From Candidatus Caldarchaeum subterraneum (GTDB lineage: Archaea; Thermoproteota; Nitrososphaeria_A; Caldarchaeales; Caldarchaeaceae): DNA of 64,000 bases. Numbering within the stretch: the first letter of the stretch is position 1; each line of letters opens with the position of its first letter. The notes beneath the pieces were generated by a model. That model was not told the DNA's origin and searched no databases. It was given only the letters and a program-made list of their open reading frames with translations. The position numbers and the translations under genes are program-made. Location: assembly GCA_000270325.1 (NCBI GenBank), contig BA000048.1, forward strand, positions 211,041-275,040. Reading direction: 5' to 3'. Of the stretch, positions 1-64,000 are shown in pieces.

Positions 1-84
1 TACTACTTTCTCTGTTTAGAAACGGAGCCAGATGAAGAGCCTCACGCTAACCTAGGTGAGATAGGCGTGATAGTTGTTGAATAG
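1..84 (+). CDS. C-terminal end of an unidentified upstream gene
   Basis: The first 84 bases are open in frame 1 and end in TAG, giving the last 27 residues of a protein that begins outside the window. The tail is acidic in the middle (ETEPDEEPHANLGE) and ends in a hydrophobic strand (IGVIVVE). This is too little to name a family. The stop lies directly before the ABC transporter ATPase gene, so it may belong to the same transcript. Confidence 0.5.
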   Translation, partial: YYFLCLETEPDEEPHANLGEIGVIVVE

Positions 85-99
85 GTGTTAACTGGTTTG

Positions 100-1164
100 A
101 TGGATGTACGGCTTGAAAACATTAGCAAAACATTCGGCGGCAAACCTGTGCTGAAAAATATCACTCTAGAGATTAGGAAGGGAGAGTTCTTCACGATACT
201 GGGCCCGTCAGGAAGCGGTAAAACCACAATCCTGAGAATAATAGCTGGGCTTGAGAAACCAGACCAAGGAAAAGTTTACTTCAACAACATAAATGTGACA
301 GATACACCGGCGCATGACAGAGAAGTCTCGATGATTTTCCAGAGCTTGGCTCTTTACCCTCATCTCACTGTCTTCGAAAACATAGCGTTCCCCCTGAGGG
401 TTAGGAAGCGGGGGGAGGAGGATGTAAAGAAAACAGTGAGAGAGATAGCGTCTACCCTACGTATAGAGGACATTCTCAACAGGAATATATCATCTTTGAG
501 CGGGGGAGAGAAACAGCGTGTAGCCTTGGCCCGGGCTCTCATATACCAGCCTAAAATCTTCCTGATGGATGAGCCTCTAACAGGACTCGAACCCGCGTTC
601 AGACAAGAGCTTAGAAGAGAGATTAGAACCATCCAGCGTTCAACAGGCATCACAACGGTTTACGTGACACATGACCAGGTTGAAGCCTTTTCCTTAGCGG
701 ACAGGGTTGCACTTCTCCATGAGGGGGTTCTACAATGTGTCGACGAGCCTCAGAGAGTTTACGAGAAACCGGAGAACCTATTTGTCGCAAAGTTTGTGGG
801 CGACACTCCCCTAAACATGTTTACTGGGACTGTGGAACCTGTTGGCAACGGTGCTTTGGTGAAAATCGAGGACATAGGGGTTGTTTTCCGAGCGAACATC
901 ACAAAGATGCCGGCTGGTGGAAAGGTCTTGGTGGCCGCTAGGGCTGAAGCCTTCCGGGTTGATGAAAACCACGCCGCTTTGTCAGGTGTTGTTGTTGGAA
1001 GAGAGGTTTTAGGCGACAGGATTGTTTACACCGTCGACGTGAAAGGCCGTGAAATCGTTGTCAAAACAGGCGCCGACACTATCCACAACAAATCCGCCCA
1101 GATACGTCTAGCTGTTGATGTTGATAAGTTGATGTTGTTCGACGAAGAGGGTAGGAGACTGTGA
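100..1164 (+). CDS. Sugar-type (CUT1) ABC transporter ATP-binding protein
   Basis: ATPase subunit that powers import of a sugar or related solute through the two permeases encoded next. From the ATG at 100 it is 354 residues, normal for MalK/UgpC-type proteins. Visible motifs are Walker A GPSGSGKTT (about residues 35-43), the Q-loop in FQSLALYPHLTVFENI, signature LSGGEKQR (about 133-140), Walker B IFLMDEP and the H-loop in VYVTHDQVEAF. The last 120 residues look like the TOBE/MalK regulatory domain. A GTG at 85, right after the upstream stop, would add five residues; the ATG gives the more typical MDVRLENISKTF start. The stop overlaps the next GTG by four bases (GTGA), so the three genes are translationally coupled. 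The substrate cannot be read from the sequence. Confidence 0.9.
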   Translation: MDVRLENISKTFGGKPVLKNITLEIRKGEFFTILGPSGSGKTTILRIIAGLEKPDQGKVYFNNINVTDTPAHDREVSMIFQSLALYPHLTVFENIAFPLRVRKRGEEDVKKTVREIASTLRIEDILNRNISSLSGGEKQRVALARALIYQPKIFLMDEPLTGLEPAFRQELRREIRTIQRSTGITTVYVTHDQVEAFSLADRVALLHEGVLQCVDEPQRVYEKPENLFVAKFVGDTPLNMFTGTVEPVGNGALVKIEDIGVVFRANITKMPAGGKVLVAARAEAFRVDENHAALSGVVVGREVLGDRIVYTVDVKGREIVVKTGADTIHNKSAQIRLAVDVDKLMLFDEEGRRL

Positions 1165-2045
1165 GAACCTCTGCTGTTCTGCTTTTTGCACCCGCTATAG
1201 CTCTAGCGGCGATTACCATCGCCTATCCTCTCGCGATGTCCCTATACGTAAGTCTGCATGACATGGGGCCCGGGGGATGGGTTTTCGCAGGCCCGAAACA
1301 CTACGTTCAAATTTTAACAGACAGATTCTTTTACCAATCCCTTCTGGTTTCAGTCGTTTATTCGTTGATGTCTGTTTTTTCAGCGTTGCTGCTAGGTGTT
1401 TTAGCAGCGTTTGTGGTTAGAGGGGTGGGTGGTGGGAGGAGGGTTGTGGAGGGCTTTCTAGCGGTTCCGCTGGCGGTTTCACCTATTTTGGCAGGCATCG
1501 TTTGGTCTCCGCCCGCCGTGTGGGACGACCTCAACACCGTGCTTCACCATGTCTTCGGCCTTGGTTTCATAGACGTCACAGACCCCCTAGTCTATTTCCC
1601 TGTGATGGTTCTCTCAGAGGCGTGGGTTTGGTCGCCGCTGTTCATGCTGGCTGTAGTTGTGGTCCTAGATAATATACCGAGGGACTGTATGGAGGCGGCT
1701 GAGCTGACAGGGGCCTCACGTCTTCAGATATTCAACTTGGTTTATCTTCCCGCAATCCTCCGCTCCCGTGTAGTCGCCATGCTTGTCGCCCTGAAGGTAG
1801 TTGATTTCTTCAGGTCGTTTGAAATTCCTTTTGCGTGGAGTTTCTGGGTGAGAGAGTCTCAGCTAGGCGCTCCAACTGATACGTTGAGCCTTATGCTGTT
1901 CAAGCTTTTGTTAACACCTCGACCAGACGGAACCATACCGATACCCTACATATCGACGGTTTCATCCGTTCTCATGCTTGTCAGCCTGCTCTCCTCGCTG
2001 CTCATCTGGAGACAGCTAAACCTGTTCTGGAGGAAGACAATATGA
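1161..2045 (+). CDS. CUT1 ABC transporter permease (MalF/UgpA type)
   Basis: First membrane subunit of the sugar-type importer, 294 residues with about six transmembrane helices. The cytoplasmic EAA loop that docks on the ATPase is visible as EAAELTGASRLQIFNLVYLP at about residues 177-196. Starts with GTG overlapping the ATPase stop and ends overlapping the next permease by four bases (ATGA). It lacks the long periplasmic insert of E. coli MalF, as is usual for UgpA-like permeases. Its solute-binding partner is not in this operon; the likely candidate lies at 9819-11279. Confidence 0.88.
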   Translation: MRTSAVLLFAPAIALAAITIAYPLAMSLYVSLHDMGPGGWVFAGPKHYVQILTDRFFYQSLLVSVVYSLMSVFSALLLGVLAAFVVRGVGGGRRVVEGFLAVPLAVSPILAGIVWSPPAVWDDLNTVLHHVFGLGFIDVTDPLVYFPVMVLSEAWVWSPLFMLAVVVVLDNIPRDCMEAAELTGASRLQIFNLVYLPAILRSRVVAMLVALKVVDFFRSFEIPFAWSFWVRESQLGAPTDTLSLMLFKLLLTPRPDGTIPIPYISTVSSVLMLVSLLSSLLIWRQLNLFWRKTI

Positions 2046-2881
2046 GGCTTTTGACTTATCTGACGCTAACCATTCTTGCACTTTTCTATTACTATCCGAT
2101 AATCGTCATCGTTCTGGAGGGGTTTGACGCAGATATTTCGCCTCTGCTGGCTCCGGGCATAAGGCTCATAGGCGGCGTTCCCTATTACTCGGGCGGTTTT
2201 ACTCCCTCGTTGGTTTACTATGTGGACATGTTCACGACGCAGAGCTTTCAGCGGCTTATAATCAACAGCCTAGTCATAGGCGTTGGCAGCACAGCCCTGG
2301 CGCTGCTTGTCGGGTTGTTCGCAGCCTATGGGCTGACTTTTTACTTCAAGCAGATGTCGGGTAAATACGACTACGTCATGCTGGTGATGAGAAGTGTGCC
2401 ACCGTTTCTGCTCATAATTCCCCTGCTGCTTACTTTGAGCAGTCTAGGGATGTGGGACACGTATCCTGGCATGATTCTATCATACCTCATCCTCAACTCG
2501 CCGATAGCTTACTTGATTATGAGGTCTCTGTTGGCTGAGATGCCTAGAGACATTGTGGACTCGGCTATGGTTATGGGATGTCGTCCTTTGACAGCGGTTG
2601 TCAAGGTTGTTGTCCCGGTTCTCATCCCAAGTATTCTTGTGTCGGTTGTGTTTATGTTTGTACTGACCTGGAACGAGTTTCTTCTCGCCAGCGTTTTAAC
2701 TGGGCCTTATGCGAGGACTGTGAGCGTGGGTGTCTGGAGCGGTGTTGGTGAGCAGATTGGGACATTCAGAACTGTGGAGTTTGAGGCTCAGGCGGCGGCT
2801 GGTACGGTGGCCTTAATCCCGGCAAGCCTGTTAATCCTGCTCATTAGACGGAGGTTAGTTAGGCTGTTTACTTTTTCTTGA
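2042..2881 (+). CDS. CUT1 ABC transporter permease (MalG/UgpE type)
   Basis: Second membrane subunit of the importer, 279 residues. It has about six transmembrane helices and an EAA-type loop (DSAMVMGCRPLTAVVKVVVP) near residue 177, followed by a typical permease end. The ATG overlaps the stop of the preceding permease. The 3' end overlaps the tail of the convergent small membrane protein gene by 27 bases. Together with the two genes before it this makes the membrane and ATPase part of one transporter. Confidence 0.88.
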   Translation: MRLLTYLTLTILALFYYYPIIVIVLEGFDADISPLLAPGIRLIGGVPYYSGGFTPSLVYYVDMFTTQSFQRLIINSLVIGVGSTALALLVGLFAAYGLTFYFKQMSGKYDYVMLVMRSVPPFLLIIPLLLTLSSLGMWDTYPGMILSYLILNSPIAYLIMRSLLAEMPRDIVDSAMVMGCRPLTAVVKVVVPVLIPSILVSVVFMFVLTWNEFLLASVLTGPYARTVSVGVWSGVGEQIGTFRTVEFEAQAAAGTVALIPASLLILLIRRRLVRLFTFS

Positions 2882-3097
2882 ACGTGGTTGGGCAACCCGG
2901 ACGGCTACCCATACAACCAAAGTCGACACCCCGGCGGTCATCAGCATCACGGATAGGCTGAGCCACGGCCCTACATCCTGTCGGAAAAACTGTCTGGACA
3001 GGTCGCTCAGAAAAATAAACCCCAAATAACCTGTTATCAGCAGAAGAAGACCAAGCCCGAGCATAAGCCTTTGATGATAATCGGAAAAGGTAATCAT
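2855..3097 (-). CDS. Small two-helix membrane protein
   Basis: An 80-residue protein with two predicted transmembrane helices (about residues 11-30 and 44-67), a basic C-terminal tail and no recognisable family. Its ATG overlaps the stop of the kelch protein gene by four bases (ATGA), the same coupling seen throughout this genome, which supports it being real. It runs into the 3' end of the convergent permease gene. It may be a membrane partner of the kelch protein, but that is inference from position only. Confidence 0.55.
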   Translation of the reverse strand: MITFSDYHQRLMLGLGLLLLITGYLGFIFLSDLSRQFFRQDVGPWLSLSVMLMTAGVSTLVVWVAVRVAQPRSRKSKQPN

Positions 3098-4296
3098 CCC
3101 AGAGCCAGTGCCTCGTTTACGTCGCTGACGTAAAGCCCCGGCCTCGGCCCTCCTGCGACGGTGAATATTTTGTCACCCGCAGCGGCAACCCCCAGCCCAT
3201 GCCTAGGAGTCACCATCTCAGCCACTTTCAGCCACGTGTCTGAAACAGGGTCGTAAGCCTCCACCTCTCCGAAGGTCTTCACCTGGCTTTCGCCGCCGCA
3301 GACATAAATCAATCCCCCTACCACCGCGGCTGCCAATCCGCTCCTAGCCGTCGGCATGGGTTTCCTAAACCGCCATACATTTTTTTCTACATCGTATTCC
3401 TCAACAACATTTAGGTTGGTCATCGTGTTAGCCGAGACAACTCTACCACCTATTGCATACATTTTTCCCTCAACTGCGCCGGAGGTCAGATGCTCACGGG
3501 CTATAGACATCGGAGCCATGGGTTTCCACTCGTTGGATGTAGGGTCGTAGGCTTCGTTAATGTTTAGGGGCATGTTGCCCCTTGCTCCTCCCACAGCATA
3601 CAACACATCTTTCACGGCTTGGGCGGTTAAGGCGGCTCTGGCAACAGGCAGTGGGCTGAGCTCCTCCCAGACATCTCTGTTGACCCTGTATGCGTATGCT
3701 TTTCTCTGTGCGTTCCACCTGTTGTCGTAGCCTCCCAATAGGTAGACCCTGTTGTTTAGGTAAACTAGCCCCACGTGGTGAAGCGGCGCAGGCATAGGGG
3801 CCAGCTCCCGCCACTTCTTAAGCTCAACGTTGTAGGAGAAGAAGTGTGAAGAAGCGTTTCCTTCGGCGGTCAACCCTCCCGCCAGAAAGAGAGACTTACC
3901 GTCCGAAACCATGGCCACCTCGGTTAGCGCCATGGGCAGAGGTTCTTCAACGAGCCAGCGTGGCTGAATACCAGTGGTGGCTGCGGTGGTTGTGCTTGTT
4001 TCCTTCGCTGTAACCTGAGTAGTATGATGTGGTTGCTGCACGACGGTGGTGGCTGGCGTAGTTAAGCTAGTATCTGTCGCTGTATTCTGAGTGGTGTGAT
4101 ATGGTGTCATGGTTGTTGTTTCAGTTGCCCCTGATGTGGGCCTCTGTTCCCGAACCGGGCCCGAAAAAGAATATATGAGATAGAATGCTCCAGCCGCGGC
4201 AACCGAGGCCGCCACCCCCAAAACCTGTCTCCTCCTCAATGCCGCCAAACTTAATGAAGGCGGGGTGTTGTTAAATATTTGCTGGATAACCATCAT
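3094..4296 (-). CDS. Exported kelch-repeat beta-propeller protein
   Basis: A 400-residue protein with an N-terminal signal or anchor containing RRRQVLG before a hydrophobic stretch (about residues 22-45), which resembles a twin-arginine signal. A Thr-rich linker follows (about 54-107), containing two near-repeats of the type TPYHTTQ/PHHTTQ. The rest is about six kelch repeats, each with GG and a W about 12-15 residues later (for example LAGGL...W, YLLGGY...W, YAVGGA...W). Such domains fold as a beta-propeller on the cell surface and usually bind sugars or proteins. It sits between the sugar ABC genes and the quinoproteins and is divergent from the membrane protein gene at 4299, with almost no space between the starts. 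No catalytic residues can be assigned. Confidence 0.75.
   Translation of the reverse strand: MMVIQQIFNNTPPSLSLAALRRRQVLGVAASVAAAGAFYLIYSFSGPVREQRPTSGATETTTMTPYHTTQNTATDTSLTTPATTVVQQPHHTTQVTAKETSTTTAATTGIQPRWLVEEPLPMALTEVAMVSDGKSLFLAGGLTAEGNASSHFFSYNVELKKWRELAPMPAPLHHVGLVYLNNRVYLLGGYDNRWNAQRKAYAYRVNRDVWEELSPLPVARAALTAQAVKDVLYAVGGARGNMPLNINEAYDPTSNEWKPMAPMSIAREHLTSGAVEGKMYAIGGRVVSANTMTNLNVVEEYDVEKNVWRFRKPMPTARSGLAAAVVGGLIYVCGGESQVKTFGEVEAYDPVSDTWLKVAEMVTPRHGLGVAAAGDKIFTVAGGPRPGLYVSDVNEALALG
4270..4280 (+). promoter_or_regulatory. TATA-like box for the gene at 4299
   Basis: GTTAAATATTT is centred about 24 bases before the ATG at 4299, consistent with a leaderless transcript. Confidence 0.4.
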
Positions 4297-4298
4297 CC

Positions 4299-4778
4299 AT
4301 GCCTGAAACTGACCGCGTAAACTCTTCCAAATTATTTATGCGGATATGCTTGATGAACGCTGTCGCCGCGTGTTTCTTCACAGCCCCCGTGCTCGTCCCT
4401 GGGCTTGCTTTCCCCATCCTGTTAACACAGTGGGGAGCGGTTTACATGGTTTTGGGGTACTTCAGCTTTCTGGTTTATGGAGTGTTGGGGGCCTTGGGAT
4501 GGGCGGCGGCCTACAGGCTGTTGGATGAATCGGCTCAGGGTTACGACAAGGCCTTGACGTATCTCCAGCTATCTACGCATCTTGTCTCATCATATGGGGT
4601 GGCCTCGTCTCTCTTCATCGGAGGCTATTTGGGCGCTCGGCTCGTTTACGAGGGCAGGCCTGTTCAAGCGGTTGGAGCCATCATGGAGGTGGTGGAAATA
4701 CCTGCAGGCCTCTTCATAATGCTGGCTATAGCAAGCACACTGATGGGAATCATAAACATAACGAGGCTGAAAAAATAG
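4299..4778 (+). CDS. Four-helix membrane protein, paralogue 1 of 3
   Basis: A 159-residue integral membrane protein with four predicted helices. It is clearly related to the proteins at 8801-9310 and 9307-9822. Shared features are a first helix ending in a (T)xPVLVPxLAxPxxLTxW-type segment, an aromatic YxxFxxYGVxGxLxWxxxYxL second helix, a third helix after a cytosolic linker, and a final helix with IPxGxxIxLA. The second helix resembles those seen in small heme-copper-oxidase-associated membrane proteins, but I cannot assign a family. It has its own TATA-like box and is convergent with the first quinoprotein gene. A role in membrane electron transfer or quinoprotein assembly is speculation from context. 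Confidence 0.7.
   Translation: MPETDRVNSSKLFMRICLMNAVAACFFTAPVLVPGLAFPILLTQWGAVYMVLGYFSFLVYGVLGALGWAAAYRLLDESAQGYDKALTYLQLSTHLVSSYGVASSLFIGGYLGARLVYEGRPVQAVGAIMEVVEIPAGLFIMLAIASTLMGIINITRLKK
4328..4338 (-). promoter_or_regulatory. TATA-like box for the kelch protein gene
   Basis: On the minus strand GCATAAATAAT lies about 30-40 bases before the kelch ATG at 4296, inside the 5' end of the divergent gene. The two divergent promoters would therefore overlap. Confidence 0.3.
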
Positions 4779-4790
4779 AGATGGGGGTGT

Positions 4791-7007
4791 TTATCTTCTT
4801 CTGGTTCTGGCGGCTGTCACCGCCGCACCCGCTACCGCTACCACCGCTGCGCCGGCCAGCACGTAGACCCAGGTCGGAACAACTTCGACAGTCACCTCCG
4901 TCACCCTGGTTGTAACCAATGTCTGCACCTGGGTCTGAACACGTGTCACCTCCTGGGTCTGGGTTCTTGTCACCTCGGTACTCAAAGTCTGGACAACAGT
5001 TTGTTGGACGGTGCGTTCAGCAACGACATCGGGGAGTCCGAGCGAGGTAACGAAGCCCGATAATGCTGTGGGGGCCCAGAATCCTGGCAATGGGTTGGAG
5101 ACGGGGAAGATTATTCTTACTTTTCCGTCGGCTGTTGTCGCTATCGCTGGTTGTGTCATCACAGGCCCAGCTATCATTATGCGTCTCAGTTCAGCGCCCG
5201 TGTCCGCGTCAAAAACCCTGATTGTTCCATCGTTGAAAGTCGTGAATACTAAGCCGTTGGTTGTAGTGATACCTCCTCTGTAGGGCACATCGGGTATGAA
5301 GACGTTCCAGACTACGCGTCCGGTTGCGACATCTATGGCATAGAGTGTGGTGTTGGTTGGCTGAGTTGGCAGTGTTTCAAAAGCTACACCCCATCCATTG
5401 GGCCAACCGGTACCAGGTCCCACGTTTGCTAATGAGAATGCGCTGGGCGAATTGTAGACGGCTACGAACAGCCTGTTTCTAACTGGGTCGTAGGCGGGGT
5501 CGCTCTCAATCCCTCCTGTTGCAGGTGGATTTTGATAAAACTTTCCACGAGCCCTCAAGTAATTAGCGTCGTCAGTCCATTCTCCTTGCCATCTCCAGTT
5601 CATGTCCTGTGGGTTGAGTGGGTTAAGGAACTTGGAATATTTTGATGGCTTGATTCCGTATCGTGGGTCTCCGCCGTTCTTGGCCGGGTCCCATGAGTTG
5701 AAGGCCCATAATAATGAACCGTCTTCCGCGTTTAAGGCGTAGACGACACCATTCTTACATCCTTTGATTACTGCGTCGCGTCTCTGCCCACCTATCTGCA
5801 CATCCTTAAGGTAGACAACGCTCCAAGAACAGTCCCAGTCATAAAGGTCGTGTGTCGTCGTCTGGACACCCCAGATGGGCTGGCCGGTCTCGATGTTAAG
5901 GGCTAGGATAGACGCGCTCCAGAGGTTGGGGCCTGGTCTGAAGGTTGCGTTCCAGTCGGGGCTAGCTTGGTTCGTCGCCACGAATGCAACACCCTTGTCT
6001 TCGTCGACGGCGTATGCTCCTCCCCAGCCGGCTCCGTTGCCTGCGTAGCTAACCTTCTCACTGGGATACCGCTGCACAAACCTTGCATACCCCCAGTCGT
6101 CGTAAAGAAGCTGCCGCTTCTGTTCGGCTGGAAGAGTCTTGATGTTGACGAGCTTCTCACCATCCCATATCCATGCACCCCTCATCTGGTCAACCATCTT
6201 CAAAGTCCACTCGGGGTCACTGCCATCCTGCGGCGGAATATGGAACGCGCGCCAAATTATCTGGGGATTGCCACGGCCCTCAAGCCAAGGCTTCAAATCA
6301 ACACCCACAAAGAACCCGCGGCCGGCGCCCTGGTCTTCTGGAGTCGATACCCCTGTTACCAATATCTTACGTTTCGTGTCAATGACGAAGCTTGGCGTAG
6401 ATATGTCGTAGACTCCTCTATTACCTGGGACCTGGCTCAAGTAATCAGCTGTAAACACAGGCCACCGTAGCCGTATATCGCCTGTGAACGGGTCTATGGC
6501 AACGAGGTAGTAGTAGTTGGTTATTAGAAAGAGGTATGGTCTTCCATCAATCTCGAAGATGTGTATCTGATGGAAATGCCCCCTAAAGAAAGGCTCCCAA
6601 ATAGGAGGCTTTCCAGCCGTTAGTTCATCTACAAATTCTTTGGGCGGCTGCAGTGTCTGTGTCCACAACGTTTTACCAGTGGCGAGGTCTAGGGCATACA
6701 CACGGTGCCAGTTAGTCACGAAGTACACTACTCCTTTGTAGACCAGCGGAGTATGTATTACTCCCTCTGAACCTGAGAAGAACGGGTCGCCCACAGATGC
6801 GGGAGGTACGGGAAAAGCCCACTTGATCTCAAGGAATTTTATGTTTTCTTTGTTTAGCTGTGTCTGTGGGCTGTAGTTCCAGTTACCGGGTACGCTGTTG
6901 TACCTAGCCCAGTCCACCGACTGCTGCTGTGCAAGAACCAGCGGCGAAAACAGCAAAACCATGAATGCCGCAGCGATGGAAAGCCGCAAATTTTTTCCAA
7001 GATTCAT
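4791..7007 (-). CDS. Membrane-anchored PQQ-dependent dehydrogenase (quinoprotein 1)
   Basis: Extracytoplasmic quinoprotein dehydrogenase, 738 residues. It has a signal peptide (1-26), an eight-bladed propeller of the methanol/alcohol dehydrogenase type (about 30-650), a Thr/Gln/Val-rich stalk (about 664-710) and a C-terminal membrane helix with an RTRRR tail (712-738). Propeller W-motifs such as YALDLATGKTLW, LNIETGQPIW, LNAEDGSLLW and IDVATGRVVW repeat along the chain. The active-site segment HDLYDWD (386-392) has Asp390 at the catalytic position. Asp392 two residues later is the feature that marks lanthanide-using XoxF-type enzymes. Glu224 fits the metal-binding Glu. The adjacent-Cys disulfide of bacterial enzymes is absent. 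The likely reaction is oxidation of an alcohol or aldehyde outside the cell, passing electrons to a membrane or copper acceptor. A TATA-like box is at 7031-7040. Confidence 0.88.
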   Translation of the reverse strand: MNLGKNLRLSIAAAFMVLLFSPLVLAQQQSVDWARYNSVPGNWNYSPQTQLNKENIKFLEIKWAFPVPPASVGDPFFSGSEGVIHTPLVYKGVVYFVTNWHRVYALDLATGKTLWTQTLQPPKEFVDELTAGKPPIWEPFFRGHFHQIHIFEIDGRPYLFLITNYYYLVAIDPFTGDIRLRWPVFTADYLSQVPGNRGVYDISTPSFVIDTKRKILVTGVSTPEDQGAGRGFFVGVDLKPWLEGRGNPQIIWRAFHIPPQDGSDPEWTLKMVDQMRGAWIWDGEKLVNIKTLPAEQKRQLLYDDWGYARFVQRYPSEKVSYAGNGAGWGGAYAVDEDKGVAFVATNQASPDWNATFRPGPNLWSASILALNIETGQPIWGVQTTTHDLYDWDCSWSVVYLKDVQIGGQRRDAVIKGCKNGVVYALNAEDGSLLWAFNSWDPAKNGGDPRYGIKPSKYSKFLNPLNPQDMNWRWQGEWTDDANYLRARGKFYQNPPATGGIESDPAYDPVRNRLFVAVYNSPSAFSLANVGPGTGWPNGWGVAFETLPTQPTNTTLYAIDVATGRVVWNVFIPDVPYRGGITTTNGLVFTTFNDGTIRVFDADTGAELRRIMIAGPVMTQPAIATTADGKVRIIFPVSNPLPGFWAPTALSGFVTSLGLPDVVAERTVQQTVVQTLSTEVTRTQTQEVTRVQTQVQTLVTTRVTEVTVEVVPTWVYVLAGAAVVAVAGAAVTAARTRRR

Positions 7008-7030
7008 AAAGTTTTTACTCTATTTGTTGC

Positions 7031-7040
7031 ATTTAAACTT
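7031..7040 (-). promoter_or_regulatory. TATA-like box for quinoprotein 1
   Basis: Minus-strand AAGTTTAAAT is centred about 28 bases before the ATG at 7007, as expected for a leaderless archaeal transcript. Confidence 0.45.
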
Positions 7041-7071
7041 TTTTAAAATAAGCATCTCTTTTGTCTCTGGG

Positions 7072-7851
7072 TCAGGGCGCCACCTTCTCAACCAATCGAT
7101 ACATGAACGGCAGGGTGTTCAGAAGATATACAGCTGCCCAGTAGTATGATGGGACCACCCGGACTCCTCCGCCTTTCTCCGCCGCTGAAACGATTGTCTT
7201 GGCTACTTTCTCAGCTTTTATGAGAGGGCCCAATGGACGACCTCCTCTGGAGTAGAAGCTTGGGTTTTGGAAGAAAGCTGTGTCGACAGAGCCGGGGCAG
7301 ACAGCTGAAACTCTTATGTTGTGTTTCTTCAACTGCATGTCAAGGGCTCGTGAAAGAACTGTTACAGCTGATTTGACGGCGCAATATAGATTCATTTTAG
7401 GCACGGTGATGAAGCCTGCGAGGGAAGAGACATTTACTATCCTGCCGAACCTTTGACCAAGCATGTGGGGCAGCACTGCTTTGACAAAGTAGATAACACC
7501 CATCAAGTTTACGCTGACCTGGTACTCAACCTCCTCTAGCCCGAAGTCCTTAAACTCACCGTAAAGCCCAAAGCCGGCGTTGTTAACCAAAACATCTACG
7601 CGTCCATAATTCTCAACAGTCTCTTTGACAGTGTTGTAGACTTGCTCTTTGTCAGAAACATCGCACCGCAGCGGCTTAAACCTTCCACCGAAGGAAGCTG
7701 CTTCTTCGGCGACCTTTAGCAGCTCATCCAGCCGCCTGGCCACACCCACTACTGTCGAGCCGAGACGGGCAAACTCCAGCGCCGTCGCCCTACCTATCCC
7801 GCTTGAAGCCCCGGTGACCAAAACAACCCAATCACCATGTCTATAGGGCAT
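7072..7851 (-). CDS. Short-chain dehydrogenase/reductase (SDR)
   Basis: NAD(P)-dependent oxidoreductase of the classical SDR family, 259 residues, usual length. The cofactor motif TGASSGIG is at residues 13-20, NNAG at 90-93, the catalytic serine in NVSS (about 142) and YCAVK (Tyr156, Lys160). An Arg pair follows the second strand (VARRLDE), which favours NADP. The C-terminal 30 residues are hydrophobic and aromatic (YYWAAVYLLNTLPFMYRLVEK), suggesting membrane association as in some lipid or steroid-type SDRs. It is transcribed behind a TATA-like element near 7876-7888 and stands upstream of quinoprotein 1 on the same strand. The substrate is unknown. Confidence 0.88.
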   Translation of the reverse strand: MPYRHGDWVVLVTGASSGIGRATALEFARLGSTVVGVARRLDELLKVAEEAASFGGRFKPLRCDVSDKEQVYNTVKETVENYGRVDVLVNNAGFGLYGEFKDFGLEEVEYQVSVNLMGVIYFVKAVLPHMLGQRFGRIVNVSSLAGFITVPKMNLYCAVKSAVTVLSRALDMQLKKHNIRVSAVCPGSVDTAFFQNPSFYSRGGRPLGPLIKAEKVAKTIVSAAEKGGGVRVVPSYYWAAVYLLNTLPFMYRLVEKVAP

Positions 7852-7911
7852 CTTTCTCCAAGCTCTTGGGCATGCATTTATTTTTTAGCCTACAAAGCTT
7901 GTTAGATAATA

Positions 7912-7922
7912 AAGTTAATAAT
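7912..7922 (+). promoter_or_regulatory. TATA-like box for the Thr-rich surface protein
   Basis: AGTTAATAATT is centred about 27 bases before the ATG at 7944. A second AT-rich element (TAAAAAATAAAT on the minus strand, 7876-7888) serves the divergent SDR gene at a similar distance. Confidence 0.4.
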
Positions 7923-7943
7923 TAGGCTGGTTGGTCAGATGTC

Positions 7944-8795
7944 ATGTCTTCTAGTCGGCTTGTCAAGTTCGGTATTCCCATAGTTGTCGCTTTGGTGGCT
8001 GTCGGTTTGGGAATCACGTTTCTTGCCTCACAGCCAAGTCAGCCACCCGTTACAACAACCACTAAATCTCCAACAGTCACCACTCAGACAACAACTACTC
8101 TATCACCGACAACACCCCAAACCACGACAACCATTCAAACAACCTCACCCCCGACAACAATCACAACCACTCAAACAACCCCAACCCAAACCACAACTAC
8201 ACCCACTTTCCAAGTTAACCTCCGCAGCTTCTTCAACACCTACATACAGGACATCTCCAAAAGGGATGTAAGCGCAGTGTCCAGCAAGTACACGTCGGCC
8301 TCGGTGGCAGTCTGGGGTGGAAAAGCCGCGGGGCTAGGCGGTACATACAGAGGCGAGGGAAACATTAGGATTCTTTACATAGCAGCACTTGGAACAGCTA
8401 AAACAATCGAGTTCAAAGAAGCAAGTTACAAGGAACGGGTTGAGAACAACATGGGAATTATCGAGAGCGAGCAGGAGATAAGCGGCAACTCCGACATACT
8501 GGGGTCCTTCACAGGCAAAGTCAAGATAACGTTGAAGGTCACAGTAGAAGGCAACAGGCCGGTGATAATCGAGGAGAACTGGGATTATCTTGAGTTTAAC
8601 TACGAGAAGACTGGTGGAGCCACGACGTTTCCACAGTGGGCTGACGTCAAAGCCGGAAGGCCCATAGTCCTCGAGCCCAGCAAAAACTTCAAAGACCTTG
8701 CATGGTTTTTGAGCGATTACTTCGCTTTAACGGTTTACGCAGCCGTTGCAGCTGTTGCAGTCGTGGCTTTGACCGCTTCTCGACGGAAGAGGTAA
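7944..8795 (+). CDS. Surface-anchored Thr-rich protein with a SnoaL/NTF2-like domain
   Basis: A 283-residue protein with an N-terminal hydrophobic signal (about 8-28) and a long Thr/Gln/Pro stalk (about 33-90, mostly TTTT, QTT and PTT units). A globular domain follows (about 92-235), then a C-terminal membrane helix (about 260-278) with an RRKR tail. The globular part (FFNTYIQDISKRDVSAVSSKY..., later GNIRILYIAAL and an anti-parallel run of strands) looks like a cystatin-like SnoaL/DUF4440 fold. This is recognition by pattern, not proof. The same signal, stalk and C-terminal anchor plan is used by quinoprotein 1. It begins a likely operon with the two membrane proteins and the solute-binding protein that follow. 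Confidence 0.65.
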   Translation: MSSSRLVKFGIPIVVALVAVGLGITFLASQPSQPPVTTTTKSPTVTTQTTTTLSPTTPQTTTTIQTTSPPTTITTTQTTPTQTTTTPTFQVNLRSFFNTYIQDISKRDVSAVSSKYTSASVAVWGGKAAGLGGTYRGEGNIRILYIAALGTAKTIEFKEASYKERVENNMGIIESEQEISGNSDILGSFTGKVKITLKVTVEGNRPVIIEENWDYLEFNYEKTGGATTFPQWADVKAGRPIVLEPSKNFKDLAWFLSDYFALTVYAAVAAVAVVALTASRRKR

Positions 8796-8800
8796 GCAAG

Positions 8801-9310
8801 ATGGACACCCTGAAAACCTCTAAGCTTTTTTTCCTACTAGGTATAGCTAACGGTTTCATAACCATAGCCGTCACATCCCTAATACTCATACCAGACCTAA
8901 GGCTAGCCGCAGGACCGGGTTCAGTCCTGACACACAACGGCGACGTGTGGCCCGGTGCATGGTCTTGGGTCGCATACTTCACGTTTCTGATAATAGGAGT
9001 TTGCGGCGCGTTCCTGTGGTCTCTCGCATACTATTTACTAAAATCTCTTTTCGGGGTTGAAAGGACGCCGTCACTTCTTACAAAAAGTTCTCTCATTCTG
9101 TACGAAGTAGGTCTTTTGGCAACGGTGTCTCTCGCAGGGTACGTGGGACTTGTGGGGGGGAGATTTGTCGCCGAAGGAGGGTCAGCGGTCGTCGTCACAG
9201 CCCTAATTGGGTGGGCTGTAATTCCATCGGGAGCGGCTGTTTTCCTCGCCCTTCTCGGAAACCTTCTCGGTTTAGCCAACCTTGTGCTAGCAGTGAGCAA
9301 GAGACGATGA
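8801..9310 (+). CDS. Four-helix membrane protein, paralogue 2 of 3
   Basis: A 169-residue membrane protein with four helices, starting at ATG 8801, five bases after the preceding stop and behind a GGTAAG element. It matches the proteins at 4299 and 9307 in layout (N-terminal helix, WPGAWSWVAYFTFLIIGVCG second helix, two later helices, final IPSGAAVFLALLGNLLG). It is the most divergent of the three and lacks the third-helix TH found in the other two. It overlaps the next paralogue by four bases (ATGA). Function unknown. Confidence 0.7.
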   Translation: MDTLKTSKLFFLLGIANGFITIAVTSLILIPDLRLAAGPGSVLTHNGDVWPGAWSWVAYFTFLIIGVCGAFLWSLAYYLLKSLFGVERTPSLLTKSSLILYEVGLLATVSLAGYVGLVGGRFVAEGGSAVVVTALIGWAVIPSGAAVFLALLGNLLGLANLVLAVSKRR

Positions 9311-9822
9311 TTCTGGCTGAGAAGAAATCTCTCCATCCACACACTGCAGCACGTTATTTTCTGTTCACAACATTCGTCAACATATGTGCAGCAGTCTTAA
9401 TCACCACGCCTGTACTGGTTGCGAGGTTAGCCCTGCCTCTCAAGCTCACCGAATGGCCGGGGACATGGATGTTCATAGCCTACGGGGTGTTCGTAGGGTT
9501 TGGTGTATTTGGAAGCCTTGCCTGGTCCACGATCCATTACCTCTCAGCCACGTTGTTGAACATAAAACTCTTGAGGAGAAAACTTGTCGTAACACATTTG
9601 ATTCTCCACAACGTCGCCGCATACGGCGTCGGTTTTTTGATGGGATACGGCGCAGGCTACGTTGGCGGAACCGCTCGTCTTGAGGGGGTTGGCGTCGCAG
9701 TGATAACAGCTTTAATCAGCTGGACCGTTATACCTATAGGAATCCTCATATTCATCGGACTATTATCAGCCATTCTAGGAGTTTTCACAGTTCTGGACGG
9801 GTGGACGATGTCCAGAAGATGA
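9307..9822 (+). CDS. Four-helix membrane protein, paralogue 3 of 3
   Basis: A 171-residue membrane protein, start ATG 9307 overlapping the previous stop. Helix 2 reads WPGTWMFIAYGVFVGFGVFG and helix 3 contains VTHLILHNVAAYGVG, matching STHLVSSYGVAS in the paralogue at 4299. These histidines could be tested as ligands, but nothing in the sequence proves this. Coupled at its 3' end to the solute-binding protein gene (ATGA overlap). Tandem duplication with the gene before it is evident. Confidence 0.7.
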   Translation: MILAEKKSLHPHTAARYFLFTTFVNICAAVLITTPVLVARLALPLKLTEWPGTWMFIAYGVFVGFGVFGSLAWSTIHYLSATLLNIKLLRRKLVVTHLILHNVAAYGVGFLMGYGAGYVGGTARLEGVGVAVITALISWTVIPIGILIFIGLLSAILGVFTVLDGWTMSRR

Positions 9823-11279
9823 TTACACGGCGGAAAACTCTATCCCTATTAGCGGGGGCGGCCGCAGCCGGAGTCTTGGCGTCCTATGGATTATTTTCAA
9901 CTCAGTCACAGACACCTAGCCAAACACGTGACATTAGAGCGGTGTTGGCAGGAGCAGGCAGGGTGAACCCTCCGGACCAGTATGTCGAGTTCATGGAGTG
10001 GTTGGCTGAGGTTTCAAAGAACATAGAGACCGGTAAAGAGCCGGCAGTGGCGTTGATGGCCGAGTCGGCTGCCTTAGCTGTGCAGAGAATAGATGGTGAG
10101 TTTTTCCTAGCCTCTGGGCTGGCCTCAAGGCTAGACGTGTCACCTTACCCTGTTCATGTTTCAAAGACACTTTCGTCACTCACGGTGGGAGCGTCAATAT
10201 ACGACGCCGTGGCGGTTGAATCTTTTGATGTTAATCTATTCATAAACTACTTCACACCTGTTCAAGACTTCATGGAAAAATACCGCGAATACACATATGA
10301 GAAATTTAGGCTGGATGATTTCTTGCCTGAGTCCTTGAACCTTGTCGGAGTCTATCCGCCTAAGCTGGATAGTGGTGGGGAAAAAGGGAATGTGGTCATG
10401 CTGCCCTTCAGCACGCCGACCATGATAAACTTCTACAGAAGAGACATCTACGAAAAAAACGGACACGAGCCTCCAGCGACATGGGAGGAGTATCTCGAAG
10501 ACCTAAAAGCTTTGAACAACCCCTCCGAAGGATTTTTCGCGACAGCTCAGCAGGTCGGAAGTGACGTCGGAATAGTTACGGAGTTCAACAACCTTGTCCA
10601 TAGCTTCGGTGGCAGGCTTTTTGAAGTAAGCGATGGCAAGATAATTCCTGTAATGGATTCTGACGCCGTTGTGGAGGCGTTGAAAATGTATTCTTCTATC
10701 AGACCTTATGCCGACCCGGCGTCAATATCCTACGACTGGGATGCCGTCGCAACTGCTATGAGACGAGGCAGGATTGTTCAGGCAATTCTTTGGCAGGATT
10801 ATGCATGGATGATGGATGACCCTGTGAGGTCCGTTGTTGTCAACAAGGTCGGGTATAAGCCTAACCCAGCTGGGCCGGCTGGCTCTTTTCACCAGTTTGT
10901 GGGCGATGGCGTAGGTCTCGTAAAAAACGGTAAGAACCCAGTTGCTATGTGGCTATGGCTTCAATGGGCCACAGAGGTGGGTACAAGGATTATATTGATG
11001 CTGGACGAGAAAGCCAGAGTCGTGCCTATACGCAGAAGCGTTTTAATGGATAGAAATGTCCAGTCAACTCTGGAGAATCCAAAGTTTTCATCCGTCAAAG
11101 TAGTCAAAGAAATTTTGGAGATGAAGCAGGTTGCTTCCATACCTCCACTACCTCGGGCAAACCAGGTCTTTTTCATAATGGGGCGATACCTGAGAAGCGG
11201 ATGGTCGGGCGCCGACCCGCGTCAAACTTTGAGGGAAATGAAGAATGAAATCGAGTCTCTCGACTCTCTTAGTTACTAG
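9819..11279 (+). CDS. Extracellular solute-binding protein, ABC sugar type, with Tat-like signal
   Basis: A 486-residue family 1 solute-binding protein. The N-terminus MITRRKTLSLLAGAAAAG carries a twin-arginine-like motif followed by a hydrophobic stretch, so export folded through Tat is likely. Family features are PFSTPTMINFYRRDIYEKNG followed by PPATWEEYLEDLKALN, a central GVGLVKNGKNPVAMWLWLQW segment and the usual C-terminal helices. The ATG at 9819 overlaps the previous stop (ATGA) and is preferred over the GTG at 9801. No ATPase or permease follows, so it most likely feeds the transporter at 100-2881, 7 kb away. Confidence 0.85.
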   Translation: MITRRKTLSLLAGAAAAGVLASYGLFSTQSQTPSQTRDIRAVLAGAGRVNPPDQYVEFMEWLAEVSKNIETGKEPAVALMAESAALAVQRIDGEFFLASGLASRLDVSPYPVHVSKTLSSLTVGASIYDAVAVESFDVNLFINYFTPVQDFMEKYREYTYEKFRLDDFLPESLNLVGVYPPKLDSGGEKGNVVMLPFSTPTMINFYRRDIYEKNGHEPPATWEEYLEDLKALNNPSEGFFATAQQVGSDVGIVTEFNNLVHSFGGRLFEVSDGKIIPVMDSDAVVEALKMYSSIRPYADPASISYDWDAVATAMRRGRIVQAILWQDYAWMMDDPVRSVVVNKVGYKPNPAGPAGSFHQFVGDGVGLVKNGKNPVAMWLWLQWATEVGTRIILMLDEKARVVPIRRSVLMDRNVQSTLENPKFSSVKVVKEILEMKQVASIPPLPRANQVFFIMGRYLRSGWSGADPRQTLREMKNEIESLDSLSY

Positions 11280-11874
11280 TGTTGGCTTCATTGTTCTTTT
11301 GCTGTTTCCTTCTCCTATCTATGCCTCGATGGAACTGAGGTTTAACTTGGTTGACGGATTTGGAACAAGCAGGTATCGCCTTATTCTCGAAATGCCTGAC
11401 GAGCTTCTGATGAATGAGGAGATGAAGATAGGTTTTACTCTGTATCTGGATGAGCTTCCGCCGCTGAAACACTACACCGGATACCTCACTCTAACGTTTA
11501 CTCTAGTCTCAGAAAATGGACAGATGATATCCAGAACAAGCATAAGCAACAGAATGGAGCCCTATAAGGTGGACTACATCTACCCGGGACATCGATGGGG
11601 CCCTTACGTTTTGACGCTTAAGCCGGACTACTCAAGGCTTCAGGGTGAAACTAGTGTATCGGTGTATGTGGTCCTCGACGTTGAAGAATATGTTGAAGAC
11701 CAGCTTGGTGTCCCAGTTATACCCACGAAGCCGAGTCCCGAAACGGTCTTTGCCGGCGCGATTAAAGTTTCGCAGCCGCTGCCGCTTTTAGAGACGGGTT
11801 TAGCTGGATTCGCTATAGTTGTTTTGGTTGTGGCATATCTCTACATTAGACGAACTAGAAAACCTCCACGCTAG
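11245..11874 (+). CDS. Secreted, C-terminally anchored protein of unknown function
   Basis: A 209-residue protein with a clear signal peptide (cleavage likely after IYAS, about 28), a soluble domain rich in beta strands (about 30-175) and one C-terminal membrane helix (about 184-202) followed by RRTRKPPR. No catalytic motif is visible. The ATG at 11245 lies inside the end of the solute-binding protein gene (35-base overlap), so the two are co-translated and it may be an accessory of the binding protein. It converges on the MFS gene, sharing four bases with it. Confidence 0.6.
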   Translation: MKSSLSTLLVTSVGFIVLLLFPSPIYASMELRFNLVDGFGTSRYRLILEMPDELLMNEEMKIGFTLYLDELPPLKHYTGYLTLTFTLVSENGQMISRTSISNRMEPYKVDYIYPGHRWGPYVLTLKPDYSRLQGETSVSVYVVLDVEEYVEDQLGVPVIPTKPSPETVFAGAIKVSQPLPLLETGLAGFAIVVLVVAYLYIRRTRKPPR

Positions 11875-13364
11875 CCCCTGTTTCGCGCCAATACCTCATG
11901 CCAGAGAACGATCACCGCTGCTATGGCCGCTATTACTCCGCCCAACAGGAAGTTGAAACTAACGCCTCTGATGAAAGAGTTTATCTCGATCACTCCGCCC
12001 TCTAGGAATTTTTCGTAACCTATGCTGTAGTCGAGTATTATTGTCGACAACGCGATGCTCAAAGTTTGGCCCAGATGACGCATGAAACCCATCAAGCCGT
12101 TAACTTGCGCCCTTGTCTCTGGTTCAACAGATGCCAGCGCCGAGTTTGTGTTAGGTGCCGCGAAAAGCCCGATTCCAATACCTAGGATTGTTAACGATAT
12201 CGCCACGTAGATGATGCTGCTTTGCTGAGAAACAAGAGATAAGGCGAAAAGGGCTAAGGAGCATATGAACAAACCAAGCGTGGACACCGCCGAATACCCA
12301 TATTTATCTGAAAGAAGCCCGCCTATGGGTGACACCGCGAGAACAGTCAGAGGAAGAACCCCGAGAACGAAGCCGGCGGTCACAGGGTCCAAACCCATTA
12401 ACGCTGTCAAGTAAAAGCTGACCACGACCCATACACCATGATGGGCCGAGTACAGCAACAGTATCGCTAGAGATGCAGACCTCAGCCGCGTGTTTGTCGA
12501 CAAAAGTTTTAAAGGTATGACTTGGGAATCGCTTTTTCTTCTCTCCCTGAAAACATAGAGCATTACGCTGAGAAGACCTAACGCAACCATAAGCCAAGCT
12601 GGGAAGCTTATGTAGAAAAATGGCCTTAAGTAGAGGCCGAAAATCCGTACCTCCTCCACCAAAACCTCGATAATTCCTTTGTGGATTGGCCAAAGCGTGA
12701 CTCCGCCCAGAAGATTGAACACACCGATTAGCAAAAGAATTCCACTGAGCCAGTCGATTTTCTCTGCAGACTTTTTATGCAGGGCCTTTTCCCTTGGATA
12801 GGTTATGTAAACGAGGGCTGCTGAAACCAAGCACACAGGGACGTTGAGCAGGAACACGTCCCGCCAGCCAATAAGGCTCGTCAAGGTCAGAATAACCCCT
12901 CCCAGCAGCGGTCCCATCAAAAGCGCCGAATAGATTACTGCAACGTGCACACCCATGGCGAGGCCTCCCCCCTTCTCCTCGAAGACATCAACTATCAAGG
13001 CACGGCTATTGGCTAAGACCAGCGCTGCACCGATTCCCTGAAGAGCTCTGTAAACGAGAAGCTCGTAGATTGTGAAAGCTGTGCTAGAGAGATAGGCTGC
13101 GGAGGCGAAGATGAGCAAGCCTACGATAAACATGTTTTTCCGGCTCTTGCTGTCAGAGTACTGGCCCAGCAGCGGCATCAAAGCCGTTATCACTATCAGA
13201 TAGGTTATGGGAACCCAGCCTGCCACGGTTATGTGCGCTCTCAGGTCGCTGCTGATGGTTGGGAGAATAATGGCGACCAGCCCAGTGTCGAGAGGCGGAG
13301 GCAGAGTGCCTGCGTTAATTGCTGCCGCCGCCAGCCATCTTCTGAGTTGAGCCTTTTTCTCCAG
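11871..13364 (-). CDS. MFS drug/solute transporter (DHA2-like, 14 helices), non-AUG start
   Basis: Major facilitator of about 497 residues if read from a CTG at 13364. From the first GTG (13226) it would have only 451 and would lack the first helix. The reading frame is open upstream to 13385 and encodes a good DHA2-type first helix containing LDTGLVAIILPTISSDL, the family's LDxTIVNVALP motif. A strong GGAGGAG ribosome-binding site lies six bases before CTG 13364; an ATA at 13367 is the other candidate. The later motif GQYSDSKSRKN matches the family loop 2-3. The 5' end overlaps the end of quinoprotein 2 by 50 bases. Substrate unknown; proton-driven export is usual for the family. Confidence 0.8.
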   Translation of the reverse strand: MEKKAQLRRWLAAAAINAGTLPPPLDTGLVAIILPTISSDLRAHITVAGWVPITYLIVITALMPLLGQYSDSKSRKNMFIVGLLIFASAAYLSSTAFTIYELLVYRALQGIGAALVLANSRALIVDVFEEKGGGLAMGVHVAVIYSALLMGPLLGGVILTLTSLIGWRDVFLLNVPVCLVSAALVYITYPREKALHKKSAEKIDWLSGILLLIGVFNLLGGVTLWPIHKGIIEVLVEEVRIFGLYLRPFFYISFPAWLMVALGLLSVMLYVFRERRKSDSQVIPLKLLSTNTRLRSASLAILLLYSAHHGVWVVVSFYLTALMGLDPVTAGFVLGVLPLTVLAVSPIGGLLSDKYGYSAVSTLGLFICSLALFALSLVSQQSSIIYVAISLTILGIGIGLFAAPNTNSALASVEPETRAQVNGLMGFMRHLGQTLSIALSTIILDYSIGYEKFLEGGVIEINSFIRGVSFNFLLGGVIAAIAAVIVLWHEVLARNRG

Positions 13365-15207
13365 TATGTCTCCTCCCTCTTCTGGTTAGCATTACTATAC
13401 CTACTATGACAGCGGCCCCCACAGCCACCAAAACAAACGCTTCACCGAGGCTCAGACCGGTTCCTTGGCCTTGGACTGTCTGGGAAAGTTTGAAGGCCGC
13501 CACGACACCCGGCGTATAGGTGCCCCCGAGCTCCCCGCCTCCCGTTGGCACAAGCAGAATCGGCTCACCCTGAATGTCCGTGGAGATGCTGACCCCCGCT
13601 GCACCGAGGCCTCCGAGGCTAATCCTTCTGAGAAGCCTGCCTGTCTCGGCGTCAACCATGTAGAGGACACCTGCACGGTCTACTGCGTAAACAACTCCGC
13701 CGCTTACTACTACGCTTGCCGCCTGATATCTGTTGGGCATCTCAAACTTCCAAAGGATTCTACCCGTTCTTATGTCTACTGCGTACAAGGTCGAGTTCTG
13801 CTGAATCGATGGGTCGATTTGGCTTATGAAGCCTTCGATAACCTCGTTTTTGTAGAAGACAGGGCCTTTAGAGATTCTGTGACATGCCCTCTGCGTAGCT
13901 ACGTACAGTATTCCGTTGGCGAAGGCCGGGGGAGACTCCACCCCGCCCTGCGCTCCGGGGCAGTATGTTTTTCCGACCAGTACCTCTGTGGATAGTGTCA
14001 TGTCGGCGTTTTCCCCTGCGTTCACGTTATAGATGTTTAGCTCTTCTCCTCCTATTTTGATGGGCGGGTAGATGGGTTGACCGGTTCTGGCGTCGAGAAC
14101 ATAGATGTAGTCTGATTTCGCCGCCGCCATGACAACTTTTCTTGGAGCACCGGCTATCTCCACGTCGGCGAGTATCACACTCCAGCCCGGCTCAACAGCA
14201 ACCAAAGCATGGGGTATCGTTTGGTAGAACCATAGCAAGTCACCTGTCGAGGCGTTTAAAGCAACAATACTCATTGTGTAAAGGTTTGGCCCCGGCCTCT
14301 CGGCTGCGTCATACACAGGTGAAGGCTGGCCCACGGTCGCGTAGAGAACTCCGCTGGATTCGTCCACGGCTATCAAACCCCATAATGCGCCGCCGCCTAT
14401 CAAACTGTTCGAGCCCCGGTCGTTTGGATAGGGCCTGATGTTTCCCCGGGGAACCCCTGTCCTTACACCGTCGCCTGTCTCAACCACGTATTTGAGGCCC
14501 CATTCTGGGTCTCCTCCCGCAGGAGGCACAGAAAACCAACGCCACACAAGGTTGAAGTTGTTGATGTCGTATGCCGCGATAAACCCTCGTCCACCGAAAG
14601 CAGCCGTCGAAGCCCTAACTATGACGAGGTTTCTGTAGACTATGGGCGCCTGCTCACCCCAGTAGAAACCCGTGTTCCCCGGCACGTTGCATATGGTTTC
14701 TCCCTGTACGATGCGTAGGGGGCGCCCGTTAGATGCGTCCAAAACATGAACAGAACAGTCGGAAGCCATCATGTAGATGGCGCCGCCGTGGTATGAGATG
14801 GATTTCTGGTTAGCCACGTAAGCCCAGTAGGGTTTGCTGGTAAAGGTGGTCATGTTAACTTGATACTGCCACACCAAGTTTCCTGTGTCAGACCTTAACG
14901 CAACTACTCTGTTGTAGGGAGTGGCGAAATACACTATGCCGTTGACGACCAGAGGCGTTGTTTCTATACCCTGTAGAGGAGCTAACGACGGTATTCTGAA
15001 AGGATTTTCAGGCACCTGATAAAGCCATGCGAGGGCAAGCCTGTCAACGTTCTCCTTGTTTATGGCTGTTTGTGGGCTATAGTTAGTGTTCTTGAAGTCG
15101 TATGCAGGGAGACTCCATTCGTATCTCTCCTGACCTACGCCGACGGCGTTTAGTGATGCGAGAACCAGAAAAAACAAGAGACTGGCCTGCGTCATCTTCC
15201 GCAACAT
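13315..15207 (-). CDS. Membrane-anchored PQQ-dehydrogenase homologue (quinoprotein 2), altered active site
   Basis: A 630-residue propeller protein with a signal peptide (1-25), PQQ-type blades with motifs such as LRSDTGNLVW, LNASTGDLLW, LDARTGQPIY and VDIRTGRILW, and a C-terminal membrane helix (about 587-607) with a basic tail. It is about 100 residues shorter than quinoprotein 1 because it lacks the long stalk. The segment aligned with the catalytic HDxxDxD reads HALVAVE (333-339). The catalytic Asp is Ala337 and the second Asp is Glu339. The metal-binding Glu position also reads Ala (STAAFGGRG). It may therefore bind PQQ differently, use other chemistry or be non-catalytic. A TATA-like box lies at 15231-15240 for a leaderless transcript. 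Confidence 0.82.
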   Translation of the reverse strand: MLRKMTQASLLFFLVLASLNAVGVGQERYEWSLPAYDFKNTNYSPQTAINKENVDRLALAWLYQVPENPFRIPSLAPLQGIETTPLVVNGIVYFATPYNRVVALRSDTGNLVWQYQVNMTTFTSKPYWAYVANQKSISYHGGAIYMMASDCSVHVLDASNGRPLRIVQGETICNVPGNTGFYWGEQAPIVYRNLVIVRASTAAFGGRGFIAAYDINNFNLVWRWFSVPPAGGDPEWGLKYVVETGDGVRTGVPRGNIRPYPNDRGSNSLIGGGALWGLIAVDESSGVLYATVGQPSPVYDAAERPGPNLYTMSIVALNASTGDLLWFYQTIPHALVAVEPGWSVILADVEIAGAPRKVVMAAAKSDYIYVLDARTGQPIYPPIKIGGEELNIYNVNAGENADMTLSTEVLVGKTYCPGAQGGVESPPAFANGILYVATQRACHRISKGPVFYKNEVIEGFISQIDPSIQQNSTLYAVDIRTGRILWKFEMPNRYQAASVVVSGGVVYAVDRAGVLYMVDAETGRLLRRISLGGLGAAGVSISTDIQGEPILLVPTGGGELGGTYTPGVVAAFKLSQTVQGQGTGLSLGEAFVLVAVGAAVIVGIVMLTRRGRRHTGEKGSTQKMAGGGSN

Positions 15208-15230
15208 GATCTTGGAATCATCTTTCGACA

Positions 15231-15240
15231 GTGATAAATA
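15231..15240 (-). promoter_or_regulatory. TATA-like box for quinoprotein 2
   Basis: Minus-strand CTTATTTATC is centred about 29 bases upstream of the ATG at 15207. Confidence 0.4.
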
Positions 15241-15276
15241 AGTGATTCTTCAACTATTCTACATACACTAATAAAA

Positions 15277-15286
15277 TTTTATAAAT
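15277..15286 (+). promoter_or_regulatory. TATA-like box for the Nos-type ABC genes
   Basis: TTTTATAAAT is centred about 29 bases before the GTG at 15311, the clearest leaderless promoter in this region. It is divergent from the quinoprotein 2 promoter, about 45 bases away. Confidence 0.5.
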
Positions 15287-15310
15287 CGCCTGTTCGGTAA
15301 TAAACATCCA

Positions 15311-16225
15311 GTGTCAGAGATTTTAGTCGCCGAAAACGTGTCGAAGAGATACGGTAAACATGAGGCGCTTGCTGATGTTAGCTTCAACGCTAGGAAGGGT
15401 GAGGCGTTGGCTATTTTAGGCCCTAATGGAGCGGGCAAAACCACTCTGCTAAAATGCTGTCTCGGCCTTCTCGACTTCGACGGGAAAATCACCGTCGACG
15501 GTGTCGATGTAGGTACAAACGGCGCTGTAGCTCGGTCTAAGATGGGATACGTTCCCCAGAAAACAGCACTCCACGACAAGCTTAGAATAATCGACGAAAT
15601 GAAGCTGATGGCTCGTATTAAAGGGATTAGAGACGAGCAGAGATGCCGCGAAGTTCTGGAAATGCTTGGGTTTTGGGAGAGGAGAAAAGACCCCGTTGGA
15701 AGTCTTTCACAGGGGATGAAGCAGAGGCTGATGCTAGGGTTCACTCTGTTGGCAATGCCTGATGTTCTTCTTCTCGACGAGCCCCTAAGCAACATAGACG
15801 TCGAGGGGCAGATTTCGCTCTTGAACCAGCTAGATGAGATTAAGCGAGAGGGAAAAACAATCCTCATTTCATCCCATATCGTCGGAATGGGTAATGTTAT
15901 TGACCGTGTGCTTGTACTTAACAAAGGCCATGTGGCAGCTTTCGGAGAAATTAATGAGGTGCTGAGCAGGCTGAGGGTCAGAAACAAGCTTTACATCAAG
16001 CTGAACGATAAAGAGGCCGTAAGCAGGGCGCTTGAAGAAAAGCTCATGCAACAAGGCGATGTTTACGCTGTGCAAAGAATGGATGAATGGCTGATAGTGG
16101 AGTGCGAGTCACGTGACAAGGCTAGGGTAATATCCATAGTGTTGGATAGCGGTTACCAGCTAGCTGACATAGTGTCCGAAGCCGTTAGCCTTGAGAGACA
16201 CTACTACGAGTTAATAAAGAGGTGA
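15311..16225 (+). CDS. ABC transporter ATPase (NosF/Ccm-like)
   Basis: ATPase of an ABC-2 type exporter, 304 residues. Walker A GPNGAGKTT is at 37-45, signature LSQGMKQR at 132-139, Walker B VLLLDEP at 152-158, and ISSHIVGM holds the H-loop. A C-terminal domain of about 80 residues follows the ATPase core. Closest in style to NosF and similar ATPases that work with a NosY-type permease in maturation of copper enzymes. Its partner permease overlaps it by four bases (or starts at ATG 16225). Its position between two quinoproteins and beside a blue copper protein suggests a role in assembling the extracytoplasmic redox system. That role is inference. Confidence 0.85.
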   Translation: MSEILVAENVSKRYGKHEALADVSFNARKGEALAILGPNGAGKTTLLKCCLGLLDFDGKITVDGVDVGTNGAVARSKMGYVPQKTALHDKLRIIDEMKLMARIKGIRDEQRCREVLEMLGFWERRKDPVGSLSQGMKQRLMLGFTLLAMPDVLLLDEPLSNIDVEGQISLLNQLDEIKREGKTILISSHIVGMGNVIDRVLVLNKGHVAAFGEINEVLSRLRVRNKLYIKLNDKEAVSRALEEKLMQQGDVYAVQRMDEWLIVECESRDKARVISIVLDSGYQLADIVSEAVSLERHYYELIKR

Positions 16226-17061
16226 TGGATAGTTTGGCTTCAGCCACTCTTGCTCTAACGGTGCACACGTTTCTGGAGGGGTTGCGGGCGAGATGGGTAA
16301 TAGTTTATACTTTGGTTTTCTTCATGCTGGCGATAAACGTGCCCATGATCGTCTTGATATCGGCGAGGTACCTGCCTCCAGATTATCTAGAAGCCTATCT
16401 AACGGGGCTGATGGCTCTCTCCTTCCCATTTCTACCTCTTCTATCGCTTCCACTAGCTGCGACCTCAATAGTTGATGAGAAAGAAAGCGGTTTACTGGAG
16501 TACATGCTGTCGAACCCGGTTTCGAGGCTGAGTTATCTGATGAGCAAGTTGGCTGGCTTGTTTCTCTCCACGACCCTTGTGGTAGTGGGCGGCTATCTAA
16601 TAGCGGCTTTTCTCTCCTATGGGATTAGAATAAACCAGATGGGCGCTATTCTTCCGCTACTAGGTTCGGCGATGCTCCTGAACACCATAATGCTTCTGCT
16701 AGGCCTCCTGATATCAATTGTCTCAAAAAGGAAAATAACAGCCATGATGATAGGCATATTTTTCTGGTTTATGTTCACCGTCCTCAGCGACATAGGCTCC
16801 CTAAGCATACTGGTGAGTATAGCTGGCGCAGCTCCCATCGTATTGTTTTTGACAGCGCTAAACCCAATAGAAGCAGCTAGGTTGCTGGGCATCTACGGAA
16901 CACGCAACGTCGGGTTCACGGAGCTCGGAAGCATTGGATTGATTTTGCGGCAGCTGATAGGCGAGGGAGCACCATTGTTTATCCTTAGCGTTCAGCTAAT
17001 GTGGGTTGGCTTGCTGCTGATTCTATGCATCAACATATTCATACGCTCCGAGATTCTCTAG
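16222..17061 (+). CDS. ABC-2 type permease (NosY-like)
   Basis: Membrane subunit of the exporter, 279 residues with about six helices. It carries the ABC-2 signature region EKESGLLEYMLSNPVSRLSYLMSKL after the second helix and the conserved TALNPIEAARLLGIYG near the C-terminus, both typical of NosY. The start is GTG 16222 or the next codon, ATG 16225, which overlaps the stop of the ATPase gene. The 3' end overlaps the convergent quinoprotein 3 gene by 23 bases. NosD and NosL partners are not nearby, so it is not a nitrous oxide reductase cluster. Confidence 0.82.
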   Translation: MMDSLASATLALTVHTFLEGLRARWVIVYTLVFFMLAINVPMIVLISARYLPPDYLEAYLTGLMALSFPFLPLLSLPLAATSIVDEKESGLLEYMLSNPVSRLSYLMSKLAGLFLSTTLVVVGGYLIAAFLSYGIRINQMGAILPLLGSAMLLNTIMLLLGLLISIVSKRKITAMMIGIFFWFMFTVLSDIGSLSILVSIAGAAPIVLFLTALNPIEAARLLGIYGTRNVGFTELGSIGLILRQLIGEGAPLFILSVQLMWVGLLLILCINIFIRSEIL

Positions 17062-18982
17062 ACCTTCTTAACACAAAGAACAGGCTTGTTAAAGCCGAGG
17101 CCGCTAAGACAACAACAATAACATACAGCACCCAGCCTCCACCGGAGAAATCTGCTATGTTAAGCTGCATCGTGACTGTTCTCGTGATGGTTGTATGTTC
17201 AGTGATGACTGAAACCGTTCCGTTTTGTTCCATATTCTTGGGTAAAAGTCTGAATGATGCAATGTAACCGGGGTCGGTGACTGAGCTCATGGCTATTATT
17301 ATACGCGGCCCACCCTCCACGTCGACGCCTACCGTTGCATGAGAGAGTGTGGTGCCTATTGCAGGTTTGCTGTATTTGATTTCGCCGTCTTTTTCTGAAA
17401 ATATGTAGAGTCCTGAAGAAGAAGTTTGAACAAGTACGATATCCGAGGCGGCTGAGATAAATGAGCTGCCCACACCCTCCAGCTTCTTCTCCCAGAGAAG
17501 ACGGCCTGTTGAGAGGTCAACCGAGTAAAGCATTAGGTTTGACTGCTGAGATTGGCTGAAGACGTTTTTAGACCTTAGCGGCGGCTTTACCTCGATGCTT
17601 TCGCTGTAGAGGGGAAATGCGTAGTAGACGCTTCGGCTGTTAGGGTTTACGGCATAGCTGAGCAAGGCTTTAGGAGGCGGGGAGACGGTGACTGTTTTTC
17701 CAACCTGAACACCGTATCCCATGTATGGCGTGTTCATCTGGTTTGTGTCGTGAATGCTTAACTGGGACAGGTTGCCTCCTGTATTGACAGGTGGTTCGAA
17801 CATCCAGAGCATTTGGCCTGTGTCTTTGTCAAGGGCGTAGAGAACCCCGTTGCCGCACAGCGCCAGCACGGTGTTCCCCACGAGGGAGACACCGCCGTTG
17901 CATCCGTAGCCCCAAACATCATGCGGAATGGCTTGAAATAGCCACAGAACCTCGCCCGTCTCAACTTTGAGCGCTAAAACGGAGGAGGAGGGTATGTTGG
18001 GTCCTCTTCTGCCCTCAGCGTCGAGGGAAGGCATCGGATGCGATACACCCACGTAAACAACTCCAGCGTCCTCATCTAAGGCCCATCCGTTCATCCAGCT
18101 AGCCATGACTCCTGCTTTGGGAGGCGAGCCAGCCGCCGCCATCCAGTCGTTTAGAAGCAGGTTTTCATCGAAAGCTTTTAGGTTCACCACATCGTCACCA
18201 TCCATAGCCCATGCGTATCTTGTGTTTTTCACAAAGTTTAACGTCCACTCTGGCGTGTTATGTGTCTGCGGCGGCATCAGGAAAATGCGCCAAACCCTTC
18301 TCACACCCTCCTGGCTCACTGCATATCCGTCGATAAACCCTCTGCCAGAGTTCTCAGTATCGGGGGAAGTGGAGCCTGTGATTAAGATGTTTCGCCTACT
18401 GTCGTAGGCTATGTTGACAGGTATGCCTCCGTATTTTCCTATGTTGCCGTCAACAGCCTCATTTGGCGTCAAGAGGTCTACGGCGTGGACAAGTCTTCCA
18501 GTGAAAGAGTCCAGTAAGTAGATTCTCTGCCAACTTGTTCCAACAACCAGCAGCTCGTCGCTCCCTGCCTTGACGAGTAGGACCTGATATATGTGACCAA
18601 GCCGTTCAGACGAGACGCTTGGGTTTAAAGCAGGCGGCGGCTGCAGCTCTATCGTCCAGAAAATCTTACCACCTCTCAGGTCGAAGGAATAGACAAGATA
18701 GCCGTTTGTCACAGCATAGCCGACTCCATACTTGACCAGTATAGGATGAGTCACTCCATGAATGCCTCCAACCCTTGAGGGCGGGACGGGGAGAAACCAC
18801 TCCTGAAAAAGCTCACCTACGTTGTCGCTTGAGAGACTCGATGCGTAGCTGTATTTCATGTTATGCGGGCCTGCTCCGGCTGAAAGCCATTCTCCGCCGG
18901 TTGTCTGAGAGTTTGCTGAACTGAACATTGTTAACAGCATGATTACCGACAAAACCAGAGCTAGAGCCCGCATCTTGCCCAT
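17039..18982 (-). CDS. Membrane-anchored PQQ-dehydrogenase homologue (quinoprotein 3), lacking catalytic Asp
   Basis: A propeller protein of 647 residues from ATG 18982 (662 from an ATG at 19027). The inner start gives a proper signal peptide, MGKMRALALVLSVIMLLTMF. Blades carry FDLRGGKIFW, LKVETGEVLW, LDKDTGQMLW and VDLSTGRLLW. A C-terminal membrane helix and RRSRESR tail follow. The active-site segment reads PHDVWGYGC: both aspartates expected in HDxxDxD are Gly. The Cys in this segment and a second Cys 15 residues later could form a disulfide. The metal-binding Glu position is Asp (SPDTENSGRG). Like quinoprotein 2 it may not be a normal dehydrogenase. It is divergent from the blue copper protein gene. 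Confidence 0.82.
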   Translation of the reverse strand: MGKMRALALVLSVIMLLTMFSSANSQTTGGEWLSAGAGPHNMKYSYASSLSSDNVGELFQEWFLPVPPSRVGGIHGVTHPILVKYGVGYAVTNGYLVYSFDLRGGKIFWTIELQPPPALNPSVSSERLGHIYQVLLVKAGSDELLVVGTSWQRIYLLDSFTGRLVHAVDLLTPNEAVDGNIGKYGGIPVNIAYDSRRNILITGSTSPDTENSGRGFIDGYAVSQEGVRRVWRIFLMPPQTHNTPEWTLNFVKNTRYAWAMDGDDVVNLKAFDENLLLNDWMAAAGSPPKAGVMASWMNGWALDEDAGVVYVGVSHPMPSLDAEGRRGPNIPSSSVLALKVETGEVLWLFQAIPHDVWGYGCNGGVSLVGNTVLALCGNGVLYALDKDTGQMLWMFEPPVNTGGNLSQLSIHDTNQMNTPYMGYGVQVGKTVTVSPPPKALLSYAVNPNSRSVYYAFPLYSESIEVKPPLRSKNVFSQSQQSNLMLYSVDLSTGRLLWEKKLEGVGSSFISAASDIVLVQTSSSGLYIFSEKDGEIKYSKPAIGTTLSHATVGVDVEGGPRIIIAMSSVTDPGYIASFRLLPKNMEQNGTVSVITEHTTITRTVTMQLNIADFSGGGWVLYVIVVVLAASALTSLFFVLRRSRESRSV

Positions 18983-19057
18983 GTAAATAACCAAAGCTAT
19001 TAAGCATTTCCAAAAATAACGGAACACTCAAATCAAACTGGTTCGGAGGCCCATTGA

Positions 19058-19450
19058 ATGGGGTTCGCTCGAATTTTGATGCTGGTGGCTGCTGCCGCGG
19101 TCACTGCTACAGCTTTATTCACCATCTTCTTTATGGTTGAGCAGTCTGAGGCTGGTGAAAAAACTACTACTGTTTACATGTATGAATACTACTTTTCCCC
19201 AGATGAAATCACAGTAGGGCGGAACGTGAAGGTTTTGATTGTTTTCGTCAACAACGGCACCTATCCACACAACGCTTACTTGAGTCAGGAGAAAAAGGAT
19301 TTGGCGCCCGTTCTTTATCCCGGCGACTCTGCGTCGGTCGAGCTTTTTTTCAGGGAAAGAGGTGTGTTCGAGGTTTTATGCACAGTGTCTTACCCGGCAC
19401 CGGTCAGCCATTATGAGTTGGGGATGCGTGCGAAAATCGTTGTGCGGTAG
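19058..19450 (+). CDS. Membrane-anchored blue (type 1) copper protein
   Basis: A 130-residue cupredoxin with an N-terminal membrane anchor or signal (about 4-26) and a beta-barrel domain. Type 1 copper ligands are visible as His71 in YPHNAY, Cys108 in EVLCTVSY, His118 in VSHYE and Met123 in LGMR, spaced as in plastocyanin/sulfocyanin-type proteins. A CuA site is excluded because there is only one Cys. A GGAGG ribosome-binding site lies about ten bases before the ATG. It is divergent from quinoprotein 3 and is a natural electron acceptor for the quinoproteins or donor to a terminal oxidase. No oxidase gene lies in the window. Confidence 0.82.
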   Translation: MGFARILMLVAAAAVTATALFTIFFMVEQSEAGEKTTTVYMYEYYFSPDEITVGRNVKVLIVFVNNGTYPHNAYLSQEKKDLAPVLYPGDSASVELFFRERGVFEVLCTVSYPAPVSHYELGMRAKIVVR

Positions 19451-19568
19451 ATGCAAGTCTGAGAAAATGGTATAGTTGGCATGCATTTCTCTTGACATTA
19501 ACTTTTTCTGTCGAGCTGAGCTTCCTTCACTGAAAAAGCTATGAACAGGTGCTTCGCCATTTACCTCC

Positions 19569-19985
19569 ATGGAGCTTAGATGGGTTGCGGTGGTTTTGTT
19601 GACGCTGTTTATCTGGGGGGTCTGGGGTGTTGTGGCTCGTGTGGGTGCTTCGGCGCTTGGTTGGCGGGACAGTGCAGCGGTCGCAGCAATAGGCCACATG
19701 ATAGTTTCCTTGATGTTCATAATTAGCTCAAGGGCCCAAGTTATTCCTGCCAGCCAAGCTTGGTTTGCTGCGCTTCTCGCGGGGGCCCTGGGCTTTCTCG
19801 GAGCAGTTGCCTTTTACCTCGCTTTAGACTTGAATCCGTCCTCCATAGTTGTTGTCGCCACATCGCTGTATCCCCTCGTAACACTGATTCTTTCCTACCT
19901 ATTTTTCAACGAGGCCCTCACACTGAGGCAGATTATCGGCGTAGCTTTCGCTCTCACCGCGCTGGTCCTTATCTCAGGCGAATAG
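19569..19985 (+). CDS. Single-domain EamA/DMT-type membrane protein
   Basis: A 138-residue protein with about five helices making one EamA domain, half the size of the usual ten-helix transporter. Typical end: ASSLYPLVTLILSYLFFNEALTLRQIIGVAFALTALVLI (as residues 98-136, paraphrased by the motif SLYPLVT...NEALTLRQ). Such single-domain proteins work as dimers. It lies just upstream of the aldehyde dehydrogenase gene on the same strand. Substrate unknown. The 118 bases before it (19451-19568) hold no visible feature beyond a short AT-rich stretch. Confidence 0.75.
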   Translation: MELRWVAVVLLTLFIWGVWGVVARVGASALGWRDSAAVAAIGHMIVSLMFIISSRAQVIPASQAWFAALLAGALGFLGAVAFYLALDLNPSSIVVVATSLYPLVTLILSYLFFNEALTLRQIIGVAFALTALVLISGE

Positions 19986-20021
19986 ACTCATGTTTAAAAT
20001 GTTCCAGTATGAGGAGAAGCC

Positions 20022-21464
20022 ATGAGCGTATTACCCAACTTCATAGCCGGCCAGTTTGCCGAATCCAAGTCATCGGAGAAAATTCCAGTCAAAAACCCCG
20101 CCTTTGACACAGACATCGCCTATGTTCCTGTAAGCACCGAGGAAGAGGTTGCTGCAGCCGTTGAAGCAGGGGTTGCTGCTTTTGAAAAGTTTCGGAAGAC
20201 AGCGCCCACGGAGAGGGTATCCTATCTGTTGAAGATTCGCGAGTTGATGATAAGGGATACTGAGCTGCTTGCTAAGATACTTGTGGACAACCATGGAAGA
20301 ACCTATGCCGAGGCTGTGGGAGAGGTTAAACGTAGTCTAGAAAACGTCGAGGCAGCGGCATCGCTTGCCTACACTTTGGCTAAGGGCGAGAAAATGGTCA
20401 ACATCTCTCCAGAGATAGACCAGGAGCTTATCAGGGAGCCGCTTGGCTGTTTCGCTGTGATTACGCCTTTCAACATCCCGCTGCACGCGTGGTCCTCCTA
20501 CGTGCCCTATGCTATAGCTCTTGGGGCCACTGTTGTTCTTAAGCCGAGTGAGGTAACGCCTGTTGTCGCTAACGAGGTGGCGCGGATTGTGAAGGAGGCC
20601 GGTGTTCCCGCCGGTGTAATGTCAGTTGTCCATGGAGACGGTAGAGTTGCGGAGAAGTTGGTCAGGCATCCTGATGTTCAGGGAGTGGGTTTCATCGGTT
20701 CCACGAAGACGGGGAAGTTTCTATATGAGCTGGCTGCGAAAGAGGGGAAGCGGGCGTCCATAAACGCAGGGGCCAAAAACCATCTTATTGTGATGCCTGA
20801 TGCAGACTTTGTGAAAACAGCTGATGCAGCTGTGTCATCTTTCTTCGGAATGTCGGGTCAACGGTGTCTGGCTGCCTCAAACCTTGTCGTTGTCAAGGGT
20901 GCTGAGAGGGTGGTTGACTTGGTGCGGGAAAGGTCGGCGCTCAAACTTGGATATGGAATGGATAAGGAGACTGAAATGGGGCCGATGGCATCAAGAGCTG
21001 GGCTTGAGAAGGTCATGAAATTTATCGAACTCGGTGAAGAGTATGGGAAGCTTCTTGTCGACGGAAGAAAGAACAAGCCTGTTAAGCCTTTGAACGGTTA
21101 CTTCGTGGGCCCAACAATTTTCACCGACATATCTCCAACCGCCCCGCTCGCCAAGGAGGAAATATTCGGCCCCGTCGTGTCAATTCTCCACGCTGAGAGC
21201 CTTGATGCAGCAATTGAGCTGATAAACAAAAACACGCCCTACGGCAACGCCGCATCAATTTTCACGTCAAACCCCAACACTGCCCGCCGATTTGTACTCG
21301 ACGTAAACGTGGGAAACGTGGGAGTAAACATAGGAGTTCCACAGCCCATGGCATATTTTCCACTCGGTGGAAGAAAGCAGTCCTTTTTCGGAACAGCGCA
21401 TAGCCGCGTCGACACCATAAGATTCTTTACAGAGCACAAGATTGTGACAACGAGGTGGTGGTGA
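20022..21464 (+). CDS. Aldehyde dehydrogenase, methylmalonate-semialdehyde type (MmsA-like)
   Basis: NAD-dependent aldehyde dehydrogenase, 480 residues. Catalytic Cys282 sits in GMSGQRCLA and the oxyanion Asn151 in PFNIPLHAW. LKPSE is at 173-177, and NAGAKNH (about 248-254) has Asn where most ALDHs have the general-base Glu. GQRCxA together with GAKNH is the hallmark of CoA-acylating methylmalonate-semialdehyde dehydrogenases. A GAGGAG ribosome-binding site precedes the ATG and a TTTAAAAT box lies at 19993-20000. Coupled by overlap to the Amino_synth-family gene. In this block it could oxidise the semialdehyde formed after ring cleavage by the enamidase-like enzyme; that link is inference. 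Confidence 0.88.
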   Translation: MSVLPNFIAGQFAESKSSEKIPVKNPAFDTDIAYVPVSTEEEVAAAVEAGVAAFEKFRKTAPTERVSYLLKIRELMIRDTELLAKILVDNHGRTYAEAVGEVKRSLENVEAAASLAYTLAKGEKMVNISPEIDQELIREPLGCFAVITPFNIPLHAWSSYVPYAIALGATVVLKPSEVTPVVANEVARIVKEAGVPAGVMSVVHGDGRVAEKLVRHPDVQGVGFIGSTKTGKFLYELAAKEGKRASINAGAKNHLIVMPDADFVKTADAAVSSFFGMSGQRCLAASNLVVVKGAERVVDLVRERSALKLGYGMDKETEMGPMASRAGLEKVMKFIELGEEYGKLLVDGRKNKPVKPLNGYFVGPTIFTDISPTAPLAKEEIFGPVVSILHAESLDAAIELINKNTPYGNAASIFTSNPNTARRFVLDVNVGNVGVNIGVPQPMAYFPLGGRKQSFFGTAHSRVDTIRFFTEHKIVTTRWW

Positions 21465-22072
21465 TGCCTGAGGCTGCACCCGGCGTAGCAATACGTAAAG
21501 TAGCTGTCTACGTTGACGAGGTTTTCATGGAGATGGGGAAAGGGCTGCAAAAGCCTGTGAGAAAAAGCGCCGCAGCAGCGGTGATAAAGAATCCTTACGC
21601 TGGCAGATACGTGGATGATTTGCAGCTGCTTATTGATGCGGGAGATTTCTTAGGCGGGTTTTTGGCGAGGAAGGCTCGCGAGGCGCTGGGTATCGCGCCG
21701 GCCGATGTGGAGAGTTACGGCAAAGCAGCTATAATCGGTCTAGGTGGTGAGCTTGAGCATGGCCACGCTATTCTTCATCCAAAGTTTGGCCGTGGTCTGC
21801 GCGAGGAATGCGGTGGACAGGATGTGTGCAAGGCCATAATTCCTTCATCGGCTAAGCTTGGGGCACCGGGCACGGCCATCGACGTCCCTCTGCATTATAA
21901 GAGAGCCGCCTTCGTAAGAAGCCACTACGACGCCGTGGAGGTTCGTGTTCCTGACGCGCCTTTACCCGATGAAATAGTTGTAATCGCCGCTGTAACCGAC
22001 TCGGGCAGGCCATTGCCGCGGATAGGGGGTTTGCGTAAAGAGGAGGTAAAGGGTGAGGATGGCCTTCGCTAG
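21464..22072 (+). CDS. Amino_synth (DUF1185) family protein
   Basis: A 202-residue soluble protein matching the Amino_synth/DUF1185 family by pattern. Features are IRKVAVYVDEVFMEMGKGLQ at the N-terminus, KNPYAGRYVDDL, GKAAIIGLGGELEHGHAILH in the middle, IPSSAKLGAPGTAIDVPLHYK, and a final DEIVVIAAVTDSGRPLPRIGG. The biochemical role of this family is not established. Members often lie beside catabolic dehydrogenases and branched-chain-type ABC importers, as here. The ATG overlaps the stop of the aldehyde dehydrogenase gene (21462-21464). Confidence 0.78.
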   Translation: MPEAAPGVAIRKVAVYVDEVFMEMGKGLQKPVRKSAAAAVIKNPYAGRYVDDLQLLIDAGDFLGGFLARKAREALGIAPADVESYGKAAIIGLGGELEHGHAILHPKFGRGLREECGGQDVCKAIIPSSAKLGAPGTAIDVPLHYKRAAFVRSHYDAVEVRVPDAPLPDEIVVIAAVTDSGRPLPRIGGLRKEEVKGEDGLR

Positions 22073-23037
22073 TAGAACCATGGTGCAACTTTTCTCTTCA
22101 CAAAGTCAACTATTCCATTTCGGAAGAAAGCAAGAAGAAGCATCAAAATCAAGCCGTAGAGGAGCTGAGTAAGCGGTCCCAGAAATCTCAAAGATTCGTT
22201 GACGACCGCTATGATGGCTGAGCCTATGTATGGGCCGAGGAGTGAAGTTCTGCCTCCGAGAATCACTATTATCTGCACAGGCAGGTCGATTGAGCCGAAT
22301 GCGTAGTATGATGGCGAAATTAGCTGTGAGAATAGGCCGTACAAGGCCCCTGAGAACCCTAGCAACGCTGATGCAAGCAAAGATGTCAAGGTCTTAACCC
22401 GCTGCACGTTAATCCCGACCAGCTCTGCACTCAGCTCATCGTCTATGATACATCTATACGCGTAGCCTGTTCTCGTGTAATAGATTAGATAGAACGCAAT
22501 CACTGTGACTATGAGTAGCGTGGTTAAGGCGATGTAGTAGTATCTCATGTAGTATGGTAAATTGTCTAAAAACAAGAGGCTAACTCCTCTTATCCTGAAA
22601 CCTGTCTCTCCGCCTGTCAAGTCGACTAGGCCTGTGACAAGGTTGCTGAACACAAGTGTGATGGCGAGGGTGAAAATTCCGGTAAAAATTGCGACGAGTT
22701 TGCGTCTCACGGAGAGGATGCTGACAGCCAAGCCGATGAATGCGACGACAACCGTTGATAATGCGACAGCCCCTACTGGCCCAGCTATACCGTCTCTCAG
22801 GATAATTCCTGTGATGTAGGCTCCTATTCCGGTGAAGGCGCCTATGCAGAGGAAGAGCTGTCGAGTGAATCCGAAGAGGAAGTTGAAGCTGTAGGCGAAT
22901 ATCGTGAAGAAAGTCATCTGCGCAAGTATGAAAACCGCATAGGGTGTGTTGATGAAGGGAAGGGGTAGTGCTATGTAGATGAGTATTAAAGCGGCCAGCA
23001 CATACAGCCTCGTTTTTACGTGTTTATCGGTCACCAT
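22069..23037 (-). CDS. livM: Branched-chain-type ABC transporter permease LivM
   Basis: Second permease of a HAAT-family importer, 322 residues, about nine helices. It carries the LivM pattern GFTRQLFLCIGAFTGIGAY near residues 54-72 and the conserved GGRTSLLGPYIGSA near 254-267. Last gene of a five-gene set transcribed binding protein, LivG, LivF, LivH, LivM. Start overlaps LivH by seven bases. The substrate is not necessarily an amino acid: family members also take up amides, aromatics and carboxylates, and the neighbouring catabolic genes favour a ring compound or its acid. Confidence 0.88.
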   Translation of the reverse strand: MVTDKHVKTRLYVLAALILIYIALPLPFINTPYAVFILAQMTFFTIFAYSFNFLFGFTRQLFLCIGAFTGIGAYITGIILRDGIAGPVGAVALSTVVVAFIGLAVSILSVRRKLVAIFTGIFTLAITLVFSNLVTGLVDLTGGETGFRIRGVSLLFLDNLPYYMRYYYIALTTLLIVTVIAFYLIYYTRTGYAYRCIIDDELSAELVGINVQRVKTLTSLLASALLGFSGALYGLFSQLISPSYYAFGSIDLPVQIIVILGGRTSLLGPYIGSAIIAVVNESLRFLGPLTQLLYGLILMLLLAFFRNGIVDFVKRKVAPWFY

Positions 23038-23903
23038 CTCTCACCAAGTATTCCATAGGGCCTTGTGAGCAGCAGCACCATGATGAGTATAAGCAGGGCG
23101 ACATATGCGAGATAGGTTCCCACGACGACGACAAGAAACGTGTAAACAACACCTATCACGAGTCCAGCGGCTATAGTTCCCGACACACTTCTTATTCCAC
23201 CCACCACAGTCACTAGCAAACCGAGTATAGTGAATTCGAGACCGCTCTCGGGAGCAACTGTGGCTATAATGCTTCTTACGATACCCGCCAAGCCAACTAA
23301 AACGCCGCCCACCATGAAAACAAGCATCCTATATTTTTTCACGCTTACACCAACCAGCAACGCCCCTGTCTCGTTCTGTGTAAGTGAGCGAATAGCCCGG
23401 CCGCTCCACGTTTTCTTTAGGAATAGATAGATGCCGAGAAGTATGACGGCCGATAAAACGCCCGCTAACAATTGTGCTGTTCTAAACGATAAGCCGAGAA
23501 CCTCTATGTTTGGAGTTGGCAGATTCACAGTCAAATAAGCAAGTGGAAAGGTGGTGATTATTCCGCTGTGCAGGAAAATCGAGAAAGCCAGGGTTATGTA
23601 GAGACCGAGCAACACTCTTTCCTCGCCCTCAAGCTTGTAAATGGGACTCAAGACTACACGGTCAAGAACAACCGCAACAGCAAGTGTAGCCGCGATACCC
23701 ACGATGAGCGCAAGCGGCAGCGGCAAGCCAAGCAACCCGGAAAGAACAGCTGCAGTTACTGTTGTGACTACAAGAAGTTCTCCATGCGCCAGATTGAGCA
23801 CGCCCGCCAAGCCGTATATCAGCGTCAGACCGGCTGCAATAAGGGATAGAACAAGGCCGAACACAACACCGTCTAGAAGGTATAGTATTATTGATGCAGC
23901 CAT
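23031..23903 (-). CDS. livH: Branched-chain-type ABC transporter permease LivH
   Basis: First permease of the importer, 290 residues and about eight helices. Typical LivH features are LYGLAGVLNLAHGELLVV near residues 29-46 and the GGIRSVSGTIAAGLVIGVV segment near 236-254. The start is directly after the LivF stop with no gap, so it is part of the same operon. The product forms the channel with LivM. Confidence 0.88.
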   Translation of the reverse strand: MAASIILYLLDGVVFGLVLSLIAAGLTLIYGLAGVLNLAHGELLVVTTVTAAVLSGLLGLPLPLALIVGIAATLAVAVVLDRVVLSPIYKLEGEERVLLGLYITLAFSIFLHSGIITTFPLAYLTVNLPTPNIEVLGLSFRTAQLLAGVLSAVILLGIYLFLKKTWSGRAIRSLTQNETGALLVGVSVKKYRMLVFMVGGVLVGLAGIVRSIIATVAPESGLEFTILGLLVTVVGGIRSVSGTIAAGLVIGVVYTFLVVVVGTYLAYVALLILIMVLLLTRPYGILGERW

Positions 23904-24635
23904 CTACATCCCCATGTATTTTCTCAGAAAAGTCCTAGAGTATACGGCTTCCTTGATGTCGCCTTCATACACGATGCGCCCGTTTGATAACACATAGCCT
24001 CTGTCGCTGAGCTGAGCAGCCTGCACGGTCCGCTGCTCTACAAGTAGTATGGAGAGCTCTCTCTTAGTCTCCATGAGTTTTCTCAATGCTTGGAAGATGG
24101 TTTTCACGAGGAGTGGTGCCAGCCCTGTTGATGGTTCGTCCAATAGAAGTAGCTTCGAGTCCGTCATCAGTGCTCTTCCTATGGCAAGCATCTGCTGCTC
24201 GCCTCCGCTCATGGTGCCAGCCTTCTGAGACGCCCGCTCCTTCAGCTTAGGGAAGATGCTGTAAACCATTTCAAGGTTTTCGTCTAATTTTTGGCGGGCC
24301 CGTTTGTTGAAGGCGCCGAGTAAGAGGTTTTCGTGAACAGTCATCAGCGGGAAAAGCTCTTTCTCAGCTAAGGCAAGAGCCACACCTTCTTCGACAATTT
24401 TCTCCGGAGGCTGGCCGTCAATCCTTTTCCCTTCAAGCAGAACTTTTCCTTTCTTGGGTTTTATGATTCCCGCGATTGTTTTTAGCAGAGTGGTTTTGCC
24501 TGCTCCGTTGGGGCCAAGCACCGCCACCACCTCGCCCTTCTCCACAGTCAGCGAAACATTCCAGAGAACCTGTATGTCGCCGTATCCCGAGTCCAAGCCC
24601 TCAAGCTGAAGAAGGCTCGGCAACCCCTCTCTCAC
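23904..24635 (-). CDS. livF: Branched-chain-type ABC transporter ATPase LivF
   Basis: Small ATPase of the importer, about 243 residues from GTG 24635. The frame is open to a TTG at 24653, and a TTG at 24623 gives the most family-like N-terminus (LPSLLQLEGLDSGYGDIQVL). Walker A GPNGAGKTT, signature MSGGEQQML, Walker B LLLLDEP and the LivF-typical STGLAPLLVKTIF are present. Its 5' end overlaps the end of LivG by up to 53 bases, so the start is uncertain, but coupled translation is clear. Confidence 0.88.
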   Translation of the reverse strand: MREGLPSLLQLEGLDSGYGDIQVLWNVSLTVEKGEVVAVLGPNGAGKTTLLKTIAGIIKPKKGKVLLEGKRIDGQPPEKIVEEGVALALAEKELFPLMTVHENLLLGAFNKRARQKLDENLEMVYSIFPKLKERASQKAGTMSGGEQQMLAIGRALMTDSKLLLLDEPSTGLAPLLVKTIFQALRKLMETKRELSILLVEQRTVQAAQLSDRGYVLSNGRIVYEGDIKEAVYSRTFLRKYMGM

Positions 24636-25359
24636 CCAGATACGCCTCCACAACTTCCTGGTCCATTACGACTTCTTCAGGTCTTCCCTCAGCCAGTTTC
24701 GCCCCCTGATTAAGCACAGTCACCTTATCTGCGAGAGAGGCGACCGCGCTTATCACATGCTCCACCCAGACAATAGTCAGCCCATATTCTCTCCGCAGGT
24801 CTCTAAAGAGATCTACCGCCTCCTCGACCTCCGCTGTGTTAAGCCCGCTCATGTACTCATCAACCATAAGCACCCTAGGCTTCGAGGCGAGGGCCCGAGC
24901 TAGTTCAACCTTTTTCCTCTCCTGAAGGTTCAGCAAACCCGCTTTCATCTCCGACTTCTCAGCAAGACCAAGCCTGTCTAAAAGAGTTGAAACATGTTTC
25001 TCCAGCTCCGTCCTGTCAACTCTCTCGTTGAATAACCCGCCGGCCAAGACGTTTTCCCAAACCGTCAAATCCTTGAAAGGCCTGGGAATCTGCAAAGTCC
25101 TGCTCATGCCAAGTTTGAATATCTCATGAGGAGGCTTTCCCGTGATATCTTTTCCGTCAAAGAATATTTTCCCCGCCGAGGGCTTGTACACACCGTTGAC
25201 AACGTTGAAGAGGGTGGTTTTTCCCGCACCGTTAGGGCCGATGATGGCCCTTATCTCATTAGCCTCAATCTCTAGATTGATGTTTTTCAGGGCCGGTAAT
25301 CCTCCAAAATACTTTGTAACATCAACACATCTAATTAGCGTGGCCAACCCGTTAACCAC
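24601..25359 (-). CDS. livG: Branched-chain-type ABC transporter ATPase LivG
   Basis: Larger ATPase of the importer, 252 residues, start GTG 25359 behind AGGA. Walker A GPNGAGKTTLFNVVNG is followed by the LivG-type GMSRTLQIPRPFKDLTVWENV. The signature is replaced by NLQERKKVELARAL, a degenerate form of LSGGQ that still occupies the right place. Walker B is VLMVDEYMSGL, with Y in place of the usual P. These deviations are seen in some LivG homologues and do not by themselves indicate loss of function. Confidence 0.88.
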   Translation of the reverse strand: MVNGLATLIRCVDVTKYFGGLPALKNINLEIEANEIRAIIGPNGAGKTTLFNVVNGVYKPSAGKIFFDGKDITGKPPHEIFKLGMSRTLQIPRPFKDLTVWENVLAGGLFNERVDRTELEKHVSTLLDRLGLAEKSEMKAGLLNLQERKKVELARALASKPRVLMVDEYMSGLNTAEVEEAVDLFRDLRREYGLTIVWVEHVISAVASLADKVTVLNQGAKLAEGRPEEVVMDQEVVEAYLGERGVAEPSSA

Positions 25360-25385
25360 TCCTATGTAGAAAAATAAAAAGATGG

Positions 25386-26603
25386 TTATTTCTCGGGCAC
25401 GTACGGCTGCACAGGCGGGGATATGTAGAGTGTTTCGATTACCCAGTTGGCGCCGGGGTTGATGCTTCCCGGGTTACCTTGCTTGATTACAGCCAGTCTC
25501 ATCGCAGGCTTCTTTATCTCACCCCATTCGGTGTAGGAGAGAGGCCAAGCAAATATCGGCGAGTTGTATTCGCTTGTCCGTATGTGGTTGGCTACGGTAA
25601 CAGGGTCAACTGACCTGGTCTTCTCAACTGCGTCAGCTATCATCATGACCGTTACGTAGCCCGTGACAGCGTTGTGGTCGAAGAATTTTCCATATTTTTG
25701 ATAGAACTTTTCGGCGAGCTGCTTGTACTCGGGTGCCTCGGAGTTGACACATGTGGTTGTCACTAGTTTGCCGAGGCCGATGTCTCCTACACCTCTCAAC
25801 ATCAGCTCGGGAGGCTGCACCGAGGCGATGTAGTACGCGGACTGGAAACCGAGCTCGATGGCCTGTTTTGTGATTGTTGGGAAGCCTGGTGGATGTCCGG
25901 TGAGTATCATCACCTCTGGTTGCAGAGGCTGGAGCTTGCGTAGAACTGTTGTAAAGTCTGTTTCACCCAGAGGCGCCTCCTCAATCTGGTACTGTACACC
26001 CTGTAGCTGCTTCAGCCTTTGGTCCAAGACATCTCTGATGGCGAATCCCCATTCGTAGCTGGCTATCACGACTCCGACACGTTTGTAGCCCTTGTCGCGT
26101 ACAAAGTTCGCCAAGAGCTCGCCATTGGTGGGTGCGGGTGGGAGACAGGTTCGGAAAGTGTATCGCGACTCCTTGGTCAAAATCGTGTGGGAGCCGGCCG
26201 CCACGAGGAACAGCGGCACCTTAGCCTGCTCGGCCTCGGCTGAAAGAACAGCGCCAATCCCGCTCGAAATTGTTCCGACAACCGCCGTCACCCTGTCGAC
26301 CTCGGCCATTCTCTTGAAGATGGCCACAGCCTCTTTAGCGTCGTTCTTCTCGTCAGCCTCGACGAGGACAACACGGGCACCGAGAACACCTCCTCGGGCA
26401 TTTAGCTCGTCGACAGCGAACCGCATGCCGTCAAGGGTGTAGGAGCCGTAAACGGCAAAAGGCCCCGTCAAAGGAACCAGTGCACCGATTTTAACCTCTG
26501 ACGCTCCAAGTCTTTGCTGAGATAGAAAGAGAAAGCCCGCAGAGGCAGCGACAGCAGCGACAACAACCACCGCAACAATAGCGACCAATACGGACCTTTT
26601 CAC
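25386..26603 (-). CDS. Branched-chain-type ABC transporter substrate-binding protein (LivK-like)
   Basis: Periplasmic-type binding protein facing the outside, 405 residues, with an N-terminal signal/anchor (MKRSVLVAIVAVVVVAAVAASAGF). It has a type I periplasmic fold with IGALVPLTGPFAVYGSYTLDG at the start, VVGTISSGIGAVLSAEAEQAKVP and the central GYKRVGVVIASYEWG. It supplies substrate to LivHMGF. A TATA-like box at 26626-26636 sits 28 bases before the GTG start, so the importer operon has its own promoter. Confidence 0.88.
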   Translation of the reverse strand: MKRSVLVAIVAVVVVAAVAASAGFLFLSQQRLGASEVKIGALVPLTGPFAVYGSYTLDGMRFAVDELNARGGVLGARVVLVEADEKNDAKEAVAIFKRMAEVDRVTAVVGTISSGIGAVLSAEAEQAKVPLFLVAAGSHTILTKESRYTFRTCLPPAPTNGELLANFVRDKGYKRVGVVIASYEWGFAIRDVLDQRLKQLQGVQYQIEEAPLGETDFTTVLRKLQPLQPEVMILTGHPPGFPTITKQAIELGFQSAYYIASVQPPELMLRGVGDIGLGKLVTTTCVNSEAPEYKQLAEKFYQKYGKFFDHNAVTGYVTVMMIADAVEKTRSVDPVTVANHIRTSEYNSPIFAWPLSYTEWGEIKKPAMRLAVIKQGNPGSINPGANWVIETLYISPPVQPYVPEK

Positions 26604-26625
26604 AGCCGCATCACCTAAAACTCCG

Positions 26626-26636
26626 ACATTTAAGTC
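26626..26636 (-). promoter_or_regulatory. TATA-like box for the liv-type operon
   Basis: Minus-strand GACTTAAATGT is centred about 28 bases before the GTG at 26603 and overlaps the end of the LLM oxidoreductase gene. Confidence 0.4.
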
Positions 26637-27622
26637 TATACATTATCTATAAGCGGCAAAAGCTCATCAGTGATTTTACGCAGCTGACTCTCCTCATAGG
26701 TCACCGGGTTGAGGACAATCCAGTCAACGCCTTCGAGAGACTTTATCCGGTTCTTTATTTTTTCAGCCAACTCTTCTACGGTGCCGTATAGGTAGAAGGT
26801 TCTCCAATAGTCTAGGTTCATGCCCGAGTAGAGTGAGAAACGTTTGACAGCCTCTTCGTCGCTGCTGCCCGGACTCTTTATGTAGATGAAGTTGGAGTAT
26901 ACTTTTTGGATTTTGTATGGGTCGCGTCCCAGCTCTGTGGCGTATTTCTTGACCTTCTCCCAGTCCTGTCTCGCCATCTCCGGTGTAGAGCTTGAATGGG
27001 GTATCCAGCCATCGGCGAATTTTGCAACACGATACAGCACCCTGTCTATTCCTTTGGCCGCGGCGCCGTAAAGTATTTCATGAGGCTGGCTGCCTCCCCC
27101 AATCCAAATAGGAGGATGAGGCTTTTGGAGAGGCTTCGGCTCCAGAACCAAGTCTCTCACGTTGAAGAATTTTCCCTCGAAAGTTATCTTGTCATCTGTC
27201 CACAGCTTCTTAAGAAGAACAAGATATTCATCCATTATCGCGCCCCGTTTCTCCAGCGGCGTATTCAAAAGCCTGAACTCGTCAGGGTTCCACCCAACAC
27301 CTGCTCCGAGAACAAAACGACCCCCAGAGTAAACATCCAGAGAAGCAAGCTGTTTCGCGAGAAGATACGGGTTTCTGAACGGTAGCACAAGTATCATGGG
27401 CCCTATGATGGCTTTTCTGGTTGCAGCGGCGATGAAGGAGAGAGCTATCAAGGGGTCGTGCCAGCTTGTTGAGTAAGCTGGCCTAGATGTTAGAAGATGA
27501 TCAATTACGAAGAAACCCTCAACGCCTAGGTCCTCAGCTTTCGCTACATAATTTTTCAGGGTTTCATAGGAGGAGAATTCACCGGGCCTCGCGTATGTGG
27601 GTAGCCGTAAGCCGAGCTTCAT
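26636..27622 (-). CDS. LLM-class flavin/F420-dependent oxidoreductase
   Basis: A 328-residue TIM-barrel protein of the luciferase-like monooxygenase family. It opens MKLGLRLPTYARPGEFSSYE and has the family's VEGFFVIDHLL, LASLDVYSGGRFVLGAGVGWNPDEF and KPLQKPHPPIWIGGG segments. Members use FMN or F420 as oxygenase, dehydrogenase or reductase, and the sequence alone does not decide. The start codon shares one base with the stop of the enamidase-like gene (27622). In the E. barkeri nicotinate pathway a ring reductase acts between hydroxylase and enamidase; this enzyme could fill that step here, as a hypothesis. Confidence 0.85.
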   Translation of the reverse strand: MKLGLRLPTYARPGEFSSYETLKNYVAKAEDLGVEGFFVIDHLLTSRPAYSTSWHDPLIALSFIAAATRKAIIGPMILVLPFRNPYLLAKQLASLDVYSGGRFVLGAGVGWNPDEFRLLNTPLEKRGAIMDEYLVLLKKLWTDDKITFEGKFFNVRDLVLEPKPLQKPHPPIWIGGGSQPHEILYGAAAKGIDRVLYRVAKFADGWIPHSSSTPEMARQDWEKVKKYATELGRDPYKIQKVYSNFIYIKSPGSSDEEAVKRFSLYSGMNLDYWRTFYLYGTVEELAEKIKNRIKSLEGVDWIVLNPVTYEESQLRKITDELLPLIDNV

Positions 27623-28827
27623 CAGTGACCAGCCTCCGGTAACTTTGCCGAGCCTTCTGTCTTGATTGAGCGGGTTGGCGGCGGAGTCATTCTGCTGCGT
27701 CCCACGCGTGGAACACCGTCAATCATTACCATAGCTATACCCGGAATATCTCCTATTGAAAAAGCTTCTACCGCATCCTTTGCCACGGAGCCGTATGGCG
27801 CGTCGATAACCACGAGGTCTGCTGGCCGACCTGTTTCAATAATTCCTTCTCTCAGCCCAAAGACTCTTCCCGTGTTGCCTGATGCGGCGCATACAATCTT
27901 TTCAGCCTCGACATCTGTGTTAGAGGCTATAAAGGATATGGTTCTGATTATTCCGAGGGGGATGACGCCTGTTCCCGATGGTGCGTCGTTTCCTATTATG
28001 AGCCTGTGAAGCTCGTTTCTATGCTTGAGAATCCTGACGGTCTCCAGCATCGAGCGGAAGTTCCCGCATTGGACAACCTCGATGGCGGAGTTGAGGTTTT
28101 CAATTATTTTTCTTATGTCCTGTAGGGATGGAGACGTTGGGCCGCCGTTTATATGTGACACGACATCGGGCCTGACTTTAAGAACTACTTCCGCGTTGTT
28201 TATTGTGCTTCCGGGAATAGATGCTCCACCTGTATGGATGACCACCTTCATACCATGTTTCTGTGCCGTACGAACCATGGCAGCGGCCTCATCGGGGTCT
28301 TGCACACTACCGAGACCCACCTCGCCTACAAGCCATACCCCGGCTCTGACAACTTCTTCAAAATCTGCATCGGTCATCCCCTTTTCGAGTAGAAGAGCAC
28401 CGGCGTGTATCTTGGCGCCCAGTGGGTGAATGTTTTTGAATGATTTGTGTGCGATGATTGCGAGAGCCTTTGATGCTTCCTTATCGCCTCTCGGTCTTCC
28501 AGGTAGATGCACCTCGCCCGCTGAAATAAATGTTGCCACCCCGCCGTGGACCGAGGATTCTATGAAGCCGAGTGTGTTCTGCCGCGGTGTGAAGTCTCCG
28601 AAGACTGGGTGGACATGTGAATCAAAAAGCCCCGGCATAACTGTCATGTTGTTGATGTCGAAGACGCCGTCCGCCTGCCGTGAAATGTTCCAACCCACCT
28701 CCTCAATCACACCATCCTTAATGTAAATGCTATTGCCCTCAGCCACCGGTTTGTTGATGTCTCCTGTCAGTATTTTTCCGGCGTTTTTGATGATGTATGA
28801 AGGCATGTATCCTTCAGTTTTTTGCAT
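27622..28827 (-). CDS. Enamidase-like metal-dependent amidohydrolase
   Basis: Amidohydrolase-superfamily enzyme, 401 residues (394 from ATG 28806). Metal ligands are visible as His71 and His73 in FDSHVHP, Glu168 in VGEVGLG, His197 in VIHTGGASIPGS, His224 in VSHINGGPT and Asp280 in GNDAPSGTG. The match to bacterial enamidase (nicotinate fermentation, E. barkeri), as I recall it, is unusually detailed: HGGVATFISAGEVHLPGRP, VVSHINGGPT, GNDAPSGTGVIPLGI, PYGSVAKDA and GDIPGIAMVMIDG. Enamidase hydrolyses 6-oxo-tetrahydronicotinate to 2-formylglutarate and ammonia. The adjacent molybdenum hydroxylase and oxidoreductase support a similar ring-opening role. The exact substrate is not certain. Confidence 0.8.
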   Translation of the reverse strand: MQKTEGYMPSYIIKNAGKILTGDINKPVAEGNSIYIKDGVIEEVGWNISRQADGVFDINNMTVMPGLFDSHVHPVFGDFTPRQNTLGFIESSVHGGVATFISAGEVHLPGRPRGDKEASKALAIIAHKSFKNIHPLGAKIHAGALLLEKGMTDADFEEVVRAGVWLVGEVGLGSVQDPDEAAAMVRTAQKHGMKVVIHTGGASIPGSTINNAEVVLKVRPDVVSHINGGPTSPSLQDIRKIIENLNSAIEVVQCGNFRSMLETVRILKHRNELHRLIIGNDAPSGTGVIPLGIIRTISFIASNTDVEAEKIVCAASGNTGRVFGLREGIIETGRPADLVVIDAPYGSVAKDAVEAFSIGDIPGIAMVMIDGVPRVGRSRMTPPPTRSIKTEGSAKLPEAGH

Positions 28828-28830
28828 GGT

Positions 28831-31137
28831 TTAAAGTCTTTTTCTATGGATTGCTGTCCAGAGCTGGCTTGGAGATAGGTGAGAGCTGGTTAGCCTTGTT
28901 TTGATCGCGTCTTCCAGGGCGTTAACTATGGCGGCTGCCACCGGTATCAGTGGGCCTTCTCCCATGCCCTTCGAGCCGAGCTCCGAGAACATAGACGGCG
29001 TCTCTAAATGGTCTATAATTATCTCGGGTGTCTCCCTCGCGGTGGGAAGCAGATAGTCGCTAAAGTGGGAGGTCAAAAGCTGGCCGTTTTCATCATAAAC
29101 AATCTTCTCGTAGAGAGTTGCTCCGATTCCCTGCATAACCCCTCCCATTATCTGGCCGTCGACAATTTTCTTGTTCAATATTTTTCCACAGTCGTGGACA
29201 GCGACATATCTCAGAATTTTCACCTCTCCCGTCTCTCTGTCGACCTTCACCACTGCAACGTGGGCCGAGTTTCCATATGTCGCTGACATGTTGATTTTAC
29301 CGGGTTCACCGGTGTTGAATGTCGGAAACTCGTAGAAATATTCTGCCTGAAGGCTGGTGTGTCTGCCGTTAGTTGTCAGAGAGTTGCGGTAAGCTATTGC
29401 GGCGAGTTTCTCCAACGATATGGAGACATCTGAACCTTTTACCGAGATTTTTCCATCCCGTATCTCGAGGTCTTCTGTAGATGTCTCGAGGATTTCGGCC
29501 GCTATCTCAAGTATTCTCTGTTTTAGTGTTTCGCATGATTTTTTGACGGCGGCCACTGTCATGACGCTGAACCTGCTTGCCCAAGTGCCACCGTATGGGC
29601 TTGGGTACACAAAGTCAGTGTCGCCGAATACCACACGGACCTGCTCAGGCTTAACACCCAGCAGCTCGGAAACAATTTCTGTCAGCACTGTTGCGTGGCC
29701 CTGTCCCTGAGGAATAGAGGCGGCATAAAGAGTTATCATGCCCGACTCCTCAAGCCTTACCACCGCACCCTCCCCTGAGCCTGATGACTCGAGCTCCGGA
29801 AACAGCAGCTTGTTTCGAGCGAGGTTGGTGACCGCAGGCTCAACAACGCATGCGACTCCAACACCAACATCATCCTTAACGAGATATTTCTCGGCTTGTG
29901 ATAGGCTCCAAGCCTTGAGGAGTGTGGCTTTATAGTCGCCGCCGTCGTACAAGCTTCCGAAAACAGTGCGGTAGGGCTGATTCTCTTTTTCCACCATGTT
30001 TTTAAGACGTATCTCAACTGGTGTCAACCCTAGCTCTCGAGCCGCGATGTCCATCATGCGTTCCAGGACGAAGTAGGCTTGTTGGCATCCATAGCCCCTC
30101 ACCGGGCCTGTGGGACATTTGTTTGTTAGGACAACTTTGAACTCGATGGCGACATTTTGTATGTCGTAGCATCCTAGGTAGGTCATGAGGGAACGCACCG
30201 TTCCCCCTGGGTCGGGAAGTCGAGCATATGCGCCCACATCTTCTATGAAGCTCGTCCGGTAACCCGTCACCCGTCCATCTTTTCTCAAAGCCATCTCCGC
30301 GACTGTCACTCTATTGGAGTTATGCGCCATCGCTGTCAAGTGTTCCTGACGTGTTTCCACCCATTTGACTGGTCTTCTGAGCTTGAGGGCGGCGAAGCAG
30401 GTTAGGAAAACATATGGGTAGAGCATTATTTTTACTCCGAACCCTCCACCTATGTCGTGTTCGATAAACCGTAGCTTCTCTGGCCGAATTCCAAGTGATT
30501 GGGCGATGGATTTTCTGAAGAGCTGAGGAGTCTGCTGGTTGTCGTAAACGGTTAGCGAGCCGTCCTTGCCCGGGACCGCTACAACTCCGCAAGTCTCTAT
30601 GGGGGCCGAGGCATATCTGTCGAAATAGAACTTCTCTTTCACAACAGTGTCGGCTTCGGCGAACACTTTCTCAACTTCTCCAAAAACGAATCGACGGCTT
30701 AGAGCAACGTTCGAGCCGAGGTTTTCATGCACAAGGTTGGAGGAGTTCACAGCCTCCTCAGGGTCGACAACAGGAGGCAGCGGCTCATAGTCGACAGAAA
30801 CCTCATCAGCAGCGTCAAGAGCGTCTCCAAGAGTCTCGGCAGCAACCATAGCCACGGGTTCGCCGAAAAACCTCACCTTTCCAACGGCGATGCCATAATA
30901 CGGCACATCCCTAATCAGGGTATACAGCGGCTTGGTCTCCGTAGCCACTGTTTTACCATCTATAGCCGCTACAGCCCTTCTAAGCGACTCGCCGCTGTTT
31001 ATCGATTTTATGTTTGCGTGTCCGTATGGACTTCGGACAAAAACGAGATGAACCATCTTGGGAAAAGCAAGGTCATCTATGAATAATCCTTCTCCGCGTA
31101 GAAAACGCGGGTCTTCTATCCTTTTTTGCAGCTTCAA
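28831..31137 (-). CDS. Molybdenum hydroxylase large subunit (xanthine dehydrogenase/CoxL family)
   Basis: Molybdopterin-binding subunit, 768 residues. It starts in the typical way (KRIEDPRFLRGEGLFIDDL) and contains FGEPVAMVAAETLGDA, DIGGGFGVK, the substrate-loop segment GPVRGYGCQQAYF, and GSKGMGEGP near the end with the active-site Glu. It is not form I CO dehydrogenase, whose loop reads AYRCSFR. The enzyme normally needs a 2Fe-2S subunit and an FAD subunit, but neither gene is in the window. Starts at TTG 31137 with a TATA-like box 28 bases upstream. Beside the enamidase-like gene it most likely hydroxylates an N-heterocycle. Confidence 0.85.
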   Translation of the reverse strand: MKLQKRIEDPRFLRGEGLFIDDLAFPKMVHLVFVRSPYGHANIKSINSGESLRRAVAAIDGKTVATETKPLYTLIRDVPYYGIAVGKVRFFGEPVAMVAAETLGDALDAADEVSVDYEPLPPVVDPEEAVNSSNLVHENLGSNVALSRRFVFGEVEKVFAEADTVVKEKFYFDRYASAPIETCGVVAVPGKDGSLTVYDNQQTPQLFRKSIAQSLGIRPEKLRFIEHDIGGGFGVKIMLYPYVFLTCFAALKLRRPVKWVETRQEHLTAMAHNSNRVTVAEMALRKDGRVTGYRTSFIEDVGAYARLPDPGGTVRSLMTYLGCYDIQNVAIEFKVVLTNKCPTGPVRGYGCQQAYFVLERMMDIAARELGLTPVEIRLKNMVEKENQPYRTVFGSLYDGGDYKATLLKAWSLSQAEKYLVKDDVGVGVACVVEPAVTNLARNKLLFPELESSGSGEGAVVRLEESGMITLYAASIPQGQGHATVLTEIVSELLGVKPEQVRVVFGDTDFVYPSPYGGTWASRFSVMTVAAVKKSCETLKQRILEIAAEILETSTEDLEIRDGKISVKGSDVSISLEKLAAIAYRNSLTTNGRHTSLQAEYFYEFPTFNTGEPGKINMSATYGNSAHVAVVKVDRETGEVKILRYVAVHDCGKILNKKIVDGQIMGGVMQGIGATLYEKIVYDENGQLLTSHFSDYLLPTARETPEIIIDHLETPSMFSELGSKGMGEGPLIPVAAAIVNALEDAIKTRLTSSHLSPSQLWTAIHRKRL

Positions 31138-31160
31138 CTTGAGTTGGGTTTTATGGGCTG

Positions 31161-31170
31161 GATTTTAAAC
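31161..31170 (-). promoter_or_regulatory. TATA-like box for the molybdenum hydroxylase operon
   Basis: Minus-strand GTTTAAAATC is centred about 28 bases before the TTG at 31137, suggesting a leaderless transcript covering the hydroxylase, enamidase and LLM genes. Confidence 0.4.
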
Positions 31171-31245
31171 TGTTTCAAAGATTGTCGGGGGTGTTCGTGT
31201 TTCTGGACTTATTATTCCGCAGCAGGATGTTTAGAACGAGGAAAA

Positions 31246-31995
31246 ATGGAGAAAAGCGCGTATGCGTTGGTTAGTGTTTCGGTGACGGCTGCGGTTTTAG
31301 CGGTTGCGCTGGCTGCGGTGACTTTGCTCAGCGGCTCGACGCCAAGTATGTTGACCAACATGGCTGACGAGAGCCAGGTTTCTTCGACGTTATCCGTAAC
31401 AGGCACAGCTCAAGCCACGATAGTTCCAGATACCTTGGCTATAACCTTCGTGGTGCAGGAGAAGGCTCCCACACCTTCCGAGGCGTTGGCGAAGCTTTCA
31501 GAAAAAGCTAACAGGGTGGTTTCGGCGGTTCTCGGCCTCGGCATAAGCTCGGAAAACATAAAGACGACCAGCGTCAACATATCACCTGAATACACCTATC
31601 CCGATAAAGAGCCTCCACGTCTAATTGGATACGTGGCCACATACAGCATAGAGGTGAGGACAAAACGTGTCGCTGACGCAGGAACCTTGATAGACACCGC
31701 CGTAAACGCTGGAGCCGACCAAGTATCCGGGCTGTATTTCACGGTTTCGCCTGAGCAGTATAGCACGGTGTATAGGCAGCTACTCTCGGCGGCTATCGGC
31801 GACGCCGAGGCTAAGGCCGAGTCTGTTCTCCGCCCGCTTAACCTGAGGAAAACAGGCGTCAAATCCGTGTCGGTAATGGATGTGCAGCCCGCCTACCCTG
31901 CTCGCGCAGCCGCCGAAGCATCATCAGGCCCTCCGATACTGGCGGGTACAACCACTCTCACCGTGTCGGTGAACGTAGTCTACACAATCGGCTAA
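31246..31995 (+). CDS. SIMPL-domain (DUF541) exported protein
   Basis: A 249-residue protein with an N-terminal signal/anchor (about 5-28) followed by one SIMPL/DUF541 domain. The domain opens SVTGTAQATIVPDTLAITF and has VSAVLGLGISSENIKTTSVNISPEY, GYVATYSIEVRTK, and DAEAKAESVLRPLNL toward the end. The domain is widespread and poorly understood, found in oxidative-stress and surface proteins. ATG 31246 gives a clean signal peptide; a frame extension upstream to 31126 lacks one. T-rich stretches follow the stop. Confidence 0.82.
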   Translation: MEKSAYALVSVSVTAAVLAVALAAVTLLSGSTPSMLTNMADESQVSSTLSVTGTAQATIVPDTLAITFVVQEKAPTPSEALAKLSEKANRVVSAVLGLGISSENIKTTSVNISPEYTYPDKEPPRLIGYVATYSIEVRTKRVADAGTLIDTAVNAGADQVSGLYFTVSPEQYSTVYRQLLSAAIGDAEAKAESVLRPLNLRKTGVKSVSVMDVQPAYPARAAAEASSGPPILAGTTTLTVSVNVVYTIG

Positions 31996-32000
31996 ACACT

Positions 32001-32024
32001 CTATCTTTTTTTCCTACTTTTTAT
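32001..32024 (+). terminator. Oligo-T terminator after the SIMPL gene
   Basis: Two T-runs (32006-32012 and 32018-32022) directly follow the SIMPL stop codon and precede the EamA gene. Runs of T on the coding strand end transcription in archaea. Confidence 0.35.
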
Positions 32025-32034
32025 CAACCGATGT

Positions 32035-32892
32035 ATGCCGAAGCTGTTCTATGTTTTGCAGGGTGTTGGTGCGGGTTTTTTCTTCGGCACCGCATCTATC
32101 TTCGTCAGGTTTCTGGCGGGTGTTGACGCTTTCACTATTGTTGTTTTCCGCGTATTGGTGGCGGGGCTTCTTCTCTCGGTCTTGGCTGCTTTTTTCTTCC
32201 GGAGTGATGTTGTCAACACTTTTCGAAAATTTCCGAGAGAGATACCGCTGCTCGGCTTTCTTCTCAGCTTTCACTTCATCTTTTTCGTGCTAGGTGTCCA
32301 GAACACCTCGGTCGTCAACGCAACCACTCTCGTTAACACGACGCCCGCTATGGCTCTTGCTATTGGCTGGGGCCTCGGCTGGACCAAGCCCACCAACGTC
32401 AACGTGATTGGGCTGGTTCTCGCTGTGGCAGGCTCCGCTACCATGGCGTTGGGGGAATCGTCAGGAGTCTCTGGTGGCTTGCTTGGCAACGTCTACGCTG
32501 TGTTGGGGGCTTTTTTCTGGGCCCTCTATCTCGTGGTCGGTAAAAGGGTTAGGCAGGAGGTGAACATCTTCGCCGTCTTCGGCCCGCTTCTACTCTTCAC
32601 ATCTCTACCAGCCTTGGCAGCCGCTTACCTTCTGGGCCGGGGCCTCTATCCACTCAACACCGCGCAGACTCTTTTCCTCCTTGCTCTCGCGCTTTTCCCC
32701 ACCGTTCTCGGCCATGGGCTACAGTTCTCCAGCTTGAGAGGACTGCATCCATATCAAGCGTCTTCACTTGCTTTGTTGGAGCCGATTGTTGCGGCTCTCC
32801 TAGCCGCCGTTTTGCTTGCTGAGGTCGCTGGTCCGGTGACCTATCTCGGCGCAGCCGCGGTAATATTGGGTATCTATCTCGTCATAAGGTAG
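32035..32892 (+). CDS. EamA/DMT-family transporter, ten helices
   Basis: A 285-residue transporter with two EamA domains and about ten helices. It begins VGAGFFFGTASIFVRFLAGV and has the repeat signature LVNTTPAMALAIGW in domain 1 and SSLALLEPIVAALLAAVLLAE in domain 2. It exports amino acids, metabolites or toxic compounds in other organisms; the substrate here is unknown. Its 3' end overlaps the convergent ornithine cyclodeaminase-family gene by 19 bases. Confidence 0.85.
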   Translation: MPKLFYVLQGVGAGFFFGTASIFVRFLAGVDAFTIVVFRVLVAGLLLSVLAAFFFRSDVVNTFRKFPREIPLLGFLLSFHFIFFVLGVQNTSVVNATTLVNTTPAMALAIGWGLGWTKPTNVNVIGLVLAVAGSATMALGESSGVSGGLLGNVYAVLGAFFWALYLVVGKRVRQEVNIFAVFGPLLLFTSLPALAAAYLLGRGLYPLNTAQTLFLLALALFPTVLGHGLQFSSLRGLHPYQASSLALLEPIVAALLAAVLLAEVAGPVTYLGAAAVILGIYLVIR

Positions 32893-33863
32893 TCGATGAG
32901 GAGCTTGGCTGTGGCGGCGTCTTGGACGGCGAGGCCCACGCTCTTGAAAACCGTTATCTCACGCTCATCTATTCTCCCCGGCTTGAGGCCAGCGGCTATT
33001 TCCCCTATCTCGGCGTAGATGTCCTCAAACCTCATCAGTCCAAGCATAATAGGCTTAAGGATGTCGCCAGCCTCCTCCCGCACCGCTTCACGCGAGTCAA
33101 CCACGAGCTTCGACCCTGCGACGAGCACTGGCTCGATTTCAACCATCTCGGGTGTGTAGCCTCCTATGGCTGATATATGCGTTCCCTCTTTCACCCAGCT
33201 CTTAAGCACCACCGGCTGCTTCGAGGTCGTGACAGTTATCACGACGTCGCTCCATCTCACAAGCTCCTCCGCAGTCGGCGACGGCTTAACGTCATGGCCC
33301 AGGCGGCCCATCTCCGTCACAAACTCGTTTAAGCGCCTCGAGTCGATGTCATAGGCCTTGAAAACGGTGTGGGGATGGTTTGCCGCGACAACTCGCAGCT
33401 GCCACCGCGCCTGATAACCTGTGCCGATTATGCCGACTCTGGTGAAGTCGCGTCGTGCGAGATGTTTGATGGAGACCGCTGTTGCGGCCGCTGTGCGCAG
33501 ACCTGTGAGGGCTCTGGCCTCTGCGACGAGCCGGGGCATCCCCGTCGAGGCGTCCAAGGCTATGACTGTGGCGTTTATAGTTGGGAGACCTTTTTCAAGG
33601 TTCCGGGGATAGACTGTGACCAGCTTGAGGCTGAAAATCCCCATATCGGGTACGAGGCACGGCATCATCAATAAGTCTCCTCCCTGCTCCCTGTTTTCGA
33701 CGCGTGAGCGCACAGGCATCACAACGCGGCCCGTGCTGTAGAGGATGTAGGCACGCTCCACCGCCTCAACAACCTTCACAGGGTCAACCAAAAAAGCCAC
33801 TTCATCATCAGTCAAAAACTTCATACATGGAACGGGCGGCAGCGCCCTTATATCCTTGTACAT
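32874..33863 (-). CDS. Ornithine cyclodeaminase/mu-crystallin family protein, copy 1
   Basis: NAD(P)-dependent enzyme of about 329 residues from ATG 33863. ATG 33824 (MKFLTDDEV) would also fit. Features are a substrate-binding N-terminal domain with PVRSRV and [11 protein letters not shown], the Rossmann motif [25 protein letters not shown], and the C-terminal [14 protein letters not shown] typical of the family. Members include ornithine cyclodeaminase, archaeal alanine dehydrogenase and imine reductases, and these cannot be told apart here. A TATA-like element on the minus strand (33883-33892) fits the 33863 start. Divergent from the subtilase gene. Confidence 0.85.
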
Positions 33864-33869
33864 ACACCA

Positions 33870-33892
33870 CCTATAAATCATCTCAAATAAAC
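33870..33892. promoter_or_regulatory. Overlapping divergent promoters
   Basis: On the plus strand CCTATAAATC (33870-33879) lies 21-27 bases before the subtilase start (TTG 33895 or GTG 33901). On the minus strand GTTTATTTGA (33883-33892) lies about 25 bases before ATG 33863 of the cyclodeaminase-family gene. Confidence 0.35.
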
Positions 33893-33894
33893 TC

Positions 33895-36174
33895 TTGAAC
33901 GTGCTCGTCGGACGAGCTGCAACCCTTCTAATTATCGCACTGCTTACTATTTCCTCCGTTTTCTCATCCCACGGCGTTGTTGCTGAGCAGTTTTTGCAGC
34001 GTCCGCCGGCTGAAAGTAGCGGGGCCTCGCCAGTTGTTAGTGAAATGCTTGCAGAGCTGGGTTTCGACCACTACATGCCGCGGAGATATTATCCGCTTCT
34101 TGATGTCAGCTTGGTTGACATAGGTGTTGATAGGCTTTTGAATGTCTCGGGTGTGAATGCGGCTGCTGTTGATGGCCGCGGTGTCTTGATAGCGGTTGTG
34201 GACACGGGGGTGGATTACCGGCATCCAGCCTTCAGAACAGGTAATGGCACAAGGATTGTTGCTATCTGGGACCAGACGGTCGAGGGGAAGCCGCCGCAAG
34301 GCTTCGGATACGGCTACGAATGCGATAGACAAGAGATTTTATCAGGCACTTGTCCACAGCGCGACACAGTGGGCCATGGAACGGTGGTGGCCTCGATTGC
34401 GGCTGGAGGAGTCTACGGCGACTGGGTGCTGAGAGGTGTTGCGGCTGGCTCGGAACTGGTTGTGGTGAAGACCGGAGGCCCTGCATGCAGTGGGACGCGG
34501 TGGTTCTTCAGCGAAAAAGGTCTTCTGGACGGCGTAGCCTACACGGTTGATAAGGCAAAGCAACTGGGTAGAAGGCTTGTCGTCGTCCTGAGTCTCGGAA
34601 CAGACATCGGTGCACATGACGGCAGCACACCTCTTGAAAAAGCGCTAGACAAATGGGCCGAGGAGAATGGAGTCGTCTTCGTCGTCGCAGCGGGAAACTC
34701 GGCCAACGACTCAAGACACATCGAAACAACACTCACGCAAGGCATTCAGCTCACACTACGGATGACTATTCCTGAGCAGACAACAGAAGCCGCCCTCTCC
34801 CTCGTAACCCACTCCGGAAATGTTATGGAGCTAGCTCTTACAACACCGTCGCTGAACAGGGTGGAGCTGCCGCTAAACGGCTCCAAAACCTTCAGAGAAA
34901 CCACGCTTGAAACAAGCACACAGAGAACAGGGGTTCTTCAGGAAATCGCCATCAGCATCAAAGCCAATCCTCTCGAGTCAGGTGTTTGGAGGCTTTCTAT
35001 AACACCACGACAAGTATACGACGGGAAAATGCATGCATGGCTCGAGTCAGACACATGCAGCCAAGAGTCGGAAGCCTTCCTCCCCTCAGACGGCTACAGC
35101 ATCACATCATCCTACACGGTAACAATTCCGGGCACAGCCAGGAAGGTGTTGACGGTCGGGGCCTACAACACAAGAAAAACCTGGACAGCGGGAGGTGAGA
35201 CTTGGAGCGTGGGAGGCACAGTCGGAGACATAGAGTTCTACAGCGGACGCGGCCCCACCACCGACGGCAGAACCAAACCCGACATCACGGCACCAGGCGG
35301 CGTAGTGTTCGCAGCCCGTTCAAGAGACGCGCCACGTCAAGCATTCAGCCCCAGCGAAGAAACAGCCGTGAGCAGAGGCACCAGCATGGCCGCACCACAC
35401 GCAGCTGGCGTGGCTGCACTTATCCTCCAACTCGCACCAACCTTATCACCAGAAGAAGTTTTCGAAATCATCAGGAACACTGCGAGACAGGATAGCTACA
35501 CAGGCGACGCGGTGTCGAATACATGGGGACATGGGAAGCTAAACGCCGACATACCCTATGTTCTCCAAGTCGAGGTGGATGGCCCGGTTGCAGAAGCTCG
35601 GCCGACTCTTCTACTCGACAACACAGCAGTAGCCACCATCTCGACAACAGACGCGGCCAGCATAGTGCTCTTGAAAAACAGACAAGCCAACATCTCCCTC
35701 CAGTCCCCCTCGACACCATACACCCGCTACACAACTACACCCAGCCACATCATCGTAAACGCTAAACAGGAGAAAGCGCGTTTCATTCTCGACGCATACC
35801 ATAGGGTCGATGTTCTATATCCCAACGGCACTATGATTGACACGGTCTGGGCAAGGGAAGGCGAGACACTGGACATCAACTCACTACTCCAAGCCAGAGA
35901 GGTGAAAATTGGTTTGAGAGGCTATATCGACGAGGCCGGTGTAGAGCATAGCAGCACAACACTCCGCGTGACCGCTCCAACACGAATAAAACTCATCCTG
36001 GAGGAGCCGAACATTCTCACGCCTGTGCTGGGAGCATTTGCCGCTTTGTTGCTGCTGGTTCTGCTGTCAACCGCTGTGATGCGGCTCAGACGTTACAGAA
36101 ACTCTGGAACAAGGCCCTCTTCCACAACACATCTGCCATCATCGTCAACGGAGCTTATCACGAAAAGCGGATGA
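33895..36174 (+). CDS. Secreted, membrane-anchored subtilisin-like serine protease (S8)
   Basis: A 759-residue subtilase with a signal peptide (about 1-30). Catalytic residues are Asp103 (VVDTGVDYRHP), His161 (GHGTVVASI), the oxyanion Asn268 (AAGNSA) and Ser497 (GTSMAAPHAAG). About 140 residues (275-415), rich in strands, are inserted between the Asn and Ser blocks, as in several large archaeal and bacterial subtilases. A C-terminal beta domain (about 545-700) and a membrane helix (about 724-743) follow. Four cysteines (143, 153, 199, 388) could form disulfides. Start is TTG 33895 or GTG 33901. The 3' end overlaps the convergent phosphoribosyltransferase gene by 82 bases. Confidence 0.9.
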   Translation: MNVLVGRAATLLIIALLTISSVFSSHGVVAEQFLQRPPAESSGASPVVSEMLAELGFDHYMPRRYYPLLDVSLVDIGVDRLLNVSGVNAAAVDGRGVLIAVVDTGVDYRHPAFRTGNGTRIVAIWDQTVEGKPPQGFGYGYECDRQEILSGTCPQRDTVGHGTVVASIAAGGVYGDWVLRGVAAGSELVVVKTGGPACSGTRWFFSEKGLLDGVAYTVDKAKQLGRRLVVVLSLGTDIGAHDGSTPLEKALDKWAEENGVVFVVAAGNSANDSRHIETTLTQGIQLTLRMTIPEQTTEAALSLVTHSGNVMELALTTPSLNRVELPLNGSKTFRETTLETSTQRTGVLQEIAISIKANPLESGVWRLSITPRQVYDGKMHAWLESDTCSQESEAFLPSDGYSITSSYTVTIPGTARKVLTVGAYNTRKTWTAGGETWSVGGTVGDIEFYSGRGPTTDGRTKPDITAPGGVVFAARSRDAPRQAFSPSEETAVSRGTSMAAPHAAGVAALILQLAPTLSPEEVFEIIRNTARQDSYTGDAVSNTWGHGKLNADIPYVLQVEVDGPVAEARPTLLLDNTAVATISTTDAASIVLLKNRQANISLQSPSTPYTRYTTTPSHIIVNAKQEKARFILDAYHRVDVLYPNGTMIDTVWAREGETLDINSLLQAREVKIGLRGYIDEAGVEHSSTTLRVTAPTRIKLILEEPNILTPVLGAFAALLLLVLLSTAVMRLRRYRNSGTRPSSTTHLPSSSTELITKSG

Positions 36175-36728
36175 TATCTATCCCGTGGAACCTTAACAGG
36201 CCTGGGATGTCCCGCAAACGCCAAGTCTATTATGACGTAGCAGGCGGTGACTTGGGCTCCGCATTCATTTAGAAGGTCGGCGGCAGTGTTTATGGTGGTG
36301 GAGGTTCGTCTCACATCGTCTATGAGGAACACGTTGCGAAACTGGGATGCAACCGCCTTGTCCAAGTGAAGCGTCACGGGCTTGCTTTCCGTGACTGAGA
36401 AACCCTCCGCCGTAACCGGCTGCTGAAAAATTAGCTTCTTCGCCTTATGTATCGAGAAATAGGGTTTACCAAGCTCGTTGGCCAAAGCCAAGCCATATTT
36501 GGCTCCCGAAGTCTCGACAGAGGCCACAGCATCCGCATCATACCCCATCTTCGCAGCATGTATTTTCACAAGCCTAGCAATCGCCCGGAAAACCTCAGGC
36601 TCATGGACAACATTCAGCCAAGAAATCCTAAGTATCCTCTTGCCCTCTACTGGGACAACCTTTACATGGGCCCCCGTCCTGAGACCGTTTAACAGTTTTT
36701 GGAGAATGTTGACGAAGTCACTCTCCAT
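36093..36728 (-). CDS. Type I phosphoribosyltransferase (orotate/adenine PRTase-like)
   Basis: A 211-residue PRTase. The PRPP-binding motif is FLIDDVRRTSTTINTA (about residues 133-148), with RR-S replacing the commoner xTG at the loop, so the motif is slightly degenerate. DAVASVETSGAKYGLALANELGKP matches the substrate-side region of orotate PRTase-like proteins. The exact base cannot be decided; some such archaeal proteins are regulators rather than enzymes. The C-terminal 27 codons are antisense to the subtilase 3' end. A TATA-like box at 36750-36758 lies inside the end of the next gene. Confidence 0.75.
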   Translation of the reverse strand: MESDFVNILQKLLNGLRTGAHVKVVPVEGKRILRISWLNVVHEPEVFRAIARLVKIHAAKMGYDADAVASVETSGAKYGLALANELGKPYFSIHKAKKLIFQQPVTAEGFSVTESKPVTLHLDKAVASQFRNVFLIDDVRRTSTTINTAADLLNECGAQVTACYVIIDLAFAGHPRPVKVPRDRYHPLFVISSVDDDGRCVVEEGLVPEFL

Positions 36729-36749
36729 GAAGCTAATTGTGTTCGGCTA

Positions 36750-36758
36750 CTAATATAT
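36750..36758 (-). promoter_or_regulatory. TATA-like box for the phosphoribosyltransferase gene
   Basis: Minus-strand CATATATTAG is centred about 27 bases before ATG 36728, overlapping the stop of the MFS gene. Confidence 0.4.
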
Positions 36759-37871
36759 GGTGCGGGTCTTTGCGGCGGCTGGTGTCCACTGAAATAGGAG
36801 GGCGGCGGTGAAAGGCATGAACGCGAGGCTGAGGAGAACACTCTGGTAGCCGTAGGCATCGACGGCGGCGCCGACGAAGGGGACAATCAAGTGGCCTAAT
36901 CCGAAGGTCAGCCCATACATCAGGGCCGAGGCTGCTCCCAAGTTTTGGGGTAAAAGGTCATGGGAGTATGCCACCAGTATGGGGTGGACCGCGAATATGA
37001 GGAAGCCGAGGACACCGTATGAGAAATATGCTAGCTCCTCAGGAGTGAGTACAGCGACGGGTATCCAGAGACCTGTCAGCAACAGAAAAAGTGTAACCGC
37101 TCTTTTCTTACCAATTTTCTCGGCAACATATCCCGCGGACAACATGCCGCCAGCACCCGCTAGTATCATGACTGTTAACACGGTTCCAGCCATCGAGAAA
37201 CTTAGACCACGCTTCGTGAGATAGAGGGGAAGAAAAGTGACGAATGATAGCGCGGCCACTGCGCGGAGAACAGCTGCGGCCAACGCGAGGCCGAGCTTCC
37301 TTACATCAGGTCTCACAGAGTTTTGAACACGCGCCTCAAGAGGTTGCCTCACCCCAACCAAGAGCATGGCGGCTGCCAAAACGGGCAGGATGATGAGCAG
37401 CCCGGTGCCCTGGGCCCCCATGACGACGTAAGCTGTTGTAGCGAGGAAGGAGCCGACCGCCAACCCGATGTCTCCACCCGACATGAAGAAGGAGACTGAC
37501 GAAGCCCTTTTTTCAGAAACTGAGGCCATGGATGTTGCCGGTGGATGGAACAAGGCTGAACCGACTCCGCCGAGAAACCCGAGCAACAATATCAGGGGAA
37601 AGCTTTCGACGAACCCGATGGCTGAGACCGCGACTCCTCCCAGAAAAAGTCCGAGAGGCATCAAGACGGTTTTAGGCCTCCTGTCAAAGAAGAACCCCAC
37701 CGCTATTTGGAGGAATGACGCCGTCATCAAGTAGACGGTGGGTATCAGGGCTAGTGTGGCTGCGGATGTTTTCTGCTGCGCCGCCAGTAGCGGAAGCAGA
37801 GGAGGCAAGCTTGTGTAGAGAGTGTCGTTGGCTAGATGGGCGAAGAAAAGCAGCGGTAACCTTTTTGTCAT
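36750..37871 (-). CDS. MFS transporter, fosmidomycin-resistance-like (FSR)
   Basis: A 373-residue major facilitator with about 12 helices. FSR-type features are FFAHLANDTLYTSLPPLLPLL at the N-terminus, FFFDRRPKTVL in loop 2-3 and LGGVGSALFHPPATSMAS in helix 4. Substrate unknown; FSR members export small phosphonates, drugs or sugars. It is slightly shorter than the usual 390-400 residues but complete at both ends. It is divergent from the acyl-CoA dehydrogenase gene. Confidence 0.82.
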   Translation of the reverse strand: MTKRLPLLFFAHLANDTLYTSLPPLLPLLAAQQKTSAATLALIPTVYLMTASFLQIAVGFFFDRRPKTVLMPLGLFLGGVAVSAIGFVESFPLILLLGFLGGVGSALFHPPATSMASVSEKRASSVSFFMSGGDIGLAVGSFLATTAYVVMGAQGTGLLIILPVLAAAMLLVGVRQPLEARVQNSVRPDVRKLGLALAAAVLRAVAALSFVTFLPLYLTKRGLSFSMAGTVLTVMILAGAGGMLSAGYVAEKIGKKRAVTLFLLLTGLWIPVAVLTPEELAYFSYGVLGFLIFAVHPILVAYSHDLLPQNLGAASALMYGLTFGLGHLIVPFVGAAVDAYGYQSVLLSLAFMPFTAALLFQWTPAAAKTRTIY

Positions 37872-37955
37872 TTTTCCCGATGTTTTTGAATAATCTGGGT
37901 TTTAGAGATTTCCATCTCCGACAACCCTAAAACAAGGGCGTTGGTACTCTGCTAT

Positions 37956-39083
37956 GTGAAAGAGGTTCTAGACCTGCCATCCCTTTTTCCGCTGAGCTAC
38001 TGGGAGAAGATGAGCAACTCAGGCCTGTTTCCCGAGGAGTTTTGGCGAGAGTGTGGAAGACGTCGATTGCCCGGTTTCCTTATCCCAGCAACCTACGGTG
38101 GATTGGGAAAAACTGTTGGCGAACTCGTCGAAGCCGTGATTTATCTCACCATGCACGGCTGCGGAACGGCTCTTTACCCGCTTCTCAGCAACAACATGTC
38201 CTCGCTCGTGATAAACAAGTCAGGAACCGAGAAACAGCGTCAAAGACTCCTTCCACGCCTCGCCTCGGGTGAATACATCATGGGTCTCTCGATAACCGAG
38301 AAGGAGTCGGGCTCGGATGTGCTCTCGATAAAGACAACAGCGGTCAAACAAGGTGGGAAATATGTGATAAACGGGGAGAAGATGTATGTCAACAACTTTG
38401 ACAGAGCTACTCATATGCTTCTCGCCGCGAGGACCACGCCGCTGGAGCATGCTGCCAAAAAGAGCCTTGGGCTTACGCTTTTTGTTCTCGACATGAAGGC
38501 TGGTGGCCTCAGCTTCTCGGAGCTTCCGAAGATGGGTACCAACTATTTCCGGACGGGTGTGATGAGGCTTGAGAACGTGGAGGTTGATGAAGAGAATGTT
38601 GTGGGAGAGGTGGATAATGGATGGAAAGCTCTTGCACACGCCCTTAACCCAGACCGCATAGTTTACGCAGCTGTCGCCGTTGGCTCAGCGCTCTTCGCCA
38701 TCAAAACAGCCACCTCATATGCCTCCGAGCGGAAAGTCTTCGGAAAACCGATAGGAGCTTATCAGGGCATACAGTTCCCACTCGCATCGCTCTACACTGA
38801 AACAGAGGCGGCGAGGCTTCTCACACTCGATGCGGCGGCGAAATTTGACAGAGGCGAGGATGCGAGCGTGGCGGCTTGCTTGGCCAAGTACTTCGCCTCC
38901 GAGGTGGTGTTTAAGGCGGTTGGGCAGGCTGTTCAGGTTCTCGGCGGATACGGCTACCTTAAGGAATCGGGGCTGGAGCGTGTGCTTAGAGACATCTATT
39001 TGCTCAGGTCAGGGCCGATTACGCAGGAGCTGGCCCTCGCATTCATAGCGGAAAAGGGCCTCGGCCTGCCTCGATCCTACTAA
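37956..39083 (+). CDS. Acyl-CoA dehydrogenase family protein
   Basis: FAD-dependent dehydrogenase, 375 residues from GTG 37956 (380 from TTG 37941). A weak CCTAAAAC box at 37925-37932 favours the GTG. Family motifs are GLSITEKESGSDVLSIKTTA (FAD/substrate), YVINGEKMYVNNFDRATHMLL, RKVFGKPIGAYQGIQFPLA, and QAVQVLGGYGYLKESGLERVLRDI. The usual catalytic YEGT segment near the C-terminus is LRSGPITQE, so the standard Glu base is absent and either another Glu serves or the reaction differs. It starts a set of CoA-related genes together with the ligase at 40059. Confidence 0.85.
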   Translation: MKEVLDLPSLFPLSYWEKMSNSGLFPEEFWRECGRRRLPGFLIPATYGGLGKTVGELVEAVIYLTMHGCGTALYPLLSNNMSSLVINKSGTEKQRQRLLPRLASGEYIMGLSITEKESGSDVLSIKTTAVKQGGKYVINGEKMYVNNFDRATHMLLAARTTPLEHAAKKSLGLTLFVLDMKAGGLSFSELPKMGTNYFRTGVMRLENVEVDEENVVGEVDNGWKALAHALNPDRIVYAAVAVGSALFAIKTATSYASERKVFGKPIGAYQGIQFPLASLYTETEAARLLTLDAAAKFDRGEDASVAACLAKYFASEVVFKAVGQAVQVLGGYGYLKESGLERVLRDIYLLRSGPITQELALAFIAEKGLGLPRSY

Positions 39084-40057
39084 AGCTCCACAACCCGGCC
39101 CACACCCGTCTTCTCAGCCATACTCAGGACACGTGAGGTGAAGTAGAGGTCGAGAGCCGCAAACCCAACGGATTTGAGCAAAGATACATGAACGTTGCGT
39201 GGCCTTTTCAAATTTTGTTTAACAACCTCGTGCAGCTCAAGAACCTTGTACGGGTCCACGACACCCTTCTCCACAGCCGCCATGATGTCACCCGCCTCTC
39301 TGAGCACGGATTTCTTGAGGTCTGCTGCTATCAAGTCTGCGCGTCGGAAAGTCTCAAGGTCAAGCTCTCTACGCGTAGGAAGAGCACCTATGCTTGTGAC
39401 ATGCACATTTTCCGCAAGCCACTCGCCAGAGAAAACAGGTTCAGCCGAGTTAGTGGCCGCTAACACAACGTCAGCGTTTTCCACAGCTTCACGCGGGCTG
39501 TCGACGGCTTTAGCATCTATGCCCAGTGTTTTCGAGGCTTTTTCTGCAAGCTTTTCTCTGTTGGTTTTTGTTGGGCTGTAGATTTTGAGGCGCTCGATGT
39601 TTCGTACGGTGTGGAGTGCGGTTAACTGTGTCCAAGCTGTTCTACCGCTTCCAATCAACGCCGCGGACCTGCTGTCGTCGGGTGCGAGATATTTTGCACC
39701 CACTCCACCAATAGCCCCTGTTCTCAGCGAAGTAAGGGCCACAGCGTCCACAACACCGTTAAGCAAGCCGGTTTCTATGTCGAAGAACAGTACAACACCA
39801 TGAGCCGCCTCTATGCCGTGTAGAACAGGGTTTTTCCTATACTCATTTATCAGCTTCACCGCGTATCCTCCTACGTGGAGGCTCGCGGCCGGCATGTTGA
39901 GGTATACAGCGTCACGCTCCTCAACCGCAGTCACCATCCGCGGCGGAGCAACATACTTTTCATCACCATAATCCCTGAAAAAATCCTCAACAATTTTCAC
40001 AGAGGTTTTCATGTCAAGCCAGTTTTCGAGCTCGTTTCGCGAGATTATTCTGACCAT
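39080..40057 (-). CDS. Ornithine cyclodeaminase/mu-crystallin family protein, copy 2
   Basis: A 325-residue paralogue of the gene at 32874, with VYLNMPAASLHVGGYAVKLINEYRKN, a Rossmann motif AALIGSGRTAWTQLTAL and the end LLKSVGFAALDLYFTSRVL. The two copies share layout but differ throughout, so they probably have different substrates. Its stop overlaps that of the convergent acyl-CoA dehydrogenase gene by four bases, and the CoA ligase gene stops (on the same strand) two bases upstream. Alanine dehydrogenase or an imine-reducing role is possible. Confidence 0.85.
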   Translation of the reverse strand: MVRIISRNELENWLDMKTSVKIVEDFFRDYGDEKYVAPPRMVTAVEERDAVYLNMPAASLHVGGYAVKLINEYRKNPVLHGIEAAHGVVLFFDIETGLLNGVVDAVALTSLRTGAIGGVGAKYLAPDDSRSAALIGSGRTAWTQLTALHTVRNIERLKIYSPTKTNREKLAEKASKTLGIDAKAVDSPREAVENADVVLAATNSAEPVFSGEWLAENVHVTSIGALPTRRELDLETFRRADLIAADLKKSVLREAGDIMAAVEKGVVDPYKVLELHEVVKQNLKRPRNVHVSLLKSVGFAALDLYFTSRVLSMAEKTGVGRVVEL

Positions 40058-40058
40058 T

Positions 40059-41369
40059 TTATTCAGCCCGTTTATCGATGACGCGTTTGGCCTTGCCCAC
40101 CTCTTGACGAGGTAGTGAGAGAGGCTCGGCGAGCTCCACCTGCACGCCTGTCAGCAGTGTCTCACGTAGTTCGCTCTCTAACCTGCTGCGCAGGGCCTCA
40201 GCTTCATCGCTTTTCAGTTCATGGGCCAGCTCGGCGACGACTTTCATCTTGTCGAGGCCCTTCTCCCTCCAGACAATTATCTGATACTCGGGGCCCAGTT
40301 CACGATGTTTAAGCAGCACTGCCTCGACGGCGCTGGGCCATACAGCTACACCTGACACCTTTATCATGTCATCAACCCTGCCTCTTATGTATCCAAGCCT
40401 GAGATGTGTTCTTCCACAATCACATGAACGAGCATCGTAAACATATGAGATATCTCTGCAACGGTATCGCAGCAGCGGCGCAGCCTCTTTCGTCAAAGTA
40501 GTGAACACGAGTTCGCCTTTTTCCTCGGGGCCAACTGGTTCACCGGTCTTGGGGTCGATGACTTCTACGAGGAAATGGTCCTCCCAGAGATGCAGCCCAT
40601 CGTGGACAAAGCAGTCGTTCGCGACACCGGGTCCACACAACTCGGTGAACCCGTAGATATCGTACACATCCATGTTCCACTTCTCGGCGACCCATTTCTT
40701 CATCTCAGAAGTCCACATCTCCGACCCGAAAACACCCTTCCTAACCAGAGTATCCTTCGCCGGGTCCACACCCATCTCCAAAGCCGTCTCAGTCAACCTA
40801 AGAATGTATGAAACAACCGCGCAGACCATCGTGGTTCCAAAGTCCAGCATATACTGGATTTGGCGGCGGCTGAACCCTGCACCGGTCGGGACAATCATGG
40901 CGCCTATCTTTCGTGCGCCGTAGTAGAACCCGAAGCCGCCGGTAAACATTCCGAAGCTGGGTGTAATCTGGAAAACATCCTCCCTTGTCAGCCCAGACAT
41001 GGCCAAGCTACGGGCAGAGACCTCGGCCCAGACCTCTATGTCGTTTTTTGTGTAGAACCCGAGAGTCGGCACACCTGTTGTCCCCGAGGTGGCGTGGACC
41101 TCGAGAACCTCGCTCCGCGGCACCGCGAGAATACCGTAGGGATACAGTGAACGCAGCTCGTCCTTGGTTGTGAAAGGCAGCTTCACCAAGTCATCCACTG
41201 AATTAACATCGTCTGGGCTAACCTTAGCCTCATCAAGTTTCCTACGGTAGAAAGGATTGTTTCTATATGCGTGGCGAACAGTCCAACGCAGCATTTTATC
41301 ACGGTTCTCCTCAATATCTTTTCTGCTCATAGTTTCCGCGGGCTTGTTGAAAAAGCGGGCCGAGTTCAC
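40059..41369 (-). CDS. Phenylacetate-CoA ligase-type AMP-forming enzyme (PaaK-like)
   Basis: Adenylate-forming CoA ligase of about 436 residues from GTG 41369, the usual PaaK length (frame open to 41429). Visible are FFNKPAETMSR and HAYRNNPFYRRKL at the N-terminus, the P-loop HATSGTTGVPTLGFYT, YDIYGFTELCGPG, ELVFTTLTKEAAPLLRYRCRD, and the C-terminal GRVDDMIKVSGVAVWPSAVE. It activates an aromatic or related acid to its CoA thioester. A T-rich box at 41391-41400 on the minus strand fits the GTG start. No paaABCDE ring-oxygenase genes are nearby, so phenylacetate itself is not proven as substrate. Confidence 0.87.
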   Translation of the reverse strand: MNSARFFNKPAETMSRKDIEENRDKMLRWTVRHAYRNNPFYRRKLDEAKVSPDDVNSVDDLVKLPFTTKDELRSLYPYGILAVPRSEVLEVHATSGTTGVPTLGFYTKNDIEVWAEVSARSLAMSGLTREDVFQITPSFGMFTGGFGFYYGARKIGAMIVPTGAGFSRRQIQYMLDFGTTMVCAVVSYILRLTETALEMGVDPAKDTLVRKGVFGSEMWTSEMKKWVAEKWNMDVYDIYGFTELCGPGVANDCFVHDGLHLWEDHFLVEVIDPKTGEPVGPEEKGELVFTTLTKEAAPLLRYRCRDISYVYDARSCDCGRTHLRLGYIRGRVDDMIKVSGVAVWPSAVEAVLLKHRELGPEYQIIVWREKGLDKMKVVAELAHELKSDEAEALRSRLESELRETLLTGVQVELAEPLSLPRQEVGKAKRVIDKRAE

Positions 41370-41430
41370 ATCTTGCCGAATTGTCCATCGTTCTAAAAAA
41401 TGTTTACACCAAAACAGAATATGGACCAAA

Positions 41431-41440
41431 GTATAAAACT
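41431..41440 (+). promoter_or_regulatory. TATA-like box for the FAH-family gene
   Basis: GTATAAAACT is centred 28 bases before ATG 41464, a clear leaderless promoter that would drive the four- to five-gene set to 45542. Confidence 0.5.
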
Positions 41441-41463
41441 ACGCAGCAAACAAGATATCCGTT

Positions 41464-42429
41464 ATGAAGCTGGTTACTTTCCAACATCCCCATCGTCGCG
41501 AACCGCGTCTCGGCATAGTTTACGGCGAATATGTGATTGACGGGAACATGGCCTTTGCAGTGTTGTTGAATGAGGAGGGTGAGGAGGACCCGGAGGTTTT
41601 GGCTGATGCTCTTCTGCCGTCGAGTATGATTTCTTTCCTGCGTAGAGGCCGTAAGGCTTTTGAGGCCGCTGAGAAAGTTTTGTTCAAGGCACGGTCCTTC
41701 ATCAACATGTCCTATGGAGAAGGCCTTGTGTATGAGCTTGGCAAAGTACGTCTTCACGCACCAATTCCTCGGCCAGGCAAAATCATACACACCGCGGGAA
41801 ATTTCCGCGAACACGCGAAAGAGGCTGAGAAAGCAAAATGGGAGTTCCCGATTCCCCAGTGGATATCTTTTCTGAAGAGCCCCACAGCCGTCATAGGGCC
41901 CTACGACAACATAGTGTACCCGAAATACACCAAGGAGCTCGACTACGAGCTTGAGATGGCTATTGTTATTGGGAAGCGTGGAAAATACATCCCGAAGGAG
42001 AGGGCGTTCGACTACGTCGCCGGGTTCATGGTGTTTAACGACATAACCGCGCGTGACATTCAGCGGCAGGAGATGAAGAACGGGTTGCTGAACTTTGGGA
42101 AAAACCTCGACACATTCGCTCCACTGGGCCCCTACCTCGTTACAAAGGACGAGGTAAGCAACCCCCACAACCTTAAGATGGAGCTGCGGGTCAACGGCGA
42201 GGTGCGGCAGTCTGGGAACACCAACAGACTCTCGGTCACTTTGCAGGAAATTATCGAGCATTATTCATGGGTGATGCTTGAGCCAGGTGACATCATCACC
42301 ACGGGAACGATTTCTGGAGTGGCCGCATTCAGAGAAAACCCTGAGAAATATTATCTAAAGCCCGGTGACGTGGTCGAATCCGAGATAGAGAGCCTCGGCG
42401 TGATGCGTAACCCGGTCGTGGCTGAGTAA
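41464..42429 (+). CDS. Fumarylacetoacetate hydrolase (FAH) family protein
   Basis: Metal-dependent hydrolase or decarboxylase of the FAH family, 321 residues. The catalytic domain runs from IPRPGKIIHTAGNFREHAKE; metal ligands lie in DYELEMAIVIGKRGK, and FMVFNDITARDIQRQEMKN and PGDIITTGTISGVA are family hallmarks. The ATG is at the expected distance from a TATA box. It leads a run of same-strand genes with one base or overlapping junctions. Members act on acylpyruvates, 2-oxo-hept-4-ene-dioate and similar; the substrate here is unknown. Confidence 0.88.
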   Translation: MKLVTFQHPHRREPRLGIVYGEYVIDGNMAFAVLLNEEGEEDPEVLADALLPSSMISFLRRGRKAFEAAEKVLFKARSFINMSYGEGLVYELGKVRLHAPIPRPGKIIHTAGNFREHAKEAEKAKWEFPIPQWISFLKSPTAVIGPYDNIVYPKYTKELDYELEMAIVIGKRGKYIPKERAFDYVAGFMVFNDITARDIQRQEMKNGLLNFGKNLDTFAPLGPYLVTKDEVSNPHNLKMELRVNGEVRQSGNTNRLSVTLQEIIEHYSWVMLEPGDIITTGTISGVAAFRENPEKYYLKPGDVVESEIESLGVMRNPVVAE

Positions 42430-42430
42430 A

Positions 42431-43636
42431 ATGTCATCAGAGTCTTGGCGTGGAGAAAAACACTGGGTGAGCCCCTACAACTTCGCTCCACAGGTTGTTA
42501 GCCAGTTCAACTTTCCCGAGAAGATTGAGATTTATGATGTTACTTTGAGGGATGGGGAGCAGACACCTGGCGTCGTGCTGAAGGCTTCTGAGAAGCTGGA
42601 GATAGCGAAGGCGTTGGATGAACTGGGTGTCCACAGGCTTGAGGCGGGGATGCCTGTTGTCTCCGAGGAGGACTTCAACGCTGTGAAGATTATTGCCAAC
42701 GAGGGCCTCAGAGCGAAAGTTTTCGGGTTCGCCCGCCTCGTGAAAGAAGACATCGACGCAGCACTCAAAGCAGATGTCTCAGGAATAGTCACCGAGGGCC
42801 CTGTCGGGGTTCCGAAGCTGATGCAGTTCGGCTGGCGGCCCGAGGACGTTGTGGAGAAGGCGGTGACGCATGTGCAGTATGCAAAGGACCATGGGCTCTA
42901 CACTGTTTTCTTCGGAGTGGATGGCACGAGGGCTGACATTAACTTCCTCAAACACATTTACAAGCGGGTTGTGGACGAGGCTAAACCAGACGCGGTCGCG
43001 GTTGTTGACACCTTTGGATGCGCTTCACCTGAAGGGTTTAGGTATCTTGTTGGAGAGATTGTGCAGACGGTGAGGGTGCCTGTCGAGGTTCACTGCCACA
43101 ACGACTTTGGCATGGGGACGGCGGTGAGCATCGCCGGGTTGTCCGCTGGAGCGCGCGTGGTTCATGTCTCTGTTAACGGGATTGGTGAGAGAGCTGGTAA
43201 CGCGGCGCTTGAAGAGGTTGCCCTAAGCCTCGAGCTACTCTATGGCAGACGCCTCGGCCTCCGCCTCGAAAAGCTCGTGGAAGTCTCCCGGCTTGTGGAG
43301 AAGTTGACAGGGTTTAGGCTCGCCGCCAACAAACCTGTCGTCGGCGAGAGAGTTTTTACAAGAGAATCCGGCATATCTGTCGCCGGCTGGGTAAAGTATC
43401 ACCTCGGCTCCGAAGCCTTTCTACCAGAGCTCGTCGGAAACAGGCATGATGTCCTCGTGGGCAAAAAGAGCGGAAAACATTCTATCGAATGGAAGCTCGA
43501 GAAACTCGGTGTGAAAGCGTCGCCCGAAGAGGTTCAGGCCCTCCTCCAGAAAGTGAAAGAGATATCTATCATTAAGAAGAGGGCTTTGTCGGATGAGGAG
43601 CTTCTCGAATGTCTGGCGACAGTGAGGCGGAGCTAG
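42431..43636 (+). CDS. HMGL-like acyltransferase (homocitrate/isopropylmalate/citramalate synthase type)
   Basis: DRE-TIM-barrel condensing enzyme, 401 residues. IEIYDVTLRDGEQTPGVVL has the D-R-E-type motif (TLRDGEQ). VEVHCHNDFGMGTA holds the metal-binding His pair, and HVSVNGIGERAGNAALEEVA is the second signature. VLVGKKSGKHSIEWKLEKLG near the end resembles the region after the barrel in homocitrate synthases. It lacks a full LeuA regulatory domain. It condenses acetyl-CoA or another acyl-CoA with a 2-oxo acid; which one cannot be told. Begins one base after the FAH stop and overlaps the E1-alpha gene by 28 bases. Confidence 0.85.
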   Translation: MSSESWRGEKHWVSPYNFAPQVVSQFNFPEKIEIYDVTLRDGEQTPGVVLKASEKLEIAKALDELGVHRLEAGMPVVSEEDFNAVKIIANEGLRAKVFGFARLVKEDIDAALKADVSGIVTEGPVGVPKLMQFGWRPEDVVEKAVTHVQYAKDHGLYTVFFGVDGTRADINFLKHIYKRVVDEAKPDAVAVVDTFGCASPEGFRYLVGEIVQTVRVPVEVHCHNDFGMGTAVSIAGLSAGARVVHVSVNGIGERAGNAALEEVALSLELLYGRRLGLRLEKLVEVSRLVEKLTGFRLAANKPVVGERVFTRESGISVAGWVKYHLGSEAFLPELVGNRHDVLVGKKSGKHSIEWKLEKLGVKASPEEVQALLQKVKEISIIKKRALSDEELLECLATVRRS

Positions 43637-44685
43637 GGCTCTACAGGGTTTTAAGCCCTGAAGGGGAGCTGGTCGGAGAGCCTGACCCCAGCCTCTCCAA
43701 CGAAACCATGCGTAAAATGATGCGTGATATGGTGGTTTTGAGAGCGTTTGACCAGTGGATGCTTAAAATTCATCCTCTCGGCAAAGCATCTCGCTACGCG
43801 CCTGTCGAGGGGCAGGAGGCCTCTGTCGTCGGAAGCGTTCACAGCTTGAGCGACGTTGACTGGACGTTTCCCACCTACCGTGAGCTCACCGTGGGTCTTC
43901 TCAGAGGGGCTCCTCTCACCACTTTGATTCACAGGATGTTTGCCACGAGCCTCGACCACATGAAGGGCCATGAAATCACGTTATACGGTGACAAACGGTA
44001 CAGGATTGTCGTGGGCGCGGGAGCGGTTTCTCTGATGTGTCCAGTGGCGGTGGGCATGGCGATGGCGGCGAAGAAACGCGGCGAGAAAGAGGTGTTTCTG
44101 GTTTACTTGGGCGATGGAGCCACCTCCAAGGGAGATTTCCACGAGGCGATAAACTGGGCCGGTGTCTTCAAGCCGCCTGTCATCTTCTTTGTCCAGAACA
44201 ACCAGTGGGCCATCTCCATACCCTTCAAAAAGCAGACGGCCTCTCCAACAATAGCGGTAAAGGCCAAGGCCTATGGGATTCCGGGAATAAGGGTTGACGG
44301 CAACGATGTCCTCGCAGTCTACACCGTTTGCAGAAGGTTTGTGGAGAAGGCTCGTGCGGGCGAGGGAGCTGTTCTGATAGAGGCTGTCACATACAGGATG
44401 GGGCCTCATACAACAGCTGACGACCCCTCGAAATACCGTTCCGAGAAGGAGGTTGAAGAGATGAGAGCATTTGACCCGTTGAAGCGGATGCGGATTTACC
44501 TCACCCGCAACGGATTGTGGTCTCCCGAGGAGGAGCAGAAGATTGTGGAGAGTTTCAGGGATGAGCTACGCCGCGCCACCGAGGAAGCGGAGAAAACACC
44601 GCCACCTCATCCACGTGTCATCTTTGAAGACGTTTACGCAGAGCTTCCATGGCATCTGAGTGAAGAGATGGCTGAACTAGGTTGA
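43609..44685 (+). CDS. Thiamine-diphosphate dehydrogenase E1 component, alpha subunit (PdhA/BkdA1-like)
   Basis: Alpha subunit of a 2-oxo acid dehydrogenase, 358 residues. The ThDP/Mg motif GDGATSKGDFHEAINWAGVFKPPVIFFVQNNQWAIS is clear (about residues 165-200 as GDGA...NN). FPTYRELTVGLLRG near 85 and YRMGPHTTADDPSKYRS near 265 are family signatures, the latter holding the phosphorylation-loop equivalent. No beta subunit, E2 or E3 gene is in the window, so it must pair with a distant partner or work differently. The start lies inside the end of the preceding gene. Confidence 0.88.
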   Translation: MSGDSEAELGLYRVLSPEGELVGEPDPSLSNETMRKMMRDMVVLRAFDQWMLKIHPLGKASRYAPVEGQEASVVGSVHSLSDVDWTFPTYRELTVGLLRGAPLTTLIHRMFATSLDHMKGHEITLYGDKRYRIVVGAGAVSLMCPVAVGMAMAAKKRGEKEVFLVYLGDGATSKGDFHEAINWAGVFKPPVIFFVQNNQWAISIPFKKQTASPTIAVKAKAYGIPGIRVDGNDVLAVYTVCRRFVEKARAGEGAVLIEAVTYRMGPHTTADDPSKYRSEKEVEEMRAFDPLKRMRIYLTRNGLWSPEEEQKIVESFRDELRRATEEAEKTPPPHPRVIFEDVYAELPWHLSEEMAELG

Positions 44686-45542
44686 AGCTGAAACCTTGGA
44701 CGGTCACCCTAGCCGATACAAAAGACCTTCACCCGCATGAGCAATCTATTCCACAAACAGTGTCCCGCATAGCCGAGGACATCGCTCAAAAGGGCCGTTT
44801 TATAGACCCTGTGATAGTTGACGCGGAGACCGGGCTGGTGGTTGACGGTACACATAGGGTTGAGGCGGCGATAAGACTTGGCCTCGGAAAAATCCCGGTC
44901 TACACAGTTGACTACATGTCGCCACGGGTTATCCTCGCAGGATGGGGACGGGCTGCCTCAAAAAACATGTCCAAAGAAGAGCTTCGCGGGTTATGTAGTC
45001 AACTGGGCTTCACAGAGTCCGAAACAGACTACGCCGCACGGTTCATGTGGAGCGATGGATATGTGCTACAGGTCAAGCATCGTGAAGATCTGTCGACTAG
45101 GCAGGTTTACGAGAAACTCTCCATCATTGACCAAAGCCTGCAGCACCTTGGCATATCTTATGTCAGGGACGGGGACGTCGAGGAGCTTGTCAAACAGGGT
45201 AAACATGTTTTCGGATACTTGCTGAGGCCCTTGAGGAAAGAGGAGGTCGTTTCAATCGTTAAACAGGGCTACAGGCTTCCTCCCAAGTCTACCCGCCACC
45301 TAGTCGACAAGAGGCCGATGTACATAAACTGCCCCCTTGAAATTCTCCGGAGCAGCAACGCGGTGGAAAAATTTGCTGAATTTCTCTCAGAAGGTTTCTG
45401 GGTGGAGCTGGGCCCCGGAGCTGAGCTGGACAGAAGATATGATGAAAAAATCATGGTTTTCTACAGGGAGGATTTGGCATCATTTTATCCTGAGAAGCTG
45501 CTCAAGCTTGTCAAGAGCTCGTTGAAGCAAACGCTTCGATGA
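44682..45542 (+). CDS. ParB/Srx-fold protein, possibly serine kinase (SerK-like)
   Basis: A 286-residue protein with an N-terminal ParB-like nuclease fold (LHPHEQSIPQTVSRIAEDI, then DPVIVDAETGLVVDGTHRVEAAIRLGLGKIPVY). It has no helix-turn-helix partner domain of a chromosome-partition ParB. The layout recalls the ADP-dependent free-serine kinase SerK of Thermococcus, a ParB-like enzyme. Glu20 in HPHEQ would then be the catalytic Glu and DGTHR (55-59) the phosphate-binding part. The convergent neighbour is phosphoglycerate dehydrogenase, the serine pathway's first enzyme. Starts at TTG 44682 with its TTGA overlapping the previous stop. The kinase call is a hypothesis. Confidence 0.6.
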   Translation: MKLKPWTVTLADTKDLHPHEQSIPQTVSRIAEDIAQKGRFIDPVIVDAETGLVVDGTHRVEAAIRLGLGKIPVYTVDYMSPRVILAGWGRAASKNMSKEELRGLCSQLGFTESETDYAARFMWSDGYVLQVKHREDLSTRQVYEKLSIIDQSLQHLGISYVRDGDVEELVKQGKHVFGYLLRPLRKEEVVSIVKQGYRLPPKSTRHLVDKRPMYINCPLEILRSSNAVEKFAEFLSEGFWVELGPGAELDRRYDEKIMVFYREDLASFYPEKLLKLVKSSLKQTLR

Positions 45543-46443
45543 CCTTTTTCGCCAGCATCGTCGCAGCGGCTTCCTGAGCCTCCAGAGTTTGCGCCCCTAT
45601 GTGAGGAGTTAGCACAACGTTGTCCAGCTCGAGAAGTTTGCTTCCTGTAGGCGGCTCTTTCTCGAAAACATCGAGACCTGCGCCCGCTATTCTACCGTTT
45701 TTTAGAGCGTTGTAGAGAGCTTCTTCGTCTATGACCTCTCCCCGAGAGGCGTTTATGATTATCGCCTTCGGCTTCATCATCTCTAGTTTACTGGCGTCGA
45801 TTAGGTGTCTTGTCTCTGGTGTAAGGGGAACATGCAGGGTTATGACGTCTGCTGTCTTCAGCACTTCTTCGAGGCTTGTGAGCTTGGCCCCGGCTTTTGC
45901 AAGAACCTCCTCCGGTATCGGTATGACATCGTAGGCGACAACCTTCATCCCCATGGCATGCGCTATCTCGGCCACTCGCCGCCCAATCCGTCCATAGCCC
46001 ACAACACCGAGAGTCTTCCCCGCCAGCTCAACACCCATGGCCTCGGATTTGGGCCACTTACCTGAGCGAACCTGCTTATCACACCACGCGATTTTACGGG
46101 CCACGGCTATCATCAACCCGATGACCAGCTCGGCCACGCTTTCGGTGGAGGACTCGGGTGTGTTCAGCACTTTGACACCATGCCGCGCCGCGGCCTCGAG
46201 GTCGACGTTGTCAAGCCCCACTCCAGCTCGGCCCACAACCTTCAACACAGGCACACCACGTTCAATAACCTTAGCCGTCACCTTTGTCCTACCACGGACA
46301 AGCAACACATCATAGCCACCAATAACAGATTCAAGCTCCTCCGCTGAAATCCCCGGGCGCAAATCCACCGTAAAACCCGCTCTCTCCAGCATATCGACCG
46401 CCGACCTGTCAACAGGGTCGGCCACCAAAACCCTCCTGTTCAC
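45511..46443 (-). CDS. serA: D-3-phosphoglycerate dehydrogenase (SerA-like)
   Basis: NAD-dependent 2-hydroxy acid dehydrogenase, 310 residues from GTG 46443. A minus-strand TATA box 25 bases upstream supports this start; an ATG at 46500 would add 19 residues that do not fit the family. Features are VLVRGRTKVTAKVIERG, GRAGVGLDNVDLEAAARHGVKVLNTP, the Rossmann GKTLGVVGYGRIGRRVAEIA, catalytic Arg in NASRGEVIDEEAL, Glu in FEKEPP and His in LTPHIGAQT. No ACT domain, as in many short archaeal forms. It catalyses the first step of serine synthesis. Overlaps the SerK-like gene tail to tail by 32 bases. Confidence 0.85.
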   Translation of the reverse strand: MNRRVLVADPVDRSAVDMLERAGFTVDLRPGISAEELESVIGGYDVLLVRGRTKVTAKVIERGVPVLKVVGRAGVGLDNVDLEAAARHGVKVLNTPESSTESVAELVIGLMIAVARKIAWCDKQVRSGKWPKSEAMGVELAGKTLGVVGYGRIGRRVAEIAHAMGMKVVAYDVIPIPEEVLAKAGAKLTSLEEVLKTADVITLHVPLTPETRHLIDASKLEMMKPKAIIINASRGEVIDEEALYNALKNGRIAGAGLDVFEKEPPTGSKLLELDNVVLTPHIGAQTLEAQEAAATMLAKKVIEAFASTSS

Positions 46444-46462
46444 AGAAACCTCACCTACTTCA

Positions 46463-46474
46463 GCATATATAAGC
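46463..46474 (-). promoter_or_regulatory. TATA box for serA
   Basis: Minus-strand GCTTATATATGC is centred about 25 bases before GTG 46443. It is the reason for choosing that start. Confidence 0.5.
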
Positions 46475-46507
46475 GCATGTCGGGACAGGGTCTTGTTCAT
46501 CCTGCTA

Positions 46508-46517
46508 ACTTATATGT
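46508..46517 (+). promoter_or_regulatory. TATA box for the S26e gene
   Basis: ACTTATATGT is centred about 31 bases before ATG 46543. Confidence 0.5.
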
Positions 46518-46542
46518 AGGCTGCGTGTGCTGTTTAGCGGAT

Positions 46543-46827
46543 ATGCCGTTCAAGCGTAAGAGCCGTGGAAGGTCGAAAGGTGCTAAGGGGAAGGAGCCTA
46601 CTGTTCAGTGCGACAACTGTGGAGCATATGTGCCGAGGAGCAAGGTGCAGCGTGTGACGCGGCGTGTTTCGCTTGTCCGAGGGGACCTGGCCCGTGAGCT
46701 GAAGCAGGCGGGAGCTTATCTCGCTGAAAACATCGTCGTCAAAAACCTCTGCATCAGCTGCGCCATCCACTATGGTGTCCTCAAGGTAAGGGCCCGCGAC
46801 GAGAGAAAACCCGAGCAATTCCTCTAA
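46543..46827 (+). CDS. rps26e: Ribosomal protein S26e
   Basis: Small-subunit ribosomal protein found in eukaryotes and in Crenarchaeota, Thaumarchaeota and relatives but not in euryarchaea or bacteria. From ATG 46543 it is 94 residues, the normal archaeal length. It has the basic N-terminus MPFKRKSRGRSKG and a zinc site of Cys23/Cys26 (CDNC) and Cys70/Cys73 (CISC). Divergent from serA with two separate TATA boxes. The gene is a useful lineage marker. Confidence 0.92.
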   Translation: MPFKRKSRGRSKGAKGKEPTVQCDNCGAYVPRSKVQRVTRRVSLVRGDLARELKQAGAYLAENIVVKNLCISCAIHYGVLKVRARDERKPEQFL

Positions 46828-46883
46828 GATGTTGGATATGGTTTATTAGAGGCCCGACCGCACACTGGCTCAGGTGAGGATAT

Positions 46884-47852
46884 ATGACCACTGCGCAGGA
46901 GAGGGCAAGGCTATCCCTCGTCAAGCTCCGTCTCGCCATGGTCGGTACATGGGCGCTGATAACGGGAGTGGCCTCGCTTCTCTTCGTGGCTGTGCTGACG
47001 TTTCTCCGTATACCACTTCTCAACTTCTACACCATCATAGGGTTTGTCGTCGTCTTCCACGTCTTCCAGTGGCTTATAGGGCCCTACATAATCGGAGCGG
47101 TTTACAGGACACGGCCAGCGGCGGAGGCTGGGCTTGGCTGGGTTGAGGAAGCTGTCAACAGGCTGAGCATGGCAGCGGGGATGGAGAAGCCGCCGAAAAC
47201 CTATGTGGCGGAAATAGACATACCCAACGCATTCGCATTCGGCAGCCCCCTCACAGGACCCATGGTCGCCGTCACCCGCCGACTCGTAGAAAGCCTTCCA
47301 CGGGAAGAGGTTGAAGCTGTCATAGGACACGAGCTGGGCCACATCAAACACCGCGACGTCGCCTTCATGATGGCGATAAGCATCATCCCAGCCATCATCT
47401 ACTACCTCGGCTACACCCTGTTTGTTTCCGGAGCCTACAGCGGCCGCCGTGAAGGAGGAGCCTATACATTCCTCATCGGAATCGCGTTGATGGTTTTCAG
47501 CTTCATCTTCAACATATTTGTCTTCTACATGAGCAGGCTCCGCGAATACTACGCCGACTACTTCGCCGCAAAAACCGTGCCCAATGGTGCCCGAAACCTT
47601 CAGCGTGCCCTCGTCAGAATCATGATGCTTGCTGGCAGGCTGAGGAGGGAAGAGGTGGCCCACGTGGAGCAGTTTAAGGCCTTCTTCATAGCCGACCCCG
47701 AAGTCAAGCTCCAAGCATTCGGCGACATAGATAGAGTCGTTGAAGAAGTGAAGAACCGTAAACCCAGCACAGTGGCTGAGCTCTTCAGCACACACCCCGA
47801 CCCTGCCAAACGGCTTAGAGCGCTCGACAACTACGTCTTCAGTATGCCCTAG
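46884..47852 (+). CDS. htpX: HtpX-like M48 membrane metalloprotease
   Basis: Zinc protease that degrades damaged membrane proteins, 322 residues. Two N-terminal helices (about 21-42 and 49-70) are followed by the zinc motif GHELGHIKH (His149, Glu150, His153), two more helices (about 163-210) and REYYADYFAA, carrying the third ligand Glu. NAFAFGSPLTGPMVAVTRRLVE before the zinc motif is typical. A GGTGAGG ribosome-binding site lies seven bases before the ATG. Convergent with proS, sharing 14 bases. Confidence 0.92.
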   Translation: MTTAQERARLSLVKLRLAMVGTWALITGVASLLFVAVLTFLRIPLLNFYTIIGFVVVFHVFQWLIGPYIIGAVYRTRPAAEAGLGWVEEAVNRLSMAAGMEKPPKTYVAEIDIPNAFAFGSPLTGPMVAVTRRLVESLPREEVEAVIGHELGHIKHRDVAFMMAISIIPAIIYYLGYTLFVSGAYSGRREGGAYTFLIGIALMVFSFIFNIFVFYMSRLREYYADYFAAKTVPNGARNLQRALVRIMMLAGRLRREEVAHVEQFKAFFIADPEVKLQAFGDIDRVVEEVKNRKPSTVAELFSTHPDPAKRLRALDNYVFSMP

Positions 47853-49272
47853 CGAAGTAAACCACTTCAGCCGCGTTTTTTCCACAGACTACGCAGGGGC
47901 CGCTTGGCACCTCGAGCTCGTCGAACCTGCTACCCCTCAACTCTCCGCCAGCTGCTGCTTTCAGCTGCTCAGCACACTCCACCGAGCCGCACCAGTCAAG
48001 CCTAGCTATCCTTCTCTCAGAAATGACTTTCTTGGCCTCATCTATCGAGGAAACCTCCACAACCATCTGACGCATGATACGCCAGCTCCGCTCCGCGAGG
48101 CTCTGCCCCATATTCGTCAACACATTTTCCACAGCCCTTTCAATCTCCTCGACAGCGACAACCTGTTTCTCCAACGTATCCCGTCTAAACAGTGTAGCCC
48201 TGTTCTCCGCCACCTCACGCGGCCCAATCTCAAGCCTCACAGGCACCCCCAGTTTCTCCCAGTGGTAAAACTTTTCACCCGGGGTCACATCCTCTCGGTC
48301 ATCAACCTTTACAGCAAACTTTTGCAGCCTCTCCGCGAGGCTGTGGCAGAATTGTTTAATGGACTCCTCCTGGCCTTTGAAGACTATGGGGACAATTACC
48401 ACGTGAAGAGGGGCGACGACGGGCGGAAGCACAAGACCTCTGTCATCGCCGTGCTGGCTTATCAACGCAGCCAAAACCCTGCTGTAGCCAAACCCATAGC
48501 AGAGCTGATGAGGATTCTCACGTTTACCGTCCCGTGTCTCAAACTCAATCTCAAACACTTTCGAGAAGTTTTTCCCAAGGTTGTGAACGGTTGCGACCTG
48601 GTTCACTCTGCCGTCAGGGTTCCATGCATCAAAAGCTATCGAGTATCTTGCGCCGGGGAACTTGTCGAAATCAGGTCTCTTTAACACGAGGTAGGCGAGT
48701 CCAAGCTGGTCCAACACTTTGCGATAAATTTCCACAGCTTTTCTAACCTGTTGCTCAGCCTCCGCAGCCGTCGCATGAACAGTATGCGCCTCATTCCAAG
48801 GAATCTCCCGCACCCGTAGCAAAGGCCTCGTCGCCTTGGTCTCATGCCTGTAAACCATGTTGCTCTGGTGAACGAGAAGAGGAAGGTCTGCGTGACTCCG
48901 TATCCACAGCTTGAACATGGGATACATGATGGTCTCGCTCGTCGGCCTAACAATCAGCTTAACATCAAGCGGTTTACCTCCAGCCGACTCTATCACAAAC
49001 ACTTCTGTGCTGAAGCCTTTGATGTGCTGCGCCTCCTTACCGAGAAGCTCCTCAGTCGTCACAAGCGGGAAAATCATCTCCTTATGGCCCGTTTCCCGCA
49101 GCTCCTTCTCCAACATCTCACGCACACGTCTCAAAATATAGGCCCCATTCTCCAAATAAACAGAGAAACCCTTAACAGGAAAACGGTCATCCACAATCCG
49201 CGCCTCGAGCAAAAGCTTGTCAAACCACTCGCTGAAATTACGGTATTTGTTGAGCGCCGTGGCAGTCGACAT
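47839..49272 (-). CDS. proS: Prolyl-tRNA synthetase, archaeal/eukaryotic type
   Basis: Class II synthetase that charges tRNA-Pro, 477 residues, typical of the archaeal form without the bacterial insertion domain. Motif 2 region VYRHETKATRPLLRVREIPWNEAHTVHAT and motif 3 with GLVLPPVVAPLHVVIVPI are visible. The C-terminal zinc-like domain has WCGSVECAEQ and GPCVVCGK and ends with Tyr (FARAY), the usual C-terminal Tyr. ATG 49272 is chosen because the TATA box at 49294-49303 lies about 26 bases upstream; a TTG at 49293 would lie inside that box. Confidence 0.93.
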   Translation of the reverse strand: MSTATALNKYRNFSEWFDKLLLEARIVDDRFPVKGFSVYLENGAYILRRVREMLEKELRETGHKEMIFPLVTTEELLGKEAQHIKGFSTEVFVIESAGGKPLDVKLIVRPTSETIMYPMFKLWIRSHADLPLLVHQSNMVYRHETKATRPLLRVREIPWNEAHTVHATAAEAEQQVRKAVEIYRKVLDQLGLAYLVLKRPDFDKFPGARYSIAFDAWNPDGRVNQVATVHNLGKNFSKVFEIEFETRDGKRENPHQLCYGFGYSRVLAALISQHGDDRGLVLPPVVAPLHVVIVPIVFKGQEESIKQFCHSLAERLQKFAVKVDDREDVTPGEKFYHWEKLGVPVRLEIGPREVAENRATLFRRDTLEKQVVAVEEIERAVENVLTNMGQSLAERSWRIMRQMVVEVSSIDEAKKVISERRIARLDWCGSVECAEQLKAAAGGELRGSRFDELEVPSGPCVVCGKNAAEVVYFARAY

Positions 49273-49293
49273 CAAGCCATAAAAAAATCCCAA

Positions 49294-49303
49294 TCATATA
49301 TAA
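49294..49303 (-). promoter_or_regulatory. TATA box for proS
   Basis: Minus-strand TTATATATGA is centred about 26 bases before ATG 49272, fixing the start of a leaderless transcript. Confidence 0.5.
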
Positions 49304-49582
49304 CTGTATCAGTTGCCCCTTCACGTTAACCGAGGGGCCAGGGTGTTGTACTGTATGCCCCCTAGATGATTGCATTTTAGCTATAAGCTCTTCGTTGCAG
49401 GGGGAAGAGAGCCATGGCAGTGGTATACGTATAGAGGACATTTCATGGCACGCTCTGAGCGACGCCTAGAATGCAGCCAAACCCACATAGCATCAGAACT
49501 ATCATTATGTTGGTACAGACATTTTTGTAATATGGTGGGAATTAGTTAAATTTGTTTTATGGTGTATTGTTTTGAGTGATGG
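49304..49582. other. Intergenic stretch, no gene recognised
   Basis: About 280 bases between proS and the DUF4258-like gene. No coding frame, tRNA, snoRNA boxes or inverted repeat stands out. An AT-rich segment (GTTAAATTTGTTTTATGG, 49545-49562) may be the promoter of the following gene. Confidence 0.4.
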
Positions 49583-49888
49583 TTGGTGGATTTAATACTA
49601 TCTAGACATGCAAGCGAGAAGATTAAGCTCAGAAGGTTGAGGATGGAACTTATCAATCAGGTATTGAATAGCCCTGAACATATTTACTTCGATGTTGTTA
49701 CTAGGCTTTATGTAGCTATCAGAAAGGTAGAGTTTCATGATGAGAAGATTCCCTTGGTGGTTATTTACAGAACCGAGGATGACAGTTATTATATCGCCAC
49801 AGTGTATCCCTGTAAAGAGTTTGAAGAGGAAGTTGATAGAAAAGTTAAAAAAGGGAGATGGATAAAGGTAGGTGTAAGAGAGAAATGA
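49583..49888 (+). CDS. DUF4258-like, RelE-fold small protein (possible toxin)
   Basis: About 101 residues from TTG 49583 (or GTG 49586). It opens VDLILSRHASEKIKLRRL and has the pattern PEHIYFDVVTRLYVAIRKVE, then LVVIYRTEDDSYYIATVYPCK, as in DUF4258/RelE-like proteins. Their fold is an RNase toxin fold, though many members are not shown to be toxic. It overlaps the DUF2283 gene by four bases (ATGA), the arrangement of a toxin-antitoxin pair. Confidence 0.65.
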   Translation: MVDLILSRHASEKIKLRRLRMELINQVLNSPEHIYFDVVTRLYVAIRKVEFHDEKIPLVVIYRTEDDSYYIATVYPCKEFEEEVDRKVKKGRWIKVGVREK

Positions 49889-50103
49889 AGGTGACCTACG
49901 ACCCTGAAGCGGACATTATTTACATGGTTTTGAGAGACGGCGAAGTCTACGATAGCAGAGAGGAGAATGAGGACATTAGATTGGAATATGATAAAGAAGG
50001 GCAGCTAATAGGAATAGAGATAATGAACGCAAGAGCAAACCTCATTGCGGCCATTGCAAAGGAAATATCAAGAGAAATAAACAATGCTCTTCAGACAAGA
50101 TAA
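49885..50103 (+). CDS. DUF2283 small protein (possible antitoxin)
   Basis: A 72-residue protein with the DUF2283 pattern MKVTYDPEADIIYMVLRDG, then DIRLEYDKEGQLIGIEIMNA. DUF2283 proteins commonly lie next to DUF4258 or similar RelE-fold genes, so an antitoxin role is suggested by context. Translationally coupled to the gene before it. No DNA-binding domain is visible. Confidence 0.7.
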   Translation: MKVTYDPEADIIYMVLRDGEVYDSREENEDIRLEYDKEGQLIGIEIMNARANLIAAIAKEISREINNALQTR

Positions 50104-50404
50104 AATGATTTTTACCTCAATGCGTAGTTGCTCATCTGGCTTTGCTCTGCTGCTTCCCGGTTTTCACCGGATAAAATATTCTCCAAATGATATTGGGCTA
50201 TTGTAGGGGATGAATTGTGGAAACAGTAGGTAATCAGGCCGTAGGGCACGACGCATAGAGTGTGGCGCCAATCACCAGACACCTGTTCTCCGTCGGCTCT
50301 CTGGTTGCTAGTCTATAGTAACATTGTGAGGTTTTCTCACTGGGCCTGTTCGAATCATGTAGATAATCCTTTTTGGAGATAGGTTTTTAGAGTGGTGTTT
50401 ATGA
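50104..50404. other. Intergenic stretch, no gene recognised
   Basis: About 300 bases between the DUF2283 gene and atpD. It contains GTTCGAATC (50347-50355), which looks like a tRNA T-loop, but no tRNA can be folded around it. A few T-rich patches near 50363-50392 may include the atpD promoter. Nothing else stands out. Confidence 0.4.
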
Positions 50405-51088
50405 TTGGGTTTCGGTGCATCGCTTCTGTCGGTAAGCTTCGGTGGAAAGTTTCTCCCAACCAAGCTTGAGCTGATAAGGGCGAGGCGCAGCCTCCAGGTT
50501 GCGAAGAGCATTTACCGTATCCTGGAGGATAAGCGGGATGTTTTGGTGAGGCGGCTGAACGACTTGGTTGAGGTGGCTGAGGCGGAGCGTGAGAAGATGG
50601 AGCAGCCTCTTCGACAGGCTTACATGTCTTTATTCAAGGCCTATGCGGAGATGGGCTCTGTCAAGGTGGAGGCAATAGCCGCAACCACGCCGCCCTCCAT
50701 AGAGGTTAAGGTGAGCGAGAAAACCATCCTCGGCATAAGGATACCAACCCTCGAGATAGCCAGCACAAAAATCCCCCTCAACTACGGCCTCCTCGACACC
50801 GCCTCATCATTCGACGAAGCCGTCAGAAACTTCAGAGAAATCATCGCCACCCTCTGCAGAGTAGCCGAGATAGAGAACACAATATTCCGCCTCGCCGAGG
50901 AACTGAAGAAAACACAGCGCCTACTAAACGCCCTCGAACACCTCATCATCCCAAGATACCAGGAAGCCATAAAATTCATCAGCGCAAGCCTCGAAGAACG
51001 CGAAAGAGAAGACTTCGTAAAGCTCAAACACGTGAAACGCATTCTCGAGAGAAGAAAGGAGGTGGAGACACTTGGAGGAACAGGTTAG
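50405..51088 (+). CDS. atpD: V/A-type ATP synthase subunit D
   Basis: Central stalk (rotor) subunit of the archaeal ATP synthase, 227 residues, start TTG 50405. The family signature FLPTKLELIRARRSLQVAKSIYRILEDKRDVL is visible near the N-terminus, and the long coiled-coil ends with RRLNALEHLIIPRYQEAIKFI-type residues (about 186-206). The other ATPase subunits are not adjacent. Codon style changes about 290 bases into the gene. The last codons overlap a short coiled-coil reading frame (51072). Confidence 0.92.
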   Translation: MGFGASLLSVSFGGKFLPTKLELIRARRSLQVAKSIYRILEDKRDVLVRRLNDLVEVAEAEREKMEQPLRQAYMSLFKAYAEMGSVKVEAIAATTPPSIEVKVSEKTILGIRIPTLEIASTKIPLNYGLLDTASSFDEAVRNFREIIATLCRVAEIENTIFRLAEELKKTQRLLNALEHLIIPRYQEAIKFISASLEEREREDFVKLKHVKRILERRKEVETLGGTG

Positions 51089-51182
51089 GAAAGAGTTTGA
51101 GCAACTGAGGCAAGAGATTAGGAAGAAGAAGCAGGAGATGGCTGAGGCTCTGCGGAAAAAAGCCGAGGAGGCCTCTGCGTAA
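51072..51182 (+). CDS. 36-residue charged helical microprotein coupled to atpD
   Basis: A short frame starting at TTG 51072 inside the end of atpD, behind GGAGGTGGAG, and ending with TAA at 51182. The product (MEEQVRKEFEQLRQEIRKKK..., ending in KKAEEASA) is almost all Glu, Lys, Arg, Gln, Leu and Ala, with heptad-like spacing, and should form a single coiled-coil helix. It resembles a piece of an ATPase peripheral-stalk subunit but is much shorter. Overlap with atpD favours coupled translation. It could also be non-coding sequence biased by the purine-rich strand. Confidence 0.4.
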   Translation: MEEQVRKEFEQLRQEIRKKKQEMAEALRKKAEEASA

Positions 51183-51204
51183 GATTCTTAGTTGAGGACA
51201 CGGG

Positions 51205-51214
51205 GTTAAATAAC
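51205..51214 (+). promoter_or_regulatory. TATA-like box for the gene at 51238
   Basis: GTTAAATAAC is centred 28 bases before TTG 51238, giving a leaderless transcript. Confidence 0.45.
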
Positions 51215-51237
51215 CCCCGCAAAAACCATCCGTAGAG

Positions 51238-51873
51238 TTGGACATCCGTAGAGCAGCAGCGGCCACGATTATCGCCGTCTTCGCCTACATCGCCCTCTTC
51301 CACTACCCCTTGGTGAGGGGCCTCGAGCTCACCAACCTCCTCTTCTACATGGATGTCTGGCCCACCTTCATCGCAGCCGTAGGCTACTCCACAGCCTATC
51401 TCACATCCACGCGTCTCAACACCAACCTCGGCAAACCATGGAGCCGCTACATCGGCTTCGGCGCAGCAGCGGCCCTCATATTCTACTGGCACCTACCGGC
51501 CAACTCATTCTTCGGATACGGAGTATGCCCAGCCGACCTCAACAACCCCATCCTCTACCAGCTCAAAAGAATATCCTACTTCATCGTAGGTGTTCTCATC
51601 TACTTCGCCGCAAAAGACTTCAACAAGCCCTGGCGCGAAGCACTCGCCATCGCCTTCGGCAAAGTAATGGGATGGTACGGCTTCTACCTCACACTCGTAA
51701 CAGAGCCACTATACGTAGCCCCGCCTGTCATATTCAGCCTCCAGCTCCACCACGAAGCAGGAGCAGCCATGATACTCTCGATGATAGCACTCGACTTCCT
51801 CGCAGCAGCATCACTCATAAACCACCTCTTCAAAGACAAAAAAGCAACACCCTACCCACTAACAACCAGCTAA
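51238..51873 (+). CDS. DUF1404-like archaeal membrane protein
   Basis: A 211-residue membrane protein with about six or seven helices, start TTG 51238 fixed by the TATA box. Conserved-looking histidines are in FHYPLV (about 22), FYWHLPANSFFG (about 84) and LQLHHEAGAAM (about 175-176). The pattern fits archaeal DUF1404 proteins, which resemble CtaG-type oxidase assembly factors in helix and histidine layout. Neither the family nor function is certain. It uses almost only C- or A-ending codons, unlike the first part of atpD. Confidence 0.6.
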   Translation: MDIRRAAAATIIAVFAYIALFHYPLVRGLELTNLLFYMDVWPTFIAAVGYSTAYLTSTRLNTNLGKPWSRYIGFGAAAALIFYWHLPANSFFGYGVCPADLNNPILYQLKRISYFIVGVLIYFAAKDFNKPWREALAIAFGKVMGWYGFYLTLVTEPLYVAPPVIFSLQLHHEAGAAMILSMIALDFLAAASLINHLFKDKKATPYPLTTS

Positions 51874-51921
51874 CAAAAAAAGCAAATACACCGCATAGCC
51901 ATCACAGATGGATAGATATAT

Positions 51922-52332
51922 TTGTCCCAATCTGCTCTATTAGTTGGTGCTAAGTGTTCAGGTCTTGTCTATGTCGATGCGGTGGTTAAGAAGGGTGGCA
52001 AAAGTGCCGCGGCTAGACTTCTCGTGGACTCTGGAGCAACCTACACCGTGTTGAAAAAGGATGTCTGGACAATACTGGGACTAGAGCCGCTTGGTGAAAT
52101 AGATCTCGTTCTCGCCGACGGCACAACCATCACAAGGAAGGTCTCCGAAGCAATCATCGAACTACCCGGATACGGCGAGCGACATACACCAGTTGTGCTC
52201 GGAGAAGAGGAGGACGAGAACCTTCTCGGAATAGTCACCTTGGAGATTTTCGGGCTGGTTCTTGACCCCCTCAAGAGAACTCTGAAACCTATTAGAGCCA
52301 TACTGAAGACAGAACATCATGATAAACAGTGA
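51922..52332 (+). CDS. Retropepsin-like aspartyl protease (clan AA)
   Basis: A 136-residue single-domain aspartyl protease-like protein. Active-site motif LLVDSGATYTVL (Asp-Ser-Gly-Ala, about residues 37-48) is followed by the flap region VLADGTTITRKVSEAIIELPG and the second hydrophobic-hydrophobic-Gly signature ENLLGIVTLEIFGLVLD. These proteins dimerise to make one active site. The start is uncertain (TTG 51922 or GTG near 51979). An AT-rich GATAGATATA at 51911-51920 precedes it. Archaeal members are known but their substrates are not. Confidence 0.75.
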   Translation: MSQSALLVGAKCSGLVYVDAVVKKGGKSAAARLLVDSGATYTVLKKDVWTILGLEPLGEIDLVLADGTTITRKVSEAIIELPGYGERHTPVVLGEEEDENLLGIVTLEIFGLVLDPLKRTLKPIRAILKTEHHDKQ

Positions 52333-52408
52333 CATGTTAGGATTCGGTCTTCGAAAATATGATGATGGGTGGCAAATTTAGGATGCTTAAATAATTGGGT
52401 ATGAAAGA

Positions 52409-52831
52409 TTGTTTTGCAGAAAGTTGAGGTTCTCCAGAGTTGAGGCTGAATATTGGTTCAAACAAGGTGTGGAAGATTTTAGATTAGCTGAGAAACTCTT
52501 ATCAGACGGCAGATATAACTACTCGGCTTTCCTAACTCATCAAGCTGCTGAGAAGACTCTGACAACTCTAATCATAGAGGTTTTGAGGGAGATTCCTCCT
52601 AGGATTCATAACTTGCTAGAGCTAGGAGAGTCTCTTAGGAAAACGGGGATAGACATGGCTGAGGTGGAGGATGACCTGAAATACCTTAACCCACACTACC
52701 TCACCTCACGTTATCCCGATGCTGCGAACGGCATCCCAACCGAGGTCTACAGCAGACGCATGGCCGAGCTATGTCTACAATCTGCAGCGAGGGTTTTAGC
52801 TTGGGCGGAAAACTTACTCGAGAAGAAGTAA
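52409..52831 (+). CDS. HEPN-domain protein (probable toxin of HEPN/MNT pair)
   Basis: A 140-residue all-helical protein starting at TTG 52409. The HEPN pattern is YWFKQGVEDFRLAEKLLSDGRYNYSAFLTHQAAEKTL, followed by PPRIHNLLELGESL. In HEPN toxins an R-x4-6-H motif forms the RNase site; here R and H are close (RIH), so the classic spacing is absent. It overlaps the nucleotidyltransferase gene that follows, the standard HEPN/MNT order. Confidence 0.82.
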   Translation: MFCRKLRFSRVEAEYWFKQGVEDFRLAEKLLSDGRYNYSAFLTHQAAEKTLTTLIIEVLREIPPRIHNLLELGESLRKTGIDMAEVEDDLKYLNPHYLTSRYPDAANGIPTEVYSRRMAELCLQSAARVLAWAENLLEKK

Positions 52832-53256
52832 CCCAAATGGTTTCAAACTATGTTAACGCCGTCAGGGAAAACGGGTTTGACGTGGTTTCCGCCGTATTGT
52901 TCGGGTCGAGGGCTAGAGGTCGGGAACTTGTAAGCAGCGATGTTGACCTGCTTCTTGTGCTCAGTAACTGCTCTTACGGATTTATTGAGAGGATTGAGGC
53001 TTTGTCAAAGTTTTGGCGGCATGAGCTCAGTTTAGAGGTTTTTCCCTACACAAAAGACGAGGTAATGAGGTTGTTCGAAAGAGGCTCTATAACGCTTTAC
53101 GACAGTCTCGAACACGGCGTAATCATCTATGATGATGGATTCTTCTCATCTCTGAGGAGGCTTTTCGCCGAGTTGGTTGAAAAAGGGGTTATCAGAAAAG
53201 GCCCAGACGGTTGGTGGATGTTTCCAGAGCCTGACACCATCCACATTCAAGGCTAA
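52771..53256 (+). CDS. MNT-type nucleotidyltransferase (probable antitoxin of HEPN/MNT pair)
   Basis: Minimal nucleotidyltransferase, up to 161 residues from ATG 52771; TTG 52801 and ATG 52837 are alternative starts. The active-site motif VLFGSRARGRELVSSDVDLLLVL (GSxxRG...DxD) is intact. In pairs of this type the MNT protein adds nucleotides to and inactivates the HEPN RNase. It overlaps HEPN by up to 61 bases. A T-rich stretch after the stop (53261-53268) could end the transcript. Confidence 0.82.
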   Translation: MSTICSEGFSLGGKLTREEVTQMVSNYVNAVRENGFDVVSAVLFGSRARGRELVSSDVDLLLVLSNCSYGFIERIEALSKFWRHELSLEVFPYTKDEVMRLFERGSITLYDSLEHGVIIYDDGFFSSLRRLFAELVEKGVIRKGPDGWWMFPEPDTIHIQG

Positions 53257-53257
53257 T

Positions 53258-53270
53258 AGTTATTTTTTAG
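53258..53270 (+). promoter_or_regulatory. T-rich element: HEPN/MNT terminator or galU promoter
   Basis: AGTTATTTTTTAG lies just after the MNT stop and about 30 bases before the ATG of the next gene. It could serve as terminator, as TATA-like box, or both. Confidence 0.3.
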
Positions 53271-53295
53271 AAGATACCTCGATACGTGGCTGAGT

Positions 53296-54162
53296 ATGGT
53301 TAGGAAGGTTGTGATAACGGCGGCGGGCCTCGGAACACGGTTGCTGCCTACGACCAAGGAGATGCCGAAAGAGATGCTGCCCATCTATGTAAGAGCTGGA
53401 AACGGCTCGGTCACGCTTAAACCACTTCTACAGGCCTTGTTTGAGCAGCTCTACAGCTTCGGATTCAGACAGTTCTGCTTCGTCGTGGGCCGCGGCAAAA
53501 GAGCCATCGAGGACCACTTCACCCCTGACTGGGACTTTGTCGAAAAAATGGACAAGATGGGAAAATATTCAACGGTCTCAGACCTTGTCACCTTCTACAA
53601 AATGCTTGAGGAATCGGTTATTGTTTGGGTGAGCCAGCCATCTCCACGCGGGTTTGGAGACGCCGTCAGAACCGCACGCCACTTCGTAGGAGACGACAAC
53701 TTTCTTCTCTGCGCAGGAGACACAATCATCCTCGGAAACAACACCCATTTTCTCAAGCGGCTCTTTGAAGCAGCGCCACGCAACATGCTTGACGCAGTCC
53801 TCCTCGTCCAAAAAGTGGAGAACCCCCAGCAATATGGTGTGGTCGTGTCACAGCCGCTAAACCAAACCCTACACCAAGTATTCAAAGTGGTTGAGAAACC
53901 CAAGACACCTCCCTCCAACCTCGCCATCATGCCCTTCTACATATTCACACCATACATCATGAAGGCTCTGGACATGATATCAGAGGGCGTGGGTGGAGAG
54001 CTCCAGCTCACCGACGCAATACAGAAACTCATCGACATGGGTGGGAAGGTGTTGGCTGTCGAGCTGCTGGATAACGAGATGCGGCTGGACATAGGCACAC
54101 CTGAAACATACATGGAGGCCCTCTCGCTGTCCTACAGATATGCAAACAGTGGTGAAAAATGA
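53296..54162 (+). CDS. galU: UTP-glucose-1-phosphate uridylyltransferase
   Basis: Makes UDP-glucose from UTP and glucose-1-phosphate, 288 residues, normal for the family. The nucleotide-binding signature ITAAGLGTRLLPTTKEMPKEMLPI is at 7-30. Further family segments are FVVGRGKRAIEDHF, VSQPSPRGFGDAVRTARHFVGDDNFLLCAGD and VVEKPKTPPSNLAIMPFYIFTP. Its stop overlaps the UDP-glucose dehydrogenase gene by four bases, placing the two steps to UDP-glucuronate in one transcript at the head of a surface-glycan island. Confidence 0.93.
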   Translation: MVRKVVITAAGLGTRLLPTTKEMPKEMLPIYVRAGNGSVTLKPLLQALFEQLYSFGFRQFCFVVGRGKRAIEDHFTPDWDFVEKMDKMGKYSTVSDLVTFYKMLEESVIVWVSQPSPRGFGDAVRTARHFVGDDNFLLCAGDTIILGNNTHFLKRLFEAAPRNMLDAVLLVQKVENPQQYGVVVSQPLNQTLHQVFKVVEKPKTPPSNLAIMPFYIFTPYIMKALDMISEGVGGELQLTDAIQKLIDMGGKVLAVELLDNEMRLDIGTPETYMEALSLSYRYANSGEK

Positions 54163-55472
54163 AGATAGCCGTTATCGGCCTCGGATACGTCGGGTTGACA
54201 ACAGCCGCTTGCCTAGCGTCACGCGGATTCAAAGTAACAGGAATAGACATAGACAAGCATAAGGTTGAGACAATTAACGAGGGAAAAACACCGTTTAAGG
54301 AGCCCCGGCTCGATAAACTATTGAAAAGAAGCGGGCTGAGATGCAGCACCGACTACGCGGAAGCCGTTGACGCCGACTTTGTCTTCATATCTGTTGGTAC
54401 TCCTGCTGGGCCTGGTGGAGAGATTGACCTCTCATATGTTGCAGGTGCTGCACGTAGCTTGGGCGAGGTTTTAGCCAGCCGCCGGAAGCCATGCACGGTT
54501 GTGGTGAGAAGCACGGTTGTCCCCGGAACAACCCGCGGGATTGTGAAAAACGAGTTGGAGAAATCGTCTGGGAAAAGAGTTGGCGAGGATTTGTTTCTCT
54601 GTGTTAACCCCGAGTTTCTCCGCGAGGGCAACGCTGTCCACGACACCTTCAACCCCGATAGAATAGTTATAGGCGACGACTGGGGCAGTGGTGGAAAAAA
54701 CCTTCTCAGACTCTACCACCGGTTCTATCGGCGGAGAAAACCAGCCACAATATTGACGAACACCGTCAACGCGGAGATGATAAAATACGCCAGCAACGCA
54801 TTTCTAGCCGCGCGCATAAGCCTCATCAACGAGATAGCCAACATCTGCCAACACATACCTGGAGCCGACGTAACCGTTGTGTCAAAGGCCATAGGGCTGG
54901 ACAAGCGGATAGGGCCCTATTTTCTCAACGCTGGACTAGGGTACGGCGGCAGCTGCTTCCCTAAAGACGTCAAAGCCTTGATAAAATACGCGGAGAAGCT
55001 GGGTGAGACACCGCGGGTGCTCGAGGCAGTGGACAAGGTAAACATGATGCAGCCCCTCAAAGCCGTCGAACTAGCAGAGAAACTTCTCGGCAGCCTGCAT
55101 GGAAAAACAGCCGCCATCCTCGGCCTCGCCTTCAAACCCAACACAGACGACATCCGCGAAGCCGTCTCACTCAAAATAATCAAAACACTCCTCGAAAAGG
55201 GATGCACTGTAAAGGCCTATGACCCAGCAGCAATCGAGAACGCGAGAAAAGTTCTCGGCGACACGGTGAACTACGCGTCCTCGGCCGAGGAATGTCTAAC
55301 AGATGCGGATTTCTGCATCATAGCGACGGAGTGGAAAGAGTTTAGGAGGCTTGGGCCCGATGACTTCCGCAAGCTAATGAGAGACCCTGTGGTGGTTGAT
55401 GGAAGAAGGATATACGACCCAGAGAGATTCATGGAGAAGGTGGAGTTCGCCGCGGTGGGCCTCGGTTTATGA
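54159..55472 (+). CDS. ugd: UDP-glucose 6-dehydrogenase
   Basis: Oxidises UDP-glucose to UDP-glucuronate, 437 residues. Rossmann motif GLGYVGLTTAACLASRGF is at 7-24, ISVGTPAGPGGEIDLSYV at 78-95 and catalytic Cys266 in GYGGSCFPKD. A second Rossmann domain carries LGLAFKPNTDDIREAVSLKI. Coupled by overlap to galU before it and to a glycosyltransferase after it. The product feeds the island's sugar chains. Confidence 0.93.
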   Translation: MKIAVIGLGYVGLTTAACLASRGFKVTGIDIDKHKVETINEGKTPFKEPRLDKLLKRSGLRCSTDYAEAVDADFVFISVGTPAGPGGEIDLSYVAGAARSLGEVLASRRKPCTVVVRSTVVPGTTRGIVKNELEKSSGKRVGEDLFLCVNPEFLREGNAVHDTFNPDRIVIGDDWGSGGKNLLRLYHRFYRRRKPATILTNTVNAEMIKYASNAFLAARISLINEIANICQHIPGADVTVVSKAIGLDKRIGPYFLNAGLGYGGSCFPKDVKALIKYAEKLGETPRVLEAVDKVNMMQPLKAVELAEKLLGSLHGKTAAILGLAFKPNTDDIREAVSLKIIKTLLEKGCTVKAYDPAAIENARKVLGDTVNYASSAEECLTDADFCIIATEWKEFRRLGPDDFRKLMRDPVVVDGRRIYDPERFMEKVEFAAVGLGL

Positions 55473-56434
55473 GGGTTCTGATGGTGGGGCGGAAGCCTTC
55501 GATTGCTTTGAATGAGTTGAGAAGATACTGGGGAACGGTTGACGTGGCGACTGGTCTCCACGCTCCACGGTTTACCCGCTACGACCTCGTGATAGCACAA
55601 GAACCAACCATCAAAATAGGGCTGCCTGCTCTCCTGCAGGCGAAACTGTCAAACGCCGCTTTAATCACCGAGGTACATGGAGACTACTTGAGAGGAAATT
55701 TTCTTCCCTGGAAAGACCGGTTATTTGCATGGCTTGTTTTGAGGTCTTCGGATTTCGTGAGAGCCGTGAACAGCGGCATCGCGTGGAATCTCCAATCAAG
55801 GGGATTATCTAATGTTCACGTGGTTCCAGCCGTTTACATCAGGTTGGACATCTTCAAACCTTTGAAAAACCCAGATGAGAGAGGGCATGTTGTTGTAACT
55901 GCGGCGAGGCTGGTTCCTGAGAAAGGGCTTGACCTGTTGCTCAGGGCTGTTCCACTTTTGCTGCAGGATTTTCCCGATTTGGAGGTTAGGATACTCGGTG
56001 AAGGGCCTATGCGGAAAAGTCTCCAAGGATTGGCTGGAGAGCTCGGGGTCGGAGATGTGGTGAAGTTTCTGGGCTGGGCTCCTGTGGATGATCTCGTCAA
56101 ACACTATAACGAGGCGGCTGTCTTTGTCTGCACATCCCACTACGAGGGGGGCCCGAGGACAGTGTTTGAGGCAGCCTCTTGTTTAACACCCAGCGTCTCA
56201 ACACCCGTGGGCATAGTTCCTGAGGTGCTTAGAGATGGGGAGAGCGTGTTGCTTGTTGAGAGAAGGGACCCAGATCTGCTTGCCGAGAAGATAGCTCAGC
56301 TTCTGCATGACAGGGACAAACGCCGTCGGCTCGCCGAGAAGGCTCGTGAGATTGTTCTAAGAGAGTTTGAATGGTCCAAGTCAGTGGAGAGATATGCCAG
56401 GGCCTACTTGGCTCTAGCTTCCCCCCGTCCTTGA
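55469..56434 (+). CDS. GT4-family glycosyltransferase A
   Basis: Retaining glycosyltransferase of GT-B fold, 321 residues. Features are LITEVHGDYLRGNF in the N-terminal domain, GHVVVTAARLVPEKGLDLLLRAVPLLL at the start of the C-terminal domain, and the E-x7-E motif in HYEGGPRTVFEAASCL followed by TPVGIVPEVL. It is shorter than the average GT4 (360-400) in its N-terminal domain. Overlaps the dehydrogenase stop by four bases. Donor and acceptor unknown; UDP-glucuronate or UDP-glucose is likely from context. Confidence 0.86.
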   Translation: MRVLMVGRKPSIALNELRRYWGTVDVATGLHAPRFTRYDLVIAQEPTIKIGLPALLQAKLSNAALITEVHGDYLRGNFLPWKDRLFAWLVLRSSDFVRAVNSGIAWNLQSRGLSNVHVVPAVYIRLDIFKPLKNPDERGHVVVTAARLVPEKGLDLLLRAVPLLLQDFPDLEVRILGEGPMRKSLQGLAGELGVGDVVKFLGWAPVDDLVKHYNEAAVFVCTSHYEGGPRTVFEAASCLTPSVSTPVGIVPEVLRDGESVLLVERRDPDLLAEKIAQLLHDRDKRRRLAEKAREIVLREFEWSKSVERYARAYLALASPRP

Positions 56435-56489
56435 TGAGAAACCCATGGGTTAGGCTTAATTTGGCCCCTCTTTTGCTATTTTCGGCACC

Positions 56490-57655
56490 ATGGTTAGTGT
56501 TATGACGTTTATTGGGCGGGTTGAGGGGTTGGACGCGCCGACTCTTCACGCACAATACTTTGAGGAGTATCTTCTGCTCAGCAGACATGTTGACCACCTT
56601 AAGGTCGTCACAGACACCGTTGTCTCCCGAAGGCTCGACACCCCTCCGAACATGGAGATAGTCAAGCTCCCAGCCATCAGAATACCCAAAATTTATGGAG
56701 CGACGAAGATTCTCTTCTACGGGTTTAAACCTGTTCTGGATAGGGATAATGTCGACGTGCTTTACGTTAGGACGTTCAGCCCACCCGAGCTTTCAGCATT
56801 ATGGTTTGGTCGACTGTTTTCCGATATTCCTTCGGTGCTTGTTTTACCGGGAACATGGTTGTTCGGACACCCATCGTCGGCTAAGGGGAAGGAGAGGTTT
56901 TACAGATGGTTTCTCCGAAGGGCTTTAGACTCGTGTGAAAAAATTGTGTTGTATTCTAGGCATATGTTGCCAGAAGTTTTGCTCTACCATCCCAAGCTTG
57001 ATGTCTCGAAGGTTGTGTATATTCATAATGCTGTAAACATTGTGAGGTTCAGTCCCGAGGGTGAAAAAAGTAAGCGTCTTGAAGAATTGAAAAGGGGAAG
57101 GAAATGCATATTATACGTTGGGCGGGTTAATGAGAAGAAAGGAGTGGAGGACCTTGTAAAAGCTTTCCGCATTGTCTCAACGATGCACCGCGACTGTATT
57201 CTGGCTATCGCTGGAGCCGGCGAGGCTGGTTACGTGGAAAAGCTGCTTGAAGAGGTTAATAAAACCGGGTTGGATGATAGTGTATTTTTCCTCGGCCCTG
57301 TCCCCAACAGTGAGATTCCTATGCTCTACAGGTCTGCTGACGTGGTTGCTTATGCGTCGCGGGGGGAGAGGGTATTCCAAGGGCGTTGCTGGAGGGAATG
57401 GCTTGTGGGCTGCCTGCCGTGGCAACAAATGTAGCTGGAATACCTGAGGCAGTGGTTGACGGCTTTAACGGCTTTCTCGTGGAGCCACGTGACATAACAA
57501 CTCTAGCTAATCGATTATCCACTTTGATTGCTGATGTTTCGTTGCGTAGGGAGATGGGTTTGAGGGCTAGGCGTCATATCGAGGAAGAGTTTAGCCTAGA
57601 TGTGGTTGTGCATCAGATTGCCTGGCTCTTAGAGGAAGTGGGAGGGGTTAAATAA
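56490..57655 (+). pseudogene. GT4-family glycosyltransferase B, broken by a frameshift
   Basis: Two overlapping frames make one GT4 enzyme of about 388 residues. The first (56490-57434) has MVSVMTFIGRV at the start and CILYVGRVNEKKGVEDLVKAF at the C-terminal domain. It goes out of frame after YRSADVVAYASRGE. The second frame, from about 57371, continues as GIPRALLEGMACGLPAVATNVAGIPEAVVDGFNG, restoring the E-x7-E motif (EGIPRALLE). An extra AG at 57369-57370, in GGGGGGAGAGGG, explains the break; a one-base loss there would too. It could be a true inactivating mutation, phase variation at the purine run, or a sequencing error. Confidence 0.8.
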
Positions 57656-57675
57656 GTGGTTATTGAGGTGTCGCC

Positions 57676-58683
57676 ATGGTTCTTGATGTTGTGGTTTTCG
57701 GTGGGTCTGGGTTTATAGGCTCTGCCGTTGCTAATTATCTGTCTGATGCTGGTTTGAAGGTCCGGGTTGCTGACGTTGTCAGGCCCCGGGGTGATTTAGG
57801 TGTAGAGTTTGTTGAATGTGATGTGCGTGATAGGGGTGCGGTTTTACGTGCTTTGGGCGATGCTAGGGTTGCTGTTAACACGGCTATTGTTCAGATTCCT
57901 AGGATAAATGAGGAGCCTCGGTTGGGTTATGAGGTTAATGTTATCGGGACTCAAAACGTTTGCGAAGCTGTGGCTGGGAGCGGTTCATGTTTGGGTATGG
58001 TTCAGGCTGGTACGTGGCATACTATTGGGGAGACTGGGCTCAGCGGTGTTGTGGACGAGGAATTCGGCTATAGGCCTGATAAGGTCGAGGAGAGGGCTAG
58101 AGTCTATGCTTTGTCCAAGGTTTGTCAAGAATCTGTTGTGAGGCTTTTCAGCTATATGTTTAGGGAAAAGGCGTATGTGGTGATACGGACTGGCACGGTT
58201 CTCGGACCCAACATGCCTGAGCAGACCGCCGCCAAGATATTCATCAAAAACGCGGTCGGCGGAAAACCTCTCACACCCTATAGGCATAGCATGTATAGGC
58301 CGATTCTTTACGTCGACGTTGGCGATGTTGCTAAAGCGTATGAGGTTGTCGTAAAAAAGATTCTTGACGGCGACATGAGAGGGGTCAACAACGTCTTTAA
58401 CCTGGTGTATCCGGAGCCGATGACGGTTATTGAGCTGGCGGAGACTGTTAAGAGGTCTGTTGAAGAGCTGACGGGTGGAAGAATCAGTCCGGCTGTTGAG
58501 GTTGTTGACAAGGGGATTCCGCCTCTCTTCACACCGGATGATAAGAACAGGTTTGTGTGCAAAATCGACCGCATCACAGCTATTTTGGGGATCAACAGGC
58601 TAAAGGACCCAAAAGCCTCAATTAAAGAGCTTACAGCCCGAGCGTTATCAAATCAACTTGACCAACAAAACTTAAGAGCGTAG
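57676..58683 (+). CDS. NAD-dependent nucleotide-sugar epimerase/dehydratase
   Basis: Extended SDR enzyme, 335 residues. VVFGGSGFIGSAVANYLSDAGLKVRVADV carries the GxxGxxG motif. DARVAVNTAIVQIPRINEEPRLGYEVNVIGTQNVCEA and the catalytic Tyr-x3-Lys in RVYALSKVCQES follow. A GAGGTG ribosome-binding site precedes the ATG. It modifies a nucleotide sugar for the island, but which sugar cannot be told; the central PIL/AIVQIP segment in place of the usual HLAA is a deviation. Confidence 0.85.
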   Translation: MVLDVVVFGGSGFIGSAVANYLSDAGLKVRVADVVRPRGDLGVEFVECDVRDRGAVLRALGDARVAVNTAIVQIPRINEEPRLGYEVNVIGTQNVCEAVAGSGSCLGMVQAGTWHTIGETGLSGVVDEEFGYRPDKVEERARVYALSKVCQESVVRLFSYMFREKAYVVIRTGTVLGPNMPEQTAAKIFIKNAVGGKPLTPYRHSMYRPILYVDVGDVAKAYEVVVKKILDGDMRGVNNVFNLVYPEPMTVIELAETVKRSVEELTGGRISPAVEVVDKGIPPLFTPDDKNRFVCKIDRITAILGINRLKDPKASIKELTARALSNQLDQQNLRA

Positions 58684-58707
58684 CTCTGTATCTTTTGCTC
58701 AACACTT

Positions 58708-59421
58708 TCAGGTTATTTTCTTCAACGCCTCGAGTCCAAACCCTGTTTCGGGTATGATAGGGGCTATCGGTGTCCAAACATAGTCAGCTACGAGATATAA
58801 TTTATCAATTTTCGTTCTGCCTATTATTGGTCTAAAACCATAGCCTTTGACAACGTATCCACGTTTGGCGAAATCTTGGACAGTCCATCCAGACTTGTGC
58901 TTTAATGGGTCGCACCTTCTACTATCTGTCGGTCGCCATCCGTTGGGCGTTGTTAAATGGATGTAACCGCCTTTCCTAGTTATCCTCTCCATTTCATCCA
59001 TCAGCCGGTATCCCGCTGGCTTGCTTAGATGCTCAATAACCTCAATGCATATTGTCAAGTCCGCAAAACCGTCGGGGAGAGGTATGGGTTCTTTCTCCAA
59101 GTCAACTTTGATCGGTTTGTAGATTTTGCTTATTTCAGACAGGGTCTTAAGGTATGGCTCGTAAACATCCAATCCAACGACCTCAACAGGTCTACCGGCG
59201 ATAGCTGCCAGCATGTGGCCGGCCCAGCCAAGCCTACAGCCAACATCAACAACAACTCTCAACTCATCACCCAACTCTCTGCAAAATGAAGCAAACCTAA
59301 AGGCGACAATCCCCTCGAGAAGACCCATGTCAGGCAAATGCCTTTGTAGACATCTATAAAAATTTGCGGCGGATACTGTAACAAAAAATCGTTTATAAAA
59401 AAAATAATCTCTTGAGCACAA
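58708..59421 (-). CDS. Class I SAM-dependent methyltransferase
   Basis: A 237-residue methyltransferase (about 206 from ATG 59328). Motif I is VVVDVGCRLGWAGHML, with R instead of the second Gly. VVGLDVYEPYLKTL follows, then LTICIEVIEHLSKPAGYRLMDEMERITRKGGYIHLTTPNG, as in UbiE/COQ5-like enzymes. Its 5' end overlaps the flippase stop by up to 29 bases, so the two are co-transcribed. It likely methylates a sugar or a lipid carrier in the glycan pathway; this is inferred from position. Confidence 0.82.
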   Translation of the reverse strand: MCSRDYFFYKRFFVTVSAANFYRCLQRHLPDMGLLEGIVAFRFASFCRELGDELRVVVDVGCRLGWAGHMLAAIAGRPVEVVGLDVYEPYLKTLSEISKIYKPIKVDLEKEPIPLPDGFADLTICIEVIEHLSKPAGYRLMDEMERITRKGGYIHLTTPNGWRPTDSRRCDPLKHKSGWTVQDFAKRGYVVKGYGFRPIIGRTKIDKLYLVADYVWTPIAPIIPETGFGLEALKKIT

Positions 59422-60925
59422 GTTTTATCATGGTTTTGGCTTCGGTGTCTATGAGCATTACTGCTGCTGTGTAGGCTGCTGCTCCTGTGAGTAGTATGGC
59501 GATTATTCGTGTTAGCTGGATGATGGCCGTGTTGCTAGGTGGGATAATGAGGAGGATGGGTGCTATGGCGGCTGTCATAAGGAGGGCGGCGGCGATGTAT
59601 TTTACTAGAGGTTTTGCGGGAAGTTTGAAGTGTATTCTGGGGCGTGAGAAGAGGTAGCCCACTGTTGTCAGTGATGTGGTGAACCCGAGGTGTGCATAGG
59701 CCCAGAGCTGTGCGGTCTCTACATGAGACATGGCCGCAGATTTTGCATACATCGTTGCGAGCGAAAAGGCAGCGATGTACAAGCTTGAGAGAACAAGGTT
59801 GACCAGGTTGTATCGGAAAATTCCCGACCTAAGATAATCGGCTAGAGAGACATCACTTCTCTTATCCACCTCATCCAAGCCGCCGACAACGCTGGAGAAG
59901 AAGTAGCTAAGCCCGTTTATGAAGTAGCTAATCGATAAGACAACGAGTATGGAGGAGGCCTCTGCATATGCTGGCCTGAGAAGTTGTAGAATGTCTCTGC
60001 CCAGGGCTAGAGCGCCGAATAGTAGCGGGACGCCGAGAAGCATGGCGAACCGGAAAACCTTTTCGATGTCTCTTGAGCCGCCTCCACTGAGCAGTACGGG
60101 GTAGAGACCTAGTACCAGGTTGTTGTACATGCCGACTACAAGGGCGACGGTCAAAGCGGCTTGCCAGTAGGCGAGAGGTATAGCGGAGCCGTAAAGAACG
60201 CCGCCGAGAAAAACATCCAACCCATAGACGAATCCGCCCACTACGTTCAGCAGAGGCACAGCGAACCCCTTCAACCACCTAATCAAGTCTCTCGGCTCGA
60301 ATCGGCCGAGAACGTTACGCTGCAGATAAACGAGGAGAAGGGCTTGGATAAGCTGAGCTAATGCGAGGGAGATGAATACACCCGCTAATCCTAGGCCGAG
60401 AAAATACACCGCGACGACCGCGAATATGACTTTAGCCACTTCGAAGACCGCGAAGCCGTAAGCCGATGCGATGGGTTTATGGCCGTAGGACACACCCTCT
60501 GCCGTGTTTAGGAGATGTAGGATGGGGAGCTGCATCAAGCCCAGCATGACAACCCATGGTTCTCGGCCTATGGCCTCGGCTGAAAAAGCCACAGCCCCGA
60601 GATAAGCCATGGAGAGAATCAGCGACATGAAGGCTGAGCCGGCTAACGCGGTTTTGAGAGGCTTGCCGCCGCGGCCCGCATCCCTCGCGGCCCAGAAGCT
60701 GATGAAAGAGGCTGTCACGGCGAAGTATGAAACCAGCCTGCCGACGTAGGTCCATGCACCGAAATCCTCCTCCGAAAGCCTACGCGCAACAATCACGGAG
60801 AAGACGAGTCCCGAGGCCAGGCTCCCCATCCTAACCAAGAATGATACAAACCCTGTGAGCCTAAGCCGCGGCCTCCCCGACAACGGAAAACGCTTAATTA
60901 TCCAAGGTATTAACGATGAAAACAT
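59393..60925 (-). CDS. Polysaccharide/lipid-linked oligosaccharide flippase (MOP, Wzx-like)
   Basis: A 510-residue membrane protein with about 14 helices, matching Wzx/PST flippases in layout. It opens SFLVRMGSLASGLVFSVIVARRLSEEDFGAWTYVGRLV, which is the family's N-terminal signature, and has AVFEVAKVIFAVVAVYFLGLGLAG in the middle. It would move lipid-linked glycans across the membrane. Transcribed against the glycosyltransferase genes on either side and together with the methyltransferase. A possible S-layer or capsule glycan is its cargo. Confidence 0.86.
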   Translation of the reverse strand: MFSSLIPWIIKRFPLSGRPRLRLTGFVSFLVRMGSLASGLVFSVIVARRLSEEDFGAWTYVGRLVSYFAVTASFISFWAARDAGRGGKPLKTALAGSAFMSLILSMAYLGAVAFSAEAIGREPWVVMLGLMQLPILHLLNTAEGVSYGHKPIASAYGFAVFEVAKVIFAVVAVYFLGLGLAGVFISLALAQLIQALLLVYLQRNVLGRFEPRDLIRWLKGFAVPLLNVVGGFVYGLDVFLGGVLYGSAIPLAYWQAALTVALVVGMYNNLVLGLYPVLLSGGGSRDIEKVFRFAMLLGVPLLFGALALGRDILQLLRPAYAEASSILVVLSISYFINGLSYFFSSVVGGLDEVDKRSDVSLADYLRSGIFRYNLVNLVLSSLYIAAFSLATMYAKSAAMSHVETAQLWAYAHLGFTTSLTTVGYLFSRPRIHFKLPAKPLVKYIAAALLMTAAIAPILLIIPPSNTAIIQLTRIIAILLTGAAAYTAAVMLIDTEAKTMIKLVLKRLFFL

Positions 60926-60954
60926 ATCTGGGCCGGGATGAAAGGTGGGGGGTG

Positions 60955-62031
60955 ATGGGGGTTAAGCTGGCTACGGCTGTGGCGGCTTATCCTTTCTACA
61001 ATTTTAGGTATCTCAGGCTTTTGGACTAGTTTGCGAAGGTTTTTGATGTATATTGTTTCGCGGGTTCAGCTCTCGGGAAAAAGGTTAAGCTGAACAACCT
61101 TAGGCTGGCATATGTTTATCCTTTTACGATTCCACGCAGGATAAGTTACTTTGTCGGTCCCTATGTGACCCAAGCTTTTATCAACCTTGCTGGGGCGGAT
61201 GTTGTCTGGCTGTTTGACACGGCCACGGCTCTGGCTCCCAATTTTTTACATTCTCCTGTTGTGCTGGATGTTGATGATCCAAAGGTTGTGTTGCCCGTCG
61301 ATGAGTTGGCTAAGCAGTCGAAGCTGTCTCTGGTGAACGAGATGAGGATGCTGATGGATAAGCGGGTTAGGAAAATTGTTGTTACAACAGAGATTATTAG
61401 ACGGAAGTTCGTCAAACTTGGAGTTGATGAAGAGAAGATTGAGGTGATTCCCAATGGTGTTGATTCAGAGCTGTTTAAACCCTCTCCTCTACCCGATGAG
61501 CCGGTTGTGTTATACTATGGCACGTTCCAGCCCCATCGAGCAAACCTCCTCATCAAAGTGGTGGAAAAAATCACGTCCATACGCAGTGATGTAAGATTTC
61601 TACTAATAGGTGATGTCCCGAAGCCGATGGTAGATACTTTAAGAAGGATGGCAGGTGAAAAGGTGGAGCTACCCGGGTTCATTCCACGTGACAAGCTTCC
61701 CCCATTTATTCAAAGGTCTAAAATATGCATTTTTACGCAAGACCGGTCATTGGGTGGACGACATCCAGCTAAGCTACTCGACTACATGGCTTCTGGAAGG
61801 CCCGTGGTCACAACCAATGTCGACGAATCCTTTCCCATACGAGAGTCTGGCGCAGGTTTGATAACTCCCGTGGACGCAGACAAAATGGCTGAAGCCGTTG
61901 TCAAACTACTTGACGACGACGCTCTAGCGAGGCAAATGGCTGCAAGAGGAGTCCAATACGCTAAAAGGTTTGACTGGCGCAACATGGTCAACAAATACAT
62001 AACCCTAATCAAACAGGTAGCCCAGACGTAA
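60955..62031 (+). pseudogene. GT4-family glycosyltransferase C, interrupted by an in-frame TAG
   Basis: From ATG 60955, behind a GGTGGGGGGTG ribosome-binding site, the frame encodes MGVKLATAVAAYPFYNFRYL, then LLD, a TAG at 61027-61029, and continues in the same frame as FAKVFDVYCFAGSALGKK to 62031. This is 358 codons in all, standard GT4 size. The C-terminal part is intact, with VVLYYGTFQPHRANLLIKVVEKI, PGFIPRDKLPPFIQRSKICIF, HPAKLLDYMASGRPVV and the final helix. GTG 61165 could start a shorter protein lacking the first 70 residues. A Tyr codon changed to TAG (LLDYF) is the simplest cause. Either a nonsense mutation or a sequencing error. Confidence 0.75.
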
Positions 62032-62264
62032 CCCGCTCAAAACTCCCACAACACAGAAATTATTCGGACAGATTTCCCTGACCCTAATCGACTTGTGCAA
62101 AATTTTCCCATCACCTAGTCTTTTGTGCACCTTCTCCAAAGTCTCGTGAGCCCGTGAACCCTTAAAAACCAAAGCAACATCGACCCTGCAGGCCCGCGGG
62201 CAATGTTCCAAAGCAGGACATCAGCATCCAACACACCGAGAGAATATTCCGAGGCTGCAGAGCG
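62032..62264. other. Intergenic stretch, no gene recognised
   Basis: About 230 bases between two glycosyltransferase genes. A minus-strand frame of 68 codons spans it (62005-62211) but starts in the opposite gene, has no family match and no promoter, so it is not called. No repeat or RNA seen. Confidence 0.35.
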
Positions 62265-63368
62265 ATGAGAGTGCTCTTCACCGCAAGCGGTGAAAAAGTC
62301 GGCGGCGCAACCCTCGCCATGCTCCACCTAATGCTCGGCCTCCCCAGCCAAGGCATCCAACCCATACTCCTCACACCAACCACATCCGCAATAGACCCAA
62401 GCCTAGCAAAGAAACTTGTAGAAAAAAGTGTCTTGATAATCGAGGCCCGCCGCAGGATGAAAGGTGTCCTCCACTGGCTCTGGCTCTTCCTAACAACCCT
62501 CAGGCTAGCTAGAAAACTTGGCGTAAAAATAATCCATACACATGGCCCAAAAGAAGCAGCCATAATGGGCCTAGCCGCGAAAATACTCCGCCTAAAACAT
62601 GTTTACACAGTTGAGGGCGACCCAGTAATAGAAACCTTCATCAACAAAAGCGGCCTCAAAGCAACAATAACTAACAAACTGCTCTTCAAAATAGGCCTTA
62701 GACTTGCCGATGAAGTGGTGGGATGCAGCCGATGGATGGCCACCCACATCGAGAAAACCTATGGAAGAAAAGCCACACCAATATGGAACCCCATCGACCA
62801 CGAAAAATTCTCCAACAGCACAGAACACCAACCGGACCAGAAAACCATCCTCACCGCAGCCAGGCTCGACAAAGTCAAAGACATAGAAACACTATTGCAC
62901 GCCATCGAAGACATAGAGCCCATGAACCGCCCAAAACTCCTCATCGCGGGAGACGGCCCCCTCAGAGAAACACTCACCGAAATAGTGAAAACAAAAAAAC
63001 TACAAGACAACGTCATTTTCCTCGGACATAGAACCGACGTTGAAAAACTGATGGCCAAGGCATCCATCTTCATACTCCCATCGATCTACGAACCCTTCGG
63101 CATGGCAGCAGCCGAAGCACTGGCCGCAGGCAAACCAGTCATAGCATCAAACATAGGCGGCCTCAGAGAAATAGTGGACCACGGCGTAAACGGCCTCCTC
63201 TTCACACCAAAAAACCACCACGAACTCGCACAACACATAACAAAACTCCTACAAGACAAAAAACTATGGACCACATTCTCACAAAACGCCAGAGAAAAAT
63301 CAGCCATCTACAAACCCGAGAACATAGCGAAACGATACCTAGAGGTTTACAGGCGATGCTTAGGTTAA
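62265..63368 (+). CDS. GT4-family glycosyltransferase D
   Basis: A 367-residue glycosyltransferase of GT-B fold. The N-terminal domain has FTASGEKVGGATLAMLHLM and KIIHTHGPKEAAIMG. The C-terminal domain has KTILTAARLDKVKDIETLLHAI, LLIAGDGPLRETL and the E-x7-E motif in PSIYEPFGMAAAEALAAGKPVIASNIGGLREIV. The coding strand is very A- and C-rich from here to the end of the window, unlike the genes at 53-61 kb. It precedes another nucleotide-sugar epimerase. Confidence 0.88.
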   Translation: MRVLFTASGEKVGGATLAMLHLMLGLPSQGIQPILLTPTTSAIDPSLAKKLVEKSVLIIEARRRMKGVLHWLWLFLTTLRLARKLGVKIIHTHGPKEAAIMGLAAKILRLKHVYTVEGDPVIETFINKSGLKATITNKLLFKIGLRLADEVVGCSRWMATHIEKTYGRKATPIWNPIDHEKFSNSTEHQPDQKTILTAARLDKVKDIETLLHAIEDIEPMNRPKLLIAGDGPLRETLTEIVKTKKLQDNVIFLGHRTDVEKLMAKASIFILPSIYEPFGMAAAEALAAGKPVIASNIGGLREIVDHGVNGLLFTPKNHHELAQHITKLLQDKKLWTTFSQNAREKSAIYKPENIAKRYLEVYRRCLG

Positions 63369-63393
63369 AAAATGGGTCAACAGCCTTCGAGGC

Positions 63394-64000
63394 ATGATAA
63401 TAGTCACGGGGGCACTGGGTTTTATAGGCAGCCACCTGACCGAAGCCCTCCTCGACAAAGGCGAACAAGTAGTGGGAGTCAGCCACCCGAAACCACCTGA
63501 AAACAACATCAACATATTAACCAGCCACAAAGCCGCATCAAACCTCCGCATAATATACAGCGACCTGAAAAACCTCGACGAAGTGAAGCAGATAATGAAA
63601 ACAAACGCCCCCACACATGTATACCATCTCGCGGCACTCGCCTCCCACAGACTGAGCATGTCCGAGCCATACAAGTACCTCGAAAACAACATACTCACTA
63701 CACTCAACATCCTCGAGGCAGCTCGCATCACCGAGCCTGGCCCACGTATAGTTTTCTCATCAAGCAGCAGCATCTACGGAAACAACACACCGCCGCTGAG
63801 AGAGGACATGAAGCCCGACCCAAGAGGCCCCTACGCTCTAAGCAAATGGATATGCGAAGAACTATGCAGCCAATACGTCAGAGACTATGGACTCAACGTC
63901 GTCACAGTAAGATATTTCAACGTCGTCGGCGAAAGATGCAGAGGAAACATAGTTTTCCGAGTCTTCGCAGAACATGCGTCTAAGAACATTGACCTAGAGG
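63394..64000 (+). CDS. NAD-dependent nucleotide-sugar epimerase (cut off by the window end)
   Basis: The first 202 residues of an extended SDR enzyme starting at ATG 63394. MIIVTGALGFIGSHLTEALLDKGEQVVGV has the GxxGxxG motif. HVYHLAALASHRLSMSEPYKYLENN, VFSSSSSIYGNNTPPLRED and catalytic Tyr-x3-Lys in GPYALSKWICEEL fit UDP-glucose/glucuronate 4-epimerases. VRYFNVVGERCRGN follows. The rest lies beyond base 64000. As UDP-glucuronate is made in this island, a UDP-glucuronate epimerase is plausible. Confidence 0.85.
   Translation, partial: MIIVTGALGFIGSHLTEALLDKGEQVVGVSHPKPPENNINILTSHKAASNLRIIYSDLKNLDEVKQIMKTNAPTHVYHLAALASHRLSMSEPYKYLENNILTTLNILEAARITEPGPRIVFSSSSSIYGNNTPPLREDMKPDPRGPYALSKWICEELCSQYVRDYGLNVVTVRYFNVVGERCRGNIVFRVFAEHASKNIDLE

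What the first reader, a model, noticed from the sequence alone, without database searches (positions are those of the whole stretch)
4791..18982. Three quinoprotein dehydrogenase homologues with differing catalytic residues
Three PQQ-type propeller proteins with signal peptides and C-terminal membrane anchors occur within 14 kb. At the segment equivalent to the catalytic HDxxDxD of methanol dehydrogenases they read HDLYDWD, HALVAVE and PHDVWGYG. Copies 2 and 3 therefore lack the catalytic Asp by eye alignment, and copy 2 also lacks the metal-binding Glu. One active enzyme with two altered relatives on the same surface could mean binding partners, electron relays or a new chemistry.
Basis: partly seen in the sequence, partly recalled or inferred. 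Interest (0 to 1): 0.75.

Follow-up and report, generated by a model that had tools for sequence, protein, structure and literature searches.

The report
Archaeal quinoprotein island with altered sites
A hot-spring archaeon carries a gene cluster for four surface-anchored relatives of methanol dehydrogenase; two keep the usual catalytic residues and two have lost them but are still being preserved by selection, so they probably do something other than oxidise alcohols in the textbook way.

Summary
Three membrane-anchored, eight-bladed quinoprotein-type propellers read HDLYDWD, HALVAVE and HDVWGYG at the methanol dehydrogenase catalytic segment. Copy 1 keeps both Asp; copies 2 and 3 lack both, and copy 2 also lacks the metal Glu. 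The genome (genus Caldarchaeum) has a fourth copy about 10 kb outside the window (HDFYDHD), with a PqqC homologue, cupredoxin, CuA-like protein, MFS and ABC genes. In its order (44 genomes searched) this island occurs in exactly the three genomes that have PqqC, and it recurs in soil and marine Thaumarchaeota. The changes are not errors: all copies are under purifying selection. Copy 3's GxG is fixed in three genomes, and a similar GxG seems to have arisen separately in marine relatives (AU p 0.009). Copy 2's loss is lineage-specific: relatives have Asp or Glu there, yet seven of nine ligand-shell columns stay invariant in its clade. I think copies 1 and 4 are the enzymes, copy 2 a quinone-holding non-dehydrogenase, and copy 3 a structural or electron-transfer partner; these roles are inferred. 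No PqqB or specific PqqE was found and PqqC lacks several catalytic residues, so PQQ use is unproven. Multi-copy archaeal PQQ dehydrogenases, many without DxD, were already published.

The parts
4791..7007 (-). Copy 1: quinoprotein-type propeller, signal peptide, T/Q/V-rich stalk, C-terminal TM anchor; HDLYDWDC (both Asp kept), Cys pair, Lys at the Arg331 position
   Evidence: pLDDT 85.9, pTM 0.84; best PDB folds MDH/ADH
13315..15207 (-). Copy 2: propeller; HALVAVE, metal Glu to Ala; keeps Glu55, Trp243, Lys331 and Ser174 equivalents; no Cys pair
17039..19027 (-). Copy 3: propeller; HDVWGYGC, Arg/Lys331 to Gly; Cys pair kept
   Evidence: (pLDDT 82.4, pTM 0.82)
85..2881 (+). ABC transporter (ATPase and two permeases) of the island, conserved in C. 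fumarioli
3094..4296 (-). Secreted kelch propeller of the island
4299..4778 (+). 4-TM membrane protein, paralogue of 8702-9310 and 9211-9822, beside copy 1
7944..8795 (+). Membrane-anchored secreted protein (NTF2/SnoaL-like by eye, no Pfam match), paralogue of L009 9536-10243
8702..9822 (+). Two overlapping 4-TM protein genes; a soil orthologue weakly matches COX1 (E 2.5e-4, below cut-off)
9801..11279 (+). Sugar-type solute-binding protein
11871..13226 (-). MFS transporter beside copy 2; the pair recurs in soil and marine Thaumarchaeota
15311..17061 (+). ABC ATPase and ABC-2 permease between copies 2 and 3; also in all three Thaumarchaeota loci found by name
19058..19450 (+). Cupredoxin, divergent from copy 3; candidate electron acceptor
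   Evidence: (PF13473 34.7 bits, above cut-off)

Best explanation
The island encodes a cell-surface oxidation system. Copies 1 and 4 are the likely metal-quinone dehydrogenases, passing electrons to the island's copper proteins and membrane proteins. Copies 2 and 3 are former dehydrogenases kept for another job. Copy 2 still has the residues that would surround a quinone but no base or metal site, so I propose that it binds or hands over the quinone cofactor, perhaps with the adjacent MFS transporter. Copy 3 lost the base, the second Asp and the quinone-contacting Arg/Lys but keeps the propeller and Cys pair, so I propose a structural or electron-transfer partner. Shown: fold, residue states, their conservation, gene linkage, purifying selection. 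Inferred: loss of classical activity (about 0.85), quinone binding by copy 2 (about 0.55), the transporter link (about 0.25), the partner role of copy 3 (about 0.4).
For: Fold of copies 1 and 3 is that of MDH/ADH. Orthologue motifs: copy 1 D-W/Y-D; copy 2 A/A/P at the base; copy 3 GYG in all three. Copy 2 clade, 18 rows: 7 of 9 chosen ligand-shell columns invariant against 18.5% overall, Fisher p 1.6e-4, while 0 of 3 metal/base columns are invariant. Copy 3: the 25 columns round GYG are 72% identical against 35% elsewhere, p 2.5e-4. dN/dS about 0.07-0.15 for all copies by NG86, dS saturated. PqqC occurs in exactly the 3 of 44 order genomes that have the propellers and in all 3 soil genomes tested. 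Copy 2 lies beside MFS in the window, G001, G014 and several soil and marine genomes. Cupredoxin and CuA-like genes lie in the island.
Against: I found no biochemistry for any member. Copy 2 relatives keep an acid at the base position, so an ancestral enzymatic role is likely and only Caldarchaeales (and marine genus g190) would have lost it. The nine shell positions were chosen from memory of MDH structures and mapped by alignment. Two residues conserved in the copy 2 clade (Glu at 159, Gln at 476) differ from MDH, so the ligand may not be PQQ. PQQ synthesis is doubtful in this genome. The MFS and partner roles rest on gene order only.
Confidence: 0.45

Rival explanations
1. Copies 2 and 3 are active enzymes of a different chemistry, as tetrathionate hydrolase is within the same propeller superfamily without PQQ.
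For: Tetrathionate hydrolase belongs to PQQ_2, lacks the PQQ site and works without PQQ (PMC10859504); it appears among weaker fold matches of copy 3. GxGC appears to have arisen twice.
Against: Copy 3 is far closer in fold score to MDH/ADH than to tetrathionate hydrolase (E about 1e-28 against 1e-15). No new catalytic group was identified.
Confidence: 0.2
2. None of the island propellers uses PQQ; they bind another quinone or none, and the PqqC homologue makes something else.
For: No PqqB match, only generic radical-SAM matches for PqqE, a lone PqqD-like gene elsewhere. Archaeal PqqC rows lack His24, His154 and Lys214; the Caldarchaeales rows also have His84 to Arg and Tyr175 to Phe. All copies lack the vicinal disulfide.
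Against: PqqC scores E 5e-67 with 0 of 14 control genomes, is tightly linked to the propellers, and copy 1 keeps DxD and a Lys at the 331 position. PQQ can be taken up from outside in bacteria (PMC12124388, abstract only).
Confidence: 0.25
3. Copies 2 and 3 are decaying duplicates.
For: Residues at the base position of copy 2 vary (A/A/P); copy 3 is on a long branch.
Against: Open frames in three genomes, low dN/dS, conserved motif windows and conserved gene neighbours.
Confidence: 0.05

Closest known systems
PQQ-dependent dehydrogenase families of heterotrophic marine Thaumarchaeota (PMC7300363) and Gagatemarchaeaceae (PMC10640624)
   Same: Many paralogues per genome, colocalised, signal peptides and TM anchors, no vicinal disulfide; only 9 of 21 marine families keep DxD; a PQQ synthase is reported. 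Window copies fall among thaumarchaeal rows in the tree.
   Different: Those papers treat all members as dehydrogenases; the passages I read do not describe the Caldarchaeum island, the loss of the base within one orthologous clade, or the altered PqqC.
XoxF/PedH lanthanide-dependent dehydrogenases (6dam, 6zcv)
   Same: Fold; copies 1 and 4 keep the DxD pair.
   Different: No vicinal disulfide; a Cys pair next to the DxD and 331 positions instead; membrane anchor; copies 2 and 3 lack DxD.
Tetrathionate hydrolase
   Same: PQQ-family eight-bladed propeller without the PQQ site.
   Different: Much weaker fold match than MDH/ADH; I did not look for its catalytic Asp325 in copies 2 and 3.
acido-empty-quinoprotein TIGR04528
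   Same: Quinoprotein homologue taken to be without PQQ (by its name).
   Different: Copy 2 scores 221 bits against a cut-off of 650.

Membership tests
PQQ propeller superfamily (PF01011/PF13360) | Score above Pfam gathering cut-offs | tested here: met
   all three copies
PQQ methanol/ethanol dehydrogenase (TIGR03075) | NCBIfam cut-off 480 bits | tested here: not met
   159.8, 228.0 and 87.0 bits
PQQ methanol/ethanol dehydrogenase (TIGR03075) | Eight-bladed propeller fold | tested here: met
   models of copies 1 and 3 best match MDH/ADH; copy 2 by near full-length sequence alignment only
PQQ methanol/ethanol dehydrogenase (TIGR03075), copy 1 | Catalytic Asp | tested here: met
PQQ methanol/ethanol dehydrogenase (TIGR03075), copies 2 and 3 | Catalytic Asp | tested here: not met
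   Ala and Gly
PQQ methanol/ethanol dehydrogenase (TIGR03075) | Vicinal Cys-Cys disulfide | tested here: not met
   absent in all copies
Lanthanide-dependent XoxF type, copies 1 and 4 | Second Asp two residues after the catalytic Asp | tested here: met
Lanthanide-dependent XoxF type, copies 2 and 3 | Second Asp two residues after the catalytic Asp | tested here: not met
   Glu in copy 2, Gly in copy 3
Lanthanide-dependent XoxF type | Bound lanthanide and PQQ | not testable with these tools
   needs purified protein
acido-empty-quinoprotein TIGR04528 | NCBIfam cut-off 650 bits | tested here: not met
   128, 221 and 70 bits
Tetrathionate hydrolase | Catalytic Asp325 | not tested
   precedent only, from PMC10859504
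Archaeal (thaumarchaeal) PQQ-dehydrogenase-like families | Phylogenetic grouping with thaumarchaeal members | tested here: met
   copy 2 with soil and marine rows, copies 1, 3 and 4 with the Cys-pair rows
PqqC (TIGR02111) | Cut-off 240 bits | tested here: not met
   225 bits read through an upstream stop, 207 bits for the ATG-start ORF
PqqC (TIGR02111) | AHQQ-site residues as in Klebsiella PqqC | tested here: inconclusive
   R50, Q54, K60, R80, R157 and R179 kept; H24, H84, H154, Y175 and K214 changed in the window genome; residue roles from memory

The most novel reading that the evidence does not exclude
These archaea use a quinone cofactor other than PQQ, made with an altered PqqC, in propellers where the MDH acid/metal site is repeatedly dispensable and, in the copy 1/3/4 branch, a Cys pair beside the cofactor pocket takes part in electron transfer.
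Probability: 0.1. Interest if true: 0.85.

Novelty: new variant of a known kind. Interest (0 to 1): 0.5.

Why it matters
Genome papers read archaeal propellers of this kind as PQQ dehydrogenases and infer alcohol or sugar oxidation in abundant soil and ocean archaea. Of 77 archaeal members in the tree here only 30 have Asp at the catalytic position (a sample biased towards copy 2 relatives), and the PqqC homologues lack residues of the known enzyme. If many members are not dehydrogenases, substrate range and energy budgets inferred from their number are overstated. The conserved island supplies a small, testable set of partners.

Tried and rejected
Sequencing error or pseudogene: rejected, same states in independent genomes and low dN/dS. 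Copy 3 as an orthologue of the marine GHGC propellers: rejected by AU test p 0.009 on 32 rows with LG+G4; the same test on 79 rows did not finish. Cys-pair co-occurrence (34 both, 45 neither) as independent evidence for a disulfide: not counted, since it maps to one change on the tree. Profile of the 4-TM proteins against PDB: no match. A paper on the D303E mutant: none in the library. PqqC N-terminal fusion in YF1.bin89 (L127): the long frame looks like read-through of a GC-rich frame, not a fusion.

Full report
What is there. The window lies in a 1,680,938-base single-contig genome at C1:211041-275040. The three ORFs are as the finding says and belong to the PQQ propeller superfamily well above Pfam cut-offs, though below the NCBIfam cut-off for methanol/ethanol dehydrogenases.

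Residues. By alignment with XoxF 6dam and ADH 1kv9 (87 rows), copy 1 reads D at the catalytic Asp and D at the second Asp, which lanthanide enzymes need (PMC8546591); copy 2 reads A and E, copy 3 G and G. The Arg331 position is K, K, G; the Trp243 position W in all three. The vicinal Cys pair of bacterial enzymes is missing in all. Copies 1, 3 and 4 instead share a Cys right after the second Asp position and another just before the 331 position; the two always occur together (34 rows) or not at all (45 rows), but this is one change on the tree.

A fourth copy. L009 7726-9630(+), about 10 kb before the window, reads HDFYDHD. Its SKYG59 orthologue reads HDYYNLD, with Asn at the catalytic position.

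The island. From copy 4 to the cupredoxin at window 19450 (about 32 kb) most genes have counterparts in SKYG59 and C. fumarioli: ABC systems, solute-binding proteins, a kelch propeller, 4-TM paralogues, secreted NTF2-like proteins, an MFS transporter, a CuA-like protein (ba3 oxidase subunit 2 match E 2e-4), a cupredoxin and a PqqC homologue (E 5e-67, 0 of 14 controls). Among 44 genomes of the order, propellers of this kind and PqqC occur in the same three. Much of the gene set recurs in soil Thaumarchaeota MAGs Centralia_MAG_53, SubAcS15-57 and YF1.bin89 and in part in further soil and marine genomes; all three named soil genomes have a PqqC match.

Are the changes conserved? Copy 3: GYG in all three genomes at 43-67% identity, the 25-column window 72% identical against 35% elsewhere, p 2.5e-4 (only 9 of 587 windows are as conserved). 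Copy 2: A/A/P at the base and A/S/G at the metal Glu in Caldarchaeales; Glu at the base in eight soil-type rows; Asp in five marine rows; Gly in two marine rows. So copy 2's loss is lineage-specific. In the 18-row copy 2 clade seven of nine ligand-shell columns are invariant (p 1.6e-4), including Glu at the 159 and second-Asp positions and Gln at 476. NG86 dN/dS between the window genome and SKYG59 is about 0.07, 0.09, 0.15 and 0.11 for copies 1-4, with dS above 1.5 and hence saturated.

Phylogeny. On a 79-row tree with motif columns left out, copy 3 falls inside the copy 1 group on a long branch and copy 2 in the other superclade. Parsimony needs at least 6 changes between Asp and not-Asp. 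A GHGC motif in four marine rows is not one clade with copy 3 (AU p 0.009), so GxGC seems to have arisen twice; long branches advise caution.

Structure. AlphaFold models of copy 3 (pLDDT 82.4) and copy 1 (85.9) best match quinoprotein ADH/MDH structures.

Cofactor. No PqqB, no specific PqqE (all 14 controls also ring), one PqqD-like gene far away. The Caldarchaeales PqqC rows keep R50, Q54, K60, R80, R157 and R179 (Q54 is Leu in C. fumarioli) but not H24, H84, H154, Y175 or K214 (numbering from the Klebsiella chains, residue roles from memory). The window genome's PqqC has no ATG/GTG/TTG start covering its N-terminal helix. PQQ use is therefore plausible, not shown.

Reading. See best explanation and rivals. 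Prior work: 21 marine families with only nine keeping DxD and none the Cys-Cys motif (PMC7300363); up to eight colocalised genes per Gagatemarchaeum genome and a pqqC gain (PMC10640624). What I did not find there is the loss of the base inside an orthologous clade, the Caldarchaeum island, or the PqqC residue changes; supplements were not readable, so I cannot say they are unreported.

Noticed in passing
L009 18021-18647 (-), genome C1:209061-209687: PqqC homologue; its N-terminal helix is encoded upstream of the first ATG with no usual start codon before an in-frame TGA (possible ATT start or short protein).
   Followed up: partly
L009 10505-11113 (-): Secreted protein with CuA motif CQIYCGYGHPFQRM, weakly like ba3 cytochrome oxidase subunit 2, conserved in the island.
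   Followed up: partly
window 4299-4778, 8702-9310, 9211-9822 (+): 4-TM paralogues with no Pfam family; a soil orthologue weakly matches COX1, so they may be relatives of an oxidase subunit.
   Followed up: partly
L125 and L126 (genomes G490, G495): Island fragment with PqqC in which both propellers lack the catalytic Asp (HAIHGHE or HAMHGHE, and HDLAGHGC).
   Followed up: partly
L030 1447-3297 (SKYG59): Copy 4 orthologue with Asn at the catalytic Asp (HDYYNLD) while its two relatives keep Asp.
   Followed up: no
window 28831-31137 (-): Molybdenum hydroxylase-type large subunit among transport and amidohydrolase genes, judged by eye only.
   Followed up: no
L048-L049 (G014 C2 from about 479835): Sequence withheld (reads N), so the far end of the C. 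fumarioli island could not be read.
   Followed up: no
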